A stretch of DNA of 64,000 bases from an uncultured Dokdonia sp. (GTDB lineage: Bacteria > Bacteroidota > Bacteroidia > Flavobacteriales > Flavobacteriaceae): NCBI RefSeq assembly GCF_947492535.1, contig NZ_CANLNH010000003.1:62001-126000 (forward strand). Reading direction: 5' to 3'. The position numbers and the translations under genes are program-made. Below are positions 1 to 64,000 of the stretch, piece by piece (position 1 is the stretch's first letter; every line of letters starts with the position of its first letter). The notes under the pieces are model-generated. The model did no database searches. It was not told where the DNA came from and worked only from the letters and a program-made list of their open reading frames with translations.

Positions 1-778
1 CTTCGCCAACTCTAACGAATTATCAGGAAGTACCTTAGTTTTAGGAGCGCTATTTTTTGCTTTTCAGATTTATGGAGATTTTTCAGGTTATTCAGATATC
101 GCTATAGGAACCGCTCGTTTATTTGGATTTGATTTAAAACAGAATTTTTCATTCCCTTATTTTTCTAGATGTATTGCAGAATTTTGGAGACGCTGGCATA
201 TATCTCTGTCCACATGGTTTAGAGATTATGTATATATCCCTTTAGGAGGAAGTAGAGGAAATGTTAGACAACAAGTAAGGAATACCTTTATTATTTTTAT
301 TATAAGCGGCTTCTGGCATGGTGCTAATTGGACATTTATTGTATGGGGTATATTAAATGCACTATACTTCTTGCCGTTACTTTTATCTAAAAAGAATAGA
401 AATCATATTGATATTGTTGCTAAAGGAAAATGGGTGCCTAGTGTAAATGATGTCGTTAAAATGATAAGTACATTTTCATTGACACTATTGGCTTGGATAT
501 TTTTTAGAGCAGAAAATATAACACATGCTTGGCAATATATTACTACTATTTTTTCTGCTTCATTATTCCATGTTCCAGAGATTTTTCCAATCCAAGAACT
601 GTTATTGATTCTATGCTTTTTAATTGTAGAATGGATAGGTAGAGAAGGAACCTATGCAATTCAGACAATAGGAACAAAACATAAAGCAGCATTACGTTAT
701 ACATTATACTATGGGATTGCTTTTGCAATACTATGGTTTAGAGGAAGTGAGCAACAATTTATTTATTTTCAATTTTAA
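1..778 (+). CDS. MBOAT-family membrane O-acyltransferase (AlgI/DltB-like), 5' truncated by window
   Basis: The frame is open from base 2 to the TAA at 776-778, so only the C-terminal ~258 residues are present. The fragment carries FQIYGDFSGYSDIA, FWRRWHISLSTWFRDYVYIPLGG and the SGFWHGANWTFIVWG block, which contains the invariant membrane His. These are hallmarks of the AlgI branch of MBOAT acyltransferases, which transfer acetyl groups onto exopolysaccharides or cell-wall glycans from the membrane. Several hydrophobic segments follow. The next gene starts directly at the stop codon and encodes an SGNH-like exported protein, the usual partner that completes acyl transfer in the periplasm. The substrate cannot be read from the sequence. 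Family assignment is firm; the true start lies outside the window. Confidence 0.93.
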   Translation, partial: FANSNELSGSTLVLGALFFAFQIYGDFSGYSDIAIGTARLFGFDLKQNFSFPYFSRCIAEFWRRWHISLSTWFRDYVYIPLGGSRGNVRQQVRNTFIIFIISGFWHGANWTFIVWGILNALYFLPLLLSKKNRNHIDIVAKGKWVPSVNDVVKMISTFSLTLLAWIFFRAENITHAWQYITTIFSASLFHVPEIFPIQELLLILCFLIVEWIGREGTYAIQTIGTKHKAALRYTLYYGIAFAILWFRGSEQQFIYFQF

Positions 779-781
779 GTG

Positions 782-1738
782 ATGAGAAAGTTTTTACTAA
801 AATTAGCGTATCTCATCTTGCCTTTAGTCGCTCTGAGTTATCCATTGGACTATTTGATTTCTAATGCTCTAAAAGAAGACCATGGTGTTCATGGTGAATA
901 TGAAGTTTGGAATGCGATTTATGAAAACAAAATCGATGGAGATATTGCTATATATGGTTCGTCTAGAGCTTGGGTACAAATTAATCCAGAAATTTTAGAA
1001 ACACATCTTGGAAAAAAAGTATACAATTTTGGTGTCGATGGTCATAATTTTAGAATACAATATTTACGACATTTAGAATACATAAAACATAATAAGAAAC
1101 CCCATCATATTATAGTAAGTGTAGATGCGTTTACGCTACAAAAAAGAGAAGACCTATATAATCAAGAGCAATTTTTACCCTATATGTTATGGAATAAAAA
1201 CATAACAGAGTACACATCGAGTTATAAAGGATTTAGTAAAGCCGATTATTATATACCTTTTGTGCGTTATGCAGGAAGAATAGCGACTATTAAAAAAGCA
1301 AATAGTTATCTATTATATCCAGAAGAGGATACTACAAATTTTAGACAAAAAGGATTTAGAAGTTTTGATCTACAATGGGATGCTAGTGTAGATAGTCTAT
1401 TAGCCAGTGAAAAAAAATATACCATTCAATTTCATTCAGAAACGAGAACACTATTAGAATATTTTGTGCAAGAATGCCAACGAGATGGTATCACTGTGAC
1501 GTTTGTTTATGCCCCAGAGTATATAGCTGGACAACACTATGTAGTAAATAGGGAAGAGGCGATGACGATGTATAGAGACATAGCTCAAAAATACTCCTTA
1601 GTATTTCTTGACTATTCAAATGATGAACTCTCTTTTAAAAAAGATTTTTTTTATAATGCGAGTCATTTAAATACAGAAGGCGCCCAATTATTCACAGAAA
1701 AACTAGCGCAGGATTTAAAACCAATATTTAAACAATAG
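782..1738 (+). CDS. SGNH/AlgX-like periplasmic partner of the MBOAT acyltransferase
   Basis: A protein of 318 residues with an N-terminal signal/anchor (KFLLKLAYLILPLVALSY). The block IYGSSRAW near residue 60 fits the nucleophile-serine block of SGNH hydrolases, and NASHLNTEGAQLF near the C-terminus fits the Asp/His block (here the His of SHLN). In-frame GTG (779) and ATG (782) starts both lie immediately after the MBOAT stop codon, so the genes are translationally coupled; ATG is preferred. Such MBOAT-SGNH pairs O-acylate extracellular polysaccharides, with the SGNH protein acting outside the membrane. Activity is inferred from family and context only; this subgroup is usually annotated as hypothetical. 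Confidence 0.75.
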   Translation: MRKFLLKLAYLILPLVALSYPLDYLISNALKEDHGVHGEYEVWNAIYENKIDGDIAIYGSSRAWVQINPEILETHLGKKVYNFGVDGHNFRIQYLRHLEYIKHNKKPHHIIVSVDAFTLQKREDLYNQEQFLPYMLWNKNITEYTSSYKGFSKADYYIPFVRYAGRIATIKKANSYLLYPEEDTTNFRQKGFRSFDLQWDASVDSLLASEKKYTIQFHSETRTLLEYFVQECQRDGITVTFVYAPEYIAGQHYVVNREEAMTMYRDIAQKYSLVFLDYSNDELSFKKDFFYNASHLNTEGAQLFTEKLAQDLKPIFKQ

Positions 1739-1820
1739 GTATAGTGTGTACTACGCAATAACTAAAGTCCTTTTTAGAAATTATAGTTGCCATCTTTTAC
1801 AAATTGTATACTTTTAGTAT

Positions 1821-2627
1821 ATGATACCAGAACATATTATCAATAGAAAAGGCCCAAGAAGTCTAAAAGATTTAAACCCTGAAGTGTTAGACTATCTGAA
1901 TTCGGGAAAAGTAGAAACCAAAAACTTAATGGAATGGTTGGCTACAGATCAATTAGTGTTGTTAAAAACGGTGCTCGAACCTCTCGATAAGATGGATTGG
2001 TTTCCGTCGTTTACAGCGGCTGTAAACGCTCAAAAGAAGCCAACGGCAAATAGCAATACCAAAGTAATAGGAGAAACCTTTGCGCAGCTTTCTGATTCCG
2101 CTTTCGCGAAAGCGTACTTAGCCACACACCCAAGTGATATTGTAAGATGTTGGGCCTGTTGGACCGAAAGTCTTTTTTATGACTCGACAGAGGCATTACT
2201 CACTGCGATGAAACCCTATGCTGCCGACACCCACTTTGGCGTACGAGAAGTAGTTATTTTTGCAACTAAAGAGCGTCTTATTGAAGATTTGGACACCGCG
2301 ATTGCTTTATTGACGCCGTGGACAAAAGATACTGACGAAAATGTGCGTAGATATGCTGCTGAGGTCGTAAGACCTATAGGAGTGTGGACCAAGAAAATCA
2401 CACAACTTCAAGAGCAACCAGAAAAAGGACTCCCTATTCTAGAACCTTTAAAATCTGATCCCTCTAAATACGTACGTGATTCCGTAGGAAATTGGTTAAA
2501 TGATGCTAGTAAATCGCAACCAGCTTGGATACAATCTCTATGTACTACTTGGCAAAAAGGAACGCCTTCTAAAGAAACATTATATATCATTAAAAAAGGG
2601 CTACGAACTATTGAGAAAAAGAAGTAA
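1821..2627 (+). CDS. DNA alkylation repair protein, HEAT-like repeat glycosylase (AlkC/AlkD superfamily)
   Basis: A 268-residue all-helical protein. The C-terminal half matches the AlkC-type pattern: VRRYAAEVVRPIGVW, then LEPLKSDPSKYVRDSVGNWL, NDASKSQPAW and a terminal LRTIEKKK. Enzymes of this family excise N3- and N7-alkylated purines using stacked HEAT-like repeats that cradle the lesion. The protein is shorter than AlkC members with a C-terminal Ig-like domain, so it resembles the form without it. The genome-wide palindrome lies inside the gene at 2099-2114 and is translated as AFAKA between helices. The start is the ATG at 1821. It stands alone, about 80 bases downstream of the SGNH gene. 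Superfamily is well supported; substrate range is inferred. Confidence 0.8.
   Translation: MIPEHIINRKGPRSLKDLNPEVLDYLNSGKVETKNLMEWLATDQLVLLKTVLEPLDKMDWFPSFTAAVNAQKKPTANSNTKVIGETFAQLSDSAFAKAYLATHPSDIVRCWACWTESLFYDSTEALLTAMKPYAADTHFGVREVVIFATKERLIEDLDTAIALLTPWTKDTDENVRRYAAEVVRPIGVWTKKITQLQEQPEKGLPILEPLKSDPSKYVRDSVGNWLNDASKSQPAWIQSLCTTWQKGTPSKETLYIIKKGLRTIEKKK
2099..2114. repeat. CGCTTTCGCGAAAGCG palindrome, intragenic
   Basis: Perfect 16-bp copy of the recurrent palindrome inside the AlkC-like gene, read as AFAKA. It is followed by TA, as in most copies. Confidence 0.9.
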
Positions 2628-2639
2628 AATTACCTTGTA

Positions 2640-2885
2640 TTATGTGTTTTGAGGCTTTCTACTTTTCAATAAACTTTTTAAAGAAACTAATGCCCACGTA
2701 CCTTCTAGTATGACAAAGGGTATAAAATCTATAAGATATGAAGACCACATTGCTAAACTAGCTCCAATGAAATTAAGAAGCATATATCCAAGACTTTGAG
2801 TAGTGAGTTTGTTATAGAGTGATAATATATAGGCGGTCAATAATAATGTAACACCTATAGAACCTAGTATCGTATGAAATTCCAT
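2640..2885 (-). CDS. small integral membrane protein, CBU_0592-like family
   Basis: An 81-residue protein made almost entirely of three hydrophobic helices (ILGSIGVTLLLTAYILSL; LGYMLLNFIGASLAMWSSYL; FIPFVILEGTWALVSLKSLL) with a short basic tail. This pattern, including the glycine-rich first helix and the PFVILEGTWALVSL segment, matches the small CBU_0592-type membrane protein family of unknown function. The ATG overlaps the stop of the upstream minus-strand ORF (TAATG at 2883-2887), suggesting translational coupling. No function can be assigned. Confidence 0.7.
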   Translation of the reverse strand: MEFHTILGSIGVTLLLTAYILSLYNKLTTQSLGYMLLNFIGASLAMWSSYLIDFIPFVILEGTWALVSLKSLLKSRKPQNT

Positions 2886-3124
2886 TAGCTATTTAAGAAA
2901 TTTAAGGGATGTTTTGGGAATATAACTCGATATATTTTCGCGAAAGCGTATATGACATTCATATTCACAAATGAGTATGTAGTAATATCGTGTAATAAAA
3001 TCATTGGTTTTCCCTTATCAATACCTGTATAAGTATTATTAACAAGAATGTTTGCAATTCCTTCTTGTTGAATATGTTTTTGACGTTGAGCAAAATCAAC
3101 AATGTTCATTTCTGTTTCTATCAT
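2885..3124 (-). CDS. hypothetical 79-residue protein, possibly a remnant
   Basis: Not recognised. The N-terminal half is soluble and charged (QRQKHIQQEGIANILVNN). The C-terminal part, NVIYAFAKIYRVIF, is built around a copy of the genome palindrome at 2936-2948. The stop codon overlaps the ATG of the downstream membrane protein, which argues that the frame is really translated. However, the C-terminus may be an artefact of palindrome insertion into an older gene, with loss of its end. Confidence 0.4.
   Translation of the reverse strand: MIETEMNIVDFAQRQKHIQQEGIANILVNNTYTGIDKGKPMILLHDITTYSFVNMNVIYAFAKIYRVIFPKHPLNFLNS
2936..2948. repeat. TTTCGCGAAAGCG palindrome copy
   Basis: Thirteen-base copy of the recurrent palindrome, followed by TATA. 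It lies inside the 79-residue ORF and encodes YAFAKI on the minus strand. Confidence 0.8.
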
Positions 3125-3350
3125 AGATTCTAATTTACTGTATGTATTTATGATTTACTATTAATCACAATAAAAACAGATTGATTTTTTGTCGACTATA
3201 GATTACAGGCTTACATAAAAGATTCGTTTTTTATTTCAAAAAATCAATACTAAACTGGATTGTTAAAACAAGTAAAAATACGCTATTATCCTTTTAAACA
3301 ATGTGTTAGATTTAGTGCGTATCTGTAAATCACTAACCCACTCACATATT

Positions 3351-5084
3351 ATGAAACGTTTATTTCAAGAAAATGCAACCCCTAAGTTTAGAAACCTGAT
3401 CCTTTTATTTGCGACGTTACTTTTGAGTATAAGTTGTGATAAGATAATCTCTACGGCAAGTCCAGATGAAGATACTGCAAAAGGAACAGCGGTAGAAACA
3501 TCTTCGTCAGATAATATTCATGTAGCCTTCGCTGGCGGTGGATGGCGCGCGCACACAGGACATACTGCATGGACGATGTCTTTGTTAGAAACTAATGGAA
3601 ATAAGTTAGATAATGTATTTCAGCATGTAGAGAGCATAGGCTCAAACTCAGGAGGAAGTTGGTTTAGTACTATGCTAATATATTCTCCAAAGTTCGTTAC
3701 AAACATAGAAACGATAGCTCTCAAAAATTGGGGAGATACTATGAATGGAGGCTGGCTAGGAGGACAACAAAATCTTTTTAATGATATCTCTCATTGTAGT
3801 TCAGCAAGTGGGGAAGCTTATTCGGCATGTGTGATTTCGTATTATTCAGGTATACATCTTGAATGGAATGAAGTCGTCAAAAGTTTAGTTTTTAAAGATT
3901 ATTTTCTTAACGGTAAAACATTAAATGGATCACGTCAGTCATGGGCAAATGATAAATCGTTGTTTCTGGCTTCTACGATGTTGACTAATAATGTAGTATT
4001 AAATGCAGCAGGAGGTGTTTCAGGAAGGGGATATAATCAATTTTATCAAGCCTGTTATAATAGTACGGCAAATACTCATGGGAAAAATGGAGGTTCTTGT
4101 AGTAGTGGCGTAGTACCCGATGTAACGCCTGTTATCTTTTCCAGTAGTGCTCAAAGCACAAACTCAAATTTGACAATGCCTCCATTTTTCCCAGAAGCTG
4201 GAGCGAGCACACAATTTAATATAGCATATTCACAACAAACAGATAATAATCCTAATACTGGAAACGCCTCGATAGCAAATCCTATTAATAATGATCAGGT
4301 AGAAGTGCTACATGCAGCAGCAGCGTCCAGTGCTGCAGTAGGTTTTGCAGCAAGCGAAAATGCATCAGGAGGATGGGATTTTTCATATGCCGCAGATAAT
4401 TCGGCACTAAATTTTAGTTTAAAAAATGGAATTGCAACATATGACGTAGCTCAAGATGGCACGTCTATTAGTGATTTAGCATCTTCTATAAGCGTAAGCT
4501 TTGCAGATGGAGGCGCTGTAGATAATTCAGGAGTTGCACAGATTGTCAATTTTTTACAAGCAAATGGAGATGATACAGATTTTCATATTGTGGCTTTTGA
4601 TAATGTGCAAAGTCCTCCTTTTCATATTGGAGCTGGACCTACGCTTGCTGAAGCTGGAAATGATATCGCTTCACTATTTGGATATGGATTGTGTGAAGGA
4701 AATACCTTCTGTTCAGGATTTAATTGCGGAGGCACTTGTGTTGCTGTTCCCGAACTCCAAGTTTTTGAATCAAAAACACTGACTTCTACTCCGGTAACGT
4801 GGAGTTATCCAGCAAAACCAAGTAAGTATATGAATACACCAAAGTTGATTTATACGAAGTATAAAGTGACTACCGTAGCAAATCCTGCTATGGGAATCAA
4901 GGAAAAATCAACAGGCTATTTGCATGCATTTACCTGTTACTATTATAATGCAACGACAGTACCTGAAAATAATAAAGAGAGTTTTTTAACTTACGAGGAG
5001 ATGATGCAATTTATTAATGATGGGTTAAAAGCAAATAATAATGAAGGGTTGGCATTTCTTGAAAAAGCACTGGGACTTAAGTAA
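3351..5084 (+). CDS. cPLA2/patatin-like acyl hydrolase, lipoprotein
   Basis: From the ATG at 3351 the protein has about 577 residues and a lipoprotein signal peptide ending in the lipobox LSISC, which decides this start over the upstream in-frame ATG at 3303. The body begins with VAFAGGGWRAH (oxyanion-hole glycine block). It continues with SIGSNSGGSWFS (nucleophile serine in a GxSxGGSW setting) and later SFADGGAVDNSG (catalytic aspartate). Together these form the Ser-Asp dyad of cytosolic-phospholipase-A2/patatin-type lipases. It is therefore likely an outer-membrane or periplasmic lipid acyl hydrolase. A cluster of cysteines (GLCEGNTFCSGFNCGGTC) follows the catalytic Asp, an unusual insertion. 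The substrate is unknown. Confidence 0.8.
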   Translation: MKRLFQENATPKFRNLILLFATLLLSISCDKIISTASPDEDTAKGTAVETSSSDNIHVAFAGGGWRAHTGHTAWTMSLLETNGNKLDNVFQHVESIGSNSGGSWFSTMLIYSPKFVTNIETIALKNWGDTMNGGWLGGQQNLFNDISHCSSASGEAYSACVISYYSGIHLEWNEVVKSLVFKDYFLNGKTLNGSRQSWANDKSLFLASTMLTNNVVLNAAGGVSGRGYNQFYQACYNSTANTHGKNGGSCSSGVVPDVTPVIFSSSAQSTNSNLTMPPFFPEAGASTQFNIAYSQQTDNNPNTGNASIANPINNDQVEVLHAAAASSAAVGFAASENASGGWDFSYAADNSALNFSLKNGIATYDVAQDGTSISDLASSISVSFADGGAVDNSGVAQIVNFLQANGDDTDFHIVAFDNVQSPPFHIGAGPTLAEAGNDIASLFGYGLCEGNTFCSGFNCGGTCVAVPELQVFESKTLTSTPVTWSYPAKPSKYMNTPKLIYTKYKVTTVANPAMGIKEKSTGYLHAFTCYYYNATTVPENNKESFLTYEEMMQFINDGLKANNNEGLAFLEKALGLK

Positions 5085-5190
5085 GCTATCGCAATAGTTA
5101 ACATTTAAAAATCCATTTCGATGTAGCGATAGATTTTTGTTTTAGCGCTAGATCAAGAATTACGTTTCTTATGTAGCTGTGTATCGTTAT

Positions 5191-5211
5191 AATTACGGTA
5201 AAACCGTAATT
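5191..5211. repeat. perfect stem-loop AATTACGGT-AAA-ACCGTAATT
   Basis: Nine-base-pair perfect stem with a three-base loop between the phospholipase-like gene and the small peptide gene. It lacks a T tract, so it may be an operator or mRNA-stabilising hairpin rather than a terminator. Confidence 0.5.
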
Positions 5212-5268
5212 TGCTGATAATCAAATATTTCACTAACTTAGGAGTATTGTTAATCTAAAAATAGTGTT

Positions 5269-5466
5269 ATGATAAAAAACATTTCAAGTTTAGGAAAAGC
5301 TTTAAACAAAGCAAAACAAAAATCTATTAAAGGTGGGTGGGGACCTACTGAATATGTCTCAAGTTGTGGCCCAACATCAGATGGTTTGGCTTGCTTGACA
5401 GGTTTTCCACATTGTCCAACTGGTTTTTGCTCAGGAGGAGTTTGCTCGCCTAGTACAGGTGGATAA
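5269..5466 (+). CDS. GG-leader secreted peptide precursor (bacteriocin/RiPP-like), 65 aa
   Basis: The first 23 residues form a classic Bacteroidota double-glycine leader: LGKALNKAKQKSIKGG, a short amphipathic helix ending in Gly-Gly. The 42-residue core (WGPTEYVSSCGP to the C-terminus) has five cysteines, is rich in Gly, Pro, Ser and Thr, and ends SPSTGG. Such leaders are removed by C39-peptidase ABC exporters. No exporter or modification enzyme lies next to the gene, so processing would have to use one encoded elsewhere. A good terminator hairpin follows at 5534. Whether the product is a bacteriocin, a signal peptide or a modified peptide cannot be told. Confidence 0.7.
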   Translation: MIKNISSLGKALNKAKQKSIKGGWGPTEYVSSCGPTSDGLACLTGFPHCPTGFCSGGVCSPSTGG

Positions 5467-5533
5467 TTTAAAGAAGTATATATCTTTTAATAGTAGTTGA
5501 AATACTGTAAAAGATAAAAATCTAGCATGATAT

Positions 5534-5562
5534 AGCCTCAATTTTATTGGGGCTTATTTTAT
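5534..5562 (+). terminator. intrinsic terminator of the GG-leader peptide gene
   Basis: Stem AGCCTCAAT / ATTGGGGCT (one G-T pair) with a three-base loop, followed by TATTTTATT. It lies about 70 bases after the stop codon. Confidence 0.7.
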
Positions 5563-5811
5563 TGTACTTGAGAAAGAAACTAGATGGTAAGAAAGTTTCT
5601 TGATTAGAATGTAAATATAAGTTCTTATCATCTGTAAAAATTACACAAGAAAGATCGATAATACATCCTAAATAAGGTGAAAAATCGAGATTTTAATTCT
5701 ATTACTAAAATATTTCGAATCAAGAAAAGACAGTTGGTAGTCAATTAGAGTATCTATATAAATAGATGTACCGTAATTGAAAGACTATAACTGTATTGGT
5801 AAATTATTGAA

Positions 5812-5892
5812 TTATTCACCTTGAAGCATTGCTATGATGCCTAATACTAAGCAAATCGCAAGACTAGCAAATAAAATTCCTCCTACTCCCAT
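5812..5892 (-). CDS. 26-residue single-span membrane micropeptide (candidate)
   Basis: The minus-strand ATG at 5892 opens a 26-codon frame. It begins MGVGGILFASLAICL, continues as an uninterrupted hydrophobic helix and ends with the polar tail LQGE. One transmembrane span with a short polar end is typical of regulatory or subunit micropeptides of membrane complexes. It lies alone in a 603-bp gap otherwise without coding sequence. Comparative conservation would be needed to prove it; the helix composition is far from what AT-rich random DNA usually gives. Confidence 0.45.
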   Translation of the reverse strand: MGVGGILFASLAICLVLGIIAMLQGE

Positions 5893-6069
5893 AATGGTTT
5901 GTTTTAAATTCTTTTAAATTTAATAAAAAAAATAGACTTACTATTAACTATGCATTTTAGAATTCATTGAATGAAGCCAAAAATGGCTTTATGATACGTT
6001 AAAATTTATTATTTAGTGTTATTCTAAATCAAAAGATGCTAAACTTGCAGTACTAATACCAAATCTATA

Positions 6070-7236
6070 ATGAAGTTAATTAGCATAAGAACCACTATTT
6101 TACTTGCTCTAATTGTTTTTAATTGTCAATTTGTACAAAGCCAAAACCTAGAAAAAATAGCTGAGTTCTTCACTTTTTATCCCAATAAAAAAGCACATCA
6201 AAAAGATTCGGCGCTCTATTTACAGAAGTTTATTGCAGCACCAGTCATGACCTATAGTCCAGAAACAAATCTTGCGATAGGAACTGGAGCTAAATACCTA
6301 TTTAAATTTAATGGTAGTGGCGAAGAGACAAGGGCTTCAAATATTCCAATGTCTATTCGATATACGCTTAATAACCAGTTTATATTTTACTCAGGTTTTG
6401 AGGTGTTTACAAATCAAGAAAAATGGGTGATAGAAGGTAATTTACTATTTCAAAATTATCCGCGTTTGTTTTATGGGATAGGGCGTGATAGCCCCAAAGA
6501 AAATGAACTTGAATATAATTACTATCAGTTTTTATTTGAGCCTATTTTTTTAAAACAAATGTTTACAAGATATCTTTTTATTGGAGCGGGTATACGTTAC
6601 AATACCATTTCGAATGTAGCATTTGAAGAAGAAGAAGCCATCGCCGTTGGTCCGGATGCTATTTCAGGATTTAATGGAAGTACTTCATCAGGTGTCGAAG
6701 CAGCAGTTTTATATGATAGTAGGAATAATATACTTAATGCTGAAAATGGTTGGTATATAGAAGCGACCTATGGCGTATATGGGAAAGCCTTAGGAGGTAC
6801 ACATTCTTTTGAGTTAACACGTTTTGATGTTCGTCATTTCCTTGGATTATCAGAAAACGGACAAGATATTTTAGGTTTTCAACTACTTGGGAGTTTTTCA
6901 AGTGGTGATGTTCCTTTTAATGAATTGGCATTACTAGGAGGCAATGAAATTATGAGAGGGTATCGAGAAGGTAGATATGTAGATAGACATCTAGTTGCTG
7001 GACAAATGGAATACCGTAAGTCTTTTGGAGATTCTCGATGGGGTGCTGTAGCCTTTGTAGGGGCTGGAGATGTAGCAAATAGAGTACCAGATTTTAAACT
7101 CTCTAATTTTAGACCCAATTATGGTGCTGGAGTACGTTTTAAATTGGATAAAACCGAAAATTTAAATCTGCGATTTGACTATGGGTTTGGGCAAAATTCT
7201 AATTATTTCTACTTCACCATCGCTGAAGCATTTTAA
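6070..7236 (+). CDS. BamA/TamA-family outer-membrane beta-barrel protein (Omp85 surface-antigen domain)
   Basis: A 388-residue protein with a cleavable signal peptide (TTILLALIVFNCQFVQSQ). There is no room for multiple POTRA domains, so it is essentially the barrel. The segment LGGNEIMRGYREGRYVDRH is the conserved strand/loop-6 RGY/RGF block of Omp85 proteins. Alternating strands lead to the C-terminal FTIAEAF ending in phenylalanine, the barrel assembly signal. Short Omp85-like barrels without POTRA are common in Bacteroidota and of unknown role, possibly lipid or protein transport. The DUF4252 lipoprotein gene follows 73 bases downstream in the same direction. Confidence 0.85.
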   Translation: MKLISIRTTILLALIVFNCQFVQSQNLEKIAEFFTFYPNKKAHQKDSALYLQKFIAAPVMTYSPETNLAIGTGAKYLFKFNGSGEETRASNIPMSIRYTLNNQFIFYSGFEVFTNQEKWVIEGNLLFQNYPRLFYGIGRDSPKENELEYNYYQFLFEPIFLKQMFTRYLFIGAGIRYNTISNVAFEEEEAIAVGPDAISGFNGSTSSGVEAAVLYDSRNNILNAENGWYIEATYGVYGKALGGTHSFELTRFDVRHFLGLSENGQDILGFQLLGSFSSGDVPFNELALLGGNEIMRGYREGRYVDRHLVAGQMEYRKSFGDSRWGAVAFVGAGDVANRVPDFKLSNFRPNYGAGVRFKLDKTENLNLRFDYGFGQNSNYFYFTIAEAF

Positions 7237-7309
7237 TACACTTAGAGGGTTTAATTCTAAAATTGTCTATTTACTTACTTATATTTAGAACAATTTTAAA
7301 AATTACTTT

Positions 7310-7846
7310 ATGTTTAAAAGACTACTAGTATTGATTAGTATTGCCTTACTTACTTCTTGTGGGAGCTATAATTCTATAGACGCTTTTTATAACACCCATA
7401 AAAATGAAAATCAAGTAAAAGCGGTTCGTGTACCTAGATTTATGTTTACACTATTAAGTAGTATCTCACCAGAAGCGAATACACTTATCGGTAATACTAG
7501 AGATATACGTTATATGCAATTTCCAAGTAAAACGTCAGAGCGTACACAGTATTTAAATGAGCAAATGACAAAAATAACAGGTAGTTCTTTTATAGAAGTA
7601 TACCGTAATAATGATGACAATAAACGTAATGTAATTTCTATAAGAGAACGAGGGGATGTGGTAAAAGAAATTCTCGTGTATAAAAATGATGCAACAAAAG
7701 GTTCCTTTTTATATTTCAACGGAAATTTTAACCCTGTGCAAATTAGGAAAATGGTAGCAAATAAAGATTTTGATAAGTTGGGAGAAGGACTCATAAATCA
7801 ATTTACGAATACGAGCTCTAATACTCCAGGAATTATACAAAATTGA
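7310..7846 (+). CDS. DUF4252-family lipoprotein
   Basis: A 178-residue protein with lipoprotein signal FKRLLVLISIALLTSCG. The body has DUF4252 features: a soluble alpha/beta domain with FMFTLLSSIS near the N-terminus, then FIEVYRNNDDN and VVKEILVYKNDA strands, and VQIRKMVANKDF toward the end. Function is unknown; members are envelope lipoproteins of Bacteroidota, often near stress or sigma-factor genes. The gene runs convergently into the thioredoxin gene, with 23 bases between them. Confidence 0.8.
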   Translation: MFKRLLVLISIALLTSCGSYNSIDAFYNTHKNENQVKAVRVPRFMFTLLSSISPEANTLIGNTRDIRYMQFPSKTSERTQYLNEQMTKITGSSFIEVYRNNDDNKRNVISIRERGDVVKEILVYKNDATKGSFLYFNGNFNPVQIRKMVANKDFDKLGEGLINQFTNTSSNTPGIIQN

Positions 7847-7869
7847 AAATGTATCTAATGCTTATGGTA

Positions 7870-8358
7870 TTAAAAACTAGCATCCAGTATTGCATTAAGG
7901 ACATTTAAATATTTCTTTTTTGATTTATCCCCTAAATAACCAATAATCCTCCCATTTACATTCCCTTTGTTGTCTAGTAATATTGTTGTAGGAAATGCTG
8001 TTACATTATATTTTTCTTTGATATCAAATTTAGGGCGCCATTCGTCTATATGAGCCATAACGAAATCTTCATCAAATGTATCTTTTATAAAATCAAATTC
8101 AATAAGTATAAAATGCTGGGAGATTTTTTTGAATTGTTTTGTAGAGAAAAATTTCTTTTCTAAAAGTATACAGGCACCGCACCAATCAGATCCTGTAAAA
8201 TAGATGAGCATAGGTTTTTTTTCTTCTTTGCTTAGTGCTTGTGCTTTTTCAAAATCTAGATGCCATCTAAGTCCGTAGTCGTCTGTGCGGATTTCTTCTT
8301 GAGCGATTAGATTAGGAATGGAGATGAGAACAAGAATGAGAATTGTGAAAACCTTCAT
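7870..8358 (-). CDS. exported thioredoxin-family protein
   Basis: From the ATG at 8358 the protein is 162 residues with signal peptide KVFTILILVLISIPNLIAQ; an upstream in-frame ATG at 8388 would bury the signal, so it is rejected. The active site is GSDWCGACILLEK (CxxC), followed by a typical thioredoxin fold with the cis-proline block NVTAFPTTILLD. This is the thioredoxin_7/DsbD-gamma-like type with a WHLDFEKAQ lead-in, acting on periplasmic disulfides. No DsbD-like partner is adjacent. Confidence 0.88.
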   Translation of the reverse strand: MKVFTILILVLISIPNLIAQEEIRTDDYGLRWHLDFEKAQALSKEEKKPMLIYFTGSDWCGACILLEKKFFSTKQFKKISQHFILIEFDFIKDTFDEDFVMAHIDEWRPKFDIKEKYNVTAFPTTILLDNKGNVNGRIIGYLGDKSKKKYLNVLNAILDASF

Positions 8359-8388
8359 GATATATAGCTGTTTTTGATTACAAATCAT

Positions 8389-8791
8389 GTATTAAGGTAA
8401 ATGAAATACACCGTTTAGCCAAATGGCATAAATAAGAATGTCTATATATTAGTGTGGTTTTTCGCTTTAAGTGACCTCGAGCATTCAGAGTTCAAACTTT
8501 TTAATACAAGATTTACTTGAAATTGAAGAGTTTATGAAAGGGTTTTATTTTTTAAAGTCTAATAAACTCACTTGTTTATCAAAATGGTGAATCAGAGTTT
8601 TAAACACCTACTTTCTATTATTTTTATTTTATTATATAAATAGTTTTTTTTAAGTTCAATTCATAAGTGCAAGATGTAAGTTTAAAATACTTGGGACTAG
8701 CCTCAGAGGTAATGAAACAACAGACAGAGTTTAATTTACAGACCCCATATTTTTAAAAAACTCATTTTTTATACCGTCTGTCATAAAGATC
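8389..8791. other. 403-bp gap, left boundary of the PUL
   Basis: AT-rich and without a credible ORF. It carries an 11-bp copy of the 3' end of tRNA-Arg at 8470-8480 (see separate entry). Nothing else is recognisable. Confidence 0.5.
8470..8497. repeat. tRNA-Arg 3'-end fragment, putative att site
   Basis: AGTGACCTCGA at 8470-8480 is identical, in the same orientation, to 26075-26085, which spans the 3' terminus of tRNA-Arg. TTCAAAC (8491-8497) also matches the T-loop segment at 26091-26097, with a small length difference between. Such partial tRNA copies are left at the distal end of islands integrated at a tRNA 3' end. Confidence 0.45.
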
Positions 8792-10294
8792 TCAATAAAT
8801 AAGAGTTTGTATTGCATGTGGAGCAATGGTTTCTTTTGCAGACTTATTACCTAGGTAAAGTTTATAATCTATTTTTAGATTACTCTTATTCATGACAACA
8901 GTAACCATTTTACCATCTGTATTCAAGAAGGAAGTGCTTAATAAATGGCTTCTACTTGAAGAAGTGCTCACTCTTTTTGCTTCTGGTCTGATAAATTTTG
9001 AAAAATGACCTATATAATAATATGATGGAGTATAAATAAGCTCACCTGTTCTAGTATCCGCATGGATAGGTGCAAAGCAAAAATTTTGAACATGATTGGG
9101 TCCACCTGTGTGATCTAATAAAATATTCCAGTCAGTCCAACCTACTGTTCCATTGTTAAAATCATTAATCATAGATTGTCCGTAACGTTCTGCATTAGGC
9201 CAAAATTGATATTTTTGTTCATCAAAACTTTCAACACAACCTTCAGTAAAAAGAAGCTTTTTATCAGGATAAGATTCATTTATTCTGGCAAGATTCTCGT
9301 ACATATATTCACCACCAGCCCATACTTCGTACCAGTGAAAACCTATTCCCCAAGCATATCTTGATGCCTCAGGGTCATCAAAAATTGTATTTGCCCTATT
9401 TGTTATGAGATCCCTATTATGATCCCATACAACAATATTTTTATCTCCAAGACCTTCTCTTTCTAGCGTAGGGCCTAAATGATTTTTAAGAAAATCTCTT
9501 TCTTCTTCTGCTGTATAAATACAAGATTCCCAACGCTGAGTAGCCATAGGTTCATTTTGTATTGTAAGTCCCCAGATCGGAATTTTTTCTTTTTCATATG
9601 CTTTAATAAATTTTGCATAATATAATGCCCACGATGAGGCATATTCAGGTAAAAGTTTACCTCCTTGTAGCATATTTTTATTGGTTTTCATAAATGCAGG
9701 AGGACTCCAAGGACTCACATATAGAGGGATTTCTCCACCAGCAGCTTTAATCACTCTCTTTATTAATGGGAGTCTATACTTCCTGTCGTGGTCTATGTTA
9801 AAGGTAGAGAGCTCTTTGGCTTCATCAGTAACATATGTATAACTAGCACTGGAAAAGTCTGAGCTATGGATCGTGGTGCGAGCAAGAGAGTAACCTATAC
9901 CGTCTTCTTTATCATAGTACGCCTTTAAAAATTCATCTTGTTTTTCTGGACTTAGAGTTGCAAAAATTTCTGATGAGGCATCTGTAATGGCACCACCTAT
10001 ACCCCAAAAGCTTTGAAAGGTTTTATTTGGATTTACGAAAATACTTACTTCAGATTCTAGTGCTTGAACTGCGCTAATAAATTGAAGTGTATTGGTTTTA
10101 GATAGGCGTAGATCTGTATCATTTGCCGTGGTATAAACCTGCACACCGTTTATACCTATACTTTTTATAGGATTGGATTTCGCAAAAAATGAATTGTCTT
10201 CTTTTCGCGAAAGCGTACCATCTTTTACTGTTATTTCAGTACAAGATGCAAAAGAAAATAAGATAATAAATACGTTGAGTTTGTATAATGACAT
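8792..10294 (-). CDS. GH30 glycoside hydrolase, lipoprotein
   Basis: A 500-residue lipoprotein (lipobox FASC). The GH30 (beta/alpha)8 barrel starts with FWGIGGAITDASSEIF. The acid/base is the Glu of WGLTIQNEP near residue 250 and the nucleophile the Glu of KLLFTEGCVE near residue 350. A C-terminal beta side domain follows (VTVVMNKSNLKIDYKLYLG). GH30 subfamilies 1 and 3 contain glucosylceramidases and beta-1,6-glucanases; in a Bacteroidota PUL, beta-1,6-glucan cleavage is the likelier role. It is the last gene of the susC operon, separated from susE by 273 bp of hairpins. A genome palindrome at 10203 encodes part of its N-terminal linker (TLSRKE). Confidence 0.9.
   Translation of the reverse strand: MSLYKLNVFIILFSFASCTEITVKDGTLSRKEDNSFFAKSNPIKSIGINGVQVYTTANDTDLRLSKTNTLQFISAVQALESEVSIFVNPNKTFQSFWGIGGAITDASSEIFATLSPEKQDEFLKAYYDKEDGIGYSLARTTIHSSDFSSASYTYVTDEAKELSTFNIDHDRKYRLPLIKRVIKAAGGEIPLYVSPWSPPAFMKTNKNMLQGGKLLPEYASSWALYYAKFIKAYEKEKIPIWGLTIQNEPMATQRWESCIYTAEEERDFLKNHLGPTLEREGLGDKNIVVWDHNRDLITNRANTIFDDPEASRYAWGIGFHWYEVWAGGEYMYENLARINESYPDKKLLFTEGCVESFDEQKYQFWPNAERYGQSMINDFNNGTVGWTDWNILLDHTGGPNHVQNFCFAPIHADTRTGELIYTPSYYYIGHFSKFIRPEAKRVSTSSSRSHLLSTSFLNTDGKMVTVVMNKSNLKIDYKLYLGNKSAKETIAPHAIQTLIY
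10203..10215. repeat. TTTCGCGAAAGCG palindrome copy in GH30 linker
   Basis: Located just after the lipobox region of the GH30 gene and translated as LSRKE, a reading frame different from the other genic copies. Confidence 0.8.
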
Positions 10295-10308
10295 AGTTTT
10301 AAATTTTA

Positions 10309-10356
10309 CCCCATTTTCTGAATAGATATATTTTACAATCTATTTAGAAAACGGGG
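10309..10356. promoter_or_regulatory. long imperfect hairpin directly upstream of the GH30 start
   Basis: The 19-base arms begin with CCCCATTTTCT and end with AGAAAACGGGG. They pair with two mismatches around a loop of about ten bases. The stem ends 15 bases before the GH30 ATG on the minus strand, where it would form in the mRNA leader. Confidence 0.55.
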
Positions 10357-10404
10357 GTTTTATAGGAATCCTCCTTAGATTAAATTAATACTTTACATGA
10401 CCCA

Positions 10405-10550
10405 TTGTGCATTTTGATTAAATAGCTACTTGCTATTAGTCTGTTTAATCTTCATTGTTTTTGTCTAATCCTAAAGAAACTAATGAAGATTTCTTCTATT
10501 CACTCTTCAGGCAGGAGGGGAAGATCAAGAAATCTATTCAAAATGCACAA
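10405..10550. promoter_or_regulatory. nested inverted repeats between susE and GH30
   Basis: Perfect 13-bp arms TTGTGCATTTTGA (10405-10417) and TCAAAATGCACAA (10538-10550) enclose perfect 10-bp arms AATCTTCATT (10447-10456) and AATGAAGATT (10482-10491). The likely role is transcript processing or attenuation that sets GH30 expression relative to susCDE. Confidence 0.55.
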
Positions 10551-10567
10551 CAGGTTTTTATATCAAT

Positions 10568-12352
10568 TTAGTTGATAGTGTAACTGTAACCAGAGCCATT
10601 TAAAGTTAGTGTAATTTGTTGCGTACCTAAATTAGAAACAGAAATATCGTCTAATTGGGTGTAGCCAAACATTCCTGCTGTACCTTCGAAGGCTAATTCC
10701 ATATCAGTTTCAGGAATTTCTTTAAAAACTAAAGCCCAGTCCTCATTTGCTCTAAAAATAAATCGTTTATTGTCATCTCCTGGATCTGCATCTATAAGAT
10801 TTATAGAAGCCTGAAAAATGCCATTTCCCTGGTAATCCAATGGTTCATCTCCGTTCCAGCTATTTTCTATTACATTACCTACAATACTCCAATTTGTAAT
10901 CTGAAAAAGTGCTACGGTGGCATTATTAAAATCTACTGTGACACGATAAATACCAGTTTCCGAGACATCAATAGGGTTATTGCCAAGCTCTAAAGTTCCT
11001 GAGTTTACAGTATATGAAATAGATTCTGCTATATTTTCGTCAAAGAAGTTATAACTCTCTCCACCTGTAAGAGAAGTAAATATTTCAAAAATTTCTGACT
11101 CACTCCCGTCTTCATTAATTAATCTATTCATTAATAGCGCATTAGATACATCAGAACCAGTTTCTGTTGCACTTCCGGATAGATATAATTGATCTGGGGT
11201 TTCAAGTGGTGTTTCTTCTTCTTCTTCTTCTCCTAGTTCGTTAGTGAATGAAAAACCGTTACCATTCAAACTTAAAGTGATTAACCTAAAGCCTAGATTA
11301 GAAACGGGAACATCTTCTAAACTTGTGTAGCCAAATTCTCCTGCTGTAGCTTCAAATGCTAGTTCATTGGTAGACTCAGGAATAATTTTTAATACTTGTT
11401 CCCAGTCTTCATTTGCTCTAAAAATGAATCTCTTATTTGCATCTCCTGGATCTGCATCTATTAATTCTATAGTAGATTGCCATATACCATTTCCTTGATA
11501 CTCTAATGCTTGATCGCCATTCCAGCCATCAGGTATTACATTACCAACAATACTCCATCTATCTATATTAAATAAGTTTAATGTTTCTGAATTAAAGTCT
11601 ACTGTTATCCTATAAACCCCAGTTTGAACGACATTAATTCCTGCATCTCCTATTTCAATATTTTCTCCATTACTTGTATATGTCAAAGCCATATCTTCGT
11701 TTTGTGAAGAATAAAAATTATAAGTTGAGCCTCCTTGTAATGAAGTATATAATTGAAAAATATTTGTTAGAGATCCATCTGCATTAGGTAATCTTCTTAA
11801 CTGTATCGCATTACTTATGTCATTTCCAGTTTCTGTGGCATCACCTGCTATAAATAAACTATTTGGTGGGACTTGAGCATCAAAACGTCGAATGTTTATA
11901 TCAAAAGAAGTAACCTCGGTAATTTGATTTATAGATTGAGCTCTCACACCCCATTTTACCGATGCCACTTCATTGGATTCAAAACCAGCATTGGATAAAA
12001 TGACATCTAATTCTCCTTGAGTTAATTCAAAGAAGGTCTCTGCTCCATTATTAGACGTAGTTTGAGATAATATAGGTTCACTAAAATCACCATTTAATAG
12101 ATCGATGAAAAATGTGTACGTGATTAAGAAATCTCCTGTTGAGTTTGCAGATTCCCATTCAAATCTTACGATATCATTACTATTTTGGCTTTCAAGATTA
12201 AGAGTAAAGTCTGCCTGAGGCGATAATAATAAAGGTCCTGAAAGTTCAAAAGTAGATAGAGCATCTATATTATTTTCTTCTTCGCAACTAGTAAGTGCAA
12301 GTAAAGAAATAAAGATAAAAAGTAAACTTAATTTGTTTATTTGTGTTTTCAT
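10568..12352 (-). CDS. SusE/SusF-like starch-type glycan-binding outer-membrane lipoprotein
   Basis: A 594-residue lipoprotein (LALTSCEEE). Residues ~25-155 match the SusE N-terminal domain (PQADFTLNLE, VRFEWESANS, VASVKWGVRAQ). The rest is a tandem duplication of a ~200-residue two-module unit: each copy runs LFIAGDATETG or LYLSGSATETG, then WSIVGNVI, then DADPGD.NKRFIFRANEDW, ending in ITLTLNGSGY. Each unit thus holds two SusE/F-type carbohydrate-binding modules. An acidic linker of consecutive Glu residues joins the copies. The protein would sit on the cell surface and hold the glycan for SusCD. The gene is 15 bases from the downstream edge of the second GH30 gene in the operon. Confidence 0.85.
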   Translation of the reverse strand: MKTQINKLSLLFIFISLLALTSCEEENNIDALSTFELSGPLLLSPQADFTLNLESQNSNDIVRFEWESANSTGDFLITYTFFIDLLNGDFSEPILSQTTSNNGAETFFELTQGELDVILSNAGFESNEVASVKWGVRAQSINQITEVTSFDINIRRFDAQVPPNSLFIAGDATETGNDISNAIQLRRLPNADGSLTNIFQLYTSLQGGSTYNFYSSQNEDMALTYTSNGENIEIGDAGINVVQTGVYRITVDFNSETLNLFNIDRWSIVGNVIPDGWNGDQALEYQGNGIWQSTIELIDADPGDANKRFIFRANEDWEQVLKIIPESTNELAFEATAGEFGYTSLEDVPVSNLGFRLITLSLNGNGFSFTNELGEEEEEETPLETPDQLYLSGSATETGSDVSNALLMNRLINEDGSESEIFEIFTSLTGGESYNFFDENIAESISYTVNSGTLELGNNPIDVSETGIYRVTVDFNNATVALFQITNWSIVGNVIENSWNGDEPLDYQGNGIFQASINLIDADPGDDNKRFIFRANEDWALVFKEIPETDMELAFEGTAGMFGYTQLDDISVSNLGTQQITLTLNGSGYSYTIN

Positions 12353-12367
12353 AATTACAATTTTTAA

Positions 12368-13855
12368 TTAGTTCCATTTAAAAGTTACTAGCGCTCCACG
12401 AGGAATCAGGTATTTAAAATTTCTATCTCCTACGTTGACATTTAAATCTTGAGGATTGTTATCATTTGAAGAATTATATACTACTAGTACTTTAGATCCA
12501 TCTGGGTTTTTGAAAGCTACATTTTCTAGAACTCCTTGTAAAGAGTTTGTACTAATTACTTGTGCGCCTGCATCAACATATTTTGAAAAATGCCCTAGTA
12601 TATAGTAGTCAACATTTTTTACATAATTCCCACTACTATCTATCGTTAAAATACCACGACATACTTGACACCCTCCATTTCGAGGACCTCCGTTCTCATC
12701 TAGTGCGAGATTCCAAAGTAATATTGTTTTGGCACCTCTTCTTAATGTGCCAGTAAAAATTGTTTTCATAAAGAAATCTATTTCGCCTTGAAAAGTAGTA
12801 CCTGCATTTTGAATTCCTGATTGTTCTGTAAAATAGATATTCACGTCAGGAAATTGAGCTCTTAATGCATCTATATCAGATGGTTGACCTGCATAAGCAT
12901 GATAAGCTATTGAATTAGTAAAAGAAGCCACTACCGGATCACTTAACAACGTATTTGGAAAATTAGGGTCTTCACTTTCTCTAAAATTATGATCATAACC
13001 TATTATTATTGGATTTACATTTGAATTCTCTAAAGCTGGACCTAAATGACTTCCAATAAATGCAATTTGTTCTTGAGCAGTCATTTTCATAGTAGGGTAA
13101 GAATTATTCTCAAAAAGAGGTTCGTTTTGAGTGGAGATAGCATCTATTGTAATGCCATTGTTTTGATATTCTTCAAGATATTTTACTAAATAATCTGCAT
13201 AAACACTAAAATATTGTGACTGTAAACTTCCTCCGTTGAATGAATTATTGTTTTTCATCCATCTAGGAGCAGTCCAAGGAGCTGCTTTAAATTTCATTTC
13301 ATTATTTATAGAAATAATATTTTGAGCCACTGGGATAATAGGATTGTTATTTGTGAAATCCTCATTAATAGAAAATTGATCTAGATTTAAATCTTCACCA
13401 CTAGTAATCTCATTATAAGTATAACTGCCATTTCTATTAAAATCTGATGCTCCTACGGTAAGTCTTGTATAGCTTAAACGAATTCCATTTTCACTAAACA
13501 GTTCATTAAGAGCTTCTGTATTATTATTGAGTAAAAAAGCTGAACTCCCTGTTAAAGCACCGCCAAAACCTTCTATTGTTTGAGCAGTGTCAAATTCATC
13601 TACCGTTATCGTAATACTTCCTGTATTTTGATCTGTAAATGGTAATTGATTGGGTAATTCCCTAAGTTTAGAATTTTCATCAGGAGTTGTTATTACTACA
13701 CGTACTTCACCAGATGTAGATGTATCTTGATCTTCAGAATCATTTGATGTTTCTTCTGGCATTATTGAACTGTCTGAAGATTCTGGGTCATCATTACAAT
13801 TATAAAATGTAATTGTACATAATAACAAGCCTAATAATAAAAGTTTCTTTTTCAT
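12368..13855 (-). CDS. GH30 glycoside hydrolase, lipoprotein (second copy)
   Basis: A 495-residue protein with lipobox TFYNC followed by an acidic low-complexity linker (about 35 residues rich in D, S, E and T), typical of surface-exposed lipoproteins. The GH30 barrel starts at IEGFGGALTGSSAF. The acid/base Glu lies in AISTQNEPLF and the nucleophile Glu in VNIYFTEQSG. A CQVCRGIL segment (two Cys near the barrel end) is shared with the secreted GH30 at 21.6 kb (CDECLGAI), so these two are closer relatives than the 8.8-kb enzyme. It sits between susD and susE with 15-16 base gaps, in one transcript. Confidence 0.9.
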   Translation of the reverse strand: MKKKLLLLGLLLCTITFYNCNDDPESSDSSIMPEETSNDSEDQDTSTSGEVRVVITTPDENSKLRELPNQLPFTDQNTGSITITVDEFDTAQTIEGFGGALTGSSAFLLNNNTEALNELFSENGIRLSYTRLTVGASDFNRNGSYTYNEITSGEDLNLDQFSINEDFTNNNPIIPVAQNIISINNEMKFKAAPWTAPRWMKNNNSFNGGSLQSQYFSVYADYLVKYLEEYQNNGITIDAISTQNEPLFENNSYPTMKMTAQEQIAFIGSHLGPALENSNVNPIIIGYDHNFRESEDPNFPNTLLSDPVVASFTNSIAYHAYAGQPSDIDALRAQFPDVNIYFTEQSGIQNAGTTFQGEIDFFMKTIFTGTLRRGAKTILLWNLALDENGGPRNGGCQVCRGILTIDSSGNYVKNVDYYILGHFSKYVDAGAQVISTNSLQGVLENVAFKNPDGSKVLVVYNSSNDNNPQDLNVNVGDRNFKYLIPRGALVTFKWN

Positions 13856-13871
13856 TTTTTTATTTTTTATA

Positions 13872-15248
13872 TTAATACCCTGGATTTTGTGTTAATTCAG
13901 GGTTTCTGTCTAATTCTCCTTGAGGGATAGGTAAGAGTAATTGAAATTCTTGAATTTCAATATTTTTAGACTGTATGATAGCTTGTCTAGTAGCTTCAAA
14001 ACCTTGTCTTTTTAAATCAAATAAGCGTTGCCCTTCAAACATAAATTCTACTCTGCGTTCATTTAGTATTGCTTCGTTTATAGCTTGAGTAGTCATAGTT
14101 CCATTGTAATTTGATAAACCAGCTCTATTTCTAACCTCATTCAATAAATTTACCGCACCATTATTATCTTGCATTTGATTAAGAGCCTCTGCTCTCATAA
14201 GAAGAACATCTGCATAGCGCAATACGATACTATTATCTGCTGAATTAAATGCATTACCATTTCTCCATTTAAACACAAATAAAATTCCATTTCTTTCAAC
14301 CAAGGAAGAAGCCTTTCTTACATCATTATTTTCAAACGCCATTTCACTGTTAGGTGTGGGGGTATTAAACTTAATAAAATCAAATGACGCCTCTGGAGTA
14401 GGTAATATAAGCTCAGGAAAAACATTTCCTTCTTGAGCTCCAGCATATTGAATAGCAAACAGAACTTCACTATTATCATTATTTTGTTGATCAAAAAGAG
14501 TGTCAAAATCAGAAACAAGTGAAAAACCTCTCGACATTGTGTTATTCGTTATGTTTATCACTTCCGTGAAATTGCCTAATGAGAGTTGAACTTTTGCTAG
14601 AAGTGTTTCTGCTGCTCCAATGTTTGCTCTTCCTTGCTCGAGGTTTTGGTTATCTAAAAAGTCAATAGATTGCCTCAAATCATTTATTATTTGTTCATAA
14701 ACCTCTGCTTCTGTATTTCTTGGAATAAAAATCTGATCTGCTTCTAAAGAAGTTGTAGCTTCTGTCACAATCGGAACTCCGCCATAAAACTGAACAAGAT
14801 TAAAATAATTAAGAGCTCTAAGAAATAAAGATTCTCCTAAGAGTTCATTTTGTCTTCCTTCTTGAAAAACAGACTCATCCATACTGGTAATTCCATCTAT
14901 GGCAGCGTTTGCACGCCCTATTGCTCTATAAACTTGTCTAAAGAACCGAGTCGTAACCTCATTTGTTGGACGTAACGTATAATTATCTATTGAAAAATTA
15001 TTTGGATTATCTCCTCCTGCAAAGCTATTATCTGCTCTTACATCCCCCAAAACATAATAATCAAAACCATAATAACTATCTGGTTGCAAAGCGTCATAAG
15101 CTCCTATAACTGCAGCATTAGCATCTTCTTCAGTAAGAAAAAAATTCTCAGTGGCTATATCATTTCTTACAGGAACCTCAAGACTATCTTCTGAACAAGC
15201 CAAGACAAAAAACGTACTAGTTAAAAATATAAAAAATCTAATGTTCAT
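13872..15248 (-). CDS. susD: SusD/RagB-family glycan-binding lipoprotein
   Basis: A 458-residue lipoprotein (FFVLACSED). SusD hallmarks are the N-terminal ENFFLTEEDANAAVIGAYDAL, the RAIGRANAAIDG helix, ALNYFNLVQFYGGVPIVTEA, and the C-terminal AINEAILNERRVEFMFEGQRLFDLKRQG, ending in NPELTQNPGY. SusD caps the SusC channel and delivers oligosaccharides to it at the outer membrane. It starts 10 bases after susC, the canonical order. Length is at the short end for the family. Confidence 0.95.
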   Translation of the reverse strand: MNIRFFIFLTSTFFVLACSEDSLEVPVRNDIATENFFLTEEDANAAVIGAYDALQPDSYYGFDYYVLGDVRADNSFAGGDNPNNFSIDNYTLRPTNEVTTRFFRQVYRAIGRANAAIDGITSMDESVFQEGRQNELLGESLFLRALNYFNLVQFYGGVPIVTEATTSLEADQIFIPRNTEAEVYEQIINDLRQSIDFLDNQNLEQGRANIGAAETLLAKVQLSLGNFTEVINITNNTMSRGFSLVSDFDTLFDQQNNDNSEVLFAIQYAGAQEGNVFPELILPTPEASFDFIKFNTPTPNSEMAFENNDVRKASSLVERNGILFVFKWRNGNAFNSADNSIVLRYADVLLMRAEALNQMQDNNGAVNLLNEVRNRAGLSNYNGTMTTQAINEAILNERRVEFMFEGQRLFDLKRQGFEATRQAIIQSKNIEIQEFQLLLPIPQGELDRNPELTQNPGY

Positions 15249-15258
15249 AATATTTATT

Positions 15259-18219
15259 TTAAAATGTCATATTTAATCCTCCAATAAAAGTTCTTACTTG
15301 TGGGTAGGTTCCAAAATCAATACCGCTTGATAAAACATTAGAACCGTCTCTACTTACTTCGGGATCATATCCAGAATAATTTGTCCAAGTTGCTAAATTT
15401 CTACCTTGCATAAAGAGTTTCAAATTATTTATGCCTAACTTCTGGGTCCACTTTTTAGGAAAATTATAGCCTAAAGTAAGCTCACGAAGTTTTATGAAAG
15501 ACCCATCTTCAACCCACCTTGTAGATGCTCTATTATTACCATCAGGATCCCCAAATGCAGCTCTAGGAATGTCTGTGTTAGGATTATCAGGAGTCCAAGC
15601 ATTTAAAACGGTAGTACTTTGATTTGTAAATCCAGATTGGTTTTCTAGTTCAAGACGTGTTGCGTTATAAATATCCTGTCCTTCAACTCCCTGAAAGAAA
15701 ACAATAAGTTCAAATCCTTTATAATTAATCGTAGTTGTCGTAGCCCAAGAAAAATCCGGAAGAGCATTTCCTATAATGGTCCTATCATTATTATCATCAA
15801 TTATACCGTCTCCGTTAAGATCTGAGAATATAATATTACCTGTCTCAGGATCGACCCCTTCTGAAACAAAACCAAAAAAGTTACCTACAGGCTGTCCTTC
15901 TTCTATACGTGTAACTTCACCTTGATCACTAACTGATCCAGAAGTAATTATTTGCCCTCCTATATTGGTAACCTCATTAACATTTCGAGTATAATTTGCA
16001 TTCAAATTTATTGAAAGATCATCAGTGTCTAATAACACAGCATCTAGTGCTAATTCTATTCCTCTATTTTCTATAGATCCAATATTTTGTGTAGCATTAT
16101 CAAAACCTGTTGTTATGGGTAATGGATTATTAATGAGTAAATCGGTTGTATTCTTTAAGTAAGTTTCGAAAGTCATATTAAATCTATTCTTAAAGAAACT
16201 AAGATCAATTCCAAAATTAGTTTGCTCTGTAGACTCCCATTTTAAATTTGCATTTGCAACTTGTGAAGGGAATACCCCAGTAACAACTTGTCCATTTACT
16301 ACATAATTTGAATTTGGACTAAAAAGAGCTTGAAATCTATTATTTCCGAAATTTTGATTTCCTGTAAATCCATAACCTATTCGAAACTTCAACCTACTAA
16401 GCCAAGAAACTTCTTGTAGAAATTTTTCATCTGAAACAATCCAAGATCCAGAAAAAGAAGGGAAAACAGCAAAACGATTACTTGGACCAAAACGTGATGA
16501 ACCGTCTCGTCTAATAGTAGATTCAATAAAATATCGATCTAAATATGATATTTTGGTTCTGAAGAATATAGAATTATTTGAGTTTTCAAATATACTTTCT
16601 TCTGTAGCCAAAATTTCTGTCGCTGGATTGACGGTAGTTATAGAGCCATTTAAAAAATTATTTCCTAAAATTCTTGTATTATCGTCTCGTCTTTCCTGAA
16701 TAGATGTGCCTAGTAAAAAGTCTAAATTAATTTTATCCTTAACTGGACTAAAATTGTAATTAACAGTATTCTCCCATAACCATATTGTATTTTGGAAAGT
16801 AGCGGTCTCTGCTTGTCCATTTGTGGCTCTTCCGTTTGAAGTAGTAAATGGGTCTACAAATCTATTAAATTTAGATTGTGAATAATCTATACTAAAAGCA
16901 CTATTGATTAGAATTCCAGCAGGTAGAGTGTAACCAAGATTTAAATTTGCAAGAACTTTTGATGTTACAAATTCTCTATCTTCCCCTCTTACAAGAGCTA
17001 TTGGATTGTCAAATCCAGGTTGAAAAGGATTTGAAGGAAAGTTGCCATTATCATCTATAATACCAATAATTGGTGGTGTTTGTAGAGCAGATAATACGAC
17101 TCCACCTTGATTAACTCTCTGATTATCGTTAATTACATTAAAATTTGTTCTTGATAAACCTACACTACTCTTTACTTTAAGATTTTTAAAAACTTCACGA
17201 TCTTGATTAAATCGTAGAGAATATCTTTGAAAACCTGTAGTTTCTATTGTCCCTTGCTCATCCTGAAAACCTCCTGATATATAGTAATTTCCATTGTTGT
17301 CACCTCCTGAAAAGGATACTTCATAATTTTGAACCGTGGCAGGATCGTAGAGTTCTCTTTGAAAATCTGAATTGAAGGCAAAATTATTCGGATCAGCAAC
17401 TAAAGGTAATCCTACATTGGCTCTAGAGGTATTCAAAACATTAATAAATTGTTCAGAATTTAATAAGTCTAAGGTGTTAACTACTTCGTTTACGCCTAAA
17501 AATGAAGAAAACCTTAACATTGACTTTCCTTTTTCACCCCGTTTAGTGGTAATCAGAACAACTCCATTAGCTGCTTGAGCTCCATAAATTGAAGTAGCAG
17601 ATGCATCTTTTAAAACTGATATAGACTCTACATCTCTTGGATTCAACCCTTCTGTATTTTGAGCTTGAATCCCATCTATAATATAAAGTGGATCAGAATT
17701 ACCCAATAAAGAAATAGCACCTCTTATTCTTATTGCTGTACTTTGACCAGGGCTGCCCGAAGGATTAATAACCTGAATTCCAGATATTTTACCTTGCAAT
17801 GAATTTTCTATGTTAGTAAAAGGTTTACCATCAACAATATCTTCTCCTTCTACCACAGAGACTGAAGACGTAAGAGATTTTTTAGTTGAGGTCCCGTATC
17901 CAATAATCACTACCTCTTTAAGAGATAAAATATCTTCTATAAGAATGATTTCAATAGAAGATTGATTAGTGATTAAAATTTCCTGTGCTTCAAAGCCTAC
18001 TGAAGAAACAACTAAAGTTTCTCCTTTTGATACTTTAAGAGAAAAGTTTCCATCAAAGTCGGATGTAACTCCTCTACTTGTATTTTTTACTAATATTGTA
18101 GCTCCTAAAATAGGTGTGCTAGTTTCTCCTAATACTTTACCAGAAAGTAACAATTCTTGGGCTTGTAATAAAGATGAAATACTTAAAAAGTAAAGAATAA
18201 AAATAAATGTTTTACTCAT
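15259..18219 (-). CDS. susC: SusC/RagA-family TonB-dependent oligosaccharide transporter
   Basis: A 986-residue outer-membrane protein with a signal peptide, a carboxypeptidase-regulatory-like domain (SGKVLGETSTPILGATILVKN to about residue 95), and a segment near VVIIGYGTSTKKSLTSSV that precedes the plug. The plug contains the SusC motif DPLYIIDGIQ and SISVLKDASATSIYGAQAANGVVLITTK. The 22-strand barrel ends TFIGGLNMTF. It imports glucan oligosaccharides using TonB energy. It is the first gene of the PUL operon and faces a divergently transcribed regulator across a 272-bp AT-rich region. Confidence 0.96.
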   Translation of the reverse strand: MSKTFIFILYFLSISSLLQAQELLLSGKVLGETSTPILGATILVKNTSRGVTSDFDGNFSLKVSKGETLVVSSVGFEAQEILITNQSSIEIILIEDILSLKEVVIIGYGTSTKKSLTSSVSVVEGEDIVDGKPFTNIENSLQGKISGIQVINPSGSPGQSTAIRIRGAISLLGNSDPLYIIDGIQAQNTEGLNPRDVESISVLKDASATSIYGAQAANGVVLITTKRGEKGKSMLRFSSFLGVNEVVNTLDLLNSEQFINVLNTSRANVGLPLVADPNNFAFNSDFQRELYDPATVQNYEVSFSGGDNNGNYYISGGFQDEQGTIETTGFQRYSLRFNQDREVFKNLKVKSSVGLSRTNFNVINDNQRVNQGGVVLSALQTPPIIGIIDDNGNFPSNPFQPGFDNPIALVRGEDREFVTSKVLANLNLGYTLPAGILINSAFSIDYSQSKFNRFVDPFTTSNGRATNGQAETATFQNTIWLWENTVNYNFSPVKDKINLDFLLGTSIQERRDDNTRILGNNFLNGSITTVNPATEILATEESIFENSNNSIFFRTKISYLDRYFIESTIRRDGSSRFGPSNRFAVFPSFSGSWIVSDEKFLQEVSWLSRLKFRIGYGFTGNQNFGNNRFQALFSPNSNYVVNGQVVTGVFPSQVANANLKWESTEQTNFGIDLSFFKNRFNMTFETYLKNTTDLLINNPLPITTGFDNATQNIGSIENRGIELALDAVLLDTDDLSINLNANYTRNVNEVTNIGGQIITSGSVSDQGEVTRIEEGQPVGNFFGFVSEGVDPETGNIIFSDLNGDGIIDDNNDRTIIGNALPDFSWATTTTINYKGFELIVFFQGVEGQDIYNATRLELENQSGFTNQSTTVLNAWTPDNPNTDIPRAAFGDPDGNNRASTRWVEDGSFIKLRELTLGYNFPKKWTQKLGINNLKLFMQGRNLATWTNYSGYDPEVSRDGSNVLSSGIDFGTYPQVRTFIGGLNMTF

Positions 18220-18491
18220 TGTTAATTGACATATTATAATTCTTAATTCGTTTTTAGTTTTGAAATTTTAAATATTTAATCGTTTCTTTAAACGCTGCGA
18301 ATGTTATTTTGAAATTAGATTTTGATATTCTTAAAATTTCTAAGTCGAAATTTAGAATATGTTAAAAATAGAGCCAATTTTTTAGACACTTCTTAAATAC
18401 ATCGATTTCGAAGTATGATTACGTCTATTTTACTTTTTTTATTTTAAAAAATTGATATTGAAGCATATACGTTTAATTTATATTATTAGTA
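18220..18491. promoter_or_regulatory. divergent promoter region of susC and the SusR-like regulator
   Basis: 272 bp of very AT-rich DNA between divergent genes. A small inverted repeat, TTCTAA (18338-18343) with TTAGAA (18352-18357), flanks GTCGAAA, and a related TTTCGAAGT occurs near 18402. These are possible sites for the regulator's HTH. No convincing TAnnTTTG promoter was pinned down by eye. Confidence 0.35.
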
Positions 18492-21365
18492 ATGTATAGT
18501 AAATACACTAAACTGTTGATCATAATCATTGTGATTTTTCAAATAAAAGTTCAAGCACAGAACCGTAAAAACTTAATATCCACTATTCCTGAATTAACAA
18601 AAATTATACATTTTGATAAGGATAATTATGGAGGAGATTCCCAATTTTGGACCATGACAAGGGATTCAACAGGAATTTATTACTTTGGGAATAACGATGG
18701 AGCTATAGCTTATGATGGTCAGAAATGGCAAGATATACTATTGCCTAATAGTTCTGCTGTAAGAAGCCTGTTGTATGCTTCAAATGGTATTGTGTATGCA
18801 GGTGGTTATAATGATTTTGGAATAGTTGAAAAAAATTCTTTTGGAACCTATGAATTTCGATCTATTTTAATGGATCTTAAAATCACTACAGAAAAAATAG
18901 AAAATGTTTGGCAGATACATGAAGTTAATGGAATTATAATCTTTAGAACCTTTGAAGGTTTAATAACAATAGAAAATAATTCATCATCTTATATCCCCTC
19001 AGAAAGCAGATTTATTCATTCAGATGTTCTTGAAGGCACATATTATGTTCAAGATGAAAATTTGGGAGTTATGAGTTTTGATCCTGTTTTGAAAAGCTTT
19101 AATTCTATATTTAATTCAAAAGATATTGGTAATGAAGTTATCATTTCTTTCTTACCATCAGACAAAGCAAATTCTATTGAAATTATAACTAAAAAAGGTA
19201 ACATATATCTAGGGAATTTAATAAGTGGAGTATTAACGAAAAAACATGAAGTCTTTTCAGAAGATCAAAACGAATTTTTATCAGTAGCTGTTAAAAAAGG
19301 AGATACTTATATACTAGGAACTATCGGTTCTAAAATTTTAACTTTTTCAAATGGAAGAAATACTTCCTTAAAAGGTTCTGTTTATGACCAAATACAAGAT
19401 AATACTGTATTAAATTTTTATAAAGACGGGGATGAATTATGGGTCCTTCTAAATGATGGTATAGATCTTATAAAATACAATGCTTCTTTTAGTAACCTTT
19501 TTAGTGAAGGATCTGTTTATGATATATTGATTAAAGATGAGTCTATTTACATAGCAACAAACAATGGAGTTTATTTTTCCAAAATACCCAAGGAGGGTTC
19601 TGTTTTCAATTTTGTTAAAACAAAAATTCCGCAGGGCCAAGCCTGGTCTCTTTCAAGCATAGGCGTTTCTATATTAGTGAGTCATGATCTAGGTATTTAT
19701 GAAATAAGTGATGAGGATGTTACCCAAATTGGTAATGAAAAAGGATTCTGGAAAGTTATTCCTATTTCAAATAAGAATAATGAATATCTTGCTTGTAGTT
19801 ATAATGGTTTTTATCTTCTTAAAAAAGAAGGAATAAGATTTAATATTATAACAAAAATTAAAGGATTTCAAGAATCTACAAGAGATGTTTTACCTTCAGA
19901 TGAGGAAAATACATTTTGGGTGTGTCATGGCTTTAAAGGAGTTTTCAAGGTTAAGTTTAGCAAAGACTATAGAAGGGTTGTAGCAATAGATCATTTTACT
20001 GATCAAAATGGATTTAAATCTCCATTCAATATTAATGTTCATAATTGGAATTCTGATATTATATTTTCAACAAATACTGGTTTTTATACATTTAATAAAG
20101 AAAATAATAAATTTTTACCCTATTCTAAACTCAATAATATTATTGGAAACTCAATTAATACTAGAAAAATTATAACACATCAAGATACTACATGGGTTGT
20201 GTTAAATGATGAAATAGGTTTATTTAAACAATCTGATGAACTTCCTAATATAGATAAAAATACTTTTCGTAACCTTAAGGGAGATTTAAATAGAGGATTT
20301 GAGAAAATCCTACCTATAACAAACAAGAAAGTTTTGATAGGCGCAAAATCAGGTCTTTATGTCTATAATTTAAAAGAATCACTAGATAAACCTAGTTTTT
20401 CTACAATCATAACAAAAGTAACAAAACAAGAAAGTACTAAAAATATAACTTCTCAAGTAGTTATTGCAGAGCAAAATGAGTTAGAAATATCAAATTCAAC
20501 AGAGGTGTTAAGGTTTGAATTTGCGGCTCCTGAAAAAACTCCAAAATCAAATATAAACTTTAGTTACAAACTAAAAGATCTTGATAATGATTGGTCAACA
20601 TGGAGTCGTAATTCGTTTAAAGAATACACCCATTTACCTGCAGGCTCTTATGAGTTTTTAGTACGAAGCCTTGACGAAAAAGGAGTTATCAGTAATGAAG
20701 CTAGTTTCTCTTTTATAATACAACCTCTATGGTACAAAACAAATCTTGCTAAAATTACATGTGTAAGTTTAATGATTTTAGCTATTTGGTTAGGGATAAG
20801 GCTTGTTAACAATAAAAGAATAGAAGAGAGAAAAAAATCTAAAGCACTATTGGAAAGATCCAAAAAAGTACTCAATTTAGAAATTGAAAGGTTAAAACTC
20901 AAACAAGACAAAAATCAACTTGAAGAAGATGTGATATTTAAAAGCAAGGAACTAACAAATTATACTGTACAGCTTATAAACAAAAAAAGAGCTTTTGTTG
21001 AAATTCAAAATGATTTAAAAGAGTTAAAGAACCTTGTTAAAAATGCGGAGTCGAAAAAAAAGATAATTGAAATATTTAAAAAATTACATCAACATAAAGT
21101 AGGGGAAGAATATATGAAAGTGTATGATGTTAATTTTGAAAAGATCCATCAAGATTTCTTTAAAAAATTAAAATATATACATCCGAAAATAACTATACGT
21201 GAACTCAGGCTTTGTGCATTTATAAAAATGAATTTAACTAATAAAGAAATTGCCCCTTTGTTAAATATTTCTGTACGAGGTGTAGAAACTGCAAGATATA
21301 GAGTTCGAAAAAAATTGCAAATCAATCAAGAGTCTAGTCTTAATAATTTTTTGACAAATCTATAA
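18492..21365 (+). CDS. SusR-like transmembrane regulator (beta-propeller, Y_Y_Y, LuxR-type HTH)
   Basis: A 957-residue protein. A signal/first span is followed by a long periplasmic sensor made of beta-propeller repeats (for example GIYYFGNNDGAIAYDGQKW; VYAGGYNDFGIV). A Y_Y_Y domain follows near residues 680-750 (NINFSYKLKDLDNDWSTWS, LPAGSYEFLVRSLD). One transmembrane helix lies at ~752-772, then a coiled coil, and a C-terminal LuxR-type HTH at ~900-945 (ITIRELRLCAFIKMNLTNKEIA, then ISVRGVETARYRVRKKL). There is no histidine kinase or receiver domain, so it is not a hybrid two-component sensor; it resembles one-piece SusR-type regulators that bind glycan outside and DNA inside. It is divergent from susC, its presumed target. 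Confidence 0.88.
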   Translation: MYSKYTKLLIIIIVIFQIKVQAQNRKNLISTIPELTKIIHFDKDNYGGDSQFWTMTRDSTGIYYFGNNDGAIAYDGQKWQDILLPNSSAVRSLLYASNGIVYAGGYNDFGIVEKNSFGTYEFRSILMDLKITTEKIENVWQIHEVNGIIIFRTFEGLITIENNSSSYIPSESRFIHSDVLEGTYYVQDENLGVMSFDPVLKSFNSIFNSKDIGNEVIISFLPSDKANSIEIITKKGNIYLGNLISGVLTKKHEVFSEDQNEFLSVAVKKGDTYILGTIGSKILTFSNGRNTSLKGSVYDQIQDNTVLNFYKDGDELWVLLNDGIDLIKYNASFSNLFSEGSVYDILIKDESIYIATNNGVYFSKIPKEGSVFNFVKTKIPQGQAWSLSSIGVSILVSHDLGIYEISDEDVTQIGNEKGFWKVIPISNKNNEYLACSYNGFYLLKKEGIRFNIITKIKGFQESTRDVLPSDEENTFWVCHGFKGVFKVKFSKDYRRVVAIDHFTDQNGFKSPFNINVHNWNSDIIFSTNTGFYTFNKENNKFLPYSKLNNIIGNSINTRKIITHQDTTWVVLNDEIGLFKQSDELPNIDKNTFRNLKGDLNRGFEKILPITNKKVLIGAKSGLYVYNLKESLDKPSFSTIITKVTKQESTKNITSQVVIAEQNELEISNSTEVLRFEFAAPEKTPKSNINFSYKLKDLDNDWSTWSRNSFKEYTHLPAGSYEFLVRSLDEKGVISNEASFSFIIQPLWYKTNLAKITCVSLMILAIWLGIRLVNNKRIEERKKSKALLERSKKVLNLEIERLKLKQDKNQLEEDVIFKSKELTNYTVQLINKKRAFVEIQNDLKELKNLVKNAESKKKIIEIFKKLHQHKVGEEYMKVYDVNFEKIHQDFFKKLKYIHPKITIRELRLCAFIKMNLTNKEIAPLLNISVRGVETARYRVRKKLQINQESSLNNFLTNL

Positions 21366-21580
21366 AAGAAAACACAACTACAAGAAACTGACTATAAGCT
21401 ACTTGAATTATTCTGACGTAACTTGGAAGTATGATGTACAAATATTGATGTATTTGAAGAGTATTCAAAAATTATTATAAATAATTGTCATATTCTAAAT
21501 TTATTGACCTAATAATTACAGATATTCCTGTTTTGATATTTTTTTTAAGATCAACATAGAATATTTTAAAACCAATAGTC

Positions 21581-24500
21581 ATGAAAATAAAAACTTACTC
21601 AAAAAAAAGTTCAGATGTGTTAGTTGTAATAGCAACTATCATATCTTTTCTGTTTACAGGTACTTCTTCGACTGGTCAAGAAGTATCCGTTCACTTAACA
21701 AAAGGAGATCAAACGGTTCTTCTAGAAGAACAAGCTCCGACCTCGTTTAACAATGGGGAAATTCCCAATGCTACAATTAATGTTGAAGAACAAGAAACGT
21801 TTCAGACCATTGATGGATTTGGTTTTATGATGACACAAGGAAGTGCACAAGTTCTTAATGACCTTAATCCAAATTTACAAAATTCCATTCTTCAGGAAAC
21901 TTTTAACCCAAACAATAATGGCTCTAAACTATCTGTAATGAGGATTAGTATAGGGGCTTCAGATTTAAGCAACTCGGTATACTTTTACAACAATACGCCA
22001 GGAGATTTAAATATGAATAATTTCAGTCTAAATGGTCCTGATAAAGAAGATCTTATTCCAATAATAAAGAAAGTACTTGAAATTAATCCTAATATTAAAA
22101 TTCTGGCGACACCATGGTCTGCCCCCACTTGGATGAAGACTAATAGAGATACTTCTTCAAATCCAGCTATTGGTGGAAGTTTGGATCCGCAATTTTATGA
22201 AGCTTATGCAAGGTATTTTGTTAGATATTTACAGGAAATGGAGGCCGAAGGGATTCCTATATGGGGTATTACGCCACAAAATGAACCCGAAAATCCATTT
22301 AATGAGCCTAGCATGGTGATGACTTCTAATGAACAATTAGACTTTATAAACAATCATTTAGGTCCTCAAATAGAAGCTGCTGGTTTTTCCCCCCGTATTA
22401 TAGCCTTTGATCACAACTGCGATAACCCAGGGTATCCTATAAATGTATTAAATAATAGCACTTATGCAGAGGGTGCCGCTTTTCATTTATATGATCCAGG
22501 AGCTAATATTGAGGCAATGTCTGAGGTACGTAATGCTACAGGTAAAAATGTATATTTTACAGAGCAATTTACCAGTTCTAACGGAGAGTTTAATGGTGAC
22601 TTTGGATGGCATATAGAAAATGTTGTTATTGGTTCTTTACGAAACTGGTCTCGAACAGTAATTGAATGGAACTATGCAGCAGACCCAGACTCAAACCCAA
22701 GAACCCCAGGTGGATGTGATGAATGCTTAGGTGCGATAACTGTTAATAACTCAAATAGTATTACACGCAATGTTTCCTATTACATCATCTCTCAAATATC
22801 AAAATTTGTACAACCTGGAGCTGTAAGACTAGCCACAAATGATCCAGATAATGATACTGTCACTAATGTAGCTTTACGTAATGAAAATGGAGAGAAAGTA
22901 CTTCTTGTATACAATATAAACAATACAGATCAAGAAATAAGTGTCAATTGGAACGGAAGATCCTTTACCTATAATTTACCTGGACGCTCTGCAGCTACAT
23001 TTACCTGGGAAGGTGAGTTTACACCACAACCTCCCGAAGCACCTACAAATATAATTTTCACTACAGACGATACAGAGGTAAATCTTAGCTGGGATGATGC
23101 AAATAGAGCTACAACTTATGCTGTTAGAAGAGCTACTAACATTAATGGCCCATTTTCAACTATCGCTTCTGACTTAACTAATACCACATATACAGATACA
23201 AACGTTACTAATGGGACTACTTATTACTACAGAATAAGAGCGATAAATGAGATCGGAACTACAGAATCTACTCAAATATCGGCTGTTCCTAACATAATTA
23301 TTATAAACGCATTTAGCCAGATTGAAGCTGAAGAATTTAATGAAGGTCAAACTGTCCAATTAGAAAACACATCAGATATTGGTGGAGGTCAAAACGTTGG
23401 ATTTATAGATAGCAATGATTTTCTTCTTTATGAAAATGTAGACTTTGGTAATGGTGCACGTAGTATAAATGTTCGTATCGCCTCTGGAGCTAATTTTGTA
23501 GGAACGATGGAACTTCGTTTAGGAAGTGTTACAGGAAATCTAATAGGGAGTGTATCATTTGGAAATACAGGAGGTTATCAGTCTTGGGTTACTAGACAAG
23601 CTAATATTCAAGAGACTTCTGGTCTTAGCGATCTTTATCTTGTTTTTCAGGGAGGTGAAGGTATTGGAAATATAAACTGGTTTCGGTTTAATCAAGAAGA
23701 TTTAGGCGATCCACCATCAGCCCCCACAAATTTAACCGCAACTGGAGGAGATGCAACAGTTTCACTTTCGTGGAATACCGTAGCGGATGCCGATACATAT
23801 GAAGTAAGAAGATCTACAAATAGTAATAGCGGATTTTCGACTATTGCAAGTGCCCTAACAGAAACAACTTATACTGATAATTCAGTTACGAATGGTACTC
23901 AATATTTTTACAGAGTCAGAGCTTTTAACCTAGCAGGTAATAGTGGTGATTCTAATACCGCAAGTGCAACTCCCCAGGAGCCAGCTAAATCTGCATTTGT
24001 ACGCATAGAAGCAGAAGACTTTGATAATGCCCAAGGTATTCAAACTCAAAACACGAGCGATGTTGGGGGAGGACAAAATGTGGGTTTTATTAATAGAGAC
24101 GATTTTCTAGTCTATAACAATATAGATTTTGGAAATGGTGCAAGAAGCTTAGAAGCCCGCATCGCCTCAAATGCAAATTTTACAGGCACTATGCAAATTC
24201 GCCTAGGGAGTGTTACAGGTGATCTTGTGGGGACTTTATCCTTTGGTTTTACCGGCGGTTGGCAATCTTGGATAACTAGAACTGTAAACATTGATCAAGT
24301 CACTGGAATTCATGATCTTTATTTTGTTTTCTTAGCTCCTAACAGTCAAGGAATCGGAAATATAAATTGGTTCGTTTTTAATGAATCAAATGAACTAAAT
24401 CCTCCTGCTACTCCTAATAACCTTACAGCAACTGGAGGAGATGCAACAGTTTCACTTTCGTGGAATAGTGTAACAGATGCCGCGACTTATGAATTAAGAC

Positions 24501-25444
24501 GCTCTACAACTAGTAACAGTGGGTTTTCGGTCATTGCAAATGGCATTGAAGAAACAACTTTTGTCGACAACGCAGTTGTTAACGGAACGCAATATTTCTA
24601 TCGCGTAAGAGCCATAAATCAAGCCGGAAATAGTGGTAATTCTAATACCGCAAATGCAACTCCGCAAGCAAACAATCCTAATGATGGTGATATTCAATCT
24701 GGAGAAATCTATATAATTAGAAATCGCGGCTCAAATAGAGTAATGGATGTTGCTGGTGTATCTCAAGATAATGGAGCTAGAATCCAACAGTGGGAGGATA
24801 CAGGAGGTGATAATCAAAAATTTATAGTAGAAAATTTAGATGGGAATGAGTATAAAATTACGGCTTTGCACAGCAATAAAGTTTTAGATTTAGTAGATGG
24901 ATCTCTTCAAAACGGTACTGAAGTTCAACAATACGATTCTTTTGACAATAATATAAATCAAAGATGGCAACTCGTTCCTATTTCGAATAATTTTTTTGAA
25001 ATTGTATCTGTAAAAAGCGGTAAAGCTCTTGAGATTCGTAACGGTACTAGTACATTAGGAGAACGAGTAGTGCAACAACCAAGAAATGGATCTTTTAGAC
25101 AGCAGTGGAGTTTTGAATTATTGTCAACAAGATCAAGTTTAAATGAAAGTGTAAAAAACATAAAACCTCAAAATAATGCTACTAGAAATGTTGTTGTATA
25201 CACTAACCACTTTTCAGAAAATACCCTACAATATGAACTCCAAGGTGATGAGAAATCAGAAGCAGTAGAAATATTTATTTTTAATGTTTTAGGGCAAGTT
25301 GTCACTAAATTTACAGATCACCCAGAACCTAATAATAGTATCCGAAATATACCGCTTGGTTCTAAAACAAGAGATTTACCAAAAGGACAGTATTTTATAA
25401 AAGTTGGCAACTTACAAGCTAAGCCATTCATTATTTATCAATAA
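21581..25444 (+). CDS. multimodular secreted GH30 with fn3, CBM6, ricin-type lectin and T9SS sorting domain
   Basis: 1287 residues. A signal peptide is followed by a GH30 barrel (~residues 45-480; FQTIDGFGFMMTQGSA, acid/base Glu in WGITPQNEPENP, nucleophile Glu in NVYFTEQFTSS). Then come fn3 (~483-575), CBM6-like (~576-710; QIEAEEFNEG), fn3 (~710-800), CBM6-like (~803-938; RIEAEDFDNA), fn3 (~938-1030), a ricin-type beta-trefoil (~1037-1180; repeated QW motifs) and a type IX secretion C-terminal domain (~1190-1287; IFNVLGQVV, LPKGQYFIKV). It would be secreted and surface-held, making the first cuts in the polymer before SusCD import. The repeated fn3 and CBM6 units are near-identical in places, showing recent internal duplication. 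Confidence 0.92.
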   Translation: MKIKTYSKKSSDVLVVIATIISFLFTGTSSTGQEVSVHLTKGDQTVLLEEQAPTSFNNGEIPNATINVEEQETFQTIDGFGFMMTQGSAQVLNDLNPNLQNSILQETFNPNNNGSKLSVMRISIGASDLSNSVYFYNNTPGDLNMNNFSLNGPDKEDLIPIIKKVLEINPNIKILATPWSAPTWMKTNRDTSSNPAIGGSLDPQFYEAYARYFVRYLQEMEAEGIPIWGITPQNEPENPFNEPSMVMTSNEQLDFINNHLGPQIEAAGFSPRIIAFDHNCDNPGYPINVLNNSTYAEGAAFHLYDPGANIEAMSEVRNATGKNVYFTEQFTSSNGEFNGDFGWHIENVVIGSLRNWSRTVIEWNYAADPDSNPRTPGGCDECLGAITVNNSNSITRNVSYYIISQISKFVQPGAVRLATNDPDNDTVTNVALRNENGEKVLLVYNINNTDQEISVNWNGRSFTYNLPGRSAATFTWEGEFTPQPPEAPTNIIFTTDDTEVNLSWDDANRATTYAVRRATNINGPFSTIASDLTNTTYTDTNVTNGTTYYYRIRAINEIGTTESTQISAVPNIIIINAFSQIEAEEFNEGQTVQLENTSDIGGGQNVGFIDSNDFLLYENVDFGNGARSINVRIASGANFVGTMELRLGSVTGNLIGSVSFGNTGGYQSWVTRQANIQETSGLSDLYLVFQGGEGIGNINWFRFNQEDLGDPPSAPTNLTATGGDATVSLSWNTVADADTYEVRRSTNSNSGFSTIASALTETTYTDNSVTNGTQYFYRVRAFNLAGNSGDSNTASATPQEPAKSAFVRIEAEDFDNAQGIQTQNTSDVGGGQNVGFINRDDFLVYNNIDFGNGARSLEARIASNANFTGTMQIRLGSVTGDLVGTLSFGFTGGWQSWITRTVNIDQVTGIHDLYFVFLAPNSQGIGNINWFVFNESNELNPPATPNNLTATGGDATVSLSWNSVTDAATYELRRSTTSNSGFSVIANGIEETTFVDNAVVNGTQYFYRVRAINQAGNSGNSNTANATPQANNPNDGDIQSGEIYIIRNRGSNRVMDVAGVSQDNGARIQQWEDTGGDNQKFIVENLDGNEYKITALHSNKVLDLVDGSLQNGTEVQQYDSFDNNINQRWQLVPISNNFFEIVSVKSGKALEIRNGTSTLGERVVQQPRNGSFRQQWSFELLSTRSSLNESVKNIKPQNNATRNVVVYTNHFSENTLQYELQGDEKSEAVEIFIFNVLGQVVTKFTDHPEPNNSIRNIPLGSKTRDLPKGQYFIKVGNLQAKPFIIYQ
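23740..24466 (+). repeat. direct repeats inside the modular GH30 gene
   Basis: About 38 identical bases, beginning AACTGGAGGAGATGCAACAG, occur at the start of the second and third fn3 modules (about 23739-23776 and 24429-24466). They mark a recent fn3-CBM6 module duplication of roughly 690 bp. Confidence 0.75.
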
Positions 25445-25470
25445 ACAATAAATTAAGATTAAATAACTAG

Positions 25471-25510
25471 ACAGTAGGATCTATTAATACTGATCCTGCT
25501 GTTTTTTTTT
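25471..25510 (+). terminator. intrinsic terminator of the modular GH30 gene
   Basis: Stem ACAGTAGGATC / GATCCTGCTGT with one G-T pair and a ten-base loop, followed by eight or more T. It begins 27 bases after the stop codon. Confidence 0.85.
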
Positions 25511-26030
25511 GCTTACAATAAAAGAAAACTATCCAAGGTAGGGTTTTATATACTGTTTAATGTAAAGATAAAAAAAGACTATTTGACATATTTAAAAAGC
25601 TTTATGAGGCCTACTATATCTTACTATTAACAAATCAATGTTTAAACATACTACAAGTTGGGATTATCAAAAGAGAATAAAGAGTTTATAATTAATGGTG
25701 TAGATTTTTTATGAATAAACTAGCTATAAATTTGCATAATATAATATTCAGAATATTTGATTTCACATGTAAACCATTGATTATTTAGAGGCTTAAAAAA
25801 AGGAATGAGAACTACTTACTTTTAGAAAGACGTAACAACTAAATTATCAAAACTAATTTTCTGCTGCGCTACAAATTCTACATACATCAATTAAGAAAAT
25901 TGTTCATCACGGACTTTCACAAGGAATACTCACTAAAGAACAAATAATTCTGATTCCAAAAGTTCAAACCTTTAACTCATTATACACGAACAACTTATAA
26001 TAAAATTTCACTTTAGGGGTTAAAACAACT
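25511..26030. other. 520-bp gap between the PUL and tRNA-Arg
   Basis: AT-rich. Apart from a possible ORF remnant (25857-26000), nothing is recognisable. Being next to a tRNA 3' end and the PUL, it is where integrase debris would be expected, but none is identifiable. Confidence 0.4.
25857..26000 (+). pseudogene. possible coding remnant without a start codon
   Basis: An open frame of 47 codons bounded by stops, with no ATG. The translation includes LQILHTSIKKIVHHGLSQG and ILTKEQIILIPKVQTF, which looks protein-like rather than random. The family is not recognised. It may be the C-terminal end of a gene left behind by island integration. Confidence 0.25.
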
Positions 26031-26064
26031 AAACCCTTTAAAACAGTACTGTTTTAAAGGGTTT
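26031..26064 (-). terminator. 34-bp perfect palindrome downstream of tRNA-Arg
   Basis: The 17-base half AAACCCTTTAAAACAGT is followed immediately by its exact reverse complement. It lies 12 bases beyond the tRNA 3' end on the tRNA's strand and is followed there by AGTTGTTTT. Most likely the tRNA terminator, though the perfect symmetry also suits a protein-binding site. Confidence 0.65.
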
Positions 26065-26076
26065 ACAGTAATTTAG

Positions 26077-26150
26077 TGACCTCGACAGGATTCAAACCTG
26101 TAACCTCTTGAGCCGTAATCAAGTGCGCTATTCAGTTGCGCCACGAGGCC
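26077..26150 (-). tRNA. tRNA-Arg (anticodon ACG)
   Basis: Read on the minus strand. Acceptor arms are GGCCTCG and CGAGGTC with discriminator A, D-stem GCGC/GCGC, anticodon stem CTTGA/TCAAG with loop TTACGGC (anticodon ACG), and T-stem ACAGG/CCTGT. CCA is not encoded. The D-loop lacks the usual GG and the T-loop is TTTGAAT rather than TTCGAAT, a pair of changes that fits loss of the normal G19-C56 contact. Its 3' end matches the fragment at 8470. Confidence 0.95.
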
Positions 26151-26253
26151 TTTATTTTTCCAAAACAACAAATATTATTTGTTTGTTTCGGGGTGCAAAT
26201 ATATTTCTTTTTATCTTGCCAACAAATACTTTCAAATACTTTTTTAGAAAAAA

Positions 26254-26766
26254 ATGAAACTAATTAATTACATACGTGATATACAGGATTTTCCAACGGA
26301 AGGAATCGTGTTTAAAGACATCACCCCGTTGCTTGGAGATGCGTCCGCTTTCGCGAAAGCGAGTAAAGAATTACTAGAATTAGTAGGCGATCAGCAGATA
26401 GATAAAGTGGTAGGCGTGGAGTCAAGAGGCTTCTTTTTTGGCGGTGTGCTTGCCGAGAAACTCAATGCAGGTTTTGTTCCCGTACGTAAACCAGGCAAGT
26501 TACCTTATAAAACCGCTTCTCAGAGCTATGCTTTAGAATATGGAACCGACACCTTAGAAATTCACGAAGATGCCATACAACCTGGCGATAAGGTCTTATT
26601 ACACGATGATGTATTAGCAACTGGTGGTACTGCAGCGGCTGTCGTACAATTGATTGAAGCCTTAGGCGGCGAAGTCGTACAATGTAACTTCTTAATCGAA
26701 CTCAGTTTCTTATCTGGAAAAGAGAAACTAGAGGGAAAAACCATTAAAGCTGCGATTAGGTATTAG
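26254..26766 (+). CDS. apt: adenine phosphoribosyltransferase
   Basis: 170 residues, full length for Apt, which converts adenine and PRPP to AMP for purine salvage in the cytoplasm. Visible features are the N-terminal [34 protein letters not shown], and the PRPP-binding loop [14 protein letters not shown] near residues 112-125. KPGKLPYKT is the flexible-loop region. The genome palindrome at 26346 is translated as SAFAKAS between the first helix elements, an insertion-tolerant surface position. The stop codon overlaps the first bases of a structured repeat that ends in a terminator-like hairpin. Confidence 0.96.
26346..26361. repeat. CGCTTTCGCGAAAGCG palindrome inside apt
   Basis: Perfect 16-bp copy, encoding AFAKA in the same frame as the copies in the AlkC-like gene and the M14 gene. 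Confidence 0.9.
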
Positions 26767-26841
26767 TGAAACTCACTATTGCGAAGTCTGCAAGACGCAC
26801 TCAATAGTACAAGTTGAACTAATCCCGCTTTTCAGCGGGAT
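26763..26841 (+). repeat. structured repeat, copy A, ending in a terminator hairpin
   Basis: It starts within the apt stop codon (TTAGTGAAACTCACTATTG). Stem ACTATTG/CAATAGT encloses a small hairpin GTCT-GCA-AGAC and is followed by ATCCCGCTTTTCAGCGGGAT, a strong GC stem. A second copy at 32176-32255 keeps the frame and the final hairpin but has a different inner hairpin. Here the final stem can terminate apt. Confidence 0.65.
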
Positions 26842-27128
26842 CTAAAATCTAAAACCTCGACAGGTGTCACACTGAGTTCATCGAAGTGCTCAGTTTGACA
26901 AACAAAAAAATAGACAATTAAATCACAATGTATACTCGAGCGGAGTCGAGAGGTTTGCGGAGAGACTAAATTATTGGGATGAGTTCTCGAGGGCACTCGA
27001 ACGGACAGGCAGACTTGGACCGATAGTATGATACGTCATTCTGAATTTATTTCAGAATCACATACTATTTTTGATTTATACAGAGAGAAGCAAAAATATA
27101 GAAACACATAGTACCGATTGATATTCAT
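26767..27128. other. 362-bp gap of dispersed hairpin repeats
   Basis: After structured repeat A it holds short flavobacterial-type repeats: CACTGAGTTCATCGAAGTG (from 26874), CTCGAGCGGAGTCGAGAGG (26935-26953), GTTCTCGAGGGCACTCGAAC (26983-27002) and CATTCTGAATTTATTTCAGA (from 27037). The last three recur at 27651 and 28155. No gene is seen. Confidence 0.6.
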
Positions 27129-27641
27129 ATGAATGGAATTACCTATATAGAACACTTTATTGAAAACCCTTCGGGATTATTTAATCTATTACAGTCTACG
27201 GTTATTTGGGATGAGCGTATGTCTGCGCGCAAAACAGCGAGTTTTGGAAAAGCGTATAACTACTCACAAATGGAATATGTACATCAAGCATTTACCCCTA
27301 TACTAAACGGAATTACATTAGATATTGAAGACGTATTACATTTTAAACCCAATAACTGTTTGATGAATTATTATATGGATGGAACCTCTAAAATGGGTTT
27401 TCATTCTGATCAAACAGATATCCTAGAAGCGGGGACAGGTGTAGGGATTATCTCGTTAGGCGCGACTCGAATTTTACGATTTCGAAGCATAGAAGATAAA
27501 AACATTACAAAAGACTTTTCACTTCCTTCAGGTTCTTTTATCTATATGACGAATGAAGTACAAGCGCATTGGCAACATGCCATTCCAACATCTGATGCTA
27601 CCGAAGGTCGTATTAGTATGACGTTTCGGAAAATTAAATAA
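27129..27641 (+). CDS. AlkB-family Fe(II)/2-oxoglutarate-dependent dioxygenase
   Basis: 170 residues. The iron ligands are the His and Asp of GFHSDQTD (~residue 95) and the His of HWQHAI (~151). The 2-oxoglutarate-binding arginines lie in TEGRISMTFRKIK at the C-terminus. NYYMDGTSKMGFHSD and SLGATRILRFR match the AlkB core. AlkB enzymes reverse 1-methyladenine and 3-methylcytosine by oxidation; short Bacteroidota members may act on nucleic acid or protein. It is a single gene flanked on both sides by repeats. Confidence 0.88.
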   Translation: MNGITYIEHFIENPSGLFNLLQSTVIWDERMSARKTASFGKAYNYSQMEYVHQAFTPILNGITLDIEDVLHFKPNNCLMNYYMDGTSKMGFHSDQTDILEAGTGVGIISLGATRILRFRSIEDKNITKDFSLPSGSFIYMTNEVQAHWQHAIPTSDATEGRISMTFRKIK

Positions 27642-27650
27642 GAAAGTCTC

Positions 27651-28093
27651 CTCGAGCGCAGTCGAGAGGTTTACTAAGAAACTACCTTCTTAACAAGAGT
27701 TCTCGAGGGCACTCGAACGGACAGTGAGATGCGTCATTCTGAACTTGTTTCAGAATCACATCAAGTCAATAATTTGCTTTTATCTTAGAGTACTCATTTT
27801 AAAAACCTTAATAGCTTATTTACACTAAGAACTCGTTCTCATTCTACTCTGTAGTATTCATTTTTTCCTTGATGAAAAAACGAATCAAAAAAATCAAGAC
27901 GTAAGAAAATTTTACTAAAAATTTCTTTCACTACGGCACAAAAATAAGGGTATGTAGTTTTCAAGAATCATTATATAAGTATTCTTTTTTTAATTATTTA
28001 TATACTTTTAGCCTGCGACGATTTTTGCTTAACCCTTCGCTTTAATTCATTTTTTACGTAAAATTTTCTAAGGTCAATTTACTATTGACTTTT
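27651..28093 (+). repeat. 0.45-kb direct repeat, copy 1
   Basis: Starts CTCGAGCGCAGTCGAGAGG and ends ACTATTGACTTTT. From 27734 onward about 360 bases are identical to copy 2. It contains internal inverted repeat AGAAAATTTTAC / GTAAAATTTTCT and no ORF. Confidence 0.9.
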
Positions 28094-28154
28094 CAAAATA
28101 ATTAAAAATTGAGTCTTATTTCCTACGTCTTACAGTTCAGCTGTCCTATGTCCC

Positions 28155-28619
28155 CTCGAGTGCAGTCTAGAGGTTTACTAAGAAACTACCTTCTTAACAA
28201 GAGTTCTCGACTGCGCCTGCCTGCCGAACAGGCAGGCTCGAACGGACAATGAGATACGTCATTCTGAACTTGTTTCAGAATCACATCAAGTCAATAATTT
28301 GCTTTTATCTTAGAGTACTCATTTTAAAAACCTTAATAGCTTATTTACACTAAGAACTCGTTCTCATTCTACTCTGTAGTATTCATTTTTTCCTTGATGA
28401 AAAAACGAATCAAAAAAATCAAGACGTAAGAAAATTTTACTAAAAATTTCTTTCACTACGGCACAAAAATAAGGGTATGTAGTTTTCAAGAATCATTATA
28501 TAAGTATTCTTTTTTTAATTATTTATATACTTTTAGCCTGCGACGATTTTTGCTTAACCCTTCGCTTTAATTCATTTTTTACGTAAAATTTTCTAAGGTC
28601 AATTTACTATTGACTTTTT
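28155..28619 (+). repeat. 0.45-kb direct repeat, copy 2
   Basis: Offset from copy 1 by about 504 bases at the start, and about 22 bases longer because of an insertion rich in CCTGCC/GGCAGG near 28215-28235. The remaining ~360 bases match copy 1 exactly by eye. Confidence 0.9.
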
Positions 28620-28634
28620 AAATGATTAAATATA

Positions 28635-28806
28635 GAGTCTTACGTCCTACGTCTTAGAGCGCAGCGGTCCTACGTCTTAGCCGGACACGGCTAATTTCTA
28701 CGACTTCACATATATAAAACTACTTCTCAAATGATTGAAAATTGATCTTACGTCTTATGTATTAGAGCGAAGCGGTCCTACGTCTTAGCCGGACACGGCT
28801 AATTTT
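28635..28806. repeat. two TTAGCCG-GACA-CGGCTAA hairpin units
   Basis: Two ~64-base units (28635-28703, 28743-28806) share TTACGTC, AGAGCG, AGCGGTCCTACGTCTTAGCC and the closing hairpin. The second abuts the M14 stop codon and could serve as its terminator on the minus strand. Confidence 0.6.
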
Positions 28807-30542
28807 TATGGCTTCACACTCTTCTCCACAACCCCGCCTTTGGCGCTATCAACTTTGATTTTAAGATTATTTCCACCTTTTACAATCCAACGAACCATCA
28901 CGGTGCTATTACCCGGAATATTCGCTACACGAATCGTTTCAGGTTTGTTTTTCTGTTCTTGGGTTACATTAAAATCGGCGTCTTCTACAATCATGCCTGC
29001 TAATACTTTTGCTCCTGAAAGCGTTATGTAATCAGGACGTTCAATATTATATTTTAAATCCTGACTTGCATGCGTTGGCATTAAGCGATCATTTACGATC
29101 GTAGCGGTTACTTCTTTTAGACCATTTGGTAAAGACTTTATCGACACATCACCTACAGATAAATGCGGCATATGGAACGCATGATAAAACACAAACACCA
29201 TATTACGATGTGCCTCTTCCTCAAGCATAAAACCAGGCGTTGCACGCCCTGTATTCTTTTTAAATCCACCTATTTCTACCAGTCCGTATGTCGGGTGATT
29301 GTATTCTTTATACGGTGTAAAGCCATCGCCTAATAACAAATCTTTTTCGGCATCATAGATTTGGTCACGCCCTCCATCTTTATTCTTATAATACGCAAAA
29401 CCTGTAAAGATTTCATTGGTAAACGTATAAATCCCACGACCGCCATAAAACCAATCCAGCTCTCCGCCAAATACAGAGTATAAGTCTTTATACACCGTCA
29501 GGTAGCGATACCCAGGAAGGATTTCTTCTCCTTTTCGACCAATCGCATCATAAATCGCTACATCTGCACGATTGTAGGTCGCAAGATCTTCTTCGGCGCC
29601 AGGACCTCTAAGGATCATACCCCCGCTATTATGAAAACTCTGCGCTCCTGCAATATTAGGACGTGACTTTACAAAGTCGGCAACAGCTCTGGTTTCTGGA
29701 GCAGAAAACGGATATTTATACGCCCCACGCTGTACATAATCCGGTTGCCATTTCCATCCCCAATCACGGTTTGGATCATAATACCCAGGAATATCCTCAT
29801 TAATACGTCCGTCATTATCATTATCAATCCCTTCGCCTCCTAATCGCTCATAACGCTGTCCTGTCACCACATCATCTGGAGTAATACGAATCATCTTTCT
29901 CGGGTCTCTAGGGTCTATAATAAAATTCCCTGTAGCACTCTTACGACGCATTTGGGTAATCGACCCATCGCCATCCAAATCATCAAAGCCATCTTCGTCA
30001 AAAAGCCCATCACTATCATCATCTAGCGGAATCATCCCTGCACGTGGCGTATTTCCCGTATTGGGTTCTTTCATATAATTATTACGCGCATCCGGGTTGA
30101 TGGTCGCTACGATATAAAACACCCGATCCTTGAGCATCTCTGTGATATACGGTACTTTCCCAAAACTCTCTGTCAGATACCAAGCCGTATACGTACTAAT
30201 TTCGCCTCCTTGAATCTCATTAGAGTGAATGTTTCCGTCGAGGTAAAACCCAGGTTTGCGATCGGCGTCTCCTGTACTGTAATCAGTAATAGCGAGCATC
30301 CAGAGATCTCGTCCTTGTGTGGATTTTCCAATAGATGTACGTTTGACTAAATTAGGGTGTGCATCGGCGATTTTTTTACCGATGGCTGCCAATCCTTCGG
30401 CGGTGTAATATTGATTAAAAGCCACGTTCACTTTCGGATTGGAAGGCGTTCCTACCGCTTGAAATATGTCTTGTGCTGATTGCGCTTTCGCGAAAGCGTA
30501 TACCATCAGAACACATGCGATTGTAAGTATATATTTTTTCAT
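28806..30542 (-). CDS. M14-family zinc carboxypeptidase, catalytically intact
   Basis: 578 residues with a signal peptide ending AFAKA-QSAQ. Zinc ligands are the His and Glu of LDGNIHSNEIQGGE and the His of AGAQSFHNSGG; a candidate catalytic Glu lies in YTFTNEIFTGF. Acidic DxDxDG-type loops (DDDSDGLFDEDGFDDLDGDG and GIDNDNDGRINED) are inserted in the catalytic domain and probably bind calcium. A C-terminal beta domain (STVMVRWIVKGGNNLKIKV) follows. It would trim C-terminal residues from peptides in the periplasm or outside. It lies 9 bases downstream of a paralogue that has lost its ligands. Confidence 0.92.
   Translation of the reverse strand: MKKYILTIACVLMVYAFAKAQSAQDIFQAVGTPSNPKVNVAFNQYYTAEGLAAIGKKIADAHPNLVKRTSIGKSTQGRDLWMLAITDYSTGDADRKPGFYLDGNIHSNEIQGGEISTYTAWYLTESFGKVPYITEMLKDRVFYIVATINPDARNNYMKEPNTGNTPRAGMIPLDDDSDGLFDEDGFDDLDGDGSITQMRRKSATGNFIIDPRDPRKMIRITPDDVVTGQRYERLGGEGIDNDNDGRINEDIPGYYDPNRDWGWKWQPDYVQRGAYKYPFSAPETRAVADFVKSRPNIAGAQSFHNSGGMILRGPGAEEDLATYNRADVAIYDAIGRKGEEILPGYRYLTVYKDLYSVFGGELDWFYGGRGIYTFTNEIFTGFAYYKNKDGGRDQIYDAEKDLLLGDGFTPYKEYNHPTYGLVEIGGFKKNTGRATPGFMLEEEAHRNMVFVFYHAFHMPHLSVGDVSIKSLPNGLKEVTATIVNDRLMPTHASQDLKYNIERPDYITLSGAKVLAGMIVEDADFNVTQEQKNKPETIRVANIPGNSTVMVRWIVKGGNNLKIKVDSAKGGVVEKSVKP
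30483..30498. repeat. CGCTTTCGCGAAAGCG palindrome in the M14 signal peptide
   Basis: Perfect copy; encodes AFAKA exactly at the predicted signal-peptidase cleavage site of the M14 enzyme. Confidence 0.9.
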
Positions 30543-30551
30543 CTGATTGGT

Positions 30552-32162
30552 TTATAAGTTGATCGTTTTTGTTGCCGTTCCTGCTTGCGGAACCGTCGCT
30601 TCTATCGTAACACTGCCGGACCCTTGAATGAGCCAACTCATGGTAAGCGTGCCATCACCGTCCAGTTTTTCGATGACCTGTCGTGATTTTCCAGAAATAA
30701 GTTGCTGATTATTTTTGGTTTTCAGATAGACATTGATCTTACGTAACCATCGGGATTTATCACCCATTTCGGTATGCGTCGGTAAGAGGCCGTCGTTATG
30801 TAAATCGATGGTGATTCTTGTCACATTTTTATCGACTTTTTCCTGTTGTAGATTCACCAGTTGTAATTCGGGTTGCATGGTCGCTACTTTTAGGATAAAG
30901 TCGGTATGCTTGCTCGAAATACTATCCACCATCGCATACGGTGGGTTTTTCATCACAAATGGGTGGATTCCGCCGACTTCTACTTTGTGATTCGGAAAGT
31001 CAGGATGTTGCACTTCTTGCCACGGAATAAACGCATTGTTGATCCCTTCAGCTTCTGCATAGGCAAGGAAATTGGCTTTCTCATTTTTAGGCGCTTTGTT
31101 AATCGAGTCACCTTCAAATTTTTTAGGCCACCATCCCGGTGTACTCATCGCCAATCTTCCAAAGTGGAAATAACTCCACTCAAAAGCACTGCCGCCTTGT
31201 GCAGCACCACTGGGTGCATTTTCTTTAGGAACGAACTCATTATAGGCTTCAGAAAGCATTTTATTAATGGCTTCGTCATTTTTTAAGATGCTTGTCACCA
31301 CTCTTTTAGAAGCACCACCTTTATTGTATTTTAAGGGTTTCGAAAGGTTATTGGCATCACTAAACGTAAGAATCGCATACAGATTCCATTGGGTATATAA
31401 GAAGTCGAGTAGGGCACGATGCTCTACTTGAGAGACAGGATGCTCTCCTGATCCTTTAGTGAAATACGGAAAATTAAAGGTGAAGTTTTTATTGAAATAC
31501 ACACCACCGAGTCCGTCTTCATTAAAAACACCGTCTTTATCGTTATCAATCCCTTCGGTATATAGTTTGTAATTCCCACGCTCGCCTTTATTAGGATCTG
31601 CTTTTACGAGAATACGGTTGTCTTCTTCCAAGAGTTGGTAAGGCCCCGTAGGATCTTCTACACGCATCATGGTAATCAGTCCGTCGCGATTGAGATCTTC
31701 AAAAGCATCTTCGTCAAAAGTACCATCACGGTCATCATCGGTTTTTGTGGCATTGCCTTGTCTCGCGAACTTGGTCGCTGCAAAATACTGCGCCGTGGCA
31801 TCAGGACTTAGATTTGGGAAGATATAAAAAGTCGTCTTTGTAAGTACCTCAGGATGGTTGGTGAGGATGCTTTCTGCCATGTTTAGTGCAAGTTCGGTAC
31901 CTAATAGATGATCTCCTTGTACACCGCCCATAACAGCAATACCAGGATGACTTTCTGGATTCCCATCAGAAAGCGTAAGCATCCAAATATCTTTTCCGCC
32001 GCTGGTTTTGGTAAGCGAGGTGAGTTTGGCTTGTGTGTTTTGAGAGGCAAGACGTTGCAGCGTTGCGGTGACTTGCTGTTCATTGCGATAGTCGGTTTGT
32101 GCTAGGGTTGTAAAGCACATCGAAACTACTACAAATAGTGAGAGTAGTGATTTGTAATTCAT
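30552..32162 (-). CDS. M14-like carboxypeptidase paralogue lacking zinc ligands (pseudoenzyme)
   Basis: 536 residues from the ATG at 32162, which is chosen because the signal peptide KSLLSLFVVVSMCFTTLAQ follows it; the upstream ATG at 32189 is disfavoured. Architecture matches the downstream paralogue, including calcium-type loops (TDDDRDGTFDEDAFEDLNRD) and the C-terminal beta domain. The active-site blocks are changed: GNIHSNE is GGVQGDH (His to Gln, Glu to His), the FHNSGG block is TFSDANN, and the catalytic-Glu region TFTNEIF is MSTPGWW. The frame is intact and well conserved, so it is a maintained non-catalytic partner rather than a decaying gene. It is the promoter-proximal gene of the pair. 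Confidence 0.85.
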   Translation of the reverse strand: MNYKSLLSLFVVVSMCFTTLAQTDYRNEQQVTATLQRLASQNTQAKLTSLTKTSGGKDIWMLTLSDGNPESHPGIAVMGGVQGDHLLGTELALNMAESILTNHPEVLTKTTFYIFPNLSPDATAQYFAATKFARQGNATKTDDDRDGTFDEDAFEDLNRDGLITMMRVEDPTGPYQLLEEDNRILVKADPNKGERGNYKLYTEGIDNDKDGVFNEDGLGGVYFNKNFTFNFPYFTKGSGEHPVSQVEHRALLDFLYTQWNLYAILTFSDANNLSKPLKYNKGGASKRVVTSILKNDEAINKMLSEAYNEFVPKENAPSGAAQGGSAFEWSYFHFGRLAMSTPGWWPKKFEGDSINKAPKNEKANFLAYAEAEGINNAFIPWQEVQHPDFPNHKVEVGGIHPFVMKNPPYAMVDSISSKHTDFILKVATMQPELQLVNLQQEKVDKNVTRITIDLHNDGLLPTHTEMGDKSRWLRKINVYLKTKNNQQLISGKSRQVIEKLDGDGTLTMSWLIQGSGSVTIEATVPQAGTATKTINL

Positions 32163-32175
32163 TAATGTTGGTTTA

Positions 32176-32255
32176 TTAGTGAAACTCAATATTGAAAAAC
32201 CCGAAGGGTGAATTCAACATTGTACGTTAAACTAATCCCGCTTTTTCAGCGGGAT
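32176..32255 (+). repeat. structured repeat, copy B
   Basis: Starts TTAGTGAAACTCAATATTG and ends ATCCCGCTTTTTCAGCGGGA, like copy A at 26763. The inner hairpin is ACCC-GAA-GGGT instead of GTCT-GCA-AGAC. It lies upstream of the M14 operon in the opposite orientation, so the hairpin is not that operon's terminator. Confidence 0.65.
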
Positions 32256-32301
32256 CTGTTTCTAAATTCCTTTATGTTGCTCAAAGTACTATTTAATGGG
32301 A

Positions 32302-32341
32302 AATTTTTAAGAAGCGTTAAGGAATTTTTAAGAGGGATTAA
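32302..32341. promoter_or_regulatory. 19-bp tandem direct repeat, possible operator
   Basis: AATTTTTAAGAAGCGTTAA (32302-32320) and AATTTTTAAGAGGGATTAA (32323-32341), with 21-bp spacing (two helical turns), about 140 bp upstream of the M14 start. This fits a response-regulator site for the M14 operon. Confidence 0.4.
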
Positions 32342-32380
32342 CATTTTGGAGTGGTGTCTTACATGTATTTTTTTGAGGTT

Positions 32381-32394
32381 CGTTTTCGCGAAAG
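32381..32394. repeat. degenerate copy of the genome palindrome
   Basis: CGTTTTCGCGAAAG; the right arm is altered (AAGTAAG instead of AAGCG). Confidence 0.5.
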
Positions 32395-32687
32395 TAAGTA
32401 AGGATAATATATGTTTTGTTGTTACGGGTTTCCGTAAGGGTGTTGGTTTGGAGTAGGGTATTTTTGGGATGTGGGTAGGATACTTTTTTTGCGAAATGAT
32501 AATAAGAGTTAAGTATAAAGTGAGTGAAATGGATTTAAATAGTAACATAATCAATTATTTATGATATAAACCTTTTTGATTTTGTAAGTTTAAACTTCTC
32601 GTATAATTAGTTAATAAGTAATTGATTATAGAGTTATTGGCTAAAACAAGATTTGTATTCAATTAACTATATTAATAAATTGTTTAA

Positions 32688-34772
32688 ATGAAAATAACTA
32701 ATATAAAAATTACCAATTTCAGGCTTCTAGAAGATATTTATTTAAGTGTTGAAGATGATATAACTTTAATTATTGGCCGTAACAATAGCGGTAAAACTTC
32801 GTTCTTTGAAGCGATTAAAATGTTCACAGGAAAGAGTGAAGAAGACATATCTTTTGAAGATTTTTCACAAAGCTGTTATTTGAAATTTAGAGAGATATTA
32901 GCTTTATATGAAAGCATGTCTACAGAGGGAGTGAATGAAGAAGAAAAGGAGAAAATTGAAGAAGAAATTATACAGAATACACCTGCTATTAGTTTGCAAA
33001 TTGAAATTGAATATGATAAAAAAGTTGATTCAATAGTTAATTTAAGTCAATTTATAACAGATTTAGATCCTGATAGAAATGATGCAATTATTCAGATTAT
33101 TTATTCTCCCAAAAATACTTTAGGAATGTTTAAGTCCTATATAAATAGAGAGGATAGCACTGAAGAGTTAATCCCTTTTTTACATAAAAATATAAAAGAA
33201 TACTATCAATTAAGATGCTATGCTCTAGATACAATCAATAACTCAAATTACAAGAGAGAGATTGAAGGTAATTATAGAGATAAAATCAAGAGAGTAGTTT
33301 CGTTTGAAGACATTAAAGCTTTACGCATTTTAGATGATAAAAAAGGAGATAGAAATAACACTCTTGCTCTTGGTTTTTCGAATTATTATAATCAAAGAGA
33401 TGAAGCATCTGAAGATGTACTTGATTTAGAAAAAGTATTAACGGAAGTAGAAGAAACTTTAAAGGGAAAATATAAAATTGTCCTTGCTAAAATCATTAAA
33501 AGTTTAAAAAAATTCGGAGCAAACACTCCAATTACTATTCCAGATATTAATATTGATTCTAGTTTTAATTCAGAAGATGTAATAAAAAGGAACATTAAAT
33601 ATTTTTATAAACAAGATGAAATAGATCTACCAGAAAGTTATAATGGGCTTGGTTACAGTAATCTGATATATATGATTTTGGAATTAGCCAGTTTTGTTGA
33701 AAAGTTTAAAAACGCAAAAAAAGAAAAATTATCTGAGTTCCTAACGGTTTTAATCGAAGAGCCAGAGGCTCATATGCATCCCCAAATGCAACAAGTATTT
33801 ATTAGTAATGTAAATGGAATTTTAGAGGAAGCTCGAAAAGAAGGAGTTAGCGTACAATTAATACTAACAACACATTCATCACATGTGATTTCAGAAGCAG
33901 GAATGGATAATGATAAGGGATTCAATAGAATTAGATATTTTAACAGAAAAGATAATAAAATTATTGCTCAAGATTTTAATGAATTAAAAATAATTGATGA
34001 CAAGAAAACATTTAGATTCTTAAAACAATATTTGACTCTTCATAAATGCGATTTGTTCTTTGCTGATAAAGCTGTTTTGATTGAAGGGGTTACAGAACGA
34101 ATGTTGTTACCGCAAATGATTCAAAAAGTTGCTCCTGATTTGCAAAATGAATATGTAGCTACACTCGAAATTGGAGGAGCGTATACTCATAAATTCTTAG
34201 AACTATTGTCATTCATATCTATAAAAACTTTAATTATTACTGATATTGACTCAAAAGTTGAAGGTGGGGAAAAATGTCCTGTAAACAATGGTGAGAATGA
34301 TGAAGTAACTTCTAATGGAACACTTATTCAATGGCTGCCAAAAATGACAAAAATATCAGATTTAATAACAGCGACTGATGAACAAAAAATTGAAGAACAT
34401 CTTATTAGAGTAGCTTATCAAATTATGGAAGCAGAAGGTGGAGAAACGGGAAGGAGTTTTGAAGAATCATTTATAATTAAAAATAAAGATTTAATTAATG
34501 GTACGACTTCAATTAAAGAAGCAGATGGTAGTATTAAAGATGTAAAAAATAAGAACCAGTTTAGTAAATTTAAGAAAGTTACAACGGAAAATCTAAATGC
34601 AAAGTCAAATTATGATTTAGCTCCAAGTAGTTCTAAATCTAAAACAAATTTCGCATTTGATGTAATGACTTTTGAAGAAGATATTTATGGGAAATGGAGT
34701 GTTCCAAAATATATTAAAGAAGGGTTGGAATGGTTAGCTGGAATGTGTGTGTTTATTCCAAAAGAAAAGTAG
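32688..34772 (+). CDS. gajA: GajA-like OLD-family ATPase-TOPRIM endonuclease (Gabija)
   Basis: 694 residues. An N-terminal ABC/SMC-like ATPase has Walker A GRNNSGKT (residues 30-37), a helical insertion rich in charged residues, then Walker B LIEEPEAHMHP (~355) and the His switch TTHSSHV. A C-terminal TOPRIM nuclease follows: AVLIEGVTERMLLP (first acidic block, ~460) and IITDIDSKVEGG (DxD, ~515). This is the architecture of class 2 OLD nucleases, defined by an adjacent UvrD-like helicase, which is present 3 bases downstream. GajA nicks phage DNA when nucleotide levels fall. It is about 100 residues longer than well-known GajA proteins. GC is visibly lower than in the neighbouring M14 genes, consistent with transfer. 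Confidence 0.88.
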   Translation: MKITNIKITNFRLLEDIYLSVEDDITLIIGRNNSGKTSFFEAIKMFTGKSEEDISFEDFSQSCYLKFREILALYESMSTEGVNEEEKEKIEEEIIQNTPAISLQIEIEYDKKVDSIVNLSQFITDLDPDRNDAIIQIIYSPKNTLGMFKSYINREDSTEELIPFLHKNIKEYYQLRCYALDTINNSNYKREIEGNYRDKIKRVVSFEDIKALRILDDKKGDRNNTLALGFSNYYNQRDEASEDVLDLEKVLTEVEETLKGKYKIVLAKIIKSLKKFGANTPITIPDINIDSSFNSEDVIKRNIKYFYKQDEIDLPESYNGLGYSNLIYMILELASFVEKFKNAKKEKLSEFLTVLIEEPEAHMHPQMQQVFISNVNGILEEARKEGVSVQLILTTHSSHVISEAGMDNDKGFNRIRYFNRKDNKIIAQDFNELKIIDDKKTFRFLKQYLTLHKCDLFFADKAVLIEGVTERMLLPQMIQKVAPDLQNEYVATLEIGGAYTHKFLELLSFISIKTLIITDIDSKVEGGEKCPVNNGENDEVTSNGTLIQWLPKMTKISDLITATDEQKIEEHLIRVAYQIMEAEGGETGRSFEESFIIKNKDLINGTTSIKEADGSIKDVKNKNQFSKFKKVTTENLNAKSNYDLAPSSSKSKTNFAFDVMTFEEDIYGKWSVPKYIKEGLEWLAGMCVFIPKEK

Positions 34773-34775
34773 AAT

Positions 34776-36647
34776 ATGACAGCTATAGAAAACATAATTA
34801 GTTCCATAGAAAATAATAAAAGTTTTGTTCTTGAAGCTGGAGCAGGTTCAGGAAAAACTTATACTTTAATTCAAACAATTAACTATTTAATTGAAAAAGA
34901 AGGACAATCATATAAATATAATGGAGAGCGAATAGTTTGCATTACATATACGAATGTTGCAAAAAATGAAATATTAAACAGGTTAGAAAATAATCCAATT
35001 GTATTAGTATCTACTATTCATGAATTCTTATGGGACAGTATTAAGTTATATCAAAAGCAACTTCAAATTCAATTGTGCCGACTTAATGAAGAAATGTTTA
35101 ATTCTGAAACAGAAAAGATTACAGGAATGTCTGCCAATAAACAAGCTTCTTATAAAAGGAAATATAGTAAAGATTTAAAAGATAGAATTAAAAATATTGA
35201 TGTTCAATATAATGAAACTACTTACCGTAATTTCGAAAAAGGAATTCTACATCATGATGATGTAATTATCCTTGCAAAATATATGTTTCAAGAATACGAA
35301 AAATTGTCTTTAATTTTTCAGAACAAATATCCTTATATATTAATTGATGAATATCAGGATACAGCAGTTGAAACGATTGATACACTAATTAATAGCTTAT
35401 TGAATAAAAATAAAGCAAAAGTTATGCTTGGTTTTTTTGGTGACTCACATCAAAAAATATACGACAACGGTGTAGGGTCACTTGATGACTATATTGGAGA
35501 GGAACCTTATCAATTAAAACTAATACCTAAATCAGAGAATTATCGTTCTTCTATAAAAGTGATTGAGTTTCTTAATAAAATAAGAAATAATATTCAACAA
35601 ACTTTACCAGAAGGAAAGTTAGATATACTAGAAGGAAGTGTTAAATTAATTCATTGCAATGGAAACGTTGAAGATAAAAACGAAAACTATGATAAAATAG
35701 TTAACTATTTATCAAAAAATGGTTGGGATTTTAATGATGGAAAAAAAGCTAAAATACTAATGCTTGCCAATAAAAGAATTGCAGAAATGGGTGGGTTTGG
35801 AAATCTATTTCAATGTTACTATGATTGGTTCTCATTGAGTGTTACAAATAACCTATTTGATAAGGAAGATAGATTTGTGAAATTTGTTTTAGGTTCTTTG
35901 GATAAGAAATTGTCCTTAAATCGCGAAAATGGAATCGAAAACTTATTAACCTACTTTAAGGAAAAGAAATATAATGAGGTAATGAACTTTCTTAGAATTT
36001 ATGGTTTTGAAGATTCTGAAGATGAATCACATTTTTATTTAAAAAAACATTCAGATAAAGAGAGAATATTCAATAAGCTAATAACTTTAGAAGAAAATGC
36101 AAATAATGAAACTATTGGTGCTATGTTGGATTTCGTTTTTGATGAAAAAGTATTAGAAATGCCTAAAAATATTGAGAAGTTTATTAAGAAAATTTCTGTT
36201 GACATTGCAACTATTGAAATTCAAGAAGAGAAGGATAAATTAGAAAAGGACATTATATTTTATAACGCACTAAGAGAAGTTAAATATCAAGAATTTAGAA
36301 ACCTCAATAGTTATACTCAAAAGTTCACTCCATTTACCACAAAGCATGGCACAAAAGGCGACGAATTTAAAAATGTTCTATTTGTAATTGATGATGATCA
36401 TCGATGGTATAAATATCGTGGATTTGATAAAGTTATTTCTCAAGAATTTGGTAGCTATAATAAAAAAGATGAATTTGTACCTTGGAAAGAGAGTAAAAAA
36501 GAATTAATGAATAATCTTTTTTATGTTTGTTGTTCAAGGGCTAAGGAGAATTTGGTTATATTAATGCTGTCGGATACTGGTTCTGGGATGCCTAATTTAA
36601 TCGATTGGTTTGGGAAAGATAACATAGTCAATATACAAGACATATGA
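34776..36647 (+). CDS. gajB: GajB-like UvrD/Rep-family helicase (Gabija)
   Basis: 623 residues. Superfamily 1 helicase motifs are all visible: I AGAGSGKT (residues 21-28), Ia ITYTNVAKNEI, II LIDEYQDT (~190), III FGDSHQKIY, IV ENYRSS, V TKHGTKGDEFKNVLF and VI YVCCSRAKENL. The start is the ATG three bases after the gajA stop, so the two are co-translated. In Gabija the helicase-like subunit is activated by DNA ends or nicks made by GajA and depletes nucleotides. It is somewhat longer than known GajB proteins. The intact motifs argue for an active system. Confidence 0.9.
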   Translation: MTAIENIISSIENNKSFVLEAGAGSGKTYTLIQTINYLIEKEGQSYKYNGERIVCITYTNVAKNEILNRLENNPIVLVSTIHEFLWDSIKLYQKQLQIQLCRLNEEMFNSETEKITGMSANKQASYKRKYSKDLKDRIKNIDVQYNETTYRNFEKGILHHDDVIILAKYMFQEYEKLSLIFQNKYPYILIDEYQDTAVETIDTLINSLLNKNKAKVMLGFFGDSHQKIYDNGVGSLDDYIGEEPYQLKLIPKSENYRSSIKVIEFLNKIRNNIQQTLPEGKLDILEGSVKLIHCNGNVEDKNENYDKIVNYLSKNGWDFNDGKKAKILMLANKRIAEMGGFGNLFQCYYDWFSLSVTNNLFDKEDRFVKFVLGSLDKKLSLNRENGIENLLTYFKEKKYNEVMNFLRIYGFEDSEDESHFYLKKHSDKERIFNKLITLEENANNETIGAMLDFVFDEKVLEMPKNIEKFIKKISVDIATIEIQEEKDKLEKDIIFYNALREVKYQEFRNLNSYTQKFTPFTTKHGTKGDEFKNVLFVIDDDHRWYKYRGFDKVISQEFGSYNKKDEFVPWKESKKELMNNLFYVCCSRAKENLVILMLSDTGSGMPNLIDWFGKDNIVNIQDI

Positions 36648-36762
36648 TGATTATAAGTAACTTCATGATATTGAAAAATGGGAACCAAATTAAATAAGAT
36701 AAGAGTAACTATAATAATAAAATAGGTGTCTCTGAAATTACTAATCTTAATACTTGAGTAAC

Positions 36763-36948
36763 ATGGCTTATCCAGAACGCAAACCAATTTATGAAACTTA
36801 TAAAAAAATCATAATAGAAATAATTTCTTCGAAAGAACATAGAGAATATGCTAACGGCGAAATTGATGAATTAGATAAAGACCTTATAAAAGCATTTAAA
36901 GAAATCCGAAATGTGACTATGTTGTCCAAAGAATGGAATAAAGATTAA
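36763..36948 (+). CDS. 61-residue hypothetical protein downstream of Gabija
   Basis: Not recognised. A short charged, helical protein (RKPIYETYKKIIIEIISS; AFKEIRNVTMLSKEWN). The ATG at 36763 is chosen over an in-frame TTG at 36754. It lies 115 bases after gajB and 9 bases before the next gene, in the arrangement of a small antitoxin before a toxin. Size, helicity and position fit an antitoxin or a Gabija accessory protein; neither is shown. Confidence 0.5.
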   Translation: MAYPERKPIYETYKKIIIEIISSKEHREYANGEIDELDKDLIKAFKEIRNVTMLSKEWNKD

Positions 36949-36957
36949 AATAAAAGT

Positions 36958-37365
36958 ATGTTGGAAAGAGGAGATATATTAGAAGCAAAAAACCGTCAGA
37001 AAGGTGCTGGTGAACATTACATTATTTTTTATGCAGGAAAAGATGAAACGCATTTTCTTGGAGGAATGTTATCAACATCTGAATATCGTGGAGAAAATAT
37101 ACCAATGGATAGGAGTCATTTTGAAACAAAAGATTTAGATGAAAAAGAATACAAGATTTCTTATAAAAATTCACATTTAGTGCCTGCAAAATTGATGAAA
37201 TTAGAATCTTGGGGTCCTTTTAAAATAGTTGGTAAATTAACTAAAGGCGGTGTGAAATTTGTAGAAAATCATATAGATCATTTAGATGAGATTTTATGGG
37301 AAGATTACCTTGAACTTAGAAAGAAAGCAGTATTCAAAAAAACTAAAGCTTCCCAACCACAGTAA
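36958..37365 (+). CDS. 135-residue hypothetical, possible MazF/PemK-like SH3-fold protein
   Basis: It begins MLERGDILEAKNR and continues with GEHYIIFYAGKDETHFLGGML, a pattern like the first strands of PemK/MazF-type toxins (RGDI followed by beta strands). However, the core catalytic residues cannot be confirmed by eye. The C-terminal ~8 codons (KTKASQPQ) overlap, on the opposite strand, the stop of a degraded Rpn-like gene, so the original C-terminus may have been altered by the insertion junction. With the 61-residue gene 9 bases upstream it could form a toxin-antitoxin pair. Function unproven. Confidence 0.55.
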   Translation: MLERGDILEAKNRQKGAGEHYIIFYAGKDETHFLGGMLSTSEYRGENIPMDRSHFETKDLDEKEYKISYKNSHLVPAKLMKLESWGPFKIVGKLTKGGVKFVENHIDHLDEILWEDYLELRKKAVFKKTKASQPQ

Positions 37366-37671
37366 CACTCAATCCCGTAAGTTCTTTTATCGTAACAATA
37401 TCATAGCCTTTCTTCTTCATTTTCTTAGCAATATCCAGTTTGTTTTGCCTAACAGCCTGTTTTCTTTCCGTTTCGATGTTCCATTGTTATAATGCCTTTT
37501 TTTTAGGGTCTACAATTTCACAGCGTCCAGAGGTTTTGAGTTGGTTCATAACACCTTCATCGCCAAAAGGGGTATAGCCCTCTTCAATAATGATAAGATA
37601 GTCTACCACTTCTATAGGAATACGTTTTCCCACCTTATACAAATGATCGGTAAAGTGAGTGTCTTTTTTGA
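37343..37671 (-). pseudogene. degraded gene with Rpn-nuclease-like C-terminus
   Basis: On the minus strand one frame is open from ~37671 to 37343, apart from an in-frame TAA at 37487-37489. The downstream part reads RQNKLDIAKKMKKKGYDI, then KELTGLSV, which is the C-terminal signature of Rpn/PD-(D/E)XK transposase-like proteins (...IAK.ML..G...I...TGLS). The upstream part (DHLYKVGKRIPIEVVDYL; EGYTPFGDEGVM) is not recognised. The 5' end is missing. The gene was apparently broken where the Gabija module entered. Confidence 0.45.
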
Positions 37672-37686
37672 GATTGGGTATTCAAA

Positions 37687-37721
37687 ATAGAGTAACACTC
37701 TAAATTAGAGTAGTACTCTAT
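37687..37721. repeat. near-perfect inverted repeat ATAGAGTAACACTCT...
   Basis: Arms of 17 bases, ATAGAGTAACACTCTAA and TTAGAGTAGTACTCTAT, with two mismatches; each half is itself partly palindromic. It lies at the broken 5' side of the Rpn-like remnant. Confidence 0.55.
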
Positions 37722-37779
37722 TTCTAGTTGTAACATCTTCCATTAATATTTGGAGAGATCGCATAGGAAACTAATTTCA

Positions 37780-38480
37780 TTCCCCTTTTGGAGTTAGGGG
37801 GCTTGTTATGCGATTTCCTACCTACGGCAGGCAGGCTCGTCGCTCATGCTTCGCTCTGTCGAAATGATGAAGGTGCTATATATCTTTTCGCGAAATCGAG
37901 CTTGCGAGATTCACGACCAAAGGGAGAGTGCAACGTTAAAGAGTATTCATAAATAAAAAATAGGTTACGATCTGTTATTCCCTCCTAGAAAGGCGATGTG
38001 CTGAGCTTGCTGAAGTAAGGGTTAGGGAGGTGTGAATGAGAGTTCGTGTTTAACTATATATTTTTCTCAATGAGTACACACCCCTTAGTCCCCTCTTACT
38101 AGAGGGGAAACTCATACTTAACTCTTTGAATTAAATATTATTACCCTGAAGGGAGTAAAAAATCTAACATGTATACGTTTAGAATCACCCACCCTTTAGG
38201 GTCGGGGAAAGGTGATTCGGTTTTTATCTCAAAACAATCCCTTCTCCCTTGGGGAGAAGGGTAGAGCCTATGCTGAACTTGTTTCAATAATGAAGGAATA
38301 AGGGAGTAATTTCATGTATTCCCCCTTTGGGGGTTAGGGGGCTTCTCCCCACCGTCTGTATTTCGTTACCTCAATACATCCACCTCCCCTCGGAGAGGTG
38401 AGGAGCTGTGTTTGTATTCTCTTTTGGGTTTATGGGTTGAGGCTCTATGTTTGTATTCCTTTTTGGGGTTTAGAGGGGTT
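37780..38480. repeat. mosaic of GC-rich hairpin repeats
   Basis: Contains CCCCTCTTACTAGAGGGG (38090-38107), a CCCTTCTCC/GGAGAAGGG stem (38239-38261), CACCTC...GAGGTG (38381-38400), and the phrase GGGGGTTAGGGGGCTT (near 38328), with a related GGAGTTAGGGGGCTTGTT near 37785. These resemble dispersed intergenic palindromes of Flavobacteriia. A degenerate genome palindrome is at 37885-37898. Confidence 0.6.
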
Positions 38481-38577
38481 TTTACAGCTTATTCGTTTAG
38501 TATTAAGAAATTAGCAATTTGTAAGTTTTTTCTTTAAAATTATAGTCTTATACTATGTTTTTGGTACTTTCATACCT

Positions 38578-38603
38578 GTAAAAGTGCGTTTTATTCCATT
38601 TTT
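38578..38603 (+). promoter_or_regulatory. shared upstream element, copy 1
   Basis: GTAAAAGTGCG followed by TTCCATTTTT, 78-103 bp upstream of the ATG at 38681. It matches the element at 42520-42547 upstream of the third small-protein gene and is a candidate LytTR-regulator site. Confidence 0.5.
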
Positions 38604-38680
38604 TTTCAAATATTCAAATTCTTTATTCTTTATTTGTGAAAAGCTACTTATTAAATTATGAACTCAAAATCTAATGTATT

Positions 38681-39187
38681 ATGAACACGCAATCAACTAC
38701 TACGAATTGTAATCCTGTAATTGTACCTGATGGGTATATTCTTTTAACTAAGGGACCAAATACTCCTAAAAATAATGCAGGTACTTCTAATCCTATTGAA
38801 ATCCAATTTGATAATAACCGTTCTAAAAGACCGTTACCTCCTCTTGTTGAAGCAGATTATACTATAGTGAATAATGGAAACGGTGTGAATACAATTACCA
38901 TTAATGTAAGTGCTATTGTATTTATTAATGTAGAATCTAAAGATTGTATAGAAGAGAATCCAATATTAGTATACTGGAATAACAACTACGCTTCTCCAAT
39001 GTTTTATATCGCGTACAATGCTGCAGAAATGAGATCAAATTCTTTTTATGCTTATGAGGTTAGTTTTGAAATACACCACGGTGCTACTGTGGTTAACCCA
39101 GCGATTCCTGAAATCACTACATTCTTAGTAGATGAAGATCCTATAACATCAAAAGGTACAAAAACAACTGTACAGCCGTCTACGTAA
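38681..39187 (+). CDS. small beta-rich protein of unknown function, paralogue 1
   Basis: 168 residues with no signal peptide or membrane span. N-terminus MNTQSTTTNCNP; middle rich in Asn, Thr and Val strands (NTITINVSAIVFINV; MFYIAYNAAEMRS). It ends FLVDEDPITSKGTKTTVQPST. The last ~16 residues are almost identical to the end of the next gene although the codons differ, so the motif is under protein-level selection. Family not recognised; the look is of an immunoglobulin-like sandwich. It is first in a likely two-gene transcript ending in a strong terminator just before a histidine-kinase gene. Confidence 0.7.
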   Translation: MNTQSTTTNCNPVIVPDGYILLTKGPNTPKNNAGTSNPIEIQFDNNRSKRPLPPLVEADYTIVNNGNGVNTITINVSAIVFINVESKDCIEENPILVYWNNNYASPMFYIAYNAAEMRSNSFYAYEVSFEIHHGATVVNPAIPEITTFLVDEDPITSKGTKTTVQPST

Positions 39188-39246
39188 GAATACACAAATG
39201 ATTTATTAATAACCTACTTAATATATTAACTCAAATTTAATTGACT

Positions 39247-39672
39247 ATGAGCACACAAACAATTTCACCATCTGATTTTACTACAAAGATTGCTTGTACA
39301 GTAAAACCTGGAAGCAAAATACTCAATAGTACCTTAGGAGCGAATAAGGTGACCGAAACACATTTACCAAATCCTTTTAATATATCTGTAAAGAAGGATC
39401 AAAATTTTCCTATTTTTTATTTTTCATTTAATGTATACATAGATGCTAATAATACATCTCCATTAACATTTATGGTAAATAAATCGAGTACAGAGTTTTG
39501 TTTGGAATATGATCATTCCGAAGAAACACCTGACTATGTATATGAATATACTATTACAGCTAGTTATAATTGCAATACACTAGCCGTTAATGATCAGATT
39601 ACATTATATCTTATGGATACAGATCCAATTACGTCTTCAGGAAAGAAGACAACAGTACAGCCATCTACTTAA
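39247..39672 (+). CDS. small beta-rich protein of unknown function, paralogue 2
   Basis: 141 residues from the ATG at 39247; an in-frame TTG at 39241 is less likely. N-terminus MSTQTISPSDFTTK parallels paralogue 1, as does the C-terminus MDTDPITSSGKKTTVQPST. The middle alternates strands (PIFYFSFNVYIDANN; VYEYTITASYNCN). The 5' leaders of both genes are also alike (CTACTTA..TA.ATTA..AACTCAAA), indicating gene duplication. No signal peptide. Function unknown; the shared C-terminal tail could be an assembly or docking motif. Confidence 0.7.
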   Translation: MSTQTISPSDFTTKIACTVKPGSKILNSTLGANKVTETHLPNPFNISVKKDQNFPIFYFSFNVYIDANNTSPLTFMVNKSSTEFCLEYDHSEETPDYVYEYTITASYNCNTLAVNDQITLYLMDTDPITSSGKKTTVQPST

Positions 39673-39696
39673 TAATATCTATTATTTTATATATGA

Positions 39697-39728
39697 AAAG
39701 CAGCGAATAAAAATTCGCTGCTTTTTTT
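39697..39728 (+). terminator. intrinsic terminator after the paralogue pair
   Basis: Stem AAAAGCAGCGAAT / ATTCGCTGCTTTT with a short A-rich loop and a T7 tail, 25 bases after the stop codon. It separates the pair from the histidine-kinase gene. Confidence 0.92.
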
Positions 39729-39740
39729 AGCTCTTTATTT

Positions 39741-39757
39741 TAGTTACATTGTAACTA
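39741..39757. promoter_or_regulatory. TAGTTACA-t-TGTAACTA palindrome before the kinase gene
   Basis: A 17-bp operator-like palindrome, 12 bases upstream of the kinase ATG and just after the terminator. Confidence 0.4.
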
Positions 39758-39768
39758 AAATTCGGGGT

Positions 39769-41517
39769 ATGGTGTATAGATTTGAGATATTTCTAGTGTT
39801 ATTTCTTTGTGTTTTTTCTACAAAACTGTATGCACAAGAAAGAGTTTATAGCGCATTTGAGCAATATGTTGTCAATAGGAGTGATGCTTTAGTACAAGAA
39901 ATTGACTTTAAGAAGGCACAATCCTTTTTTTTAGAGAAAGAATGGGATTCTACTTTATTGTATACAAGTAAGGTCCTCACTTTAGAAAATTCAGATACTG
40001 CACTTACTAATTTTTCTCACTTTTTACGTGGCTATAGTTTTAAACAACAAGGAGTTTTTAATGAAGCTAAAAGTGAATTTTTAAAAATTAAAGAGAATTT
40101 TGATTTTGCGCTTCATGTTCAAATTTTTTTAGGAGAAATTGCATTGGAACAAAGCCTATACAATGAAGCCTTAGAATATTTAAAACGCATCGAAACAGTT
40201 CCTGATGAGAAGTTATTAGGATTACGAAGAAGTAATATTGAGGCAAATATTGGATTGTGTTACTTACACTTAGACGAATACGATAAGGCTGATGCGTACT
40301 TACAAAGGAATTTAGCTTTTTTAGAAGCAGAAAAAGATACTTTAGGATTGATAGGTGCTTATGGGAATCTAGCAACTAATTATGATTATAAAGATTTATT
40401 CGATAAAACGATATTTTATTATCAAAAAGCATATGATTTATCAACGTATACAGATGCATACGCATTAAAAGCAGATGCTTCGTTTAATATGTATCAGATT
40501 GAAAAATATCTTAATAACCCTGAGAAAGCATATCAATATATAGAAGAATTTAATATTGCTAAAGATTCTTTGAATAGTCAAAACGAAGTAGCGAGAGTAC
40601 TTCAATTGGAAAAGCAAATTGTAGTAGAGCAAAAACAAAAAGAAGTAAGTCTCTTAGAAGCAGAAAATAAAGTAAAAGAAGCACAAAAGAATGGGTTGAT
40701 GCTTTCGTCTGTGATCTTACTCTTGTTATTAGGAACGGGTGTTTATTTTTATAGAGAAAAAGTAAAAAGCAATAAAATCATTAGTGCTCAGAAAGAAGAT
40801 CTTGATGAACTCAATGCAACAAAGGATAAATTGTTTTCTATTGTAAGTCATGATTTGCGTTCTTCTGTACATGCCTTAAAATCCAGTAACACTGAACTCG
40901 TAGATAATCTGGAAGCTAAAAACTTAGAGAAAGTAAATACACTTTTACACGCTAATAGTTCGATTGTAAATGGAGCTTATAATCTACTAGATAACTTATT
41001 GAATTGGGCATTGTTACAGACGAAGCAATCGTATTTTGAAGTAGGGGAGTTGCGTTTATTTTTTATTGTAGAACAGGTAGCGCATAATTATAAAGCATTG
41101 TTGCAAGAAAAGAATATTCATTTTGAAAACACGGTCCCTAAAAAGGATAAAGTGTTTGCAGATCAAGAATCGTTAAAAATTATTTTGAGAAATATCATTG
41201 ATAATGCGATCAAATTTTCAAATGCTGAAGGTGCTATTAAGATATATACAGAGCATACAAAAGAAGGCTTTTGTGATTTGGTGATAGAAGATACAGGGTT
41301 AGGAATGAGTGAAGCGACTCGGCAGAATTTATTACAGGAAACCATCGTGACTTCAGAAAAAGAGAATAAAGATATTATAGGTTCTGGTTTAGGAATGCAA
41401 CTCTGTAAGTCTATGATCAAAAAAAATAATGGGACATTCTTTATAGAAAGCACGTTAGGAAAAGGTACAAAAATGATCGTATCTTTATCTAAAATACCTC
41501 CAGATGGATACTATTAA
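39769..41517 (+). CDS. TPR-containing membrane histidine kinase
   Basis: 582 residues. A signal peptide (VLFLCVFSTKLYAQ) leads a periplasmic region of TPR-like repeats (~45-260; ALEYLKRIETVPDE, IGLCYLHLDEYDKADAYL). A coiled coil and one transmembrane helix (SSVILLLLLGTGVYFY, ~315-330) follow, then a HisKA-type dimerisation helix with phospho-acceptor in FSIVSHDLRSS (~365) and an HATPase domain (NIIDNAIKFSNAEG, DTGLGMS, GSGLGMQLCKSM). It phosphorylates the LytTR regulator whose gene overlaps its end by 14 bases. The input signal is unknown; TPR sensors of this type in Bacteroidota are common, but this one is tied to two undescribed small-protein genes. Confidence 0.92.
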   Translation: MVYRFEIFLVLFLCVFSTKLYAQERVYSAFEQYVVNRSDALVQEIDFKKAQSFFLEKEWDSTLLYTSKVLTLENSDTALTNFSHFLRGYSFKQQGVFNEAKSEFLKIKENFDFALHVQIFLGEIALEQSLYNEALEYLKRIETVPDEKLLGLRRSNIEANIGLCYLHLDEYDKADAYLQRNLAFLEAEKDTLGLIGAYGNLATNYDYKDLFDKTIFYYQKAYDLSTYTDAYALKADASFNMYQIEKYLNNPEKAYQYIEEFNIAKDSLNSQNEVARVLQLEKQIVVEQKQKEVSLLEAENKVKEAQKNGLMLSSVILLLLLGTGVYFYREKVKSNKIISAQKEDLDELNATKDKLFSIVSHDLRSSVHALKSSNTELVDNLEAKNLEKVNTLLHANSSIVNGAYNLLDNLLNWALLQTKQSYFEVGELRLFFIVEQVAHNYKALLQEKNIHFENTVPKKDKVFADQESLKIILRNIIDNAIKFSNAEGAIKIYTEHTKEGFCDLVIEDTGLGMSEATRQNLLQETIVTSEKENKDIIGSGLGMQLCKSMIKKNNGTFFIESTLGKGTKMIVSLSKIPPDGYY

Positions 41518-42253
41518 TGTACTTATCATAGAAGATACTCCTGCTCAGAGTGATAGGATTGTAAAGACCCTTGAAGAAAACAATTTTTCGGTGGTAGGTG
41601 TTGCTACTAGTCTCAAAGAAGCATTGTCATTATTTTATGGATCTGGTAAAATAGATATTGTTATTATAGATATTTTTCTAAATGGAGTACCCGATGGGAT
41701 TGCTTTTGCCGAAACCATTAATGCCGTACCGAATGCCTCAAAACCTTTTGTATTTCTCACAAGTTCTACAGATCGTCAGATATTTCAAAGAGCAAAGCTT
41801 ACACAGCCTTTTAGTTACCTCATGAAGCCTTTTAATGAGTTAGAACTACTGTACGCTATAGAAATGGCTGTCGAGAAGTTTTATGCGCAACAGGATGTGT
41901 TTTTAGGAGATGAAGAAGATACAGTGATTAGTGATGAGTATCTTTTTATTAAAAAAGGGAAGTCACTAAAGAAAGTTCGCATTACTGATATCATCTATAT
42001 TGAAGTAGAGGAGAAGTATTGTAATATCATTACCGAAAAAGAAAAGTTTGTGATTCTCATATCACTTACAAAAATTCTAAAGTTATTAGATAATAATAAC
42101 TTCTACCGTACACATAGAAATTATATTGCCAATCTTGAAAAGGTAGAAGAGATAATCTTAGCTGATAACTTGATTATCTTATCAGGAAACCATAAAGTAA
42201 CCCTTAGTGATACCTACAAAGATATCGTAAAGCGTATGCGTACATTACGATAA
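41504..42253 (+). CDS. LytTR-family response regulator
   Basis: 249 residues. The receiver domain has acidic pocket E10/D11, phospho-acceptor D56 (IVIIDIFLNG), the conserved Thr/Ser of FLTSS and Lys of YLMKPF. The C-terminal LytTR DNA-binding domain starts about residue 145 (YLFIKKGKSLKKVRITDI) and contains NNFYRTHRNYIANLE. The ATG lies inside the kinase gene, so the pair is translationally coupled. It is the presumed regulator of the flanking small-protein genes that share an upstream element. Confidence 0.94.
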   Translation: MDTINVLIIEDTPAQSDRIVKTLEENNFSVVGVATSLKEALSLFYGSGKIDIVIIDIFLNGVPDGIAFAETINAVPNASKPFVFLTSSTDRQIFQRAKLTQPFSYLMKPFNELELLYAIEMAVEKFYAQQDVFLGDEEDTVISDEYLFIKKGKSLKKVRITDIIYIEVEEKYCNIITEKEKFVILISLTKILKLLDNNNFYRTHRNYIANLEKVEEIILADNLIILSGNHKVTLSDTYKDIVKRMRTLR

Positions 42254-42620
42254 CTTGTTTCGTTTTTAGCTTATTAGTCGGTAGCTATTAGTCGGTAGTC
42301 TTTAGTTATTTGTGGGGAAACAAAAATTGAATACGATATTTATCTATTCTTCTTATAATTCATTTTTTATGAATTGATTCTTGTCCGTTCGAGTGCAGTC
42401 GAGAACTATTGATTTACTTGTTGCTTTGGACTGAGTATAACCAGACAGACTCACTATAGTGTGAGTTCTTAAATGATGGTTCAGCTATTTTTTCATACCA
42501 TCTTCTTTCTGTTTTATGGGTAAAAAGTAGGGTCTTGTTCCATTTTTCCATTTTTACCCTCTTTTCTTCTGTAGTTTTAATCTAGAAATTAAAAACAAGT
42601 AACCTACTTACTAATTATAG
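42254..42620. other. 367-bp gap with repeats and a regulatory element
   Basis: Holds TTAGTCGGTAG repeated in tandem near 42274-42300, one CTCGA-type dispersed repeat (GTCCGTTCGAGTGCAGTCGA, from 42386; the reverse orientation of those near 27 kb), inverted repeat GGGTAAAAA (42518-42526) / TTTTTACCC (42551-42559), and the shared upstream element. No gene. Confidence 0.55.
42520..42547 (+). promoter_or_regulatory. shared upstream element, copy 2
   Basis: GTAAAAAGTAGGG followed by TTCCATTTTT, ending 79 bp before the ATG at 42627. Same order and nearly the same distance as the copy before 38681. Confidence 0.5.
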
Positions 42621-42929
42621 ATGATTATGGGGGCATATAGATATAAAGTTCATTCGGCGATTTATTCTTGGGACAAGCCAGGATCTTCTACAAGACCAGC
42701 ATGTAATGTTACTGAGATCGTACAAGGGATTCTTGATAAACCTAAAAATAGAGGTGTGATTCCACTTAATGCAGAATTGATTACTGATCCAGCTCCAGGT
42801 TGCGCTAAGACATTTGCCATTATTGTTTCTATAGAAACACCCGATGGTACAAATACGACACGTTTTTGTTCATCTTCAGATGGACCTACTATAAATATTA
42901 ATGATTCAGGAGTAGAGTGTTACTTCTAA
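42621..42929 (+). CDS. small cysteine-containing protein of unknown function
   Basis: 102 residues (100 if the second ATG at 42627 is used, which makes the spacing to the shared upstream element agree better with the gene at 38681). No signal peptide. Four cysteines in two pairs: RPACNV and PGCAKT, then RFCSSS and GVECYF at the C-terminus. Strand-rich (KTFAIIVSIETPDG). Not recognised and without the TVQPST tail of the other two small proteins. It lies downstream of the kinase-regulator pair and shares their putative promoter element. Confidence 0.6.
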   Translation: MIMGAYRYKVHSAIYSWDKPGSSTRPACNVTEIVQGILDKPKNRGVIPLNAELITDPAPGCAKTFAIIVSIETPDGTNTTRFCSSSDGPTININDSGVECYF

Positions 42930-42953
42930 AAATATACTCTTAGGGGTTGTATG

Positions 42954-42979
42954 GTATACGCTTTCGCGAAAGCGTATAC
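42954..42979. repeat. 26-bp perfect genome palindrome
   Basis: The CGCTTTCGCGAAAGCG core extended by GTATA on the left and TATAC on the right, all perfectly symmetric. This is the longest copy in the window, 24 bases after a stop codon. Confidence 0.95.
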
Positions 42980-43111
42980 ATTTTAAAAACAGGCATCTTC
43001 TTACTACTATAATTCGAATAAAATAAGGGGTGAATTAGCATAGTATTGCCTGTTTGATCAATATGGTTTATTAATGATTTGTTACATATGTGAGATTATA
43101 TTGATCGAAAG

Positions 43112-43138
43112 GGCTATCTGGGGAAGATAGCCTTTTTT
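43112..43138 (+). terminator. intrinsic terminator
   Basis: GGCTATCT-GGGGA-AGATAGCC followed by TTTTTT; about 180 bases after the small cysteine protein gene, which is its likely client. Confidence 0.8.
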
Positions 43139-43210
43139 CTGTATACGTTTTATCGCTTGGTTCTCTCTATAGTTGTGAACTTGCTTGCTGGCAGGGAAGT
43201 CTCATTAGTC

Positions 43211-43226
43211 CGCTTTCGCGAAAGCG
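43211..43226. repeat. CGCTTTCGCGAAAGCG palindrome, intergenic
   Basis: Perfect core followed by TATACA, 52 bases past the TolC-family stop codon. Confidence 0.9.
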
Positions 43227-43277
43227 TATACATCATCCCTTAATTTAATAGTATATATTCTATTTCTTACTAATAGC

Positions 43278-44699
43278 TTAACCAAAATTACCTCTGTAAT
43301 ATTCTAAAATCTTTACGCGTAATAGATACTCATATTGCGCATTGATGAGGTTTGCTTTGGCATTTTCTAGATTATTTTTACTTGTGATATAATTTAAAAA
43401 ATTTGAGATCCCGTTGTTGAATCTGATTTCATTGACTCTAAAAGATTCTTGAAAGGCTTCTACTTGTTTTTGAAAACTTTTATACCGTAAATAGGCGGTT
43501 GTCATATCAAAATGAACTTGTGTAATCGTATTTTTAATATCTACATGAGTCCGCTCTAGGGCAACTATAGATTCATCAACTCTATTTTTTTCAAGTCGTA
43601 CATTGTTTTTTGCTCTTAAACCATTAAAAAAAGGAACTTGTACTGAAAGCCCTATAACAGTGTTTAGGTTATTGTCTAGTTGATCTCTAAAGCCAATACG
43701 CTGAGCATCAAAGTTTGTTTCTTCACTTAAAACAGATAGGTTTTGGCCATCTAACGTAATGAAATCACCTGTTTCTACAATGCTAGAGCCAACAGCTGTA
43801 AAAGTTTGTGCGGCACTTGAATAATTGGTATTAACGCCTCCAAAAACAGATACGGTTGGTGTAAATTGTGCTTTTGCTATGCTTACGCCTTTTTTTGCAG
43901 CTTCAACACGTAATTCACCTGCTTTAAATGTGATCCAGTTTTGTACAGCATCTTGATATACAGTATCGGCAGATAGATCGTAGGCTTTAATGGCTAACAT
44001 AAAGTCTTTGGTGTCAAGAGCGATCATATCTTTCACATTCAATAATTGCATTAAATTTAATCGAGCACTATTCCAACTATTTCTGGCAATAACAATATTG
44101 GTTTCATCACTTGCAACTTGTCCTAAGATATCGGTATAATCTGCTGGGTTTCCGGATTCGTTTTTGTAAAAGTCTTCTTGGATTTTGAGTTGTTGTTGGG
44201 TGACTTTTAATCGTGCTTCTGCTAATTCTAGAATGGCTTTGCTATTGAGTACTTGCAAGTAGCCAAGTGTGACTCGTAAGGTAATGTCTTGTTTGGTTGC
44301 TTCCAGCTCCATTTCGGAAGCTTTTCTGTTTAAACGGTTTTGTTTGGTGGTGTTAATAAGTCTAAAGCCATTAAAAACAGTAGCATTGATACTGAGTCCT
44401 GCATTTGAAAAGGTGAGTTCTTGATTAATAAAATCATTGGTAAATGGGTCGATACTCCTTCCTGTATTAACCCCTAGATTAAAATTTCCGTTGATGCTAG
44501 GTAATAATTCTGCTTTTGATTGTTGGTGATTTACCTTTGCTGAATTTGCTTGTATAGCTGCTGATTTTATATCAAGATTATTTTCAAGTGCTATGGTAAT
44601 ACACTCAGCTAAAGAATAGGTCTTTTCGACTTGATTTTGAGCAAAAGTAGTCCAACCCATCAAACTAATGATGGCATATAGTAGGTATGTACGTATCAT
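43278..44699 (-). CDS. TolC-family outer-membrane efflux protein
   Basis: 473 residues with signal peptide LLYAIISLMGWTTFAQ. Two outer-membrane-factor repeats are seen: the first begins SLAECITIALENNLDIK with KAELLPSINGNFNLG, the second includes AKAQFTPTVSVFGGVNTNYS, and both end in long coiled-coil helices (SFRVNEIRFNNGISNFLNYI). It forms the trimeric outer-membrane duct of an export complex. It is the last gene of the operon, 10 bases after the ATPase; no periplasmic adaptor (HlyD type) is present in the window. Confidence 0.93.
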   Translation of the reverse strand: MIRTYLLYAIISLMGWTTFAQNQVEKTYSLAECITIALENNLDIKSAAIQANSAKVNHQQSKAELLPSINGNFNLGVNTGRSIDPFTNDFINQELTFSNAGLSINATVFNGFRLINTTKQNRLNRKASEMELEATKQDITLRVTLGYLQVLNSKAILELAEARLKVTQQQLKIQEDFYKNESGNPADYTDILGQVASDETNIVIARNSWNSARLNLMQLLNVKDMIALDTKDFMLAIKAYDLSADTVYQDAVQNWITFKAGELRVEAAKKGVSIAKAQFTPTVSVFGGVNTNYSSAAQTFTAVGSSIVETGDFITLDGQNLSVLSEETNFDAQRIGFRDQLDNNLNTVIGLSVQVPFFNGLRAKNNVRLEKNRVDESIVALERTHVDIKNTITQVHFDMTTAYLRYKSFQKQVEAFQESFRVNEIRFNNGISNFLNYITSKNNLENAKANLINAQYEYLLRVKILEYYRGNFG

Positions 44700-44709
44700 A
44701 ATTTCTTAG

Positions 44710-45387
44710 TTATTCGGAAGTTATTTTACCGTCTAGTAAATGAATAATTCGCGATCCATAAGCGGCATTACTTTCAGAATGTGTCGCTTGGATAATGGTG
44801 ACACCTTCCTTGTTCAATTCTGAAAATAATTCCATAATTTCTTCTCCTTGTTTTGAATTTAAATTTCCAGTTGGTTCGTCAGCTAGCAGAAGTTTTGGTT
44901 TTGAGATCAGTGCTCTTGCAATACCTACGAGTTGCTGTTGACCACCACTTAATTGTGAAGGGAACAAGTCTTTTTTACCGACGATATTAAACCGATCAAG
45001 CATATCTGCAACCAAAGCTTTACGCTCTGATGACTTTACATTTTTATATAATAAAGGGGTTTCAATATTTTCTAAAACCGTGAGTTCATCAATAAGGTGA
45101 TACGCTTGAAATACAAAACCAATATATTCTTTATAGAGTTTAGTTCTGTTTTTTTCTTTCATACTGTGAACGGGTTCTCCCAGAAAGGTATATCCTCCAC
45201 CTGTAAAATTATCTAACATTCCTATACAATTGAGTAGGGTAGATTTCCCAGAACCAGAGGGACCCATTAAAGAGATAAATTCTCCTTCATTGACTTGTAA
45301 ATCAATCTTATCTAACAAAGTAACTTTATTACTACCTGAATTTACAGTGCGTGATGCTAGGTTTACACTTAAAAGTTTTGTTTTCAT
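44710..45387 (-). CDS. ABC transporter ATP-binding protein (MacB/LolD type)
   Basis: 225 residues. Walker A GPSGSGKST, Q-loop in FVFQAYHLIDELTVLENIETPL, signature LSGGQQQLVGIARAL (Leu where Arg is usual), Walker B LLLADEPTGNL and switch His in QATHSE. The LolD/MacB subclass drives FtsX-like permeases by mechanotransmission. It is the only ATPase for eight permease genes in the same run, so it probably serves several or all of them. Confidence 0.94.
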   Translation of the reverse strand: MKTKLLSVNLASRTVNSGSNKVTLLDKIDLQVNEGEFISLMGPSGSGKSTLLNCIGMLDNFTGGGYTFLGEPVHSMKEKNRTKLYKEYIGFVFQAYHLIDELTVLENIETPLLYKNVKSSERKALVADMLDRFNIVGKKDLFPSQLSGGQQQLVGIARALISKPKLLLADEPTGNLNSKQGEEIMELFSELNKEGVTIIQATHSESNAAYGSRIIHLLDGKITSE

Positions 45388-45401
45388 TTTCTTTATTTTA
45401 T

Positions 45402-46145
45402 TTAATCTATGCGATTGATTTTTGAGTCTCCGAAGCTTACTCCTTTACTCACTTTTGCAGTTCCTTTATAATACAATGCTGCTTCGCCAAAGGCCGAAAA
45501 TTTTATACGTTTTGATGCTTGTACTCTAAATTGAGCTTCGCCGTATGCTTTAAGTTTTGACATGGTATTATCTACAGCAATAAGGTTTATTTCCCCTTCA
45601 CCATATGCTGTTATATTTTGATTTTCAGTAGTCCCTTTTTGAATAGTTAATTGACTGTCACCATAGATGTCAACATCAAAATCATTACAATTAATTTCAT
45701 TAAAAAATACTTCAGACTCTCCATAAATTTTGAGCTTAAAAGTTTCAACATCAATCAGACTTTCACAAATAATCTGTTGTTCTCCACGCAAGGATAAGTT
45801 ATCAATATCCTTATAGGTTACCTTGATGGTTAAGACTTTTCCTTTGTATATAGGGATGCTTTTCTTCATACCATTTTCAACTATTTTGTTATGTTTGGTC
45901 GTTGTTTTTGCATTATCTAAATAGACTCTAAGGGTTCCTCCATTTACTTCAATATTTACAATATCATCTGATAAGGTATTTTCTAGAATCGTTACAGACT
46001 CTTCGTTTCCTTGTACAAATGTAGTTTCTATATGAGGACTAATAATAACTTTGTTAAAAGAGGTGACATCTTTTTTTATTTGTGCACTTAGGCCTTGACT
46101 TATACAAATCAAGAGTACAATTACGATACTTTTTATAGGTTTCAT
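45402..46145 (-). CDS. GIN-domain (DUF2807) exported protein
   Basis: 247 residues with signal peptide SIVIVLLICISQGLSAQ. A beta-helix GIN domain shows repeating strands (LRGEQQIICESL, IYGESEVFFNEINC, IYGDSQLTI, AYGEGEINLIAV, AYGEAQFRVQAS, AFGEAALYY) in which the G-E/D-S/A motif recurs every ~20 residues. Such proteins are periplasmic or surface components of unknown role, often next to ABC or ECF-sigma genes. It lies 24 bases after a permease and 14 before the ATPase, clearly within the operon. Confidence 0.88.
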   Translation of the reverse strand: MKPIKSIVIVLLICISQGLSAQIKKDVTSFNKVIISPHIETTFVQGNEESVTILENTLSDDIVNIEVNGGTLRVYLDNAKTTTKHNKIVENGMKKSIPIYKGKVLTIKVTYKDIDNLSLRGEQQIICESLIDVETFKLKIYGESEVFFNEINCNDFDVDIYGDSQLTIQKGTTENQNITAYGEGEINLIAVDNTMSKLKAYGEAQFRVQASKRIKFSAFGEAALYYKGTAKVSKGVSFGDSKINRID

Positions 46146-46169
46146 ATGATGTTATTTTGATTGATTGAT

Positions 46170-48524
46170 TTATTCTGTTTTTAAACTTTTTGCTGGATTT
46201 GCAATAGCTGCTCTAATTGCCTGAAAACTCACTGTAAACATGGCAATCATAATGGCTAATAGCCCAGCTATAATAAATACCCACCAGTTGATATCTATTC
46301 GGTAAGAATAATCTTGAAGCCAATCTTGTATATAATACCAGGCTATTGGTATGGCAATTACAATAGAGATTAAAACCAACTTCAAAAAGTCTTTAGATAA
46401 TAATTTTACAATAGCTGTAATGCTAGCACCTAATACTTTACGTACCCCAATTTCTTTTCGACGCTTCTCTGCTGTATAAGTAGCCAAACCAAATAGACCT
46501 AAACAGGAAATGAATATCGCAAGAATGGCAAAAATCTGAGATAGTTCTCCTATTAATTGTTCATTTTTAAATTTAGCATCAAAAGCTTCATCTATAAAGG
46601 TATATTCAAATGGATAAGCTGGGTTATGTTTCTTCATGATAGTCTCAATATCAGAAATGGCTTTATCCAAAGGAACACCTTCTTTTGTTTTAATAAACAT
46701 ATGACGTGCGTAGCTTGGGAAATGCATGAATAATACAGGATCGCTGGCTTCATACATATTTCCATATACATAATCTTTAACGACACCAATCACTGTCATT
46801 TCATTTTCTCCTCGGGTAATAATATTTCCTATCGGATCTGTATCTCCCATCATTTTTGCTAGAGATTCAGAAATCATAACATTAGAACTATCAGCCTTAA
46901 CATTCGTACTAAACCCTCTTCCTTCTATAATTTCCATGCCTGTTGTATCAAAGAAACTCTCCGTTACATTTCTAGAAGATATTAAAACATCTTCTGTATC
47001 TGTACCTCCTTTCCAACGATAACCAGAACCATTATTCCCTCCAGATAGGAGTTGAGAATTACATAGAGTAGCGTTTTCAACAGAGCCTGTTCGAATCAAT
47101 TCTTGTTGCACTAAATCAAAATTCGGAATAAAATCGTAGTCTATAGGCATAGATAATAATTGGTCTTTATCTAGACCGAGTTCTCTGCTTTTGGCATGCT
47201 GTATTTGTTGATACACTAAAATGGTTGTAATAATAAAAACAATAGATATTGTAAATTGACCTACAACCAATCCCTTTCGTATAAAAACAGCAGAATTTTC
47301 TGTAATTTTTAGGCCTTTCAATACTTCAACTGGTTTAAAAGAGGATAAATAAAACGCAGGATATAAGCCTGCCAATAATCCACAGGTAATTGCTACGCCT
47401 ATTAATGATATAATATGAAACGGTTGCGATAATCCAAGGGTTAAGTTTTTATCGATAATTTGATTGAACTGTGGTAATAAAATAGCCAATAATATGAGAC
47501 TCACTAAGGTGGCAATAAAAGATAAAATAACAGCTTCAGAAATAAATTGTGCAATCAGTTTTCCTCTACTAGAACCCATCGCTTTACGCACACCCACTTC
47601 ATTGGCACGTCGCTCACTCCTAGCGGTAGATAAATTCATAAAGTTGATACAGGCAATCAATAAAATCACAAAAGCAATAATGATAAATAATCGGATATAA
47701 GAGATACGACCACCAATGATTTTTCCTCCTTCAAATTTGGATCGTAAATGCCAATCTTTTATAGAATGTAAAAAAGCATAGGTATTGCTGTTTTCGTCTT
47801 TTTGTTGTACTAATTGACGCACTTTTGCATCTACAGTAGCAAAGTCTACTTCAGGTGACAATTCAACAAACGTATCTGAGAAATTATTTCCATAATATGA
47901 CATCCAATCTTCTCCTTCTTGATAGCGCTCAAAAGGAGCTACCCAATCAAACGTAAAGGTGATATTTTTTGGTAAATTTTCAATAACTCCAGTGACTGAG
48001 TAATTATCCTTATCATTTATTCTAACAATCTTACCAAGTGCCTTTTCTTCTTTGCCAAAAAGTTGTTCTGCAACTTCCTGAGTTAAAACAATAGCCTCAG
48101 GATTATTGAATGCATTGGATCTATCACCTTCAATAAAATTTAGACTGAATATTTCAAGGAAATCTGGATCTACATAGCGTCCTCGTCTTATAATAGCGTT
48201 ATCTCCAACTGTAAACAAAGATTCTTGTAGGCTAGAGCGTGTGGCTCTTATAATTCCTGGAATTTCATTTTTCATGTCCTGCGCCAGAGGACCTGGCGTA
48301 GAATAGAATGTTCTCCATTCTCCTTCATACTGCTGGTTAGTTGGTACGTAAAATACTTGGTCTTGCTTATCAAAGTTTGTATTAAAACTAAGCTCATCTT
48401 CTACCCAAAGAAAGATTAAACTTGCGCAAGTAATACCTACGGCCAGACCAAAGATATTTAGAAAACTATACCCCTTATGTTTTAATAAGGATCTGATAGC
48501 TATTTTGAAATAATTTTTAAACAT
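46170..48524 (-). CDS. MacB/FtsX-type ABC permease 1 (784 aa)
   Basis: Two MacB_PCD-FtsX units. Each has a transmembrane entry helix (NIFGLAVGITCASLIFLWV; RKGLVVGQFTISIVFIITTI), a periplasmic domain and a three-helix FtsX bundle with the coupling motif (RRANEVGVRKAMGSSRGKLI; KRRKEIGVRKVLGASITAIV). It ends ANPAKSLKTE. It differs from the others by sitting on the ATPase side of a 191-bp gap containing a 16-bp-stem hairpin, so it could be expressed separately from the seven upstream permeases. Confidence 0.92.
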   Translation of the reverse strand: MFKNYFKIAIRSLLKHKGYSFLNIFGLAVGITCASLIFLWVEDELSFNTNFDKQDQVFYVPTNQQYEGEWRTFYSTPGPLAQDMKNEIPGIIRATRSSLQESLFTVGDNAIIRRGRYVDPDFLEIFSLNFIEGDRSNAFNNPEAIVLTQEVAEQLFGKEEKALGKIVRINDKDNYSVTGVIENLPKNITFTFDWVAPFERYQEGEDWMSYYGNNFSDTFVELSPEVDFATVDAKVRQLVQQKDENSNTYAFLHSIKDWHLRSKFEGGKIIGGRISYIRLFIIIAFVILLIACINFMNLSTARSERRANEVGVRKAMGSSRGKLIAQFISEAVILSFIATLVSLILLAILLPQFNQIIDKNLTLGLSQPFHIISLIGVAITCGLLAGLYPAFYLSSFKPVEVLKGLKITENSAVFIRKGLVVGQFTISIVFIITTILVYQQIQHAKSRELGLDKDQLLSMPIDYDFIPNFDLVQQELIRTGSVENATLCNSQLLSGGNNGSGYRWKGGTDTEDVLISSRNVTESFFDTTGMEIIEGRGFSTNVKADSSNVMISESLAKMMGDTDPIGNIITRGENEMTVIGVVKDYVYGNMYEASDPVLFMHFPSYARHMFIKTKEGVPLDKAISDIETIMKKHNPAYPFEYTFIDEAFDAKFKNEQLIGELSQIFAILAIFISCLGLFGLATYTAEKRRKEIGVRKVLGASITAIVKLLSKDFLKLVLISIVIAIPIAWYYIQDWLQDYSYRIDINWWVFIIAGLLAIMIAMFTVSFQAIRAAIANPAKSLKTE

Positions 48525-48642
48525 GAGGTGTTATTTTGGCTACTCGTTTTTTGATTGATGAACTTGACAACTATAAAGTGAAGATTGTGCCAAACATGTA
48601 ATCATCTGTAATTTAATTGTTTAAAAATATCCTTAACTATAA

Positions 48643-48686
48643 AAGTGTTCGATTTTGATACACTTCTTGTTCAAAATCGAACACTT
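48643..48686. promoter_or_regulatory. 16-bp perfect stem-loop between permeases
   Basis: AAGTGTTCGATTTTGA (48643-48658) pairs exactly with 48671-48686 across a 12-base loop. It lies 30 bases after the stop codon of the permease at 48716 on the minus strand and is followed there by TTTTATAG. Possible attenuator or terminator splitting the operon, or an mRNA-processing site. Confidence 0.6.
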
Positions 48687-48715
48687 AAAAAAGGTTCTCT
48701 TTGTAAAAAATAAAT

Positions 48716-51112
48716 TTATTCTGATCGCAACGAATTAATAGGGTTTGCAATAGCCGCTTTAATCGCTTGAAAACTTACGGTAGTTAAGGCAATAAGTACA
48801 ACTACAAACCCTGAAATGGCAAAAGAAAGCCAAGGCATATTGGTTCTATAGGTAAAATAATTAAGCCAACTATCTGCAAAATACCAAGCTATTGGAATTG
48901 CTATAATGATAGCTAACACCACGAGTTTCATAAAATCTCTAGACAGTAAGAGTACGATTTCAGAAATAGAGGCTCCTAGTACTTTTCGAATACCTATCTC
49001 CTTTATACGTTGTTCTGATGCAAAAGTGACCAACCCAAATAGACCCAAACCGGCAATAATTAATGCTAATACAATAAAGACATAAATGATCAATGATAGT
49101 TGCTCTTCTGACTTATAAAGTGCATCAAACGTATCATCCATAAACTCATAAGAAAAAGGAGTTGTGGTATCAAATGTTTTGTAGGTAGTTTCCAGTTGAT
49201 TAATAAGATTTGGGACGGAAGTACCTTCTTTATATTTTACATAGATTTTAGCACTTCCTAAGGTTTCTGGATACAAATTAGAAGTGGCTTTGTCATTTAC
49301 AAAAAACGCAAGAGGTTGAATAGGGCTTTCTAGAGATGTATAATTGAAATCTTTTACAACGCCTGCAATTTCTAATAATTGATTTCCAACACCCAATTTT
49401 TGCCCCCTTGGATCTGGACGTAATCCCATTTCTGAAATGGTTTTTTCATTGATAATGACCTTTCCATTATTGACGAGTGGTTTACGTTCTTTAGGTTCTA
49501 GGTACCAGGACACCCCTAATGTGTTAATGAAATTATCATCTACATTAAATGTGATCAATTGAAAAGATTTGTCTACATCAGGAGCATTGACAAAAAAGAT
49601 AGTATAGGGATCATAAATGGCATATTGAGTTAATGATGTCCCTTGTACACCTGCAATATTCTCCATATTATTTCGTAATGCGGTGGTATTGGTTTGTATG
49701 GTTTTTTCAATAGGAATAATGATAAGATTAGATCTATCCAAGCCTGTGTCTTTACTCTTCATAAAGTCCAATTGAGTACTCATGACAACCCCACAAATAA
49801 TTAGTAATACTGCAATAGAAAATTGAAGTGTAGTAAACACTTTTCGTATGGACCCGCTTCCAGAATTTTTTATGAGCGTGTTTCTAAAATTCTCGATAGG
49901 ATTAAATGAAGATAATACCATTGCAGGATAAATACCCGACACCAATACTGCAAATACAAACAATATAGTGACTGCTATGATAAACTTAAGATTTAAGAAA
50001 AATGCATTATCAATCTCTATTTCTAACAGTTGTAGAAAATAGGGTTTGATTAAAAAACTAATACTAAATCCTATTAGAAATGATATGGTTACAAAAATGG
50101 CAGATTCGATATAAAATTGCATAGCGAGGCTTTTCCGATTGGCACCGCTTATTTTACGCACCCCTACTTCTTTAGAACGTGTACTTGCTTTTGCAGTTGT
50201 TAAACTTATATAATTTGTAAGAGCTAAAAATAGAATTAATAAAGCTACTATAGGAAAAACTTGTAAGTAATCAAATCGTCCCGTATTTGCATTTATAGCA
50301 TAAGATTCTGTAAAAGGTTCTAGAAAGTATGTATTTGTAGATTCTTCAAAACTAGACCTGTCTAATTGTAGCGCAGTAGCTTCGATATCTTTTTTCTGAG
50401 CGAGTGTGTTTAATTTTAAAAATGTGACAAAACTTCCTCCTTGAAATAGAGTTTCCTCTATAAGATCTTTGGTTTTATTCATAGAAGAGAGGCTTGACAT
50501 AGACAGGACTAAATCGGTATCAATAGAGGAATTGGTAGGAAAATCTTTCATTATTCCCGTCACCGTAAATTGATAGGTGCTATCTTGTTTTATGATGATT
50601 TGTTTTCCGATAGGATCTACATTTCCAAAGTATTTTTTGGCAGTTTCACTAGTCAGTACAACAGAGAAAGGAGCTTTTAAAACATCAGATGGATTTCCCT
50701 TTACTAAGTCGAAAGAGAAAAAAGAAAATAGGTTGGCATCTGCTGCAAGAAAATTCTTTTCATAAAAGATTTCACTGCTAGTTTTACTTGTTCTAATTGT
50801 TATAGGGTCACTACTTGTATAATAACGAAAGGAATCATCAATATTTGGTGCTTTTTCTCTTAATTGAGGTCCAACAACAGCACTAAGTCTAGACATACCA
50901 ATGTTATCATTACCTATTTTAAATTTTGCTGTTACTTTGAAAATACGGTCTGCATCTGTATGAAATTGATCATAGGTTTTCTCATGAAAAACATACATAG
51001 TAATCAAAATACAGGCGGCTAAACCTAAGGAAAGTCCCACCAAATTGATAAAACTAGTAAGCTTATTTCTCCAAAAGTTTCTAAACGCTATTTTGAAATA
51101 GTTTTTAATCAT
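48716..51112 (-). CDS. MacB/FtsX-type ABC permease 2 (798 aa)
   Basis: Same two-unit architecture. Coupling motifs are TRSKEVGVRKISGANRKSLA and EQRIKEIGIRKVLGASISEI; the ISGAN form of the first is the most divergent in the set. N-terminus IKNYFKIAFRNFWRNKLTSF, C-terminus ANPINSLRSE. The periplasmic domains are clearly different from permease 1. Its start is preceded by 70 bp holding a genome palindrome. Confidence 0.92.
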   Translation of the reverse strand: MIKNYFKIAFRNFWRNKLTSFINLVGLSLGLAACILITMYVFHEKTYDQFHTDADRIFKVTAKFKIGNDNIGMSRLSAVVGPQLREKAPNIDDSFRYYTSSDPITIRTSKTSSEIFYEKNFLAADANLFSFFSFDLVKGNPSDVLKAPFSVVLTSETAKKYFGNVDPIGKQIIIKQDSTYQFTVTGIMKDFPTNSSIDTDLVLSMSSLSSMNKTKDLIEETLFQGGSFVTFLKLNTLAQKKDIEATALQLDRSSFEESTNTYFLEPFTESYAINANTGRFDYLQVFPIVALLILFLALTNYISLTTAKASTRSKEVGVRKISGANRKSLAMQFYIESAIFVTISFLIGFSISFLIKPYFLQLLEIEIDNAFFLNLKFIIAVTILFVFAVLVSGIYPAMVLSSFNPIENFRNTLIKNSGSGSIRKVFTTLQFSIAVLLIICGVVMSTQLDFMKSKDTGLDRSNLIIIPIEKTIQTNTTALRNNMENIAGVQGTSLTQYAIYDPYTIFFVNAPDVDKSFQLITFNVDDNFINTLGVSWYLEPKERKPLVNNGKVIINEKTISEMGLRPDPRGQKLGVGNQLLEIAGVVKDFNYTSLESPIQPLAFFVNDKATSNLYPETLGSAKIYVKYKEGTSVPNLINQLETTYKTFDTTTPFSYEFMDDTFDALYKSEEQLSLIIYVFIVLALIIAGLGLFGLVTFASEQRIKEIGIRKVLGASISEIVLLLSRDFMKLVVLAIIIAIPIAWYFADSWLNYFTYRTNMPWLSFAISGFVVVLIALTTVSFQAIKAAIANPINSLRSE

Positions 51113-51129
51113 GTTTCTTAGTTTTATGT

Positions 51130-51151
51130 ATACGCTTTCGCGAAAGCGTAT
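51130..51151. repeat. 22-bp genome palindrome between permease genes
   Basis: CGCTTTCGCGAAAGCG core extended symmetrically by ATA/TAT... to 22 bases (ATACG...CGTAT), in the 70-bp gap between two permease genes. Confidence 0.9.
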
Positions 51152-51182
51152 TATTCATTATTTGAAGTGTTACTGATTCATT

Positions 51183-53582
51183 TTATTCTGACCGTAGTGA
51201 ATTAATAGGATTTGCTATGGCTGCTTTAATAGCTTGAAAACTTACGGTTATCATTGTAATTATAATGGCGCCGAATCCAGCAATCAAGAATACTCGTATC
51301 GAAATGTCTGTGCGATAAGAGAACTTCTCAATCCAGTCACTCATAAAATAGTAGGCGAGTGGTGCTGCTAGCAGTAACGCGATGGTGACAAGAATGATAA
51401 AATCTTTTGAAAGCAGCATCCAGAGGTTGGTAACTGTTGCCCCTAATACTTTACGCACTCCTATTTCTTTAGTGCGCTGTTCTGCAACAAAAGATGTGAG
51501 TCCAAATAACCCTAAACAGCTTATGAGAATAGCGAGTAATGTAAATATACTAGAAAGACTTGCAATACGTTCTTCGGCAATATAGTTTTGAGCATATTCC
51601 TCATCTACAAAGTCGTAGTTGAATGGAAGGTTAGGGAAATTAGCTTTATATATGTTTTCGATAGTGGCAAGACTTTCACTAGTTGCTTTATCTGGGTCGA
51701 GTCTTAAATAATAGAACCCGCCATAGCCGCTACCGAACATATACATTTGAGGAGATACTGGCTCGTAAGCCGATTCATTAATCACGTCTTCTACGACCCC
51801 TACAATTTGCATAGGCACACTGTTAGGTCCAGGCTCTGCATCTCGAATATATTTCCCAACGGGATTTTGAATTCCCATATAGGCTACCGCAGTTTTGTTG
51901 AGAATAACAGCAGTAGAATCTGTCGTAAACTCTCTAGAAAAAGAACGCCCCTCAATAATTTTCATATCTAGGGCATCAATATAATCATAAGAAACCCCCA
52001 TTTGTGCAAGGCTCTCGTTAAAACCTAGAGGTTTTCCGTCCCATTCAAACCCTGATGAATAATTCCATATACGTGTAGAAGGACTGCTTCCCCAAGCCAT
52101 TTCAGTAACAGCACCTGAGTTTATAAACTGATTGCGCATTACTTCATATTTATTTTGAAATTCATGGCTGGATGTTGGTATTTGAACAAGTTGTGTACTA
52201 TCAAAACCTACTGGTCTATTCTTACTGTAATCTATTTGATTTTTTACAATGAGTGTTCCGATGATCAATGCAATAGATACTGTAAATTGAGTCACGACTA
52301 ACACTTTTCGCGGAAGCGAAGCATTTTTCCCCATCTTAAAAGTTCCCTTGAGTACTTTAATAGGTTTGAACGATGATAAAAACAAGGCTGGATAACTTCC
52401 AGAGACTAATGCTGTGAGTATAATAAAGACTATTGAAATTCCCCAGAATACTGGGCTAATCCAAGGAAAAACAACTTCTTTTCCTGCTAATGTATTAAAA
52501 GAGTTAATGGAAAGTAAAACCAGCCCAATAGAAATCACATATGCTAGTAGGACAACCAGAAATGACTCACTTAAAAACTGATGAATGAGTTGTCCGCGTG
52601 TTGAACCTATAGATTTTCTTATGCCTACTTCGAGTGCTCGTTTTTCAGATCGGGCAGTACTCAAATTCATAAAATTTATGCTTGCAAGGATGAGTACAAA
52701 AAGACCAATAAGGCCAAACAACCAAACGTTATCAATACGACCTCCAGTTTGCACCCCATTTTCAAATTGAGAATATAAGTACCAATCTGTCATTGGAAAT
52801 ACAAACAATCGTGGGTCAAACTTATCACCTCGTGGATCATTATCTTTTTTTACATTTTCAATACGAGCATTTACAGTTGCGAGATCGACGTTTTCTGATA
52901 ACGCTACAAAGAGGTCAAAAGAATTATAATCCCAGTTTGTATCTTGATTTTCTAACCAGCCCCATCTCGTGTTCATCCAGTGTTTGAATGGCATTATGAA
53001 TTGTAGGTTTGAAAAACTATTATTGCTAGGGATATCTTTGTAAACTCCTGTTACTTCCATGGTGTGTTCATTATTTGACACCACCGATTTACCTATGGGA
53101 CTTTGATCACCAAACATTGTTTTTGCTGTAGACTCAGAAAGTAAAATGGAGTTTGTTTTTTTTAATCCATTACGGGTTCCTTCTATCATTTCTAGACTTA
53201 AAAGATCTGGAGCATCTGCTTGCATAAAGCGACCTCTACTAGAAATCACTTCATTATCTACCGAAAGAAAGCGTCCGTTATTACGAGACGACATTACGAT
53301 ATGTGTAAAGGCATCTCCAAATTGATCTCGCAATTGAAACTCTAGCGCAAGAGGAATGGTTTCATTAGAGTGTACTTCACCATTAACTGTTTGGTGTTGC
53401 ATGATGCGAGCGATGCGATCTTTGTTTTCAAAGTGATTATCGTAATCAAACTCATCAGCTATCCATAGACCAATAATCATTGTTACAGCAAGCCCTAGTG
53501 CGAGACCAACAATATTGATAAATGAGTATACCTTATTTTTCTTAAGGCTTCTCCAAGCTATTTTTAGATTGTTCTTGAACAT
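51183..53582 (-). CDS. MacB/FtsX-type ABC permease 3 (799 aa)
   Basis: Two-unit permease, closest to the one at 60962-63361: same length, shared GVQTGGRIDNVWLFGLIG, SLPRKVLVVTQFTVSIALIIG and VEQ/AEQRTKEIGVRKVLGA blocks. This indicates a more recent duplication within the array. First coupling motif KRALEVGIRKSIGSTRGQLI, C-terminus ANPINSLRSE. Gap to the upstream permease is 28 bp. Confidence 0.92.
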   Translation of the reverse strand: MFKNNLKIAWRSLKKNKVYSFINIVGLALGLAVTMIIGLWIADEFDYDNHFENKDRIARIMQHQTVNGEVHSNETIPLALEFQLRDQFGDAFTHIVMSSRNNGRFLSVDNEVISSRGRFMQADAPDLLSLEMIEGTRNGLKKTNSILLSESTAKTMFGDQSPIGKSVVSNNEHTMEVTGVYKDIPSNNSFSNLQFIMPFKHWMNTRWGWLENQDTNWDYNSFDLFVALSENVDLATVNARIENVKKDNDPRGDKFDPRLFVFPMTDWYLYSQFENGVQTGGRIDNVWLFGLIGLFVLILASINFMNLSTARSEKRALEVGIRKSIGSTRGQLIHQFLSESFLVVLLAYVISIGLVLLSINSFNTLAGKEVVFPWISPVFWGISIVFIILTALVSGSYPALFLSSFKPIKVLKGTFKMGKNASLPRKVLVVTQFTVSIALIIGTLIVKNQIDYSKNRPVGFDSTQLVQIPTSSHEFQNKYEVMRNQFINSGAVTEMAWGSSPSTRIWNYSSGFEWDGKPLGFNESLAQMGVSYDYIDALDMKIIEGRSFSREFTTDSTAVILNKTAVAYMGIQNPVGKYIRDAEPGPNSVPMQIVGVVEDVINESAYEPVSPQMYMFGSGYGGFYYLRLDPDKATSESLATIENIYKANFPNLPFNYDFVDEEYAQNYIAEERIASLSSIFTLLAILISCLGLFGLTSFVAEQRTKEIGVRKVLGATVTNLWMLLSKDFIILVTIALLLAAPLAYYFMSDWIEKFSYRTDISIRVFLIAGFGAIIITMITVSFQAIKAAIANPINSLRSE

Positions 53583-53610
53583 AACGATTTGATTTCTGAT
53601 TGATTAATAC

Positions 53611-56019
53611 TTATTCTGACCTCAATGATTTAATTGGATTCGTTAAAGCTATTTTTATAGATTGAAAGCTACAGGTTGCTAATGCAATGACAAGAGTAAA
53701 CAAGCCACTAAACAAAAACATACTAACAGATAATTTAATTTTATACGTAAAATCTTGAAGCCATAAATCCATCATATAATATCCTAATGGTGCTGCTATC
53801 AAAAAAGCAATTATTATTAATAACAAAAACTCTTTTGATAGAAGAGAAGCAATTTGTGTTACACTAGAACCAAGGACTTTACGAATGGCGATTTCTTTAG
53901 ATTTAGTAGCCAGAATAAATGTCATTAATCCTAAAAGGCCTAAACATCCTAGACTTATAGCTAAAATCGATAGTATAGAAAACCCATTAAAAATAAGACG
54001 CTCTACTACATATTCCTTAGCAATGGCTTCATCTAAAAAGTCATACTCATATACATAAGATTTAAAACTATCTTTCCATGTAGATTCTATAGAAGTCATT
54101 GTAGACGCATTAGCTTCTTTTATTTTTATAAAAGCACTATTTTGTAATATATTCCAGTTGACTATTATAGAAGGTGTAATTTCATATTGTAATGCATTAT
54201 TATGATAATCTTTTACAACACCAACGATTGTAGCTTCTCCTTCATTTATTGTAAGTTTTTTTCCTATAGCCTCTTCAGGAGTCCAATTATATGATTTAAG
54301 TAATGTTTCATTTACTATAAATTGGTCAAATTTATCCTTTGTCGAAGTAAAGTTTTTGCCTGCTAATAATTCTAAATCGTAAAACTCAAGATAATTAGCA
54401 TCTCCTATTTTCATTTCAGAATTAATGCCTTCATCATTAATAGCGTTAGATAAACGAAAAGATGTACCTAGAGATAAACCATTTATTCCCATAGGCGGCC
54501 CAGAGCCAAAGGATACTTCAGTTACATTATTATTAGCCAAAAGAGCATTTTTAAACACCTCTATTTTACTAAATTCAGGTGCTGATGTAATAACAACAGT
54601 ATCTTTAGAAAACCCTACATCTTTCGTTTTAAAGAATCGCATTTGTAGCGTTATAACGACAACAGCAACTACAAAAACTTGTACAATGACAAATTGAAAA
54701 ACAATTAATGACTTCCTGACTGTTAGTCCTTTATGATTTTTTGTTTTTACTTTATTTTTAAGTGCTTTTATTGGATTAAATGAAGATAATACTATTGCAG
54801 GGTATATTGTAGCTAACAGAATCGTTACAAAACTAATTCCTAAAACTAAGTAAATATGATTCCAACTTAATTTTAAGTCTAAATGGATTATAGATAAGGC
54901 TCCATTCAATTTATCTAGGGATAGGTGTACTATTGCTATTGAGAGACCTAAAGCTATAAAAATGAGTAAGCTATTTTCTATGATGAATCTAAAAATTAAA
55001 CCTAGTCTACTACTTCCTAATACTTTTAATACACCGATTTCTTTTGATCGCAAAGTTGATTGTGCAGTTACAAGGTTTATAAAATTTATAATGGCTATCA
55101 GCAAAATAAAAAAAGCAACAATAGCTATAATAGTAATAATCTTTACTGGCATAACGTAACCACCAGGACTACTTCCATATAATGTGTTTGTATGTACTTC
55201 ATGTAATGGTTGAAGCTTATAACTTGTACGTTTATCGTCTTTGGGTTTTAGATATTTTTTTTTCCAAAGTGCTATTTTTGATTCTACTTCTGCTTTTTGA
55301 TTTTTATTATTTAAAACTACAAACGTAGTACCTTGATGATTACCAGACCAATCATTTGCATATCGTTCATTATTCTTTTTAAATAGTGTATAAGGAATTA
55401 AAACTCCAAATTGATAATTACTATTCCCAGGTGGGTTTTTAACAACTCCCTTTACTAAAAGCGGTTCTTTGTTATTTAGTATTATAACGCTATCAATAAT
55501 AGATGCATAATTCTGTGCTTCAATATTGAAATATGTTTTTGCAATATCTTCAGTAAGAATAACAGAATTACTATCACTAAAAGCATTAGATTTATTACCT
55601 GCTAGCCAACTAATATCATCAAAAACTTTAGGATAAAAAGAATCTACAAAAAGAACATTAGAGGCTTTAAATAATGATTTAGAACCTGAACTGTTTTCAA
55701 CACTAAAAGTTTGAGTTGTTAATCCGACGATTTGTGTTACTGTATTTAATTCTGATAAATCATTTCTTAAAGCTTCCGCTAAAGGGTAAGGTGTCGTATT
55801 GAAATAAAAGGTTTCTTCAGGAAACTCTTTATGTTGAACTATCTTATAAGTTAACTCAGCTTTTGAATGGTTTTTATCAAAACTAGATTCGTAACTAATA
55901 AACAATAACAAAATTAAACATGAACTTATCCCAATAGTTAATCCAAAAATATTTATTGCAGCGCTTAACTTGTGCTTAAATATATTTCTCCACGCTATTT
56001 TTAAATAATTTTTAATCAT
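53611..56019 (-). CDS. MacB/FtsX-type ABC permease 4 (802 aa)
   Basis: Two-unit permease with coupling motifs LRSKEIGVLKVLGSSRLGLI (Leu replaces Arg in the first, VLK instead of VRK) and ATKSKEIAIRKVLGSSVTQI. It is the most AT-rich and most divergent member, with a Lys-rich linker VKTKNHKGLTVRKSL. C-terminus TNPIKSLRSE. Gap of 23 bp to the upstream gene. Confidence 0.92.
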   Translation of the reverse strand: MIKNYLKIAWRNIFKHKLSAAINIFGLTIGISSCLILLLFISYESSFDKNHSKAELTYKIVQHKEFPEETFYFNTTPYPLAEALRNDLSELNTVTQIVGLTTQTFSVENSSGSKSLFKASNVLFVDSFYPKVFDDISWLAGNKSNAFSDSNSVILTEDIAKTYFNIEAQNYASIIDSVIILNNKEPLLVKGVVKNPPGNSNYQFGVLIPYTLFKKNNERYANDWSGNHQGTTFVVLNNKNQKAEVESKIALWKKKYLKPKDDKRTSYKLQPLHEVHTNTLYGSSPGGYVMPVKIITIIAIVAFFILLIAIINFINLVTAQSTLRSKEIGVLKVLGSSRLGLIFRFIIENSLLIFIALGLSIAIVHLSLDKLNGALSIIHLDLKLSWNHIYLVLGISFVTILLATIYPAIVLSSFNPIKALKNKVKTKNHKGLTVRKSLIVFQFVIVQVFVVAVVVITLQMRFFKTKDVGFSKDTVVITSAPEFSKIEVFKNALLANNNVTEVSFGSGPPMGINGLSLGTSFRLSNAINDEGINSEMKIGDANYLEFYDLELLAGKNFTSTKDKFDQFIVNETLLKSYNWTPEEAIGKKLTINEGEATIVGVVKDYHNNALQYEITPSIIVNWNILQNSAFIKIKEANASTMTSIESTWKDSFKSYVYEYDFLDEAIAKEYVVERLIFNGFSILSILAISLGCLGLLGLMTFILATKSKEIAIRKVLGSSVTQIASLLSKEFLLLIIIAFLIAAPLGYYMMDLWLQDFTYKIKLSVSMFLFSGLFTLVIALATCSFQSIKIALTNPIKSLRSE

Positions 56020-56042
56020 GATCGTTTACTTTTTGATTGTGA

Positions 56043-58490
56043 TTACTCAGACCTCAATGATTTTACAGGATTGGTATTGGCCGCTTGTAATGTTTTAGCA
56101 CTTATAACTAATAAAGCAAAGATGATCATTGCTAAACCACTTATTAGGAATACCCAAAAACTAATGGAGGTCTTATACGCAAAATCTTGAAGCCAATTAT
56201 GAATACCATACCAGGCTATGGGAGAAGCAACAGCAAATGCTATAGCTATTAGCACTAAAAACTCTTTGCATAACAGTATGTTAATTTGAAATATTGAGGC
56301 CCCTAGAACTTTTCGAACCCCAATTTCTTTGACACGACGGTTGGTTGTATAGATAACTAATCCTAAAAGTCCTAAACAACTGATTAAAATAGATAGGCCT
56401 GTAGCCCAATTCAATAACTTTGAAATTTTTTGTTCTCTATTATAAAATTTGGCAATAGTCTGGTCTAAAAAGTTGATACGATAATCTCCTATTTCTGAAT
56501 ATATCTCACCATATGCAGCTTCAATTTTGGATAGTGTGGTTTTTAAATCTGCTTCATTTGTGTTTTGGAAAGCAATATGTATGGATTGAAATTGACTAAA
56601 TCGTTCTCGATACCAGTCCCCCCTTAATGCCATAGGATTTATAGTTTCCTTTAATGAACGCTGGTGGAAATCTGCCATAACGCCAATAATTTCGATCTTT
56701 TCTTCATCTAAATCTATGGTTTTACCTATTGCATCTTCTGGGTTTTTAAAACCATACACCTTTCTTGCGGCATCGTTAATGACTAACTCTCTAATGGTAT
56801 CATTTCTCTGTATTCGTCCAGCTAAAAGTTCTAATTCAAAAAGATCAAAATAATTAATGTCCCCAAAAATAAATTGCATCTCTACTTGTACTTTAGTTTC
56901 GCCATTATTATATGTTGTTGTTGATGTATTGGTAGAGAATGATGCAGGTGGTGCTCCTCCTAAACTAAGTTGTTTTATTTCTGGTATAGCTTTAAGTTTT
57001 TGGATGTAACGTTCTTTTTTCTCAAGTTGTCGTTCTGCTCTTGGACTATAAACAGAAACTATAGCATCTGTTTTAAACCCCATATCTTTATTTAATAAAT
57101 AATTAATTTGTTTACCAACTAATAATGTCGCTATGATAAAAACCTGTGCTATCGAAAATTGAAAAATTGTTAGAAATTTACGGAGCCCCACTTTCTTTTC
57201 TCCACTTACTAAATTATTTTTTAATACGGAAACGGGATTAAATTTTGATAATACCAATGCAGGATAAAATCCAGAAAGAAAAGTAACTATTATAAGTAAT
57301 AAAACAATATTTAGAAGTATGAACGGAGACTTAAATAATTCGAAATCTATACCTTCTGGCACAAAATCTGAAAATACATTAATCAACCATTTTGAAAGTA
57401 AAAGTGATAATATTGCAGCTATCAAAACAAGCAGCAATGTTTCTCCCATAAATTGTCCAATCAATTGTTTTCTTGAACTACCTAAGGTTTTACGAATACC
57501 AATTTCTTTGGCACGTTGTGTTGCTTGAGCAGTGTTTAAGTTTATGAAATTAATACAACCTAATAAGAGTAAAAATAAAGCGACTAGTCCTAAATTTGTT
57601 AATAAGGATTTACTTGCTTGTCCTTTACTCCAATCGTAAATACCATAGTCTTCATTGAAGTGAATATCACTTATAGGTTGAAGACTAAATTGTCTTGATT
57701 GATTGTGTGCACGTGACCACTCATCAAGATGTTTTTCTGCTAAAACGTCAAACTCTTGTTTTATTTTATCAAAATTTGCAGCGGTGCTTACTTTTACAAA
57801 TAATTGAGATACATCTGAGGTAGAGTTCCAGTTTTTATTTAGAAACTCTCCTCTAATTCTTGTATTTAAAGCTGTTGGGGATGATATAAATTCTTCAAAA
57901 ATAAAATCTGTACGTTCTTTGAAGTTTTCAACGATTGCAGTTACTGTAATATTTAAAGAATCATTATAAACTAAAGTTTTACCAACTATAGCACTTGGTG
58001 TTAATGTTGGAAAGTAATCACTAGCTCTATCTTTTGTTAATACAACAGTATTAGGATTTGAGAGTGCATTAAATTCATCACCAGCTAAAAATTTATATTT
58101 AAAAATATCAAAATAATCTTGATCTGTATAAATAACATGTTTAGGCCATTTAATTTCTATACTTTCTTCTTTATTTTCAACTTTAGCAGGTCTATCAATA
58201 TAAAAGCCACTAACTATTTCAAAATTAGAATTATCTTTTATAGCGTCTTCCATTGCTACAGTAACCCCTGAATTGTGACTTAGACCTTCTGGACTTTTAA
58301 AATCTGAAACTACTCTATATATACGATCACCGTCTTTATGAAAGGTGTCAAAGGTGTAGTCATAATAAATCATTAAACCAATGACAAATGAAGCACTTAA
58401 ACCTATGGTGAGACCAATAACATTAATCAGCGAAAACACTTTGTGCTTCATAATGTTTCTCCATGCTATTTTAAAATAATTTTTGATCAT
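56043..58490 (-). CDS. MacB/FtsX-type ABC permease 5 (815 aa)
   Basis: Longest member. Coupling motifs QRAKEIGIRKTLGSSRKQLI and NRRVKEIGVRKVLGASIFQI. The second periplasmic domain contains SPRAERQLEKKERYIQKLK, a charged helix absent from the others. C-terminus TNPVKSLRSE. Gap of 31 bp to the upstream gene. Confidence 0.92.
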   Translation of the reverse strand: MIKNYFKIAWRNIMKHKVFSLINVIGLTIGLSASFVIGLMIYYDYTFDTFHKDGDRIYRVVSDFKSPEGLSHNSGVTVAMEDAIKDNSNFEIVSGFYIDRPAKVENKEESIEIKWPKHVIYTDQDYFDIFKYKFLAGDEFNALSNPNTVVLTKDRASDYFPTLTPSAIVGKTLVYNDSLNITVTAIVENFKERTDFIFEEFISSPTALNTRIRGEFLNKNWNSTSDVSQLFVKVSTAANFDKIKQEFDVLAEKHLDEWSRAHNQSRQFSLQPISDIHFNEDYGIYDWSKGQASKSLLTNLGLVALFLLLLGCINFINLNTAQATQRAKEIGIRKTLGSSRKQLIGQFMGETLLLVLIAAILSLLLSKWLINVFSDFVPEGIDFELFKSPFILLNIVLLLIIVTFLSGFYPALVLSKFNPVSVLKNNLVSGEKKVGLRKFLTIFQFSIAQVFIIATLLVGKQINYLLNKDMGFKTDAIVSVYSPRAERQLEKKERYIQKLKAIPEIKQLSLGGAPPASFSTNTSTTTYNNGETKVQVEMQFIFGDINYFDLFELELLAGRIQRNDTIRELVINDAARKVYGFKNPEDAIGKTIDLDEEKIEIIGVMADFHQRSLKETINPMALRGDWYRERFSQFQSIHIAFQNTNEADLKTTLSKIEAAYGEIYSEIGDYRINFLDQTIAKFYNREQKISKLLNWATGLSILISCLGLLGLVIYTTNRRVKEIGVRKVLGASIFQINILLCKEFLVLIAIAFAVASPIAWYGIHNWLQDFAYKTSISFWVFLISGLAMIIFALLVISAKTLQAANTNPVKSLRSE

Positions 58491-58521
58491 GATGATTTGA
58501 TTTTGATTGATTAGTTAATGC

Positions 58522-60936
58522 TTATTCTGTTCTTAATGATTTTACAGGGTTTTGTAATGCTGCATGCATTGTTTTATATCCTATAGTAAGTAATGCTATA
58601 ACTACGGCTATTACTCCAGCAATTATAAATAGACCTATGTTGAGAGAGATTTTATATGAGTAATCTTCGAGCCATTTTGAACTCATCCACCAAGCTATGG
58701 GGGTTGCTACTATAAAAGCTAAAATAACAAGCTTTAAAAAGTCAATTAATAATAGTTTTACTAAACTAAGAACGCTAGCGCCTACTATTTTTCGAACGCC
58801 AATTTCTTTTGTTCGTTGATTGACAACAATCATTGAAATGGCAAATAGTCCGATGCAACTCAATATAATAGCGACTATTGAACCACTTGTAATAATTTTG
58901 GTAAGTACTTTTTCTCTTCTTAAAGTTCTATCTATGTTTTCATCTAAGAACGAGCCTAAGAAGGTGGCATCGGGTTCTATTTCGTTCCAAATTTTTTCTA
59001 TTTTATCATATGCGGCTACAGCTTTATCTGGGTTTATTTTCGCGAAAGCGTAATAATAATCTACAGCGGGATCTAAATAAAAAGTAAGAGGCTCAACTTC
59101 TTGTTTTACTCCTTGGAAATTATAATCTTTTACTACACCAATAACGTTATATCTAATGCTATCGTCAAAAGAAACAACAATATCTAATGGGTTTTCTTTT
59201 CCATACTCTCTAGCCATCGTTTCATTGATCACCATGGCAAGGCTATCTGTAGCAAATTGTCTATCAAAACTTCTACCCGCGATTAATTCTAGATGTAAGG
59301 TTTTTATATAGTCATAGTCTACAGTGAGGTTATTTGTTTTTATACTTCTTCCTTCATAATCAAATCTAGAGATACTCATATACCCGCTACCATCTCTTCC
59401 TGACCCTAGATTATTATCTGCAGCAGTAATGCTTAGAATTTCTGGTGCGCTTTGTAATTCATTGCGTAATCGGCTTAGTGCAGTATGACTATCTAAACTA
59501 CCATTTAACGGAATGGAGATAACGTTGCTTTTATCAAATCCTAAGTCTTTATGTCGTAAGAAATCAATTTGTTTATTTAATACGAGTGTACCACTAATGA
59601 GTAAAATGGCAATGCTGAATTGTATGACGATTAATGTATTTCTGAGACGACTGTTGTCTCTCGCTTCCATTTTTCCTTTTAAGGCTTTAAGTGTGCCTAA
59701 TTTGCTAAGGAGTAGGGCAGGGTAGCCTCCAGCGATAATCGTTATAAGAATGATTGAAGCGATAAAAAGGCTTAGAATTTCTGGGCTTAGTAGGGTTCTA
59801 AATGTTCCACTCGTTCTGAATAGGGTTTGAAAATCATTTAGAAGTCCATAGCCCAATAATAATCCAAGAATAATAGAAATGGAGAAGACAAAAATACTTT
59901 CTACCCAAAGCTGAATGAATAGTTGGGATTTTGTAGCACCTAGGGTTTTTCGCATTCCAATTTCGCGTAAGCGTTGCCCTCCTTTAGCTACATTCATATT
60001 TATAAAGTTGACACTGGCAATAAATAGAATAAGTATTGCTATACATAAAATTAGATAGGGCATTATTCGAGAAGTTTCAGCAATTCCTCCTTTAAACTTT
60101 GTAAATACCGAATCTACGAATGGGAATAAACGTAATTGATAATATTGTCCATTTGCATCTTTTTGAATGCCGTCCCTGATAGCGTTCTCTATATTTTCTT
60201 GATAGTGTTGTGCTACAAACCCTCTCGTACGTTCTTCAAATTGTTGTGTCGTTACTCCTTCGTCTAGTTGTAAGTATACACTATGGAATCTGCTACTCCA
60301 ATCGTCTAATGTTTGTTTGTAATATGCATTCTTTTCATAAGAAACTAACAGATCAAAACTCATTGAGCTTTCTTTTGGAACATCTTTTAGAATTGCACTT
60401 ATGATAAATGGTTCTTTTACATCTTGCCCTTGTAGTAAAATTGTTTTTCCAATAACATCTTCATTTCCAAATAAGAGTTTAGCTGTTTCTTGCGTTATAG
60501 CGACCGATGATTTTTGTGATAGAGGTGATGTACTTTCCCCATTTAGTACTGGGAAAGAAAACATTTCAAAAAAGTCTGGATCTATATAACTTACATCAAG
60601 TTGTAGTTCCTTGTCTTCATAGGAAACTACTATGTTTTCTTCTAAATGCCGTGTGATTTTCTTTACTCCAGGTACTTCATCTTTTAATGTAGGTGCAAAT
60701 GGTGTCGATCTAGAAGATATTTCTTCAGGACCTTTAGAAGTTTGCTCAGTAGCATATACTTGATAAAGATTGTCTTTATTAGTATGAAATTGATCTGCAG
60801 CCAAATTGTTTAAAGAAGCTATAGATAGTAACGTGGCAACACAAAAGGCAACACTAAGTCCTAAAACATTTAGGAATGTAAACACTTTATTTTTCCAAAG
60901 ATTACGGAATGCTATTTTGAAATAGTTATTAATCAT
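58522..60936 (-). CDS. MacB/FtsX-type ABC permease 6 (804 aa)
   Basis: Coupling motifs QRLREIGMRKTLGATKSQLF and NQRTKEIGVRKIVGASVLSL. The genome palindrome lies in the second periplasmic domain (59037-59050) and is translated YYAFAKINPDKA, a position where paralogues read YYLRLDPDKA or FYGLRLNPAKS. So it replaced or was accommodated in a beta strand. C-terminus QNPVKSLRTE. Gap of 25 bp to the upstream gene. Confidence 0.92.
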   Translation of the reverse strand: MINNYFKIAFRNLWKNKVFTFLNVLGLSVAFCVATLLSIASLNNLAADQFHTNKDNLYQVYATEQTSKGPEEISSRSTPFAPTLKDEVPGVKKITRHLEENIVVSYEDKELQLDVSYIDPDFFEMFSFPVLNGESTSPLSQKSSVAITQETAKLLFGNEDVIGKTILLQGQDVKEPFIISAILKDVPKESSMSFDLLVSYEKNAYYKQTLDDWSSRFHSVYLQLDEGVTTQQFEERTRGFVAQHYQENIENAIRDGIQKDANGQYYQLRLFPFVDSVFTKFKGGIAETSRIMPYLILCIAILILFIASVNFINMNVAKGGQRLREIGMRKTLGATKSQLFIQLWVESIFVFSISIILGLLLGYGLLNDFQTLFRTSGTFRTLLSPEILSLFIASIILITIIAGGYPALLLSKLGTLKALKGKMEARDNSRLRNTLIVIQFSIAILLISGTLVLNKQIDFLRHKDLGFDKSNVISIPLNGSLDSHTALSRLRNELQSAPEILSITAADNNLGSGRDGSGYMSISRFDYEGRSIKTNNLTVDYDYIKTLHLELIAGRSFDRQFATDSLAMVINETMAREYGKENPLDIVVSFDDSIRYNVIGVVKDYNFQGVKQEVEPLTFYLDPAVDYYYAFAKINPDKAVAAYDKIEKIWNEIEPDATFLGSFLDENIDRTLRREKVLTKIITSGSIVAIILSCIGLFAISMIVVNQRTKEIGVRKIVGASVLSLVKLLLIDFLKLVILAFIVATPIAWWMSSKWLEDYSYKISLNIGLFIIAGVIAVVIALLTIGYKTMHAALQNPVKSLRTE
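59037..59050. repeat. TTTTCGCGAAAGCG palindrome inside a permease gene
   Basis: Encodes YAFAKI on the minus strand, in the frame used by other genic copies. Confidence 0.85.
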
Positions 60937-60961
60937 GGTTGTTCTTTTTATTGATTAATGC

Positions 60962-63361
60962 TTATTCTGTTCTTAGAGATTTCACAGGGTTTGAAGTGGC
61001 CGCTTTAATTGCCTGGAAACTTACTGTGATTAAAGTAATGATCATGGCGCCAAAACAAGCAATAGCAATTACATCCCAAGTGACTGAGGTTCGATAACTA
61101 AATTTCTGCAGCCACTGTCCCATGATGTAATATGCTATTGGAGAAGAGATTAAAAGCGAAATAAATACAAGCTTTATAAAATCTTTGGATAATAACAACC
61201 ACAGTTGACTAATAGAGGCTCCCAAAACTTTACGAACACCAATTTCTTTGGTACGTTGTTCTGCAACAAAAGAGGCTAATCCAAATAGACCTAAACAACT
61301 AATAAAGATGGCTAGTAAAGTAAATACCCTAGCTAGACTAGCAATACGTTCTTCTGCTCTAAACTTTTTGCCAAATTCTTCATCTACAAATTGATAATCA
61401 AAAGGTGTATTAGGGAAATTCTTTTTAAAAACACTTTCTATCAATGCTAAGTTTTCGCTTGTGCTTTTAGCAGGATTTAATCGTAAGCCATAAAAAGCAA
61501 TATTTCCATATCTCTCAAAGACATACATGGATTGTTTTACAGGGCTATATGGAGACTGAACAATCATGTCATCTATAACTCCTATAATCTTTAATGGTGT
61601 AAATGGATCTTCTACATCTGAATCTCTGATATATTTTCCAATAGGGTCTTTGATTCCCATATATTTTACTGCTGTACTATTGAGAATTACAGCATTAGAA
61701 TCTGTTGGAAAGTCCCTTGAAAACCCTCTACCTTCAACGAGCTTTAAACCTAAGGTTTTTACAAAATCATAATTTACAGAAGTATGAGCTAGGTCTTCTT
61801 GAAATCCTACGGGTTTCCCTTCCCAAGTATACCCACTTCTATTAGACCAGACTTCTGTAGTAGGACCACTCATGGTCGTCATACTTACTGCACCCCCTGA
61901 TGCAACAAATTGAGTACGCATAGTTTCATGCTTACCAATAAACTCAGCACTCATTACCGGAATTTGAATAAGCCCATTTCTATCATACCCTACAGGTCTA
62001 TCTTTACTGAATTGAATTTGATTTATGACCACTAATGTGCCAATAATAAGCGCAATAGAAACTGTGAATTGTGTTACAACTAAAACCTTACGAGGTAACG
62101 AAGAATAACGCCCAGCTTTAAAGGTGCCTTTTAATACAGATACTGGATTGAAAGATGATAAATACAATGCAGGATAGCTTCCTGATAAAACAGAAGTTAT
62201 TAAAATGAATAGGAGAGAAGCTAGCCAGAACATAACATTACTCCAAGGAAATATAATAGCCTTACTAGCAAGGTTATTAAACCCGTTAAGACTTAATAAA
62301 ACAATACCAATAGCCACGACAAAAGCCAAAAGAACAATTGAGAATGATTCTGTTAGAAATTGAAAAATAAGTTGTCCTCGATGTGACCCTATAGATTTGC
62401 GTATCCCTACTTCTGTAGCACGTTTTTCAGAACGAGCAGTACTTAGGTTTATAAAATTAATACATGCTAGTAATAAGATGAAGATACCAATTACCCCAAA
62501 TAACCATACATTTTCTATACGTCCACCAGATTGCACACCATTTTCAAAATCACTTCGCAAATGCCAGTCTTCCATTGGAAATAGAAATAGCTGAGGATTA
62601 AATTCAGCTTCCTCTGGAGATGCATTCTTTTTTACATCTATAATTTTTGACGTTACCGCTTCCATGTTTGTATTTTCATTAATCTGAACAAACATCTGAA
62701 AGGAGTTATTTCCCCAAGAGTCTTTAGCATTTTCAATCCATTCTTGAGAGCTGATATACTGTTTCCAAGGAATTAAATAATCTACATCACTAAATGAGTT
62801 GTTTTCAGGAATATCATTGTAAACTCCTGTTACCACCAGATCATGTTGGTTATTTACTTTAATGATTTTGCCTATAGCCGTTTCAGACCCAAATAGGGAT
62901 GCTGAAGTAGACTTAGAAATCATAATAGAGTTTTTTTCTTTTAAACCATCTCTAACACCTTCAATAACATCTAAATTCAACATTTCGGTAGCTCCTTCTT
63001 GTATAGCATGCCCTAATCGATTAATGTTGGTTTCGCCATGCTTGAGATATCTCGGTTGCTCCCAAGATGACATAATAATATGCTTAAAATTATCTGCATG
63101 ATCTTCACGAAGTGCAAACTCTAAAGGTCTTGGAATAGCAGGACCCGTATCTACTATATTATTGGCAGATTCATGTTGGAAAACTTGTGCTATGGTCGCT
63201 TTATCTTTGAAATGACTGTTATAATTAAGTTCGTCAACAATCCAAAGACCAATGAGTATAGTGGCAGCCATACCAATAGCCAAACCAGAGATGTTTATTA
63301 AAGAATACACCTTATTTTTAAGAAGGTTTCTAAATGCTATTTTGAAATAATTTTTAAGCAT
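60962..63361 (-). CDS. MacB/FtsX-type ABC permease 7 (799 aa)
   Basis: Sister of the gene at 51183. Coupling motifs KRATEVGIRKSIGSHRGQLI and EQRTKEIGVRKVLGASISQL. N-terminus LKNYFKIAFRNLLKNKVYSL, C-terminus SNPVKSLRTE. Gap of 61 bp to the upstream partial permease. Confidence 0.92.
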   Translation of the reverse strand: MLKNYFKIAFRNLLKNKVYSLINISGLAIGMAATILIGLWIVDELNYNSHFKDKATIAQVFQHESANNIVDTGPAIPRPLEFALREDHADNFKHIIMSSWEQPRYLKHGETNINRLGHAIQEGATEMLNLDVIEGVRDGLKEKNSIMISKSTSASLFGSETAIGKIIKVNNQHDLVVTGVYNDIPENNSFSDVDYLIPWKQYISSQEWIENAKDSWGNNSFQMFVQINENTNMEAVTSKIIDVKKNASPEEAEFNPQLFLFPMEDWHLRSDFENGVQSGGRIENVWLFGVIGIFILLLACINFINLSTARSEKRATEVGIRKSIGSHRGQLIFQFLTESFSIVLLAFVVAIGIVLLSLNGFNNLASKAIIFPWSNVMFWLASLLFILITSVLSGSYPALYLSSFNPVSVLKGTFKAGRYSSLPRKVLVVTQFTVSIALIIGTLVVINQIQFSKDRPVGYDRNGLIQIPVMSAEFIGKHETMRTQFVASGGAVSMTTMSGPTTEVWSNRSGYTWEGKPVGFQEDLAHTSVNYDFVKTLGLKLVEGRGFSRDFPTDSNAVILNSTAVKYMGIKDPIGKYIRDSDVEDPFTPLKIIGVIDDMIVQSPYSPVKQSMYVFERYGNIAFYGLRLNPAKSTSENLALIESVFKKNFPNTPFDYQFVDEEFGKKFRAEERIASLARVFTLLAIFISCLGLFGLASFVAEQRTKEIGVRKVLGASISQLWLLLSKDFIKLVFISLLISSPIAYYIMGQWLQKFSYRTSVTWDVIAIACFGAMIITLITVSFQAIKAATSNPVKSLRTE

Positions 63362-63422
63362 GATTGAAAAGAATTACTGTTCGTTTTTGATTGTTTGCTA
63401 GACGCTAGTATTGATTGATGAC

Positions 63423-64000
63423 TTATTCTGATCGTAATACCTTTGCAGGACTGACTAAAGCTGATTTCATGGCATGATAACTAATAGTTGCTAGTGCAAT
63501 AATTAAAACCATAATTCCTGCAGATAGAAATACAGTCCAAGACATTTCGATTCTGTATTCATAATCTTGTAACCATGTATTCATTAAATAATACGCTATA
63601 GGAATAGCGATAACTAGGGCCACCAAGATTAGACTTAAAAACTTTCTTGTTAATAATTTAAAAATGGTTTGTATCGAGGCGCCTAAAACTTTTCTAACAC
63701 TCATTTCTTTATTGCGTTGTTCAACCATATAAGCAGATAGTGCAAGTAAGCCTAGACAAGCAACTAATATGGCTAAGATGGCAAAGGCTGTAAATATGGT
63801 TTTTATTCTACTTACATTATCATACATTTTTGCAAAGGAAGCGTCCATAAACTCGTAGCGAAAAGCCATATTGGGAACAAATTCTGTCCATTTGTTTTCC
63901 ATAGAAGCTAAGACTGAAGAAACATCATTCGTATTAATTTTAACAGAAGTAATAGAAGGGCTTATACCGCTAAAAAAACAAAGAGGTCTCACAGTTGTTT
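63423..64000 (-). CDS. MacB/FtsX-type ABC permease 8, 5' truncated by window
   Basis: The frame runs off the right edge; only the last ~190 residues are present: the end of the second periplasmic domain (FRYEFMDASFAKMYD) and the last FtsX bundle with coupling motif EQRNKEMSVRKVLGASIQTI. It ends VSPAKVLRSE. A GTG near 63992 is not the true start. The array continues beyond the window. Confidence 0.9.
   Translation of the reverse strand, partial: TTVRPLCFFSGISPSITSVKINTNDVSSVLASMENKWTEFVPNMAFRYEFMDASFAKMYDNVSRIKTIFTAFAILAILVACLGLLALSAYMVEQRNKEMSVRKVLGASIQTIFKLLTRKFLSLILVALVIAIPIAYYLMNTWLQDYEYRIEMSWTVFLSAGIMVLIIALATISYHAMKSALVSPAKVLRSE

Follow-up and report, generated by a model that had tools for sequence, protein, structure and literature searches.

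The window, a 64,000-nucleotide stretch of the 4.86-Mb genome of an uncultured Dokdonia species, carries on its + strand a row of five genes: small proteins A and B, a TPR sensor histidine kinase, a REC-LytTR response regulator, and a further small protein, C (Table 1). The ORF list begins B at a TTG (39241); the ATG start is used here. The kinase has TPR_12 (4.9e-9) and HATPase_c (1.2e-16) domains, and the regulator has Response_reg (1.4e-15) and LytTR (1.5e-18) domains; the dedicated kinase-regulator pair that a preliminary description had placed after A and B was confirmed, as were the positions it gave for all five genes. A Gabija-type defence pair lies 5′ of the cassette (window 32688-36647; GajA, 4.6e-176, and GajB, 1.3e-151, in PADLOC). 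On the other side, an ABC ATPase-like ORF at 44710-45387 is followed by a series of seven or more similar ORFs, each about 780-815 aa long and on the - strand (46170-63992), which we take to resemble MacB/FtsX-type permeases.

Table 1. Features of the cassette and of related loci. Positions without a locus name are those of the window.
Feature	Position	Strand	Remarks
Small protein A	38681-39187	+	168 aa; no signal-peptide-like N-terminus; conserved C-terminal tail; homologues directly 5′ of the same kinase in relatives
Small protein B	39247-39672	+	141 aa from ATG; paralogue of A, tail as in A
TPR sensor histidine kinase	39769-41517	+	582 aa; signal-like N-terminus, TPR region, transmembrane segment, H-box, HATPase
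REC-LytTR response regulator	41504-42253	+	249 aa; phosphoacceptor Asp56; start overlaps kinase end
C	42621-42929	+	102 aa, four Cys; predicted target gene
Candidate LytTR site 5′ of A	38546-38597	+	Repeats 38546-38554, 38568-38576, 38589-38597; spacings 22 and 21
Candidate LytTR site 5′ of C	42491-42541	+	Repeats at 42491, 42512, 42533; spacing exactly 21 bp
Hydrophobic peptide	L026:3807-3944		Repeats before peptide clear
Hydrophobic peptide	L030:9757-9927		Repeats before peptide clear
Hydrophobic peptide	L031:3866-4039		Repeats before peptide weak
Hydrophobic peptide	L032:4315-4479		Repeats before peptide clear
Hydrophobic peptide	L033:3625-3789		Repeats before peptide clear
Hydrophobic peptide	L036:9452-9613		Repeats before peptide weak
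DUF805/DUF805b RNA motif	L037:4138-4206		Leader of PixA; above threshold
DUF805/DUF805b RNA motif	L075:4678-4747		Leader of DUF1842; above threshold
DUF805/DUF805b RNA motif	L076:6205-6237		Leader of gene after regulator; above threshold

A and B match each other within their own genome (E 1.6e-6, 41% over residues 100-168). Their C-terminal tails, DPITSKGTKTTVQPST and DPITSSGKKTTVQPST, are identical at 14 of 16 residues, and 9 of the 14 common residues are encoded by different codons (pS 0.77, pN 0.09), which supports the original proposal of selection at the protein level. The leaders are alike too, as had been claimed, with CTACTTA about 30 nt before each ATG. The preliminary description had recognised no family for the small proteins, and no known family was matched: A, B, and C scored no better than noise against Pfam, PHROGs, NCBIfam, and PADLOC. 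A wider sample of 19 A-family members gave a best Pfam match of only E 0.014, in one member; the A-family profile found nothing in the PDB up to E 5, and the family member from locus L031 nothing on plasmids. On these comparisons, A/B is a small-protein family that does not match any known one.

Searching with A gave 18 places in 15 of 299 family genomes; L014-L016, with internal stops and no tail, were left out before counting, and 13 places in 11 genomes then stood besides A and B themselves. Of 28 A-like genes, 16 were used to build a profile. Among 395 class genomes, profile matches occurred in at least four, all in the same family, with three new places; at most nine first-look candidates per genome were scored, so that 4/395 is a lower bound. 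Among 39 relatives, five matched, all within the genus of the window (18 genus genomes searched). Every one of the 18 mapped loci found via A, B, or the profile (16 from the searches plus L020 from Dokdonia pacifica DSM 25597 and L019 from a Dokdonia MAG) contained the small gene, the kinase, and the regulator. The regulator as query gave 23 matches at E <= 1e-50 in 21 of the 299 family genomes, each with a kinase and a small ORF before it, the latter A-like in 21; 14 were the window and loci already known, and nine were new. A second mapping, of these nine and two Dokdonia loci, again found linkage to the kinase-regulator pair in 11/11. Loss of this linkage in relatives had been named at the outset as a reason to doubt the set, and no such loss was seen. 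The window and the mapped loci make up a set of 30 Flavobacteriaceae loci, all of which keep the order small ORF, TPR kinase, LytTR regulator; a companion gene stands beside the pair in all mapped loci. It is recognised as A-like, by sequence or profile search, in 28 of the 30.

The small protein is the most variable member of the cassette, with mean identities over the 23 closer loci of 0.295, compared with 0.479 for the TPR region, 0.642 for the catalytic region, and 0.708 for the regulator. Within it, conservation of the tail is double that of the body (0.52 vs 0.26): the pattern [DN]Pxx[STD][RKS]G is found in 28/30 loci and RGT in 25/30, counting the kinase-adjacent copy in the window, L019, and L020, which have the duplicated pair A and B. 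The two small ORFs that escape the A-family profile, those of L075 and L078, lack the full tail. A signal-peptide-like N-terminus is absent from A/B in all 30 loci. The H-box of the kinase and the phosphoacceptor Asp of the regulator are present throughout (30/30). The kinase has a hydrophobic N-terminus in 26 loci and a transmembrane segment in 28, and its TPR region should be periplasmic. The five cassette-bearing Dokdonia genomes (G000, G691, G695, G697, and G698) are the largest of the 18 genus members listed (4.3-5.5 Mb vs 2.6-3.6 Mb).

Three 9-bp direct repeats (about TTTYATNCC), 21-22 bp apart, are found 5′ of A and again 5′ of C. The upstream regions of A and C share blocks in five Dokdonia loci, and the element differs from the CTACTTA leader and lies further upstream. 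LytTR repeats are described, in the available part of one account, as 9 bp long with mostly 12 bp between them (PMC6193735); we read the triple repeats as candidate LytTR sites because their 21-bp spacing is that of LytTR sites. A matrix was trained on nine repeats taken from the A upstreams of the five Dokdonia loci, with 311 other ORF upstreams as controls. In the window, the site 5′ of A, which was part of the training set, scored 27.2 (shuffles, 7.2 ± 3.4), and the site 5′ of C, which took no part in the training, scored 26.5 against a 99% control level of 12.5. That level was exceeded by the C upstreams in 5/5 Dokdonia loci (rank test p 8e-11), by 7/25 A upstreams outside Dokdonia (p 8e-7), and by 4/10 upstreams of other predicted targets (p 0.03). 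None of the test sets entered the training, but the C and target upstreams had already been inspected when the repeat register was fixed.

The repeats could be chance, or a general promoter feature of AT-rich genomes unconnected with the regulator. The prior acquaintance with the C and target upstreams would fit this, as would the 18/25 held-out A upstreams and 6/10 other targets, distant loci L078-L083 included, that fell below the control level. Set against it are the 5/5 result for C, obtained with real upstreams as well as shuffles for controls, and the outcome of scanning spacings from 12 to 31 bp, where each of the three test sets peaked sharply at 21 bp and nowhere else. When 465,749 bases from the loci examined were searched for repeat triplets with a spacing of exactly 21 bp, 25 matches scored above 16. 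By comparison with the gene maps, 22 of these lie at the cassette, upstream of A or in the gap that separates the regulator from the gene after it; merging them and setting aside the three training places leaves 16 separate places, 13 of them before targets. The other three lie elsewhere (L138, L040, and L075), as chance would allow. A composite pattern drawn up from the sites of A and C themselves had exact matches in the window's genome only at those two; ten more places had two mismatches, and the four examined among them overlap ORFs. In G695 it was exact at C and at the first A copy, with two one-mismatch matches at or inside ORFs. A reversed control pattern gave none in the window's genome and up to six in the other four Dokdonia genomes. 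We regard this alternative as very improbable.

C follows the regulator in 5/5 cassette-bearing Dokdonia loci, with 62-97% identity to the four others and dN/dS values of 0.055 (vs L020), 0.055 (vs L019), and 0.22 (vs L085). Among the 299 family genomes, C found only three weak matches besides its own, and no match was found on plasmids. The preliminary description had listed a third small cysteine protein alongside A and B; the gene is indeed there, with its four Cys, but it does not group with the A/B proteins (hhalign probability 0.7, scale 0-100) and is better read as a predicted target gene than as a third paralogue.

The gene after the regulator varies by lineage while A, the kinase, and the regulator stay. 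It encodes PixA in L037 (5.6e-46) and RhiA in L028, the latter 48-53% identical to Rhizobium plasmid genes among the matches listed (45 records in all); L027 and L035 have the same RhiA gene by sequence. DUF1842 is the second gene in L039 and L075, a MACPF protein the second in L041, where no repeat site was found before the run, and a C58-peptidase-like protein the third in L040. A small protein common to L037 and L039 gave the one strong match of the profile comparisons, to the C-terminal part of the L075 DUF1842 protein, to which it is fused there. Six loci that had seemed to be without a target (L026, L030-L033, and L036) hold, after the regulator, a 45-57-aa peptide with one hydrophobic segment, absent from the ORF lists because of their 60-aa limit. 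The peptides have a C-terminal motif in common, and in five loci aligned a hairpin and T run follow the gene; three peptides scanned against Pfam gave no convincing match. The A-trained matrix found repeats in some relatives before PixA, RhiA, the DUF1842 cluster, and the peptide; site calls in L040 and L029 depend on a matrix retrained on target sites. Beside distant loci, the opposite strand carries HBL-like (L080), MACPF and subtilase (L083), and glycosyltransferase-like (L079) genes; since L080 and L079 showed no site, we do not count these genes as targets. In other genomes, some neighbours of the cassette resemble pore formers; C matches nothing. As far as the first 20-25 residues show, the predicted targets have no signal-peptide-like N-terminus.

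PixA, DUF1842, and RhiA were not found in the window's own genome. A search for RhiA in this and 13 cassette-free genomes, run without a positive control, gave 0/14. PixA occurs in 3/299 genomes (one weakly) and DUF1842 in 2/299, the strong cases (G019, G127, and G277) being cassette carriers, an enrichment on which we do not lean since the families were picked after being seen beside cassettes. About 200 kb from the cassette of G127, locus L138 (G127:C21:386000-401000) has two PixA genes, one DUF1842 gene preceded by weak repeats (12.6), and one DUF805 RNA. Kinship of A/B with PixA, RhiA, DUF1842, or C was unsupported in profile comparison; A, B, and C had no profile match to PixA/AidA (PF12306), and the hhalign probability for the A family against PixA was 0.1 (0-100 scale). 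DUF805/DUF805b RNA motifs (RF03081, RF02914) precede three genes in relatives (Table 1) and are sub-threshold in the RhiA leaders of L027, L028, and L035. They were ruled out as part of the cassette, given that the own genome had no RF03081 match and carriers showed no enrichment (7/21 vs 7/29), and they may add a post-transcriptional layer on PixA/RhiA/DUF1842-class genes.

In the available parts of the sources, PixA/AidA genes are the most regulated genes in Burkholderia cenocepacia quorum-sensing mutants (PMC9060813), DUF1842 genes are quorum regulated in Chromobacterium (PMC12114271) and rise strongly during the stationary phase of B. thailandensis (PMC12322963), and rhiABC is induced by RhiR (PMC5977203). 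This control elsewhere suggests a role related to cell density for the cassette. No evidence speaks specifically for the structural-assembly or stress functions first considered for the set; the antibacterial function proposed with them is conceivable in view of the pore-former-like neighbours in other genomes, although C itself has no match.

We propose the following circuit. The TPR kinase would sense a signal and phosphorylate the LytTR regulator, which would bind the triple repeats about 21 bp apart 5′ of its own operon (A-B-kinase-regulator) and those 5′ of a neighbouring target, namely, C in Dokdonia and other small proteins without signal peptides in relatives; we infer activation over repression. 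A/B would be an invariant part of the signalling unit, not an exchangeable target, most likely as the sensor's own ligand or as a feedback protein acting on it, and the tail would be the part of A/B that matters. That the cassette is autoregulated with C as a target is, we believe, very probable. The whole account, with local targets and A/B as a signalling companion, we favour on balance and with less assurance.

Whether A/B belongs to the signalling machinery rather than to its cargo is, in our estimate, an even call. A/B could instead be the main effectors, cytosolic or released, with dedicated regulators in the same operon, the tail serving as an assembly, docking, or sorting motif and C and its equivalents being further effectors. 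Several features suit such a role: A/B and the predicted targets alike are without a signal-peptide-like N-terminus, the window, L019, and L020 each hold the A/B gene in duplicate, the A promoter has the same repeats as C, and conservation is highest in the tail. One would expect an effector gene to be found apart from its regulators on occasion, but no such A gene was seen in 299 family or 395 class genomes, and the A family stays in 28/30 loci while other neighbours change between lineages. We consider the effector role rather unlikely.

If A/B is a signalling companion, the TPR region is a conceivable partner. Distances among A proteins track those of the TPR region beyond the kinase and regulator (partial Mantel 0.44 for 30 loci and 0.57 for 23 loci, p 0.001), and equally so against equally variable kinase and regulator columns in a rate-matched control. 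With the upstream Dokdonia copies, A correlates with the TPR region (0.41-0.47, p 0.001-0.022) but also with kinase and regulator taken together (0.25-0.44, p 0.009-0.079). Here the A data can no longer tell the TPR tree from the kinase tree (p-AU of the kinase tree, 0.18), and, judged by the TPR data, the kinase tree is 181 log units better than the A tree. In the other tree comparison, the TPR tree itself is rejected by the A data (p-AU 0.002). Because the tree results change with the Dokdonia copy used, the covariation is only a hint. The conserved tail counts against a ligand role, since the signal in signal-receptor pairs is expected to vary. A further difficulty is the topology: A/B has no signal-like N-terminus, whereas the TPR region is presumably periplasmic. 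We hold the ligand reading only tentatively and lean somewhat against it.

A/B could also be a feedback or adaptor protein of the cytosol whose partner is the kinase core or the regulator instead of the TPR sensor: it is predicted to be cytosolic, its gene order fits co-transcription with kinase and regulator, and the covariation with kinase plus regulator seen for the upstream Dokdonia copies agrees with it. With kinase-adjacent copies, however, A showed no relation to the catalytic region once the regulator was controlled for (partial Mantel 0.02, p 0.41, and -0.02, p 0.54), and we rate this alternative as decidedly unlikely. As the most far-reaching version of the ligand reading, the A/B protein or a tail peptide would be a self-made signal read by the periplasmic TPR domain, an agr-like autoinduction in Bacteroidota. 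Without a signal peptide, A/B could signal via kin lysis or an unfamiliar export route; no export or processing gene was recognised by eye among the ORFs mapped beside the cassette. We regard a self-made signal as unlikely.

In the cassette, a small-protein family has a fixed genetic partner together with a predicted regulator site and predicted target genes, so that its function is directly testable. It also links PixA/AidA, RhiA, and DUF1842, poorly understood families that recur in quorum-sensing regulons, to a two-component circuit, and its target position led to the hydrophobic peptides overlooked in six loci. To our knowledge, Bacteroidota have no well-established encoded cell-cell signal; were A/B a self-made one, it would have beside it the same families that stand under acyl-homoserine lactones in Proteobacteria. 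In the full-text literature, a scope outside which most subscription papers fall, we found no description of the A/B family, its pairing with the kinase, the triple site, or the target set, and nothing on the DUF805 RNA or on RhiA together with AidA in quorum sensing.

Among known systems, the FimS-type TPR kinases of Bacteroidota are the nearest to the cassette kinase, whose best NCBIfam match is HK_Porph_FimS (NF053520, 2.8e-47). The match falls short of FimS membership, reaching 161 bits against a curated cut-off of 600. FimS pairs with a different type of regulator. Unlike agr-like peptide quorum sensing, the cassette has no identified exported peptide or processing gene, and its A/B proteins have no signal-like N-terminus in any of the 30 loci. 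The PixA/AidA, RhiA, and DUF1842 families, under quorum control in Proteobacteria in the parts of the sources available, have members just 3′ of the cassette in relatives, whereas A/B and C are not members of them. Two-component systems with LytTR output and repeat-mediated autoregulation are already known, and here an H-box/HATPase kinase adjoins a receiver-LytTR regulator with a phosphoacceptor Asp, with repeats at LytTR spacing 5′ of both the operon and the target in the window (and before only 7/25 held-out A genes). With the AgrA-type circuits and the Streptococcus mutans LytTR Regulatory Systems, as the accessible portions of two reports present them (PMC6193735, PMC4227749), the cassette shares the LytTR output and, 5′ of both its operon and its targets, 9-bp repeats separated by 12 bp; it differs from them in having three repeats, not two, a TPR kinase, and the A/B companion.
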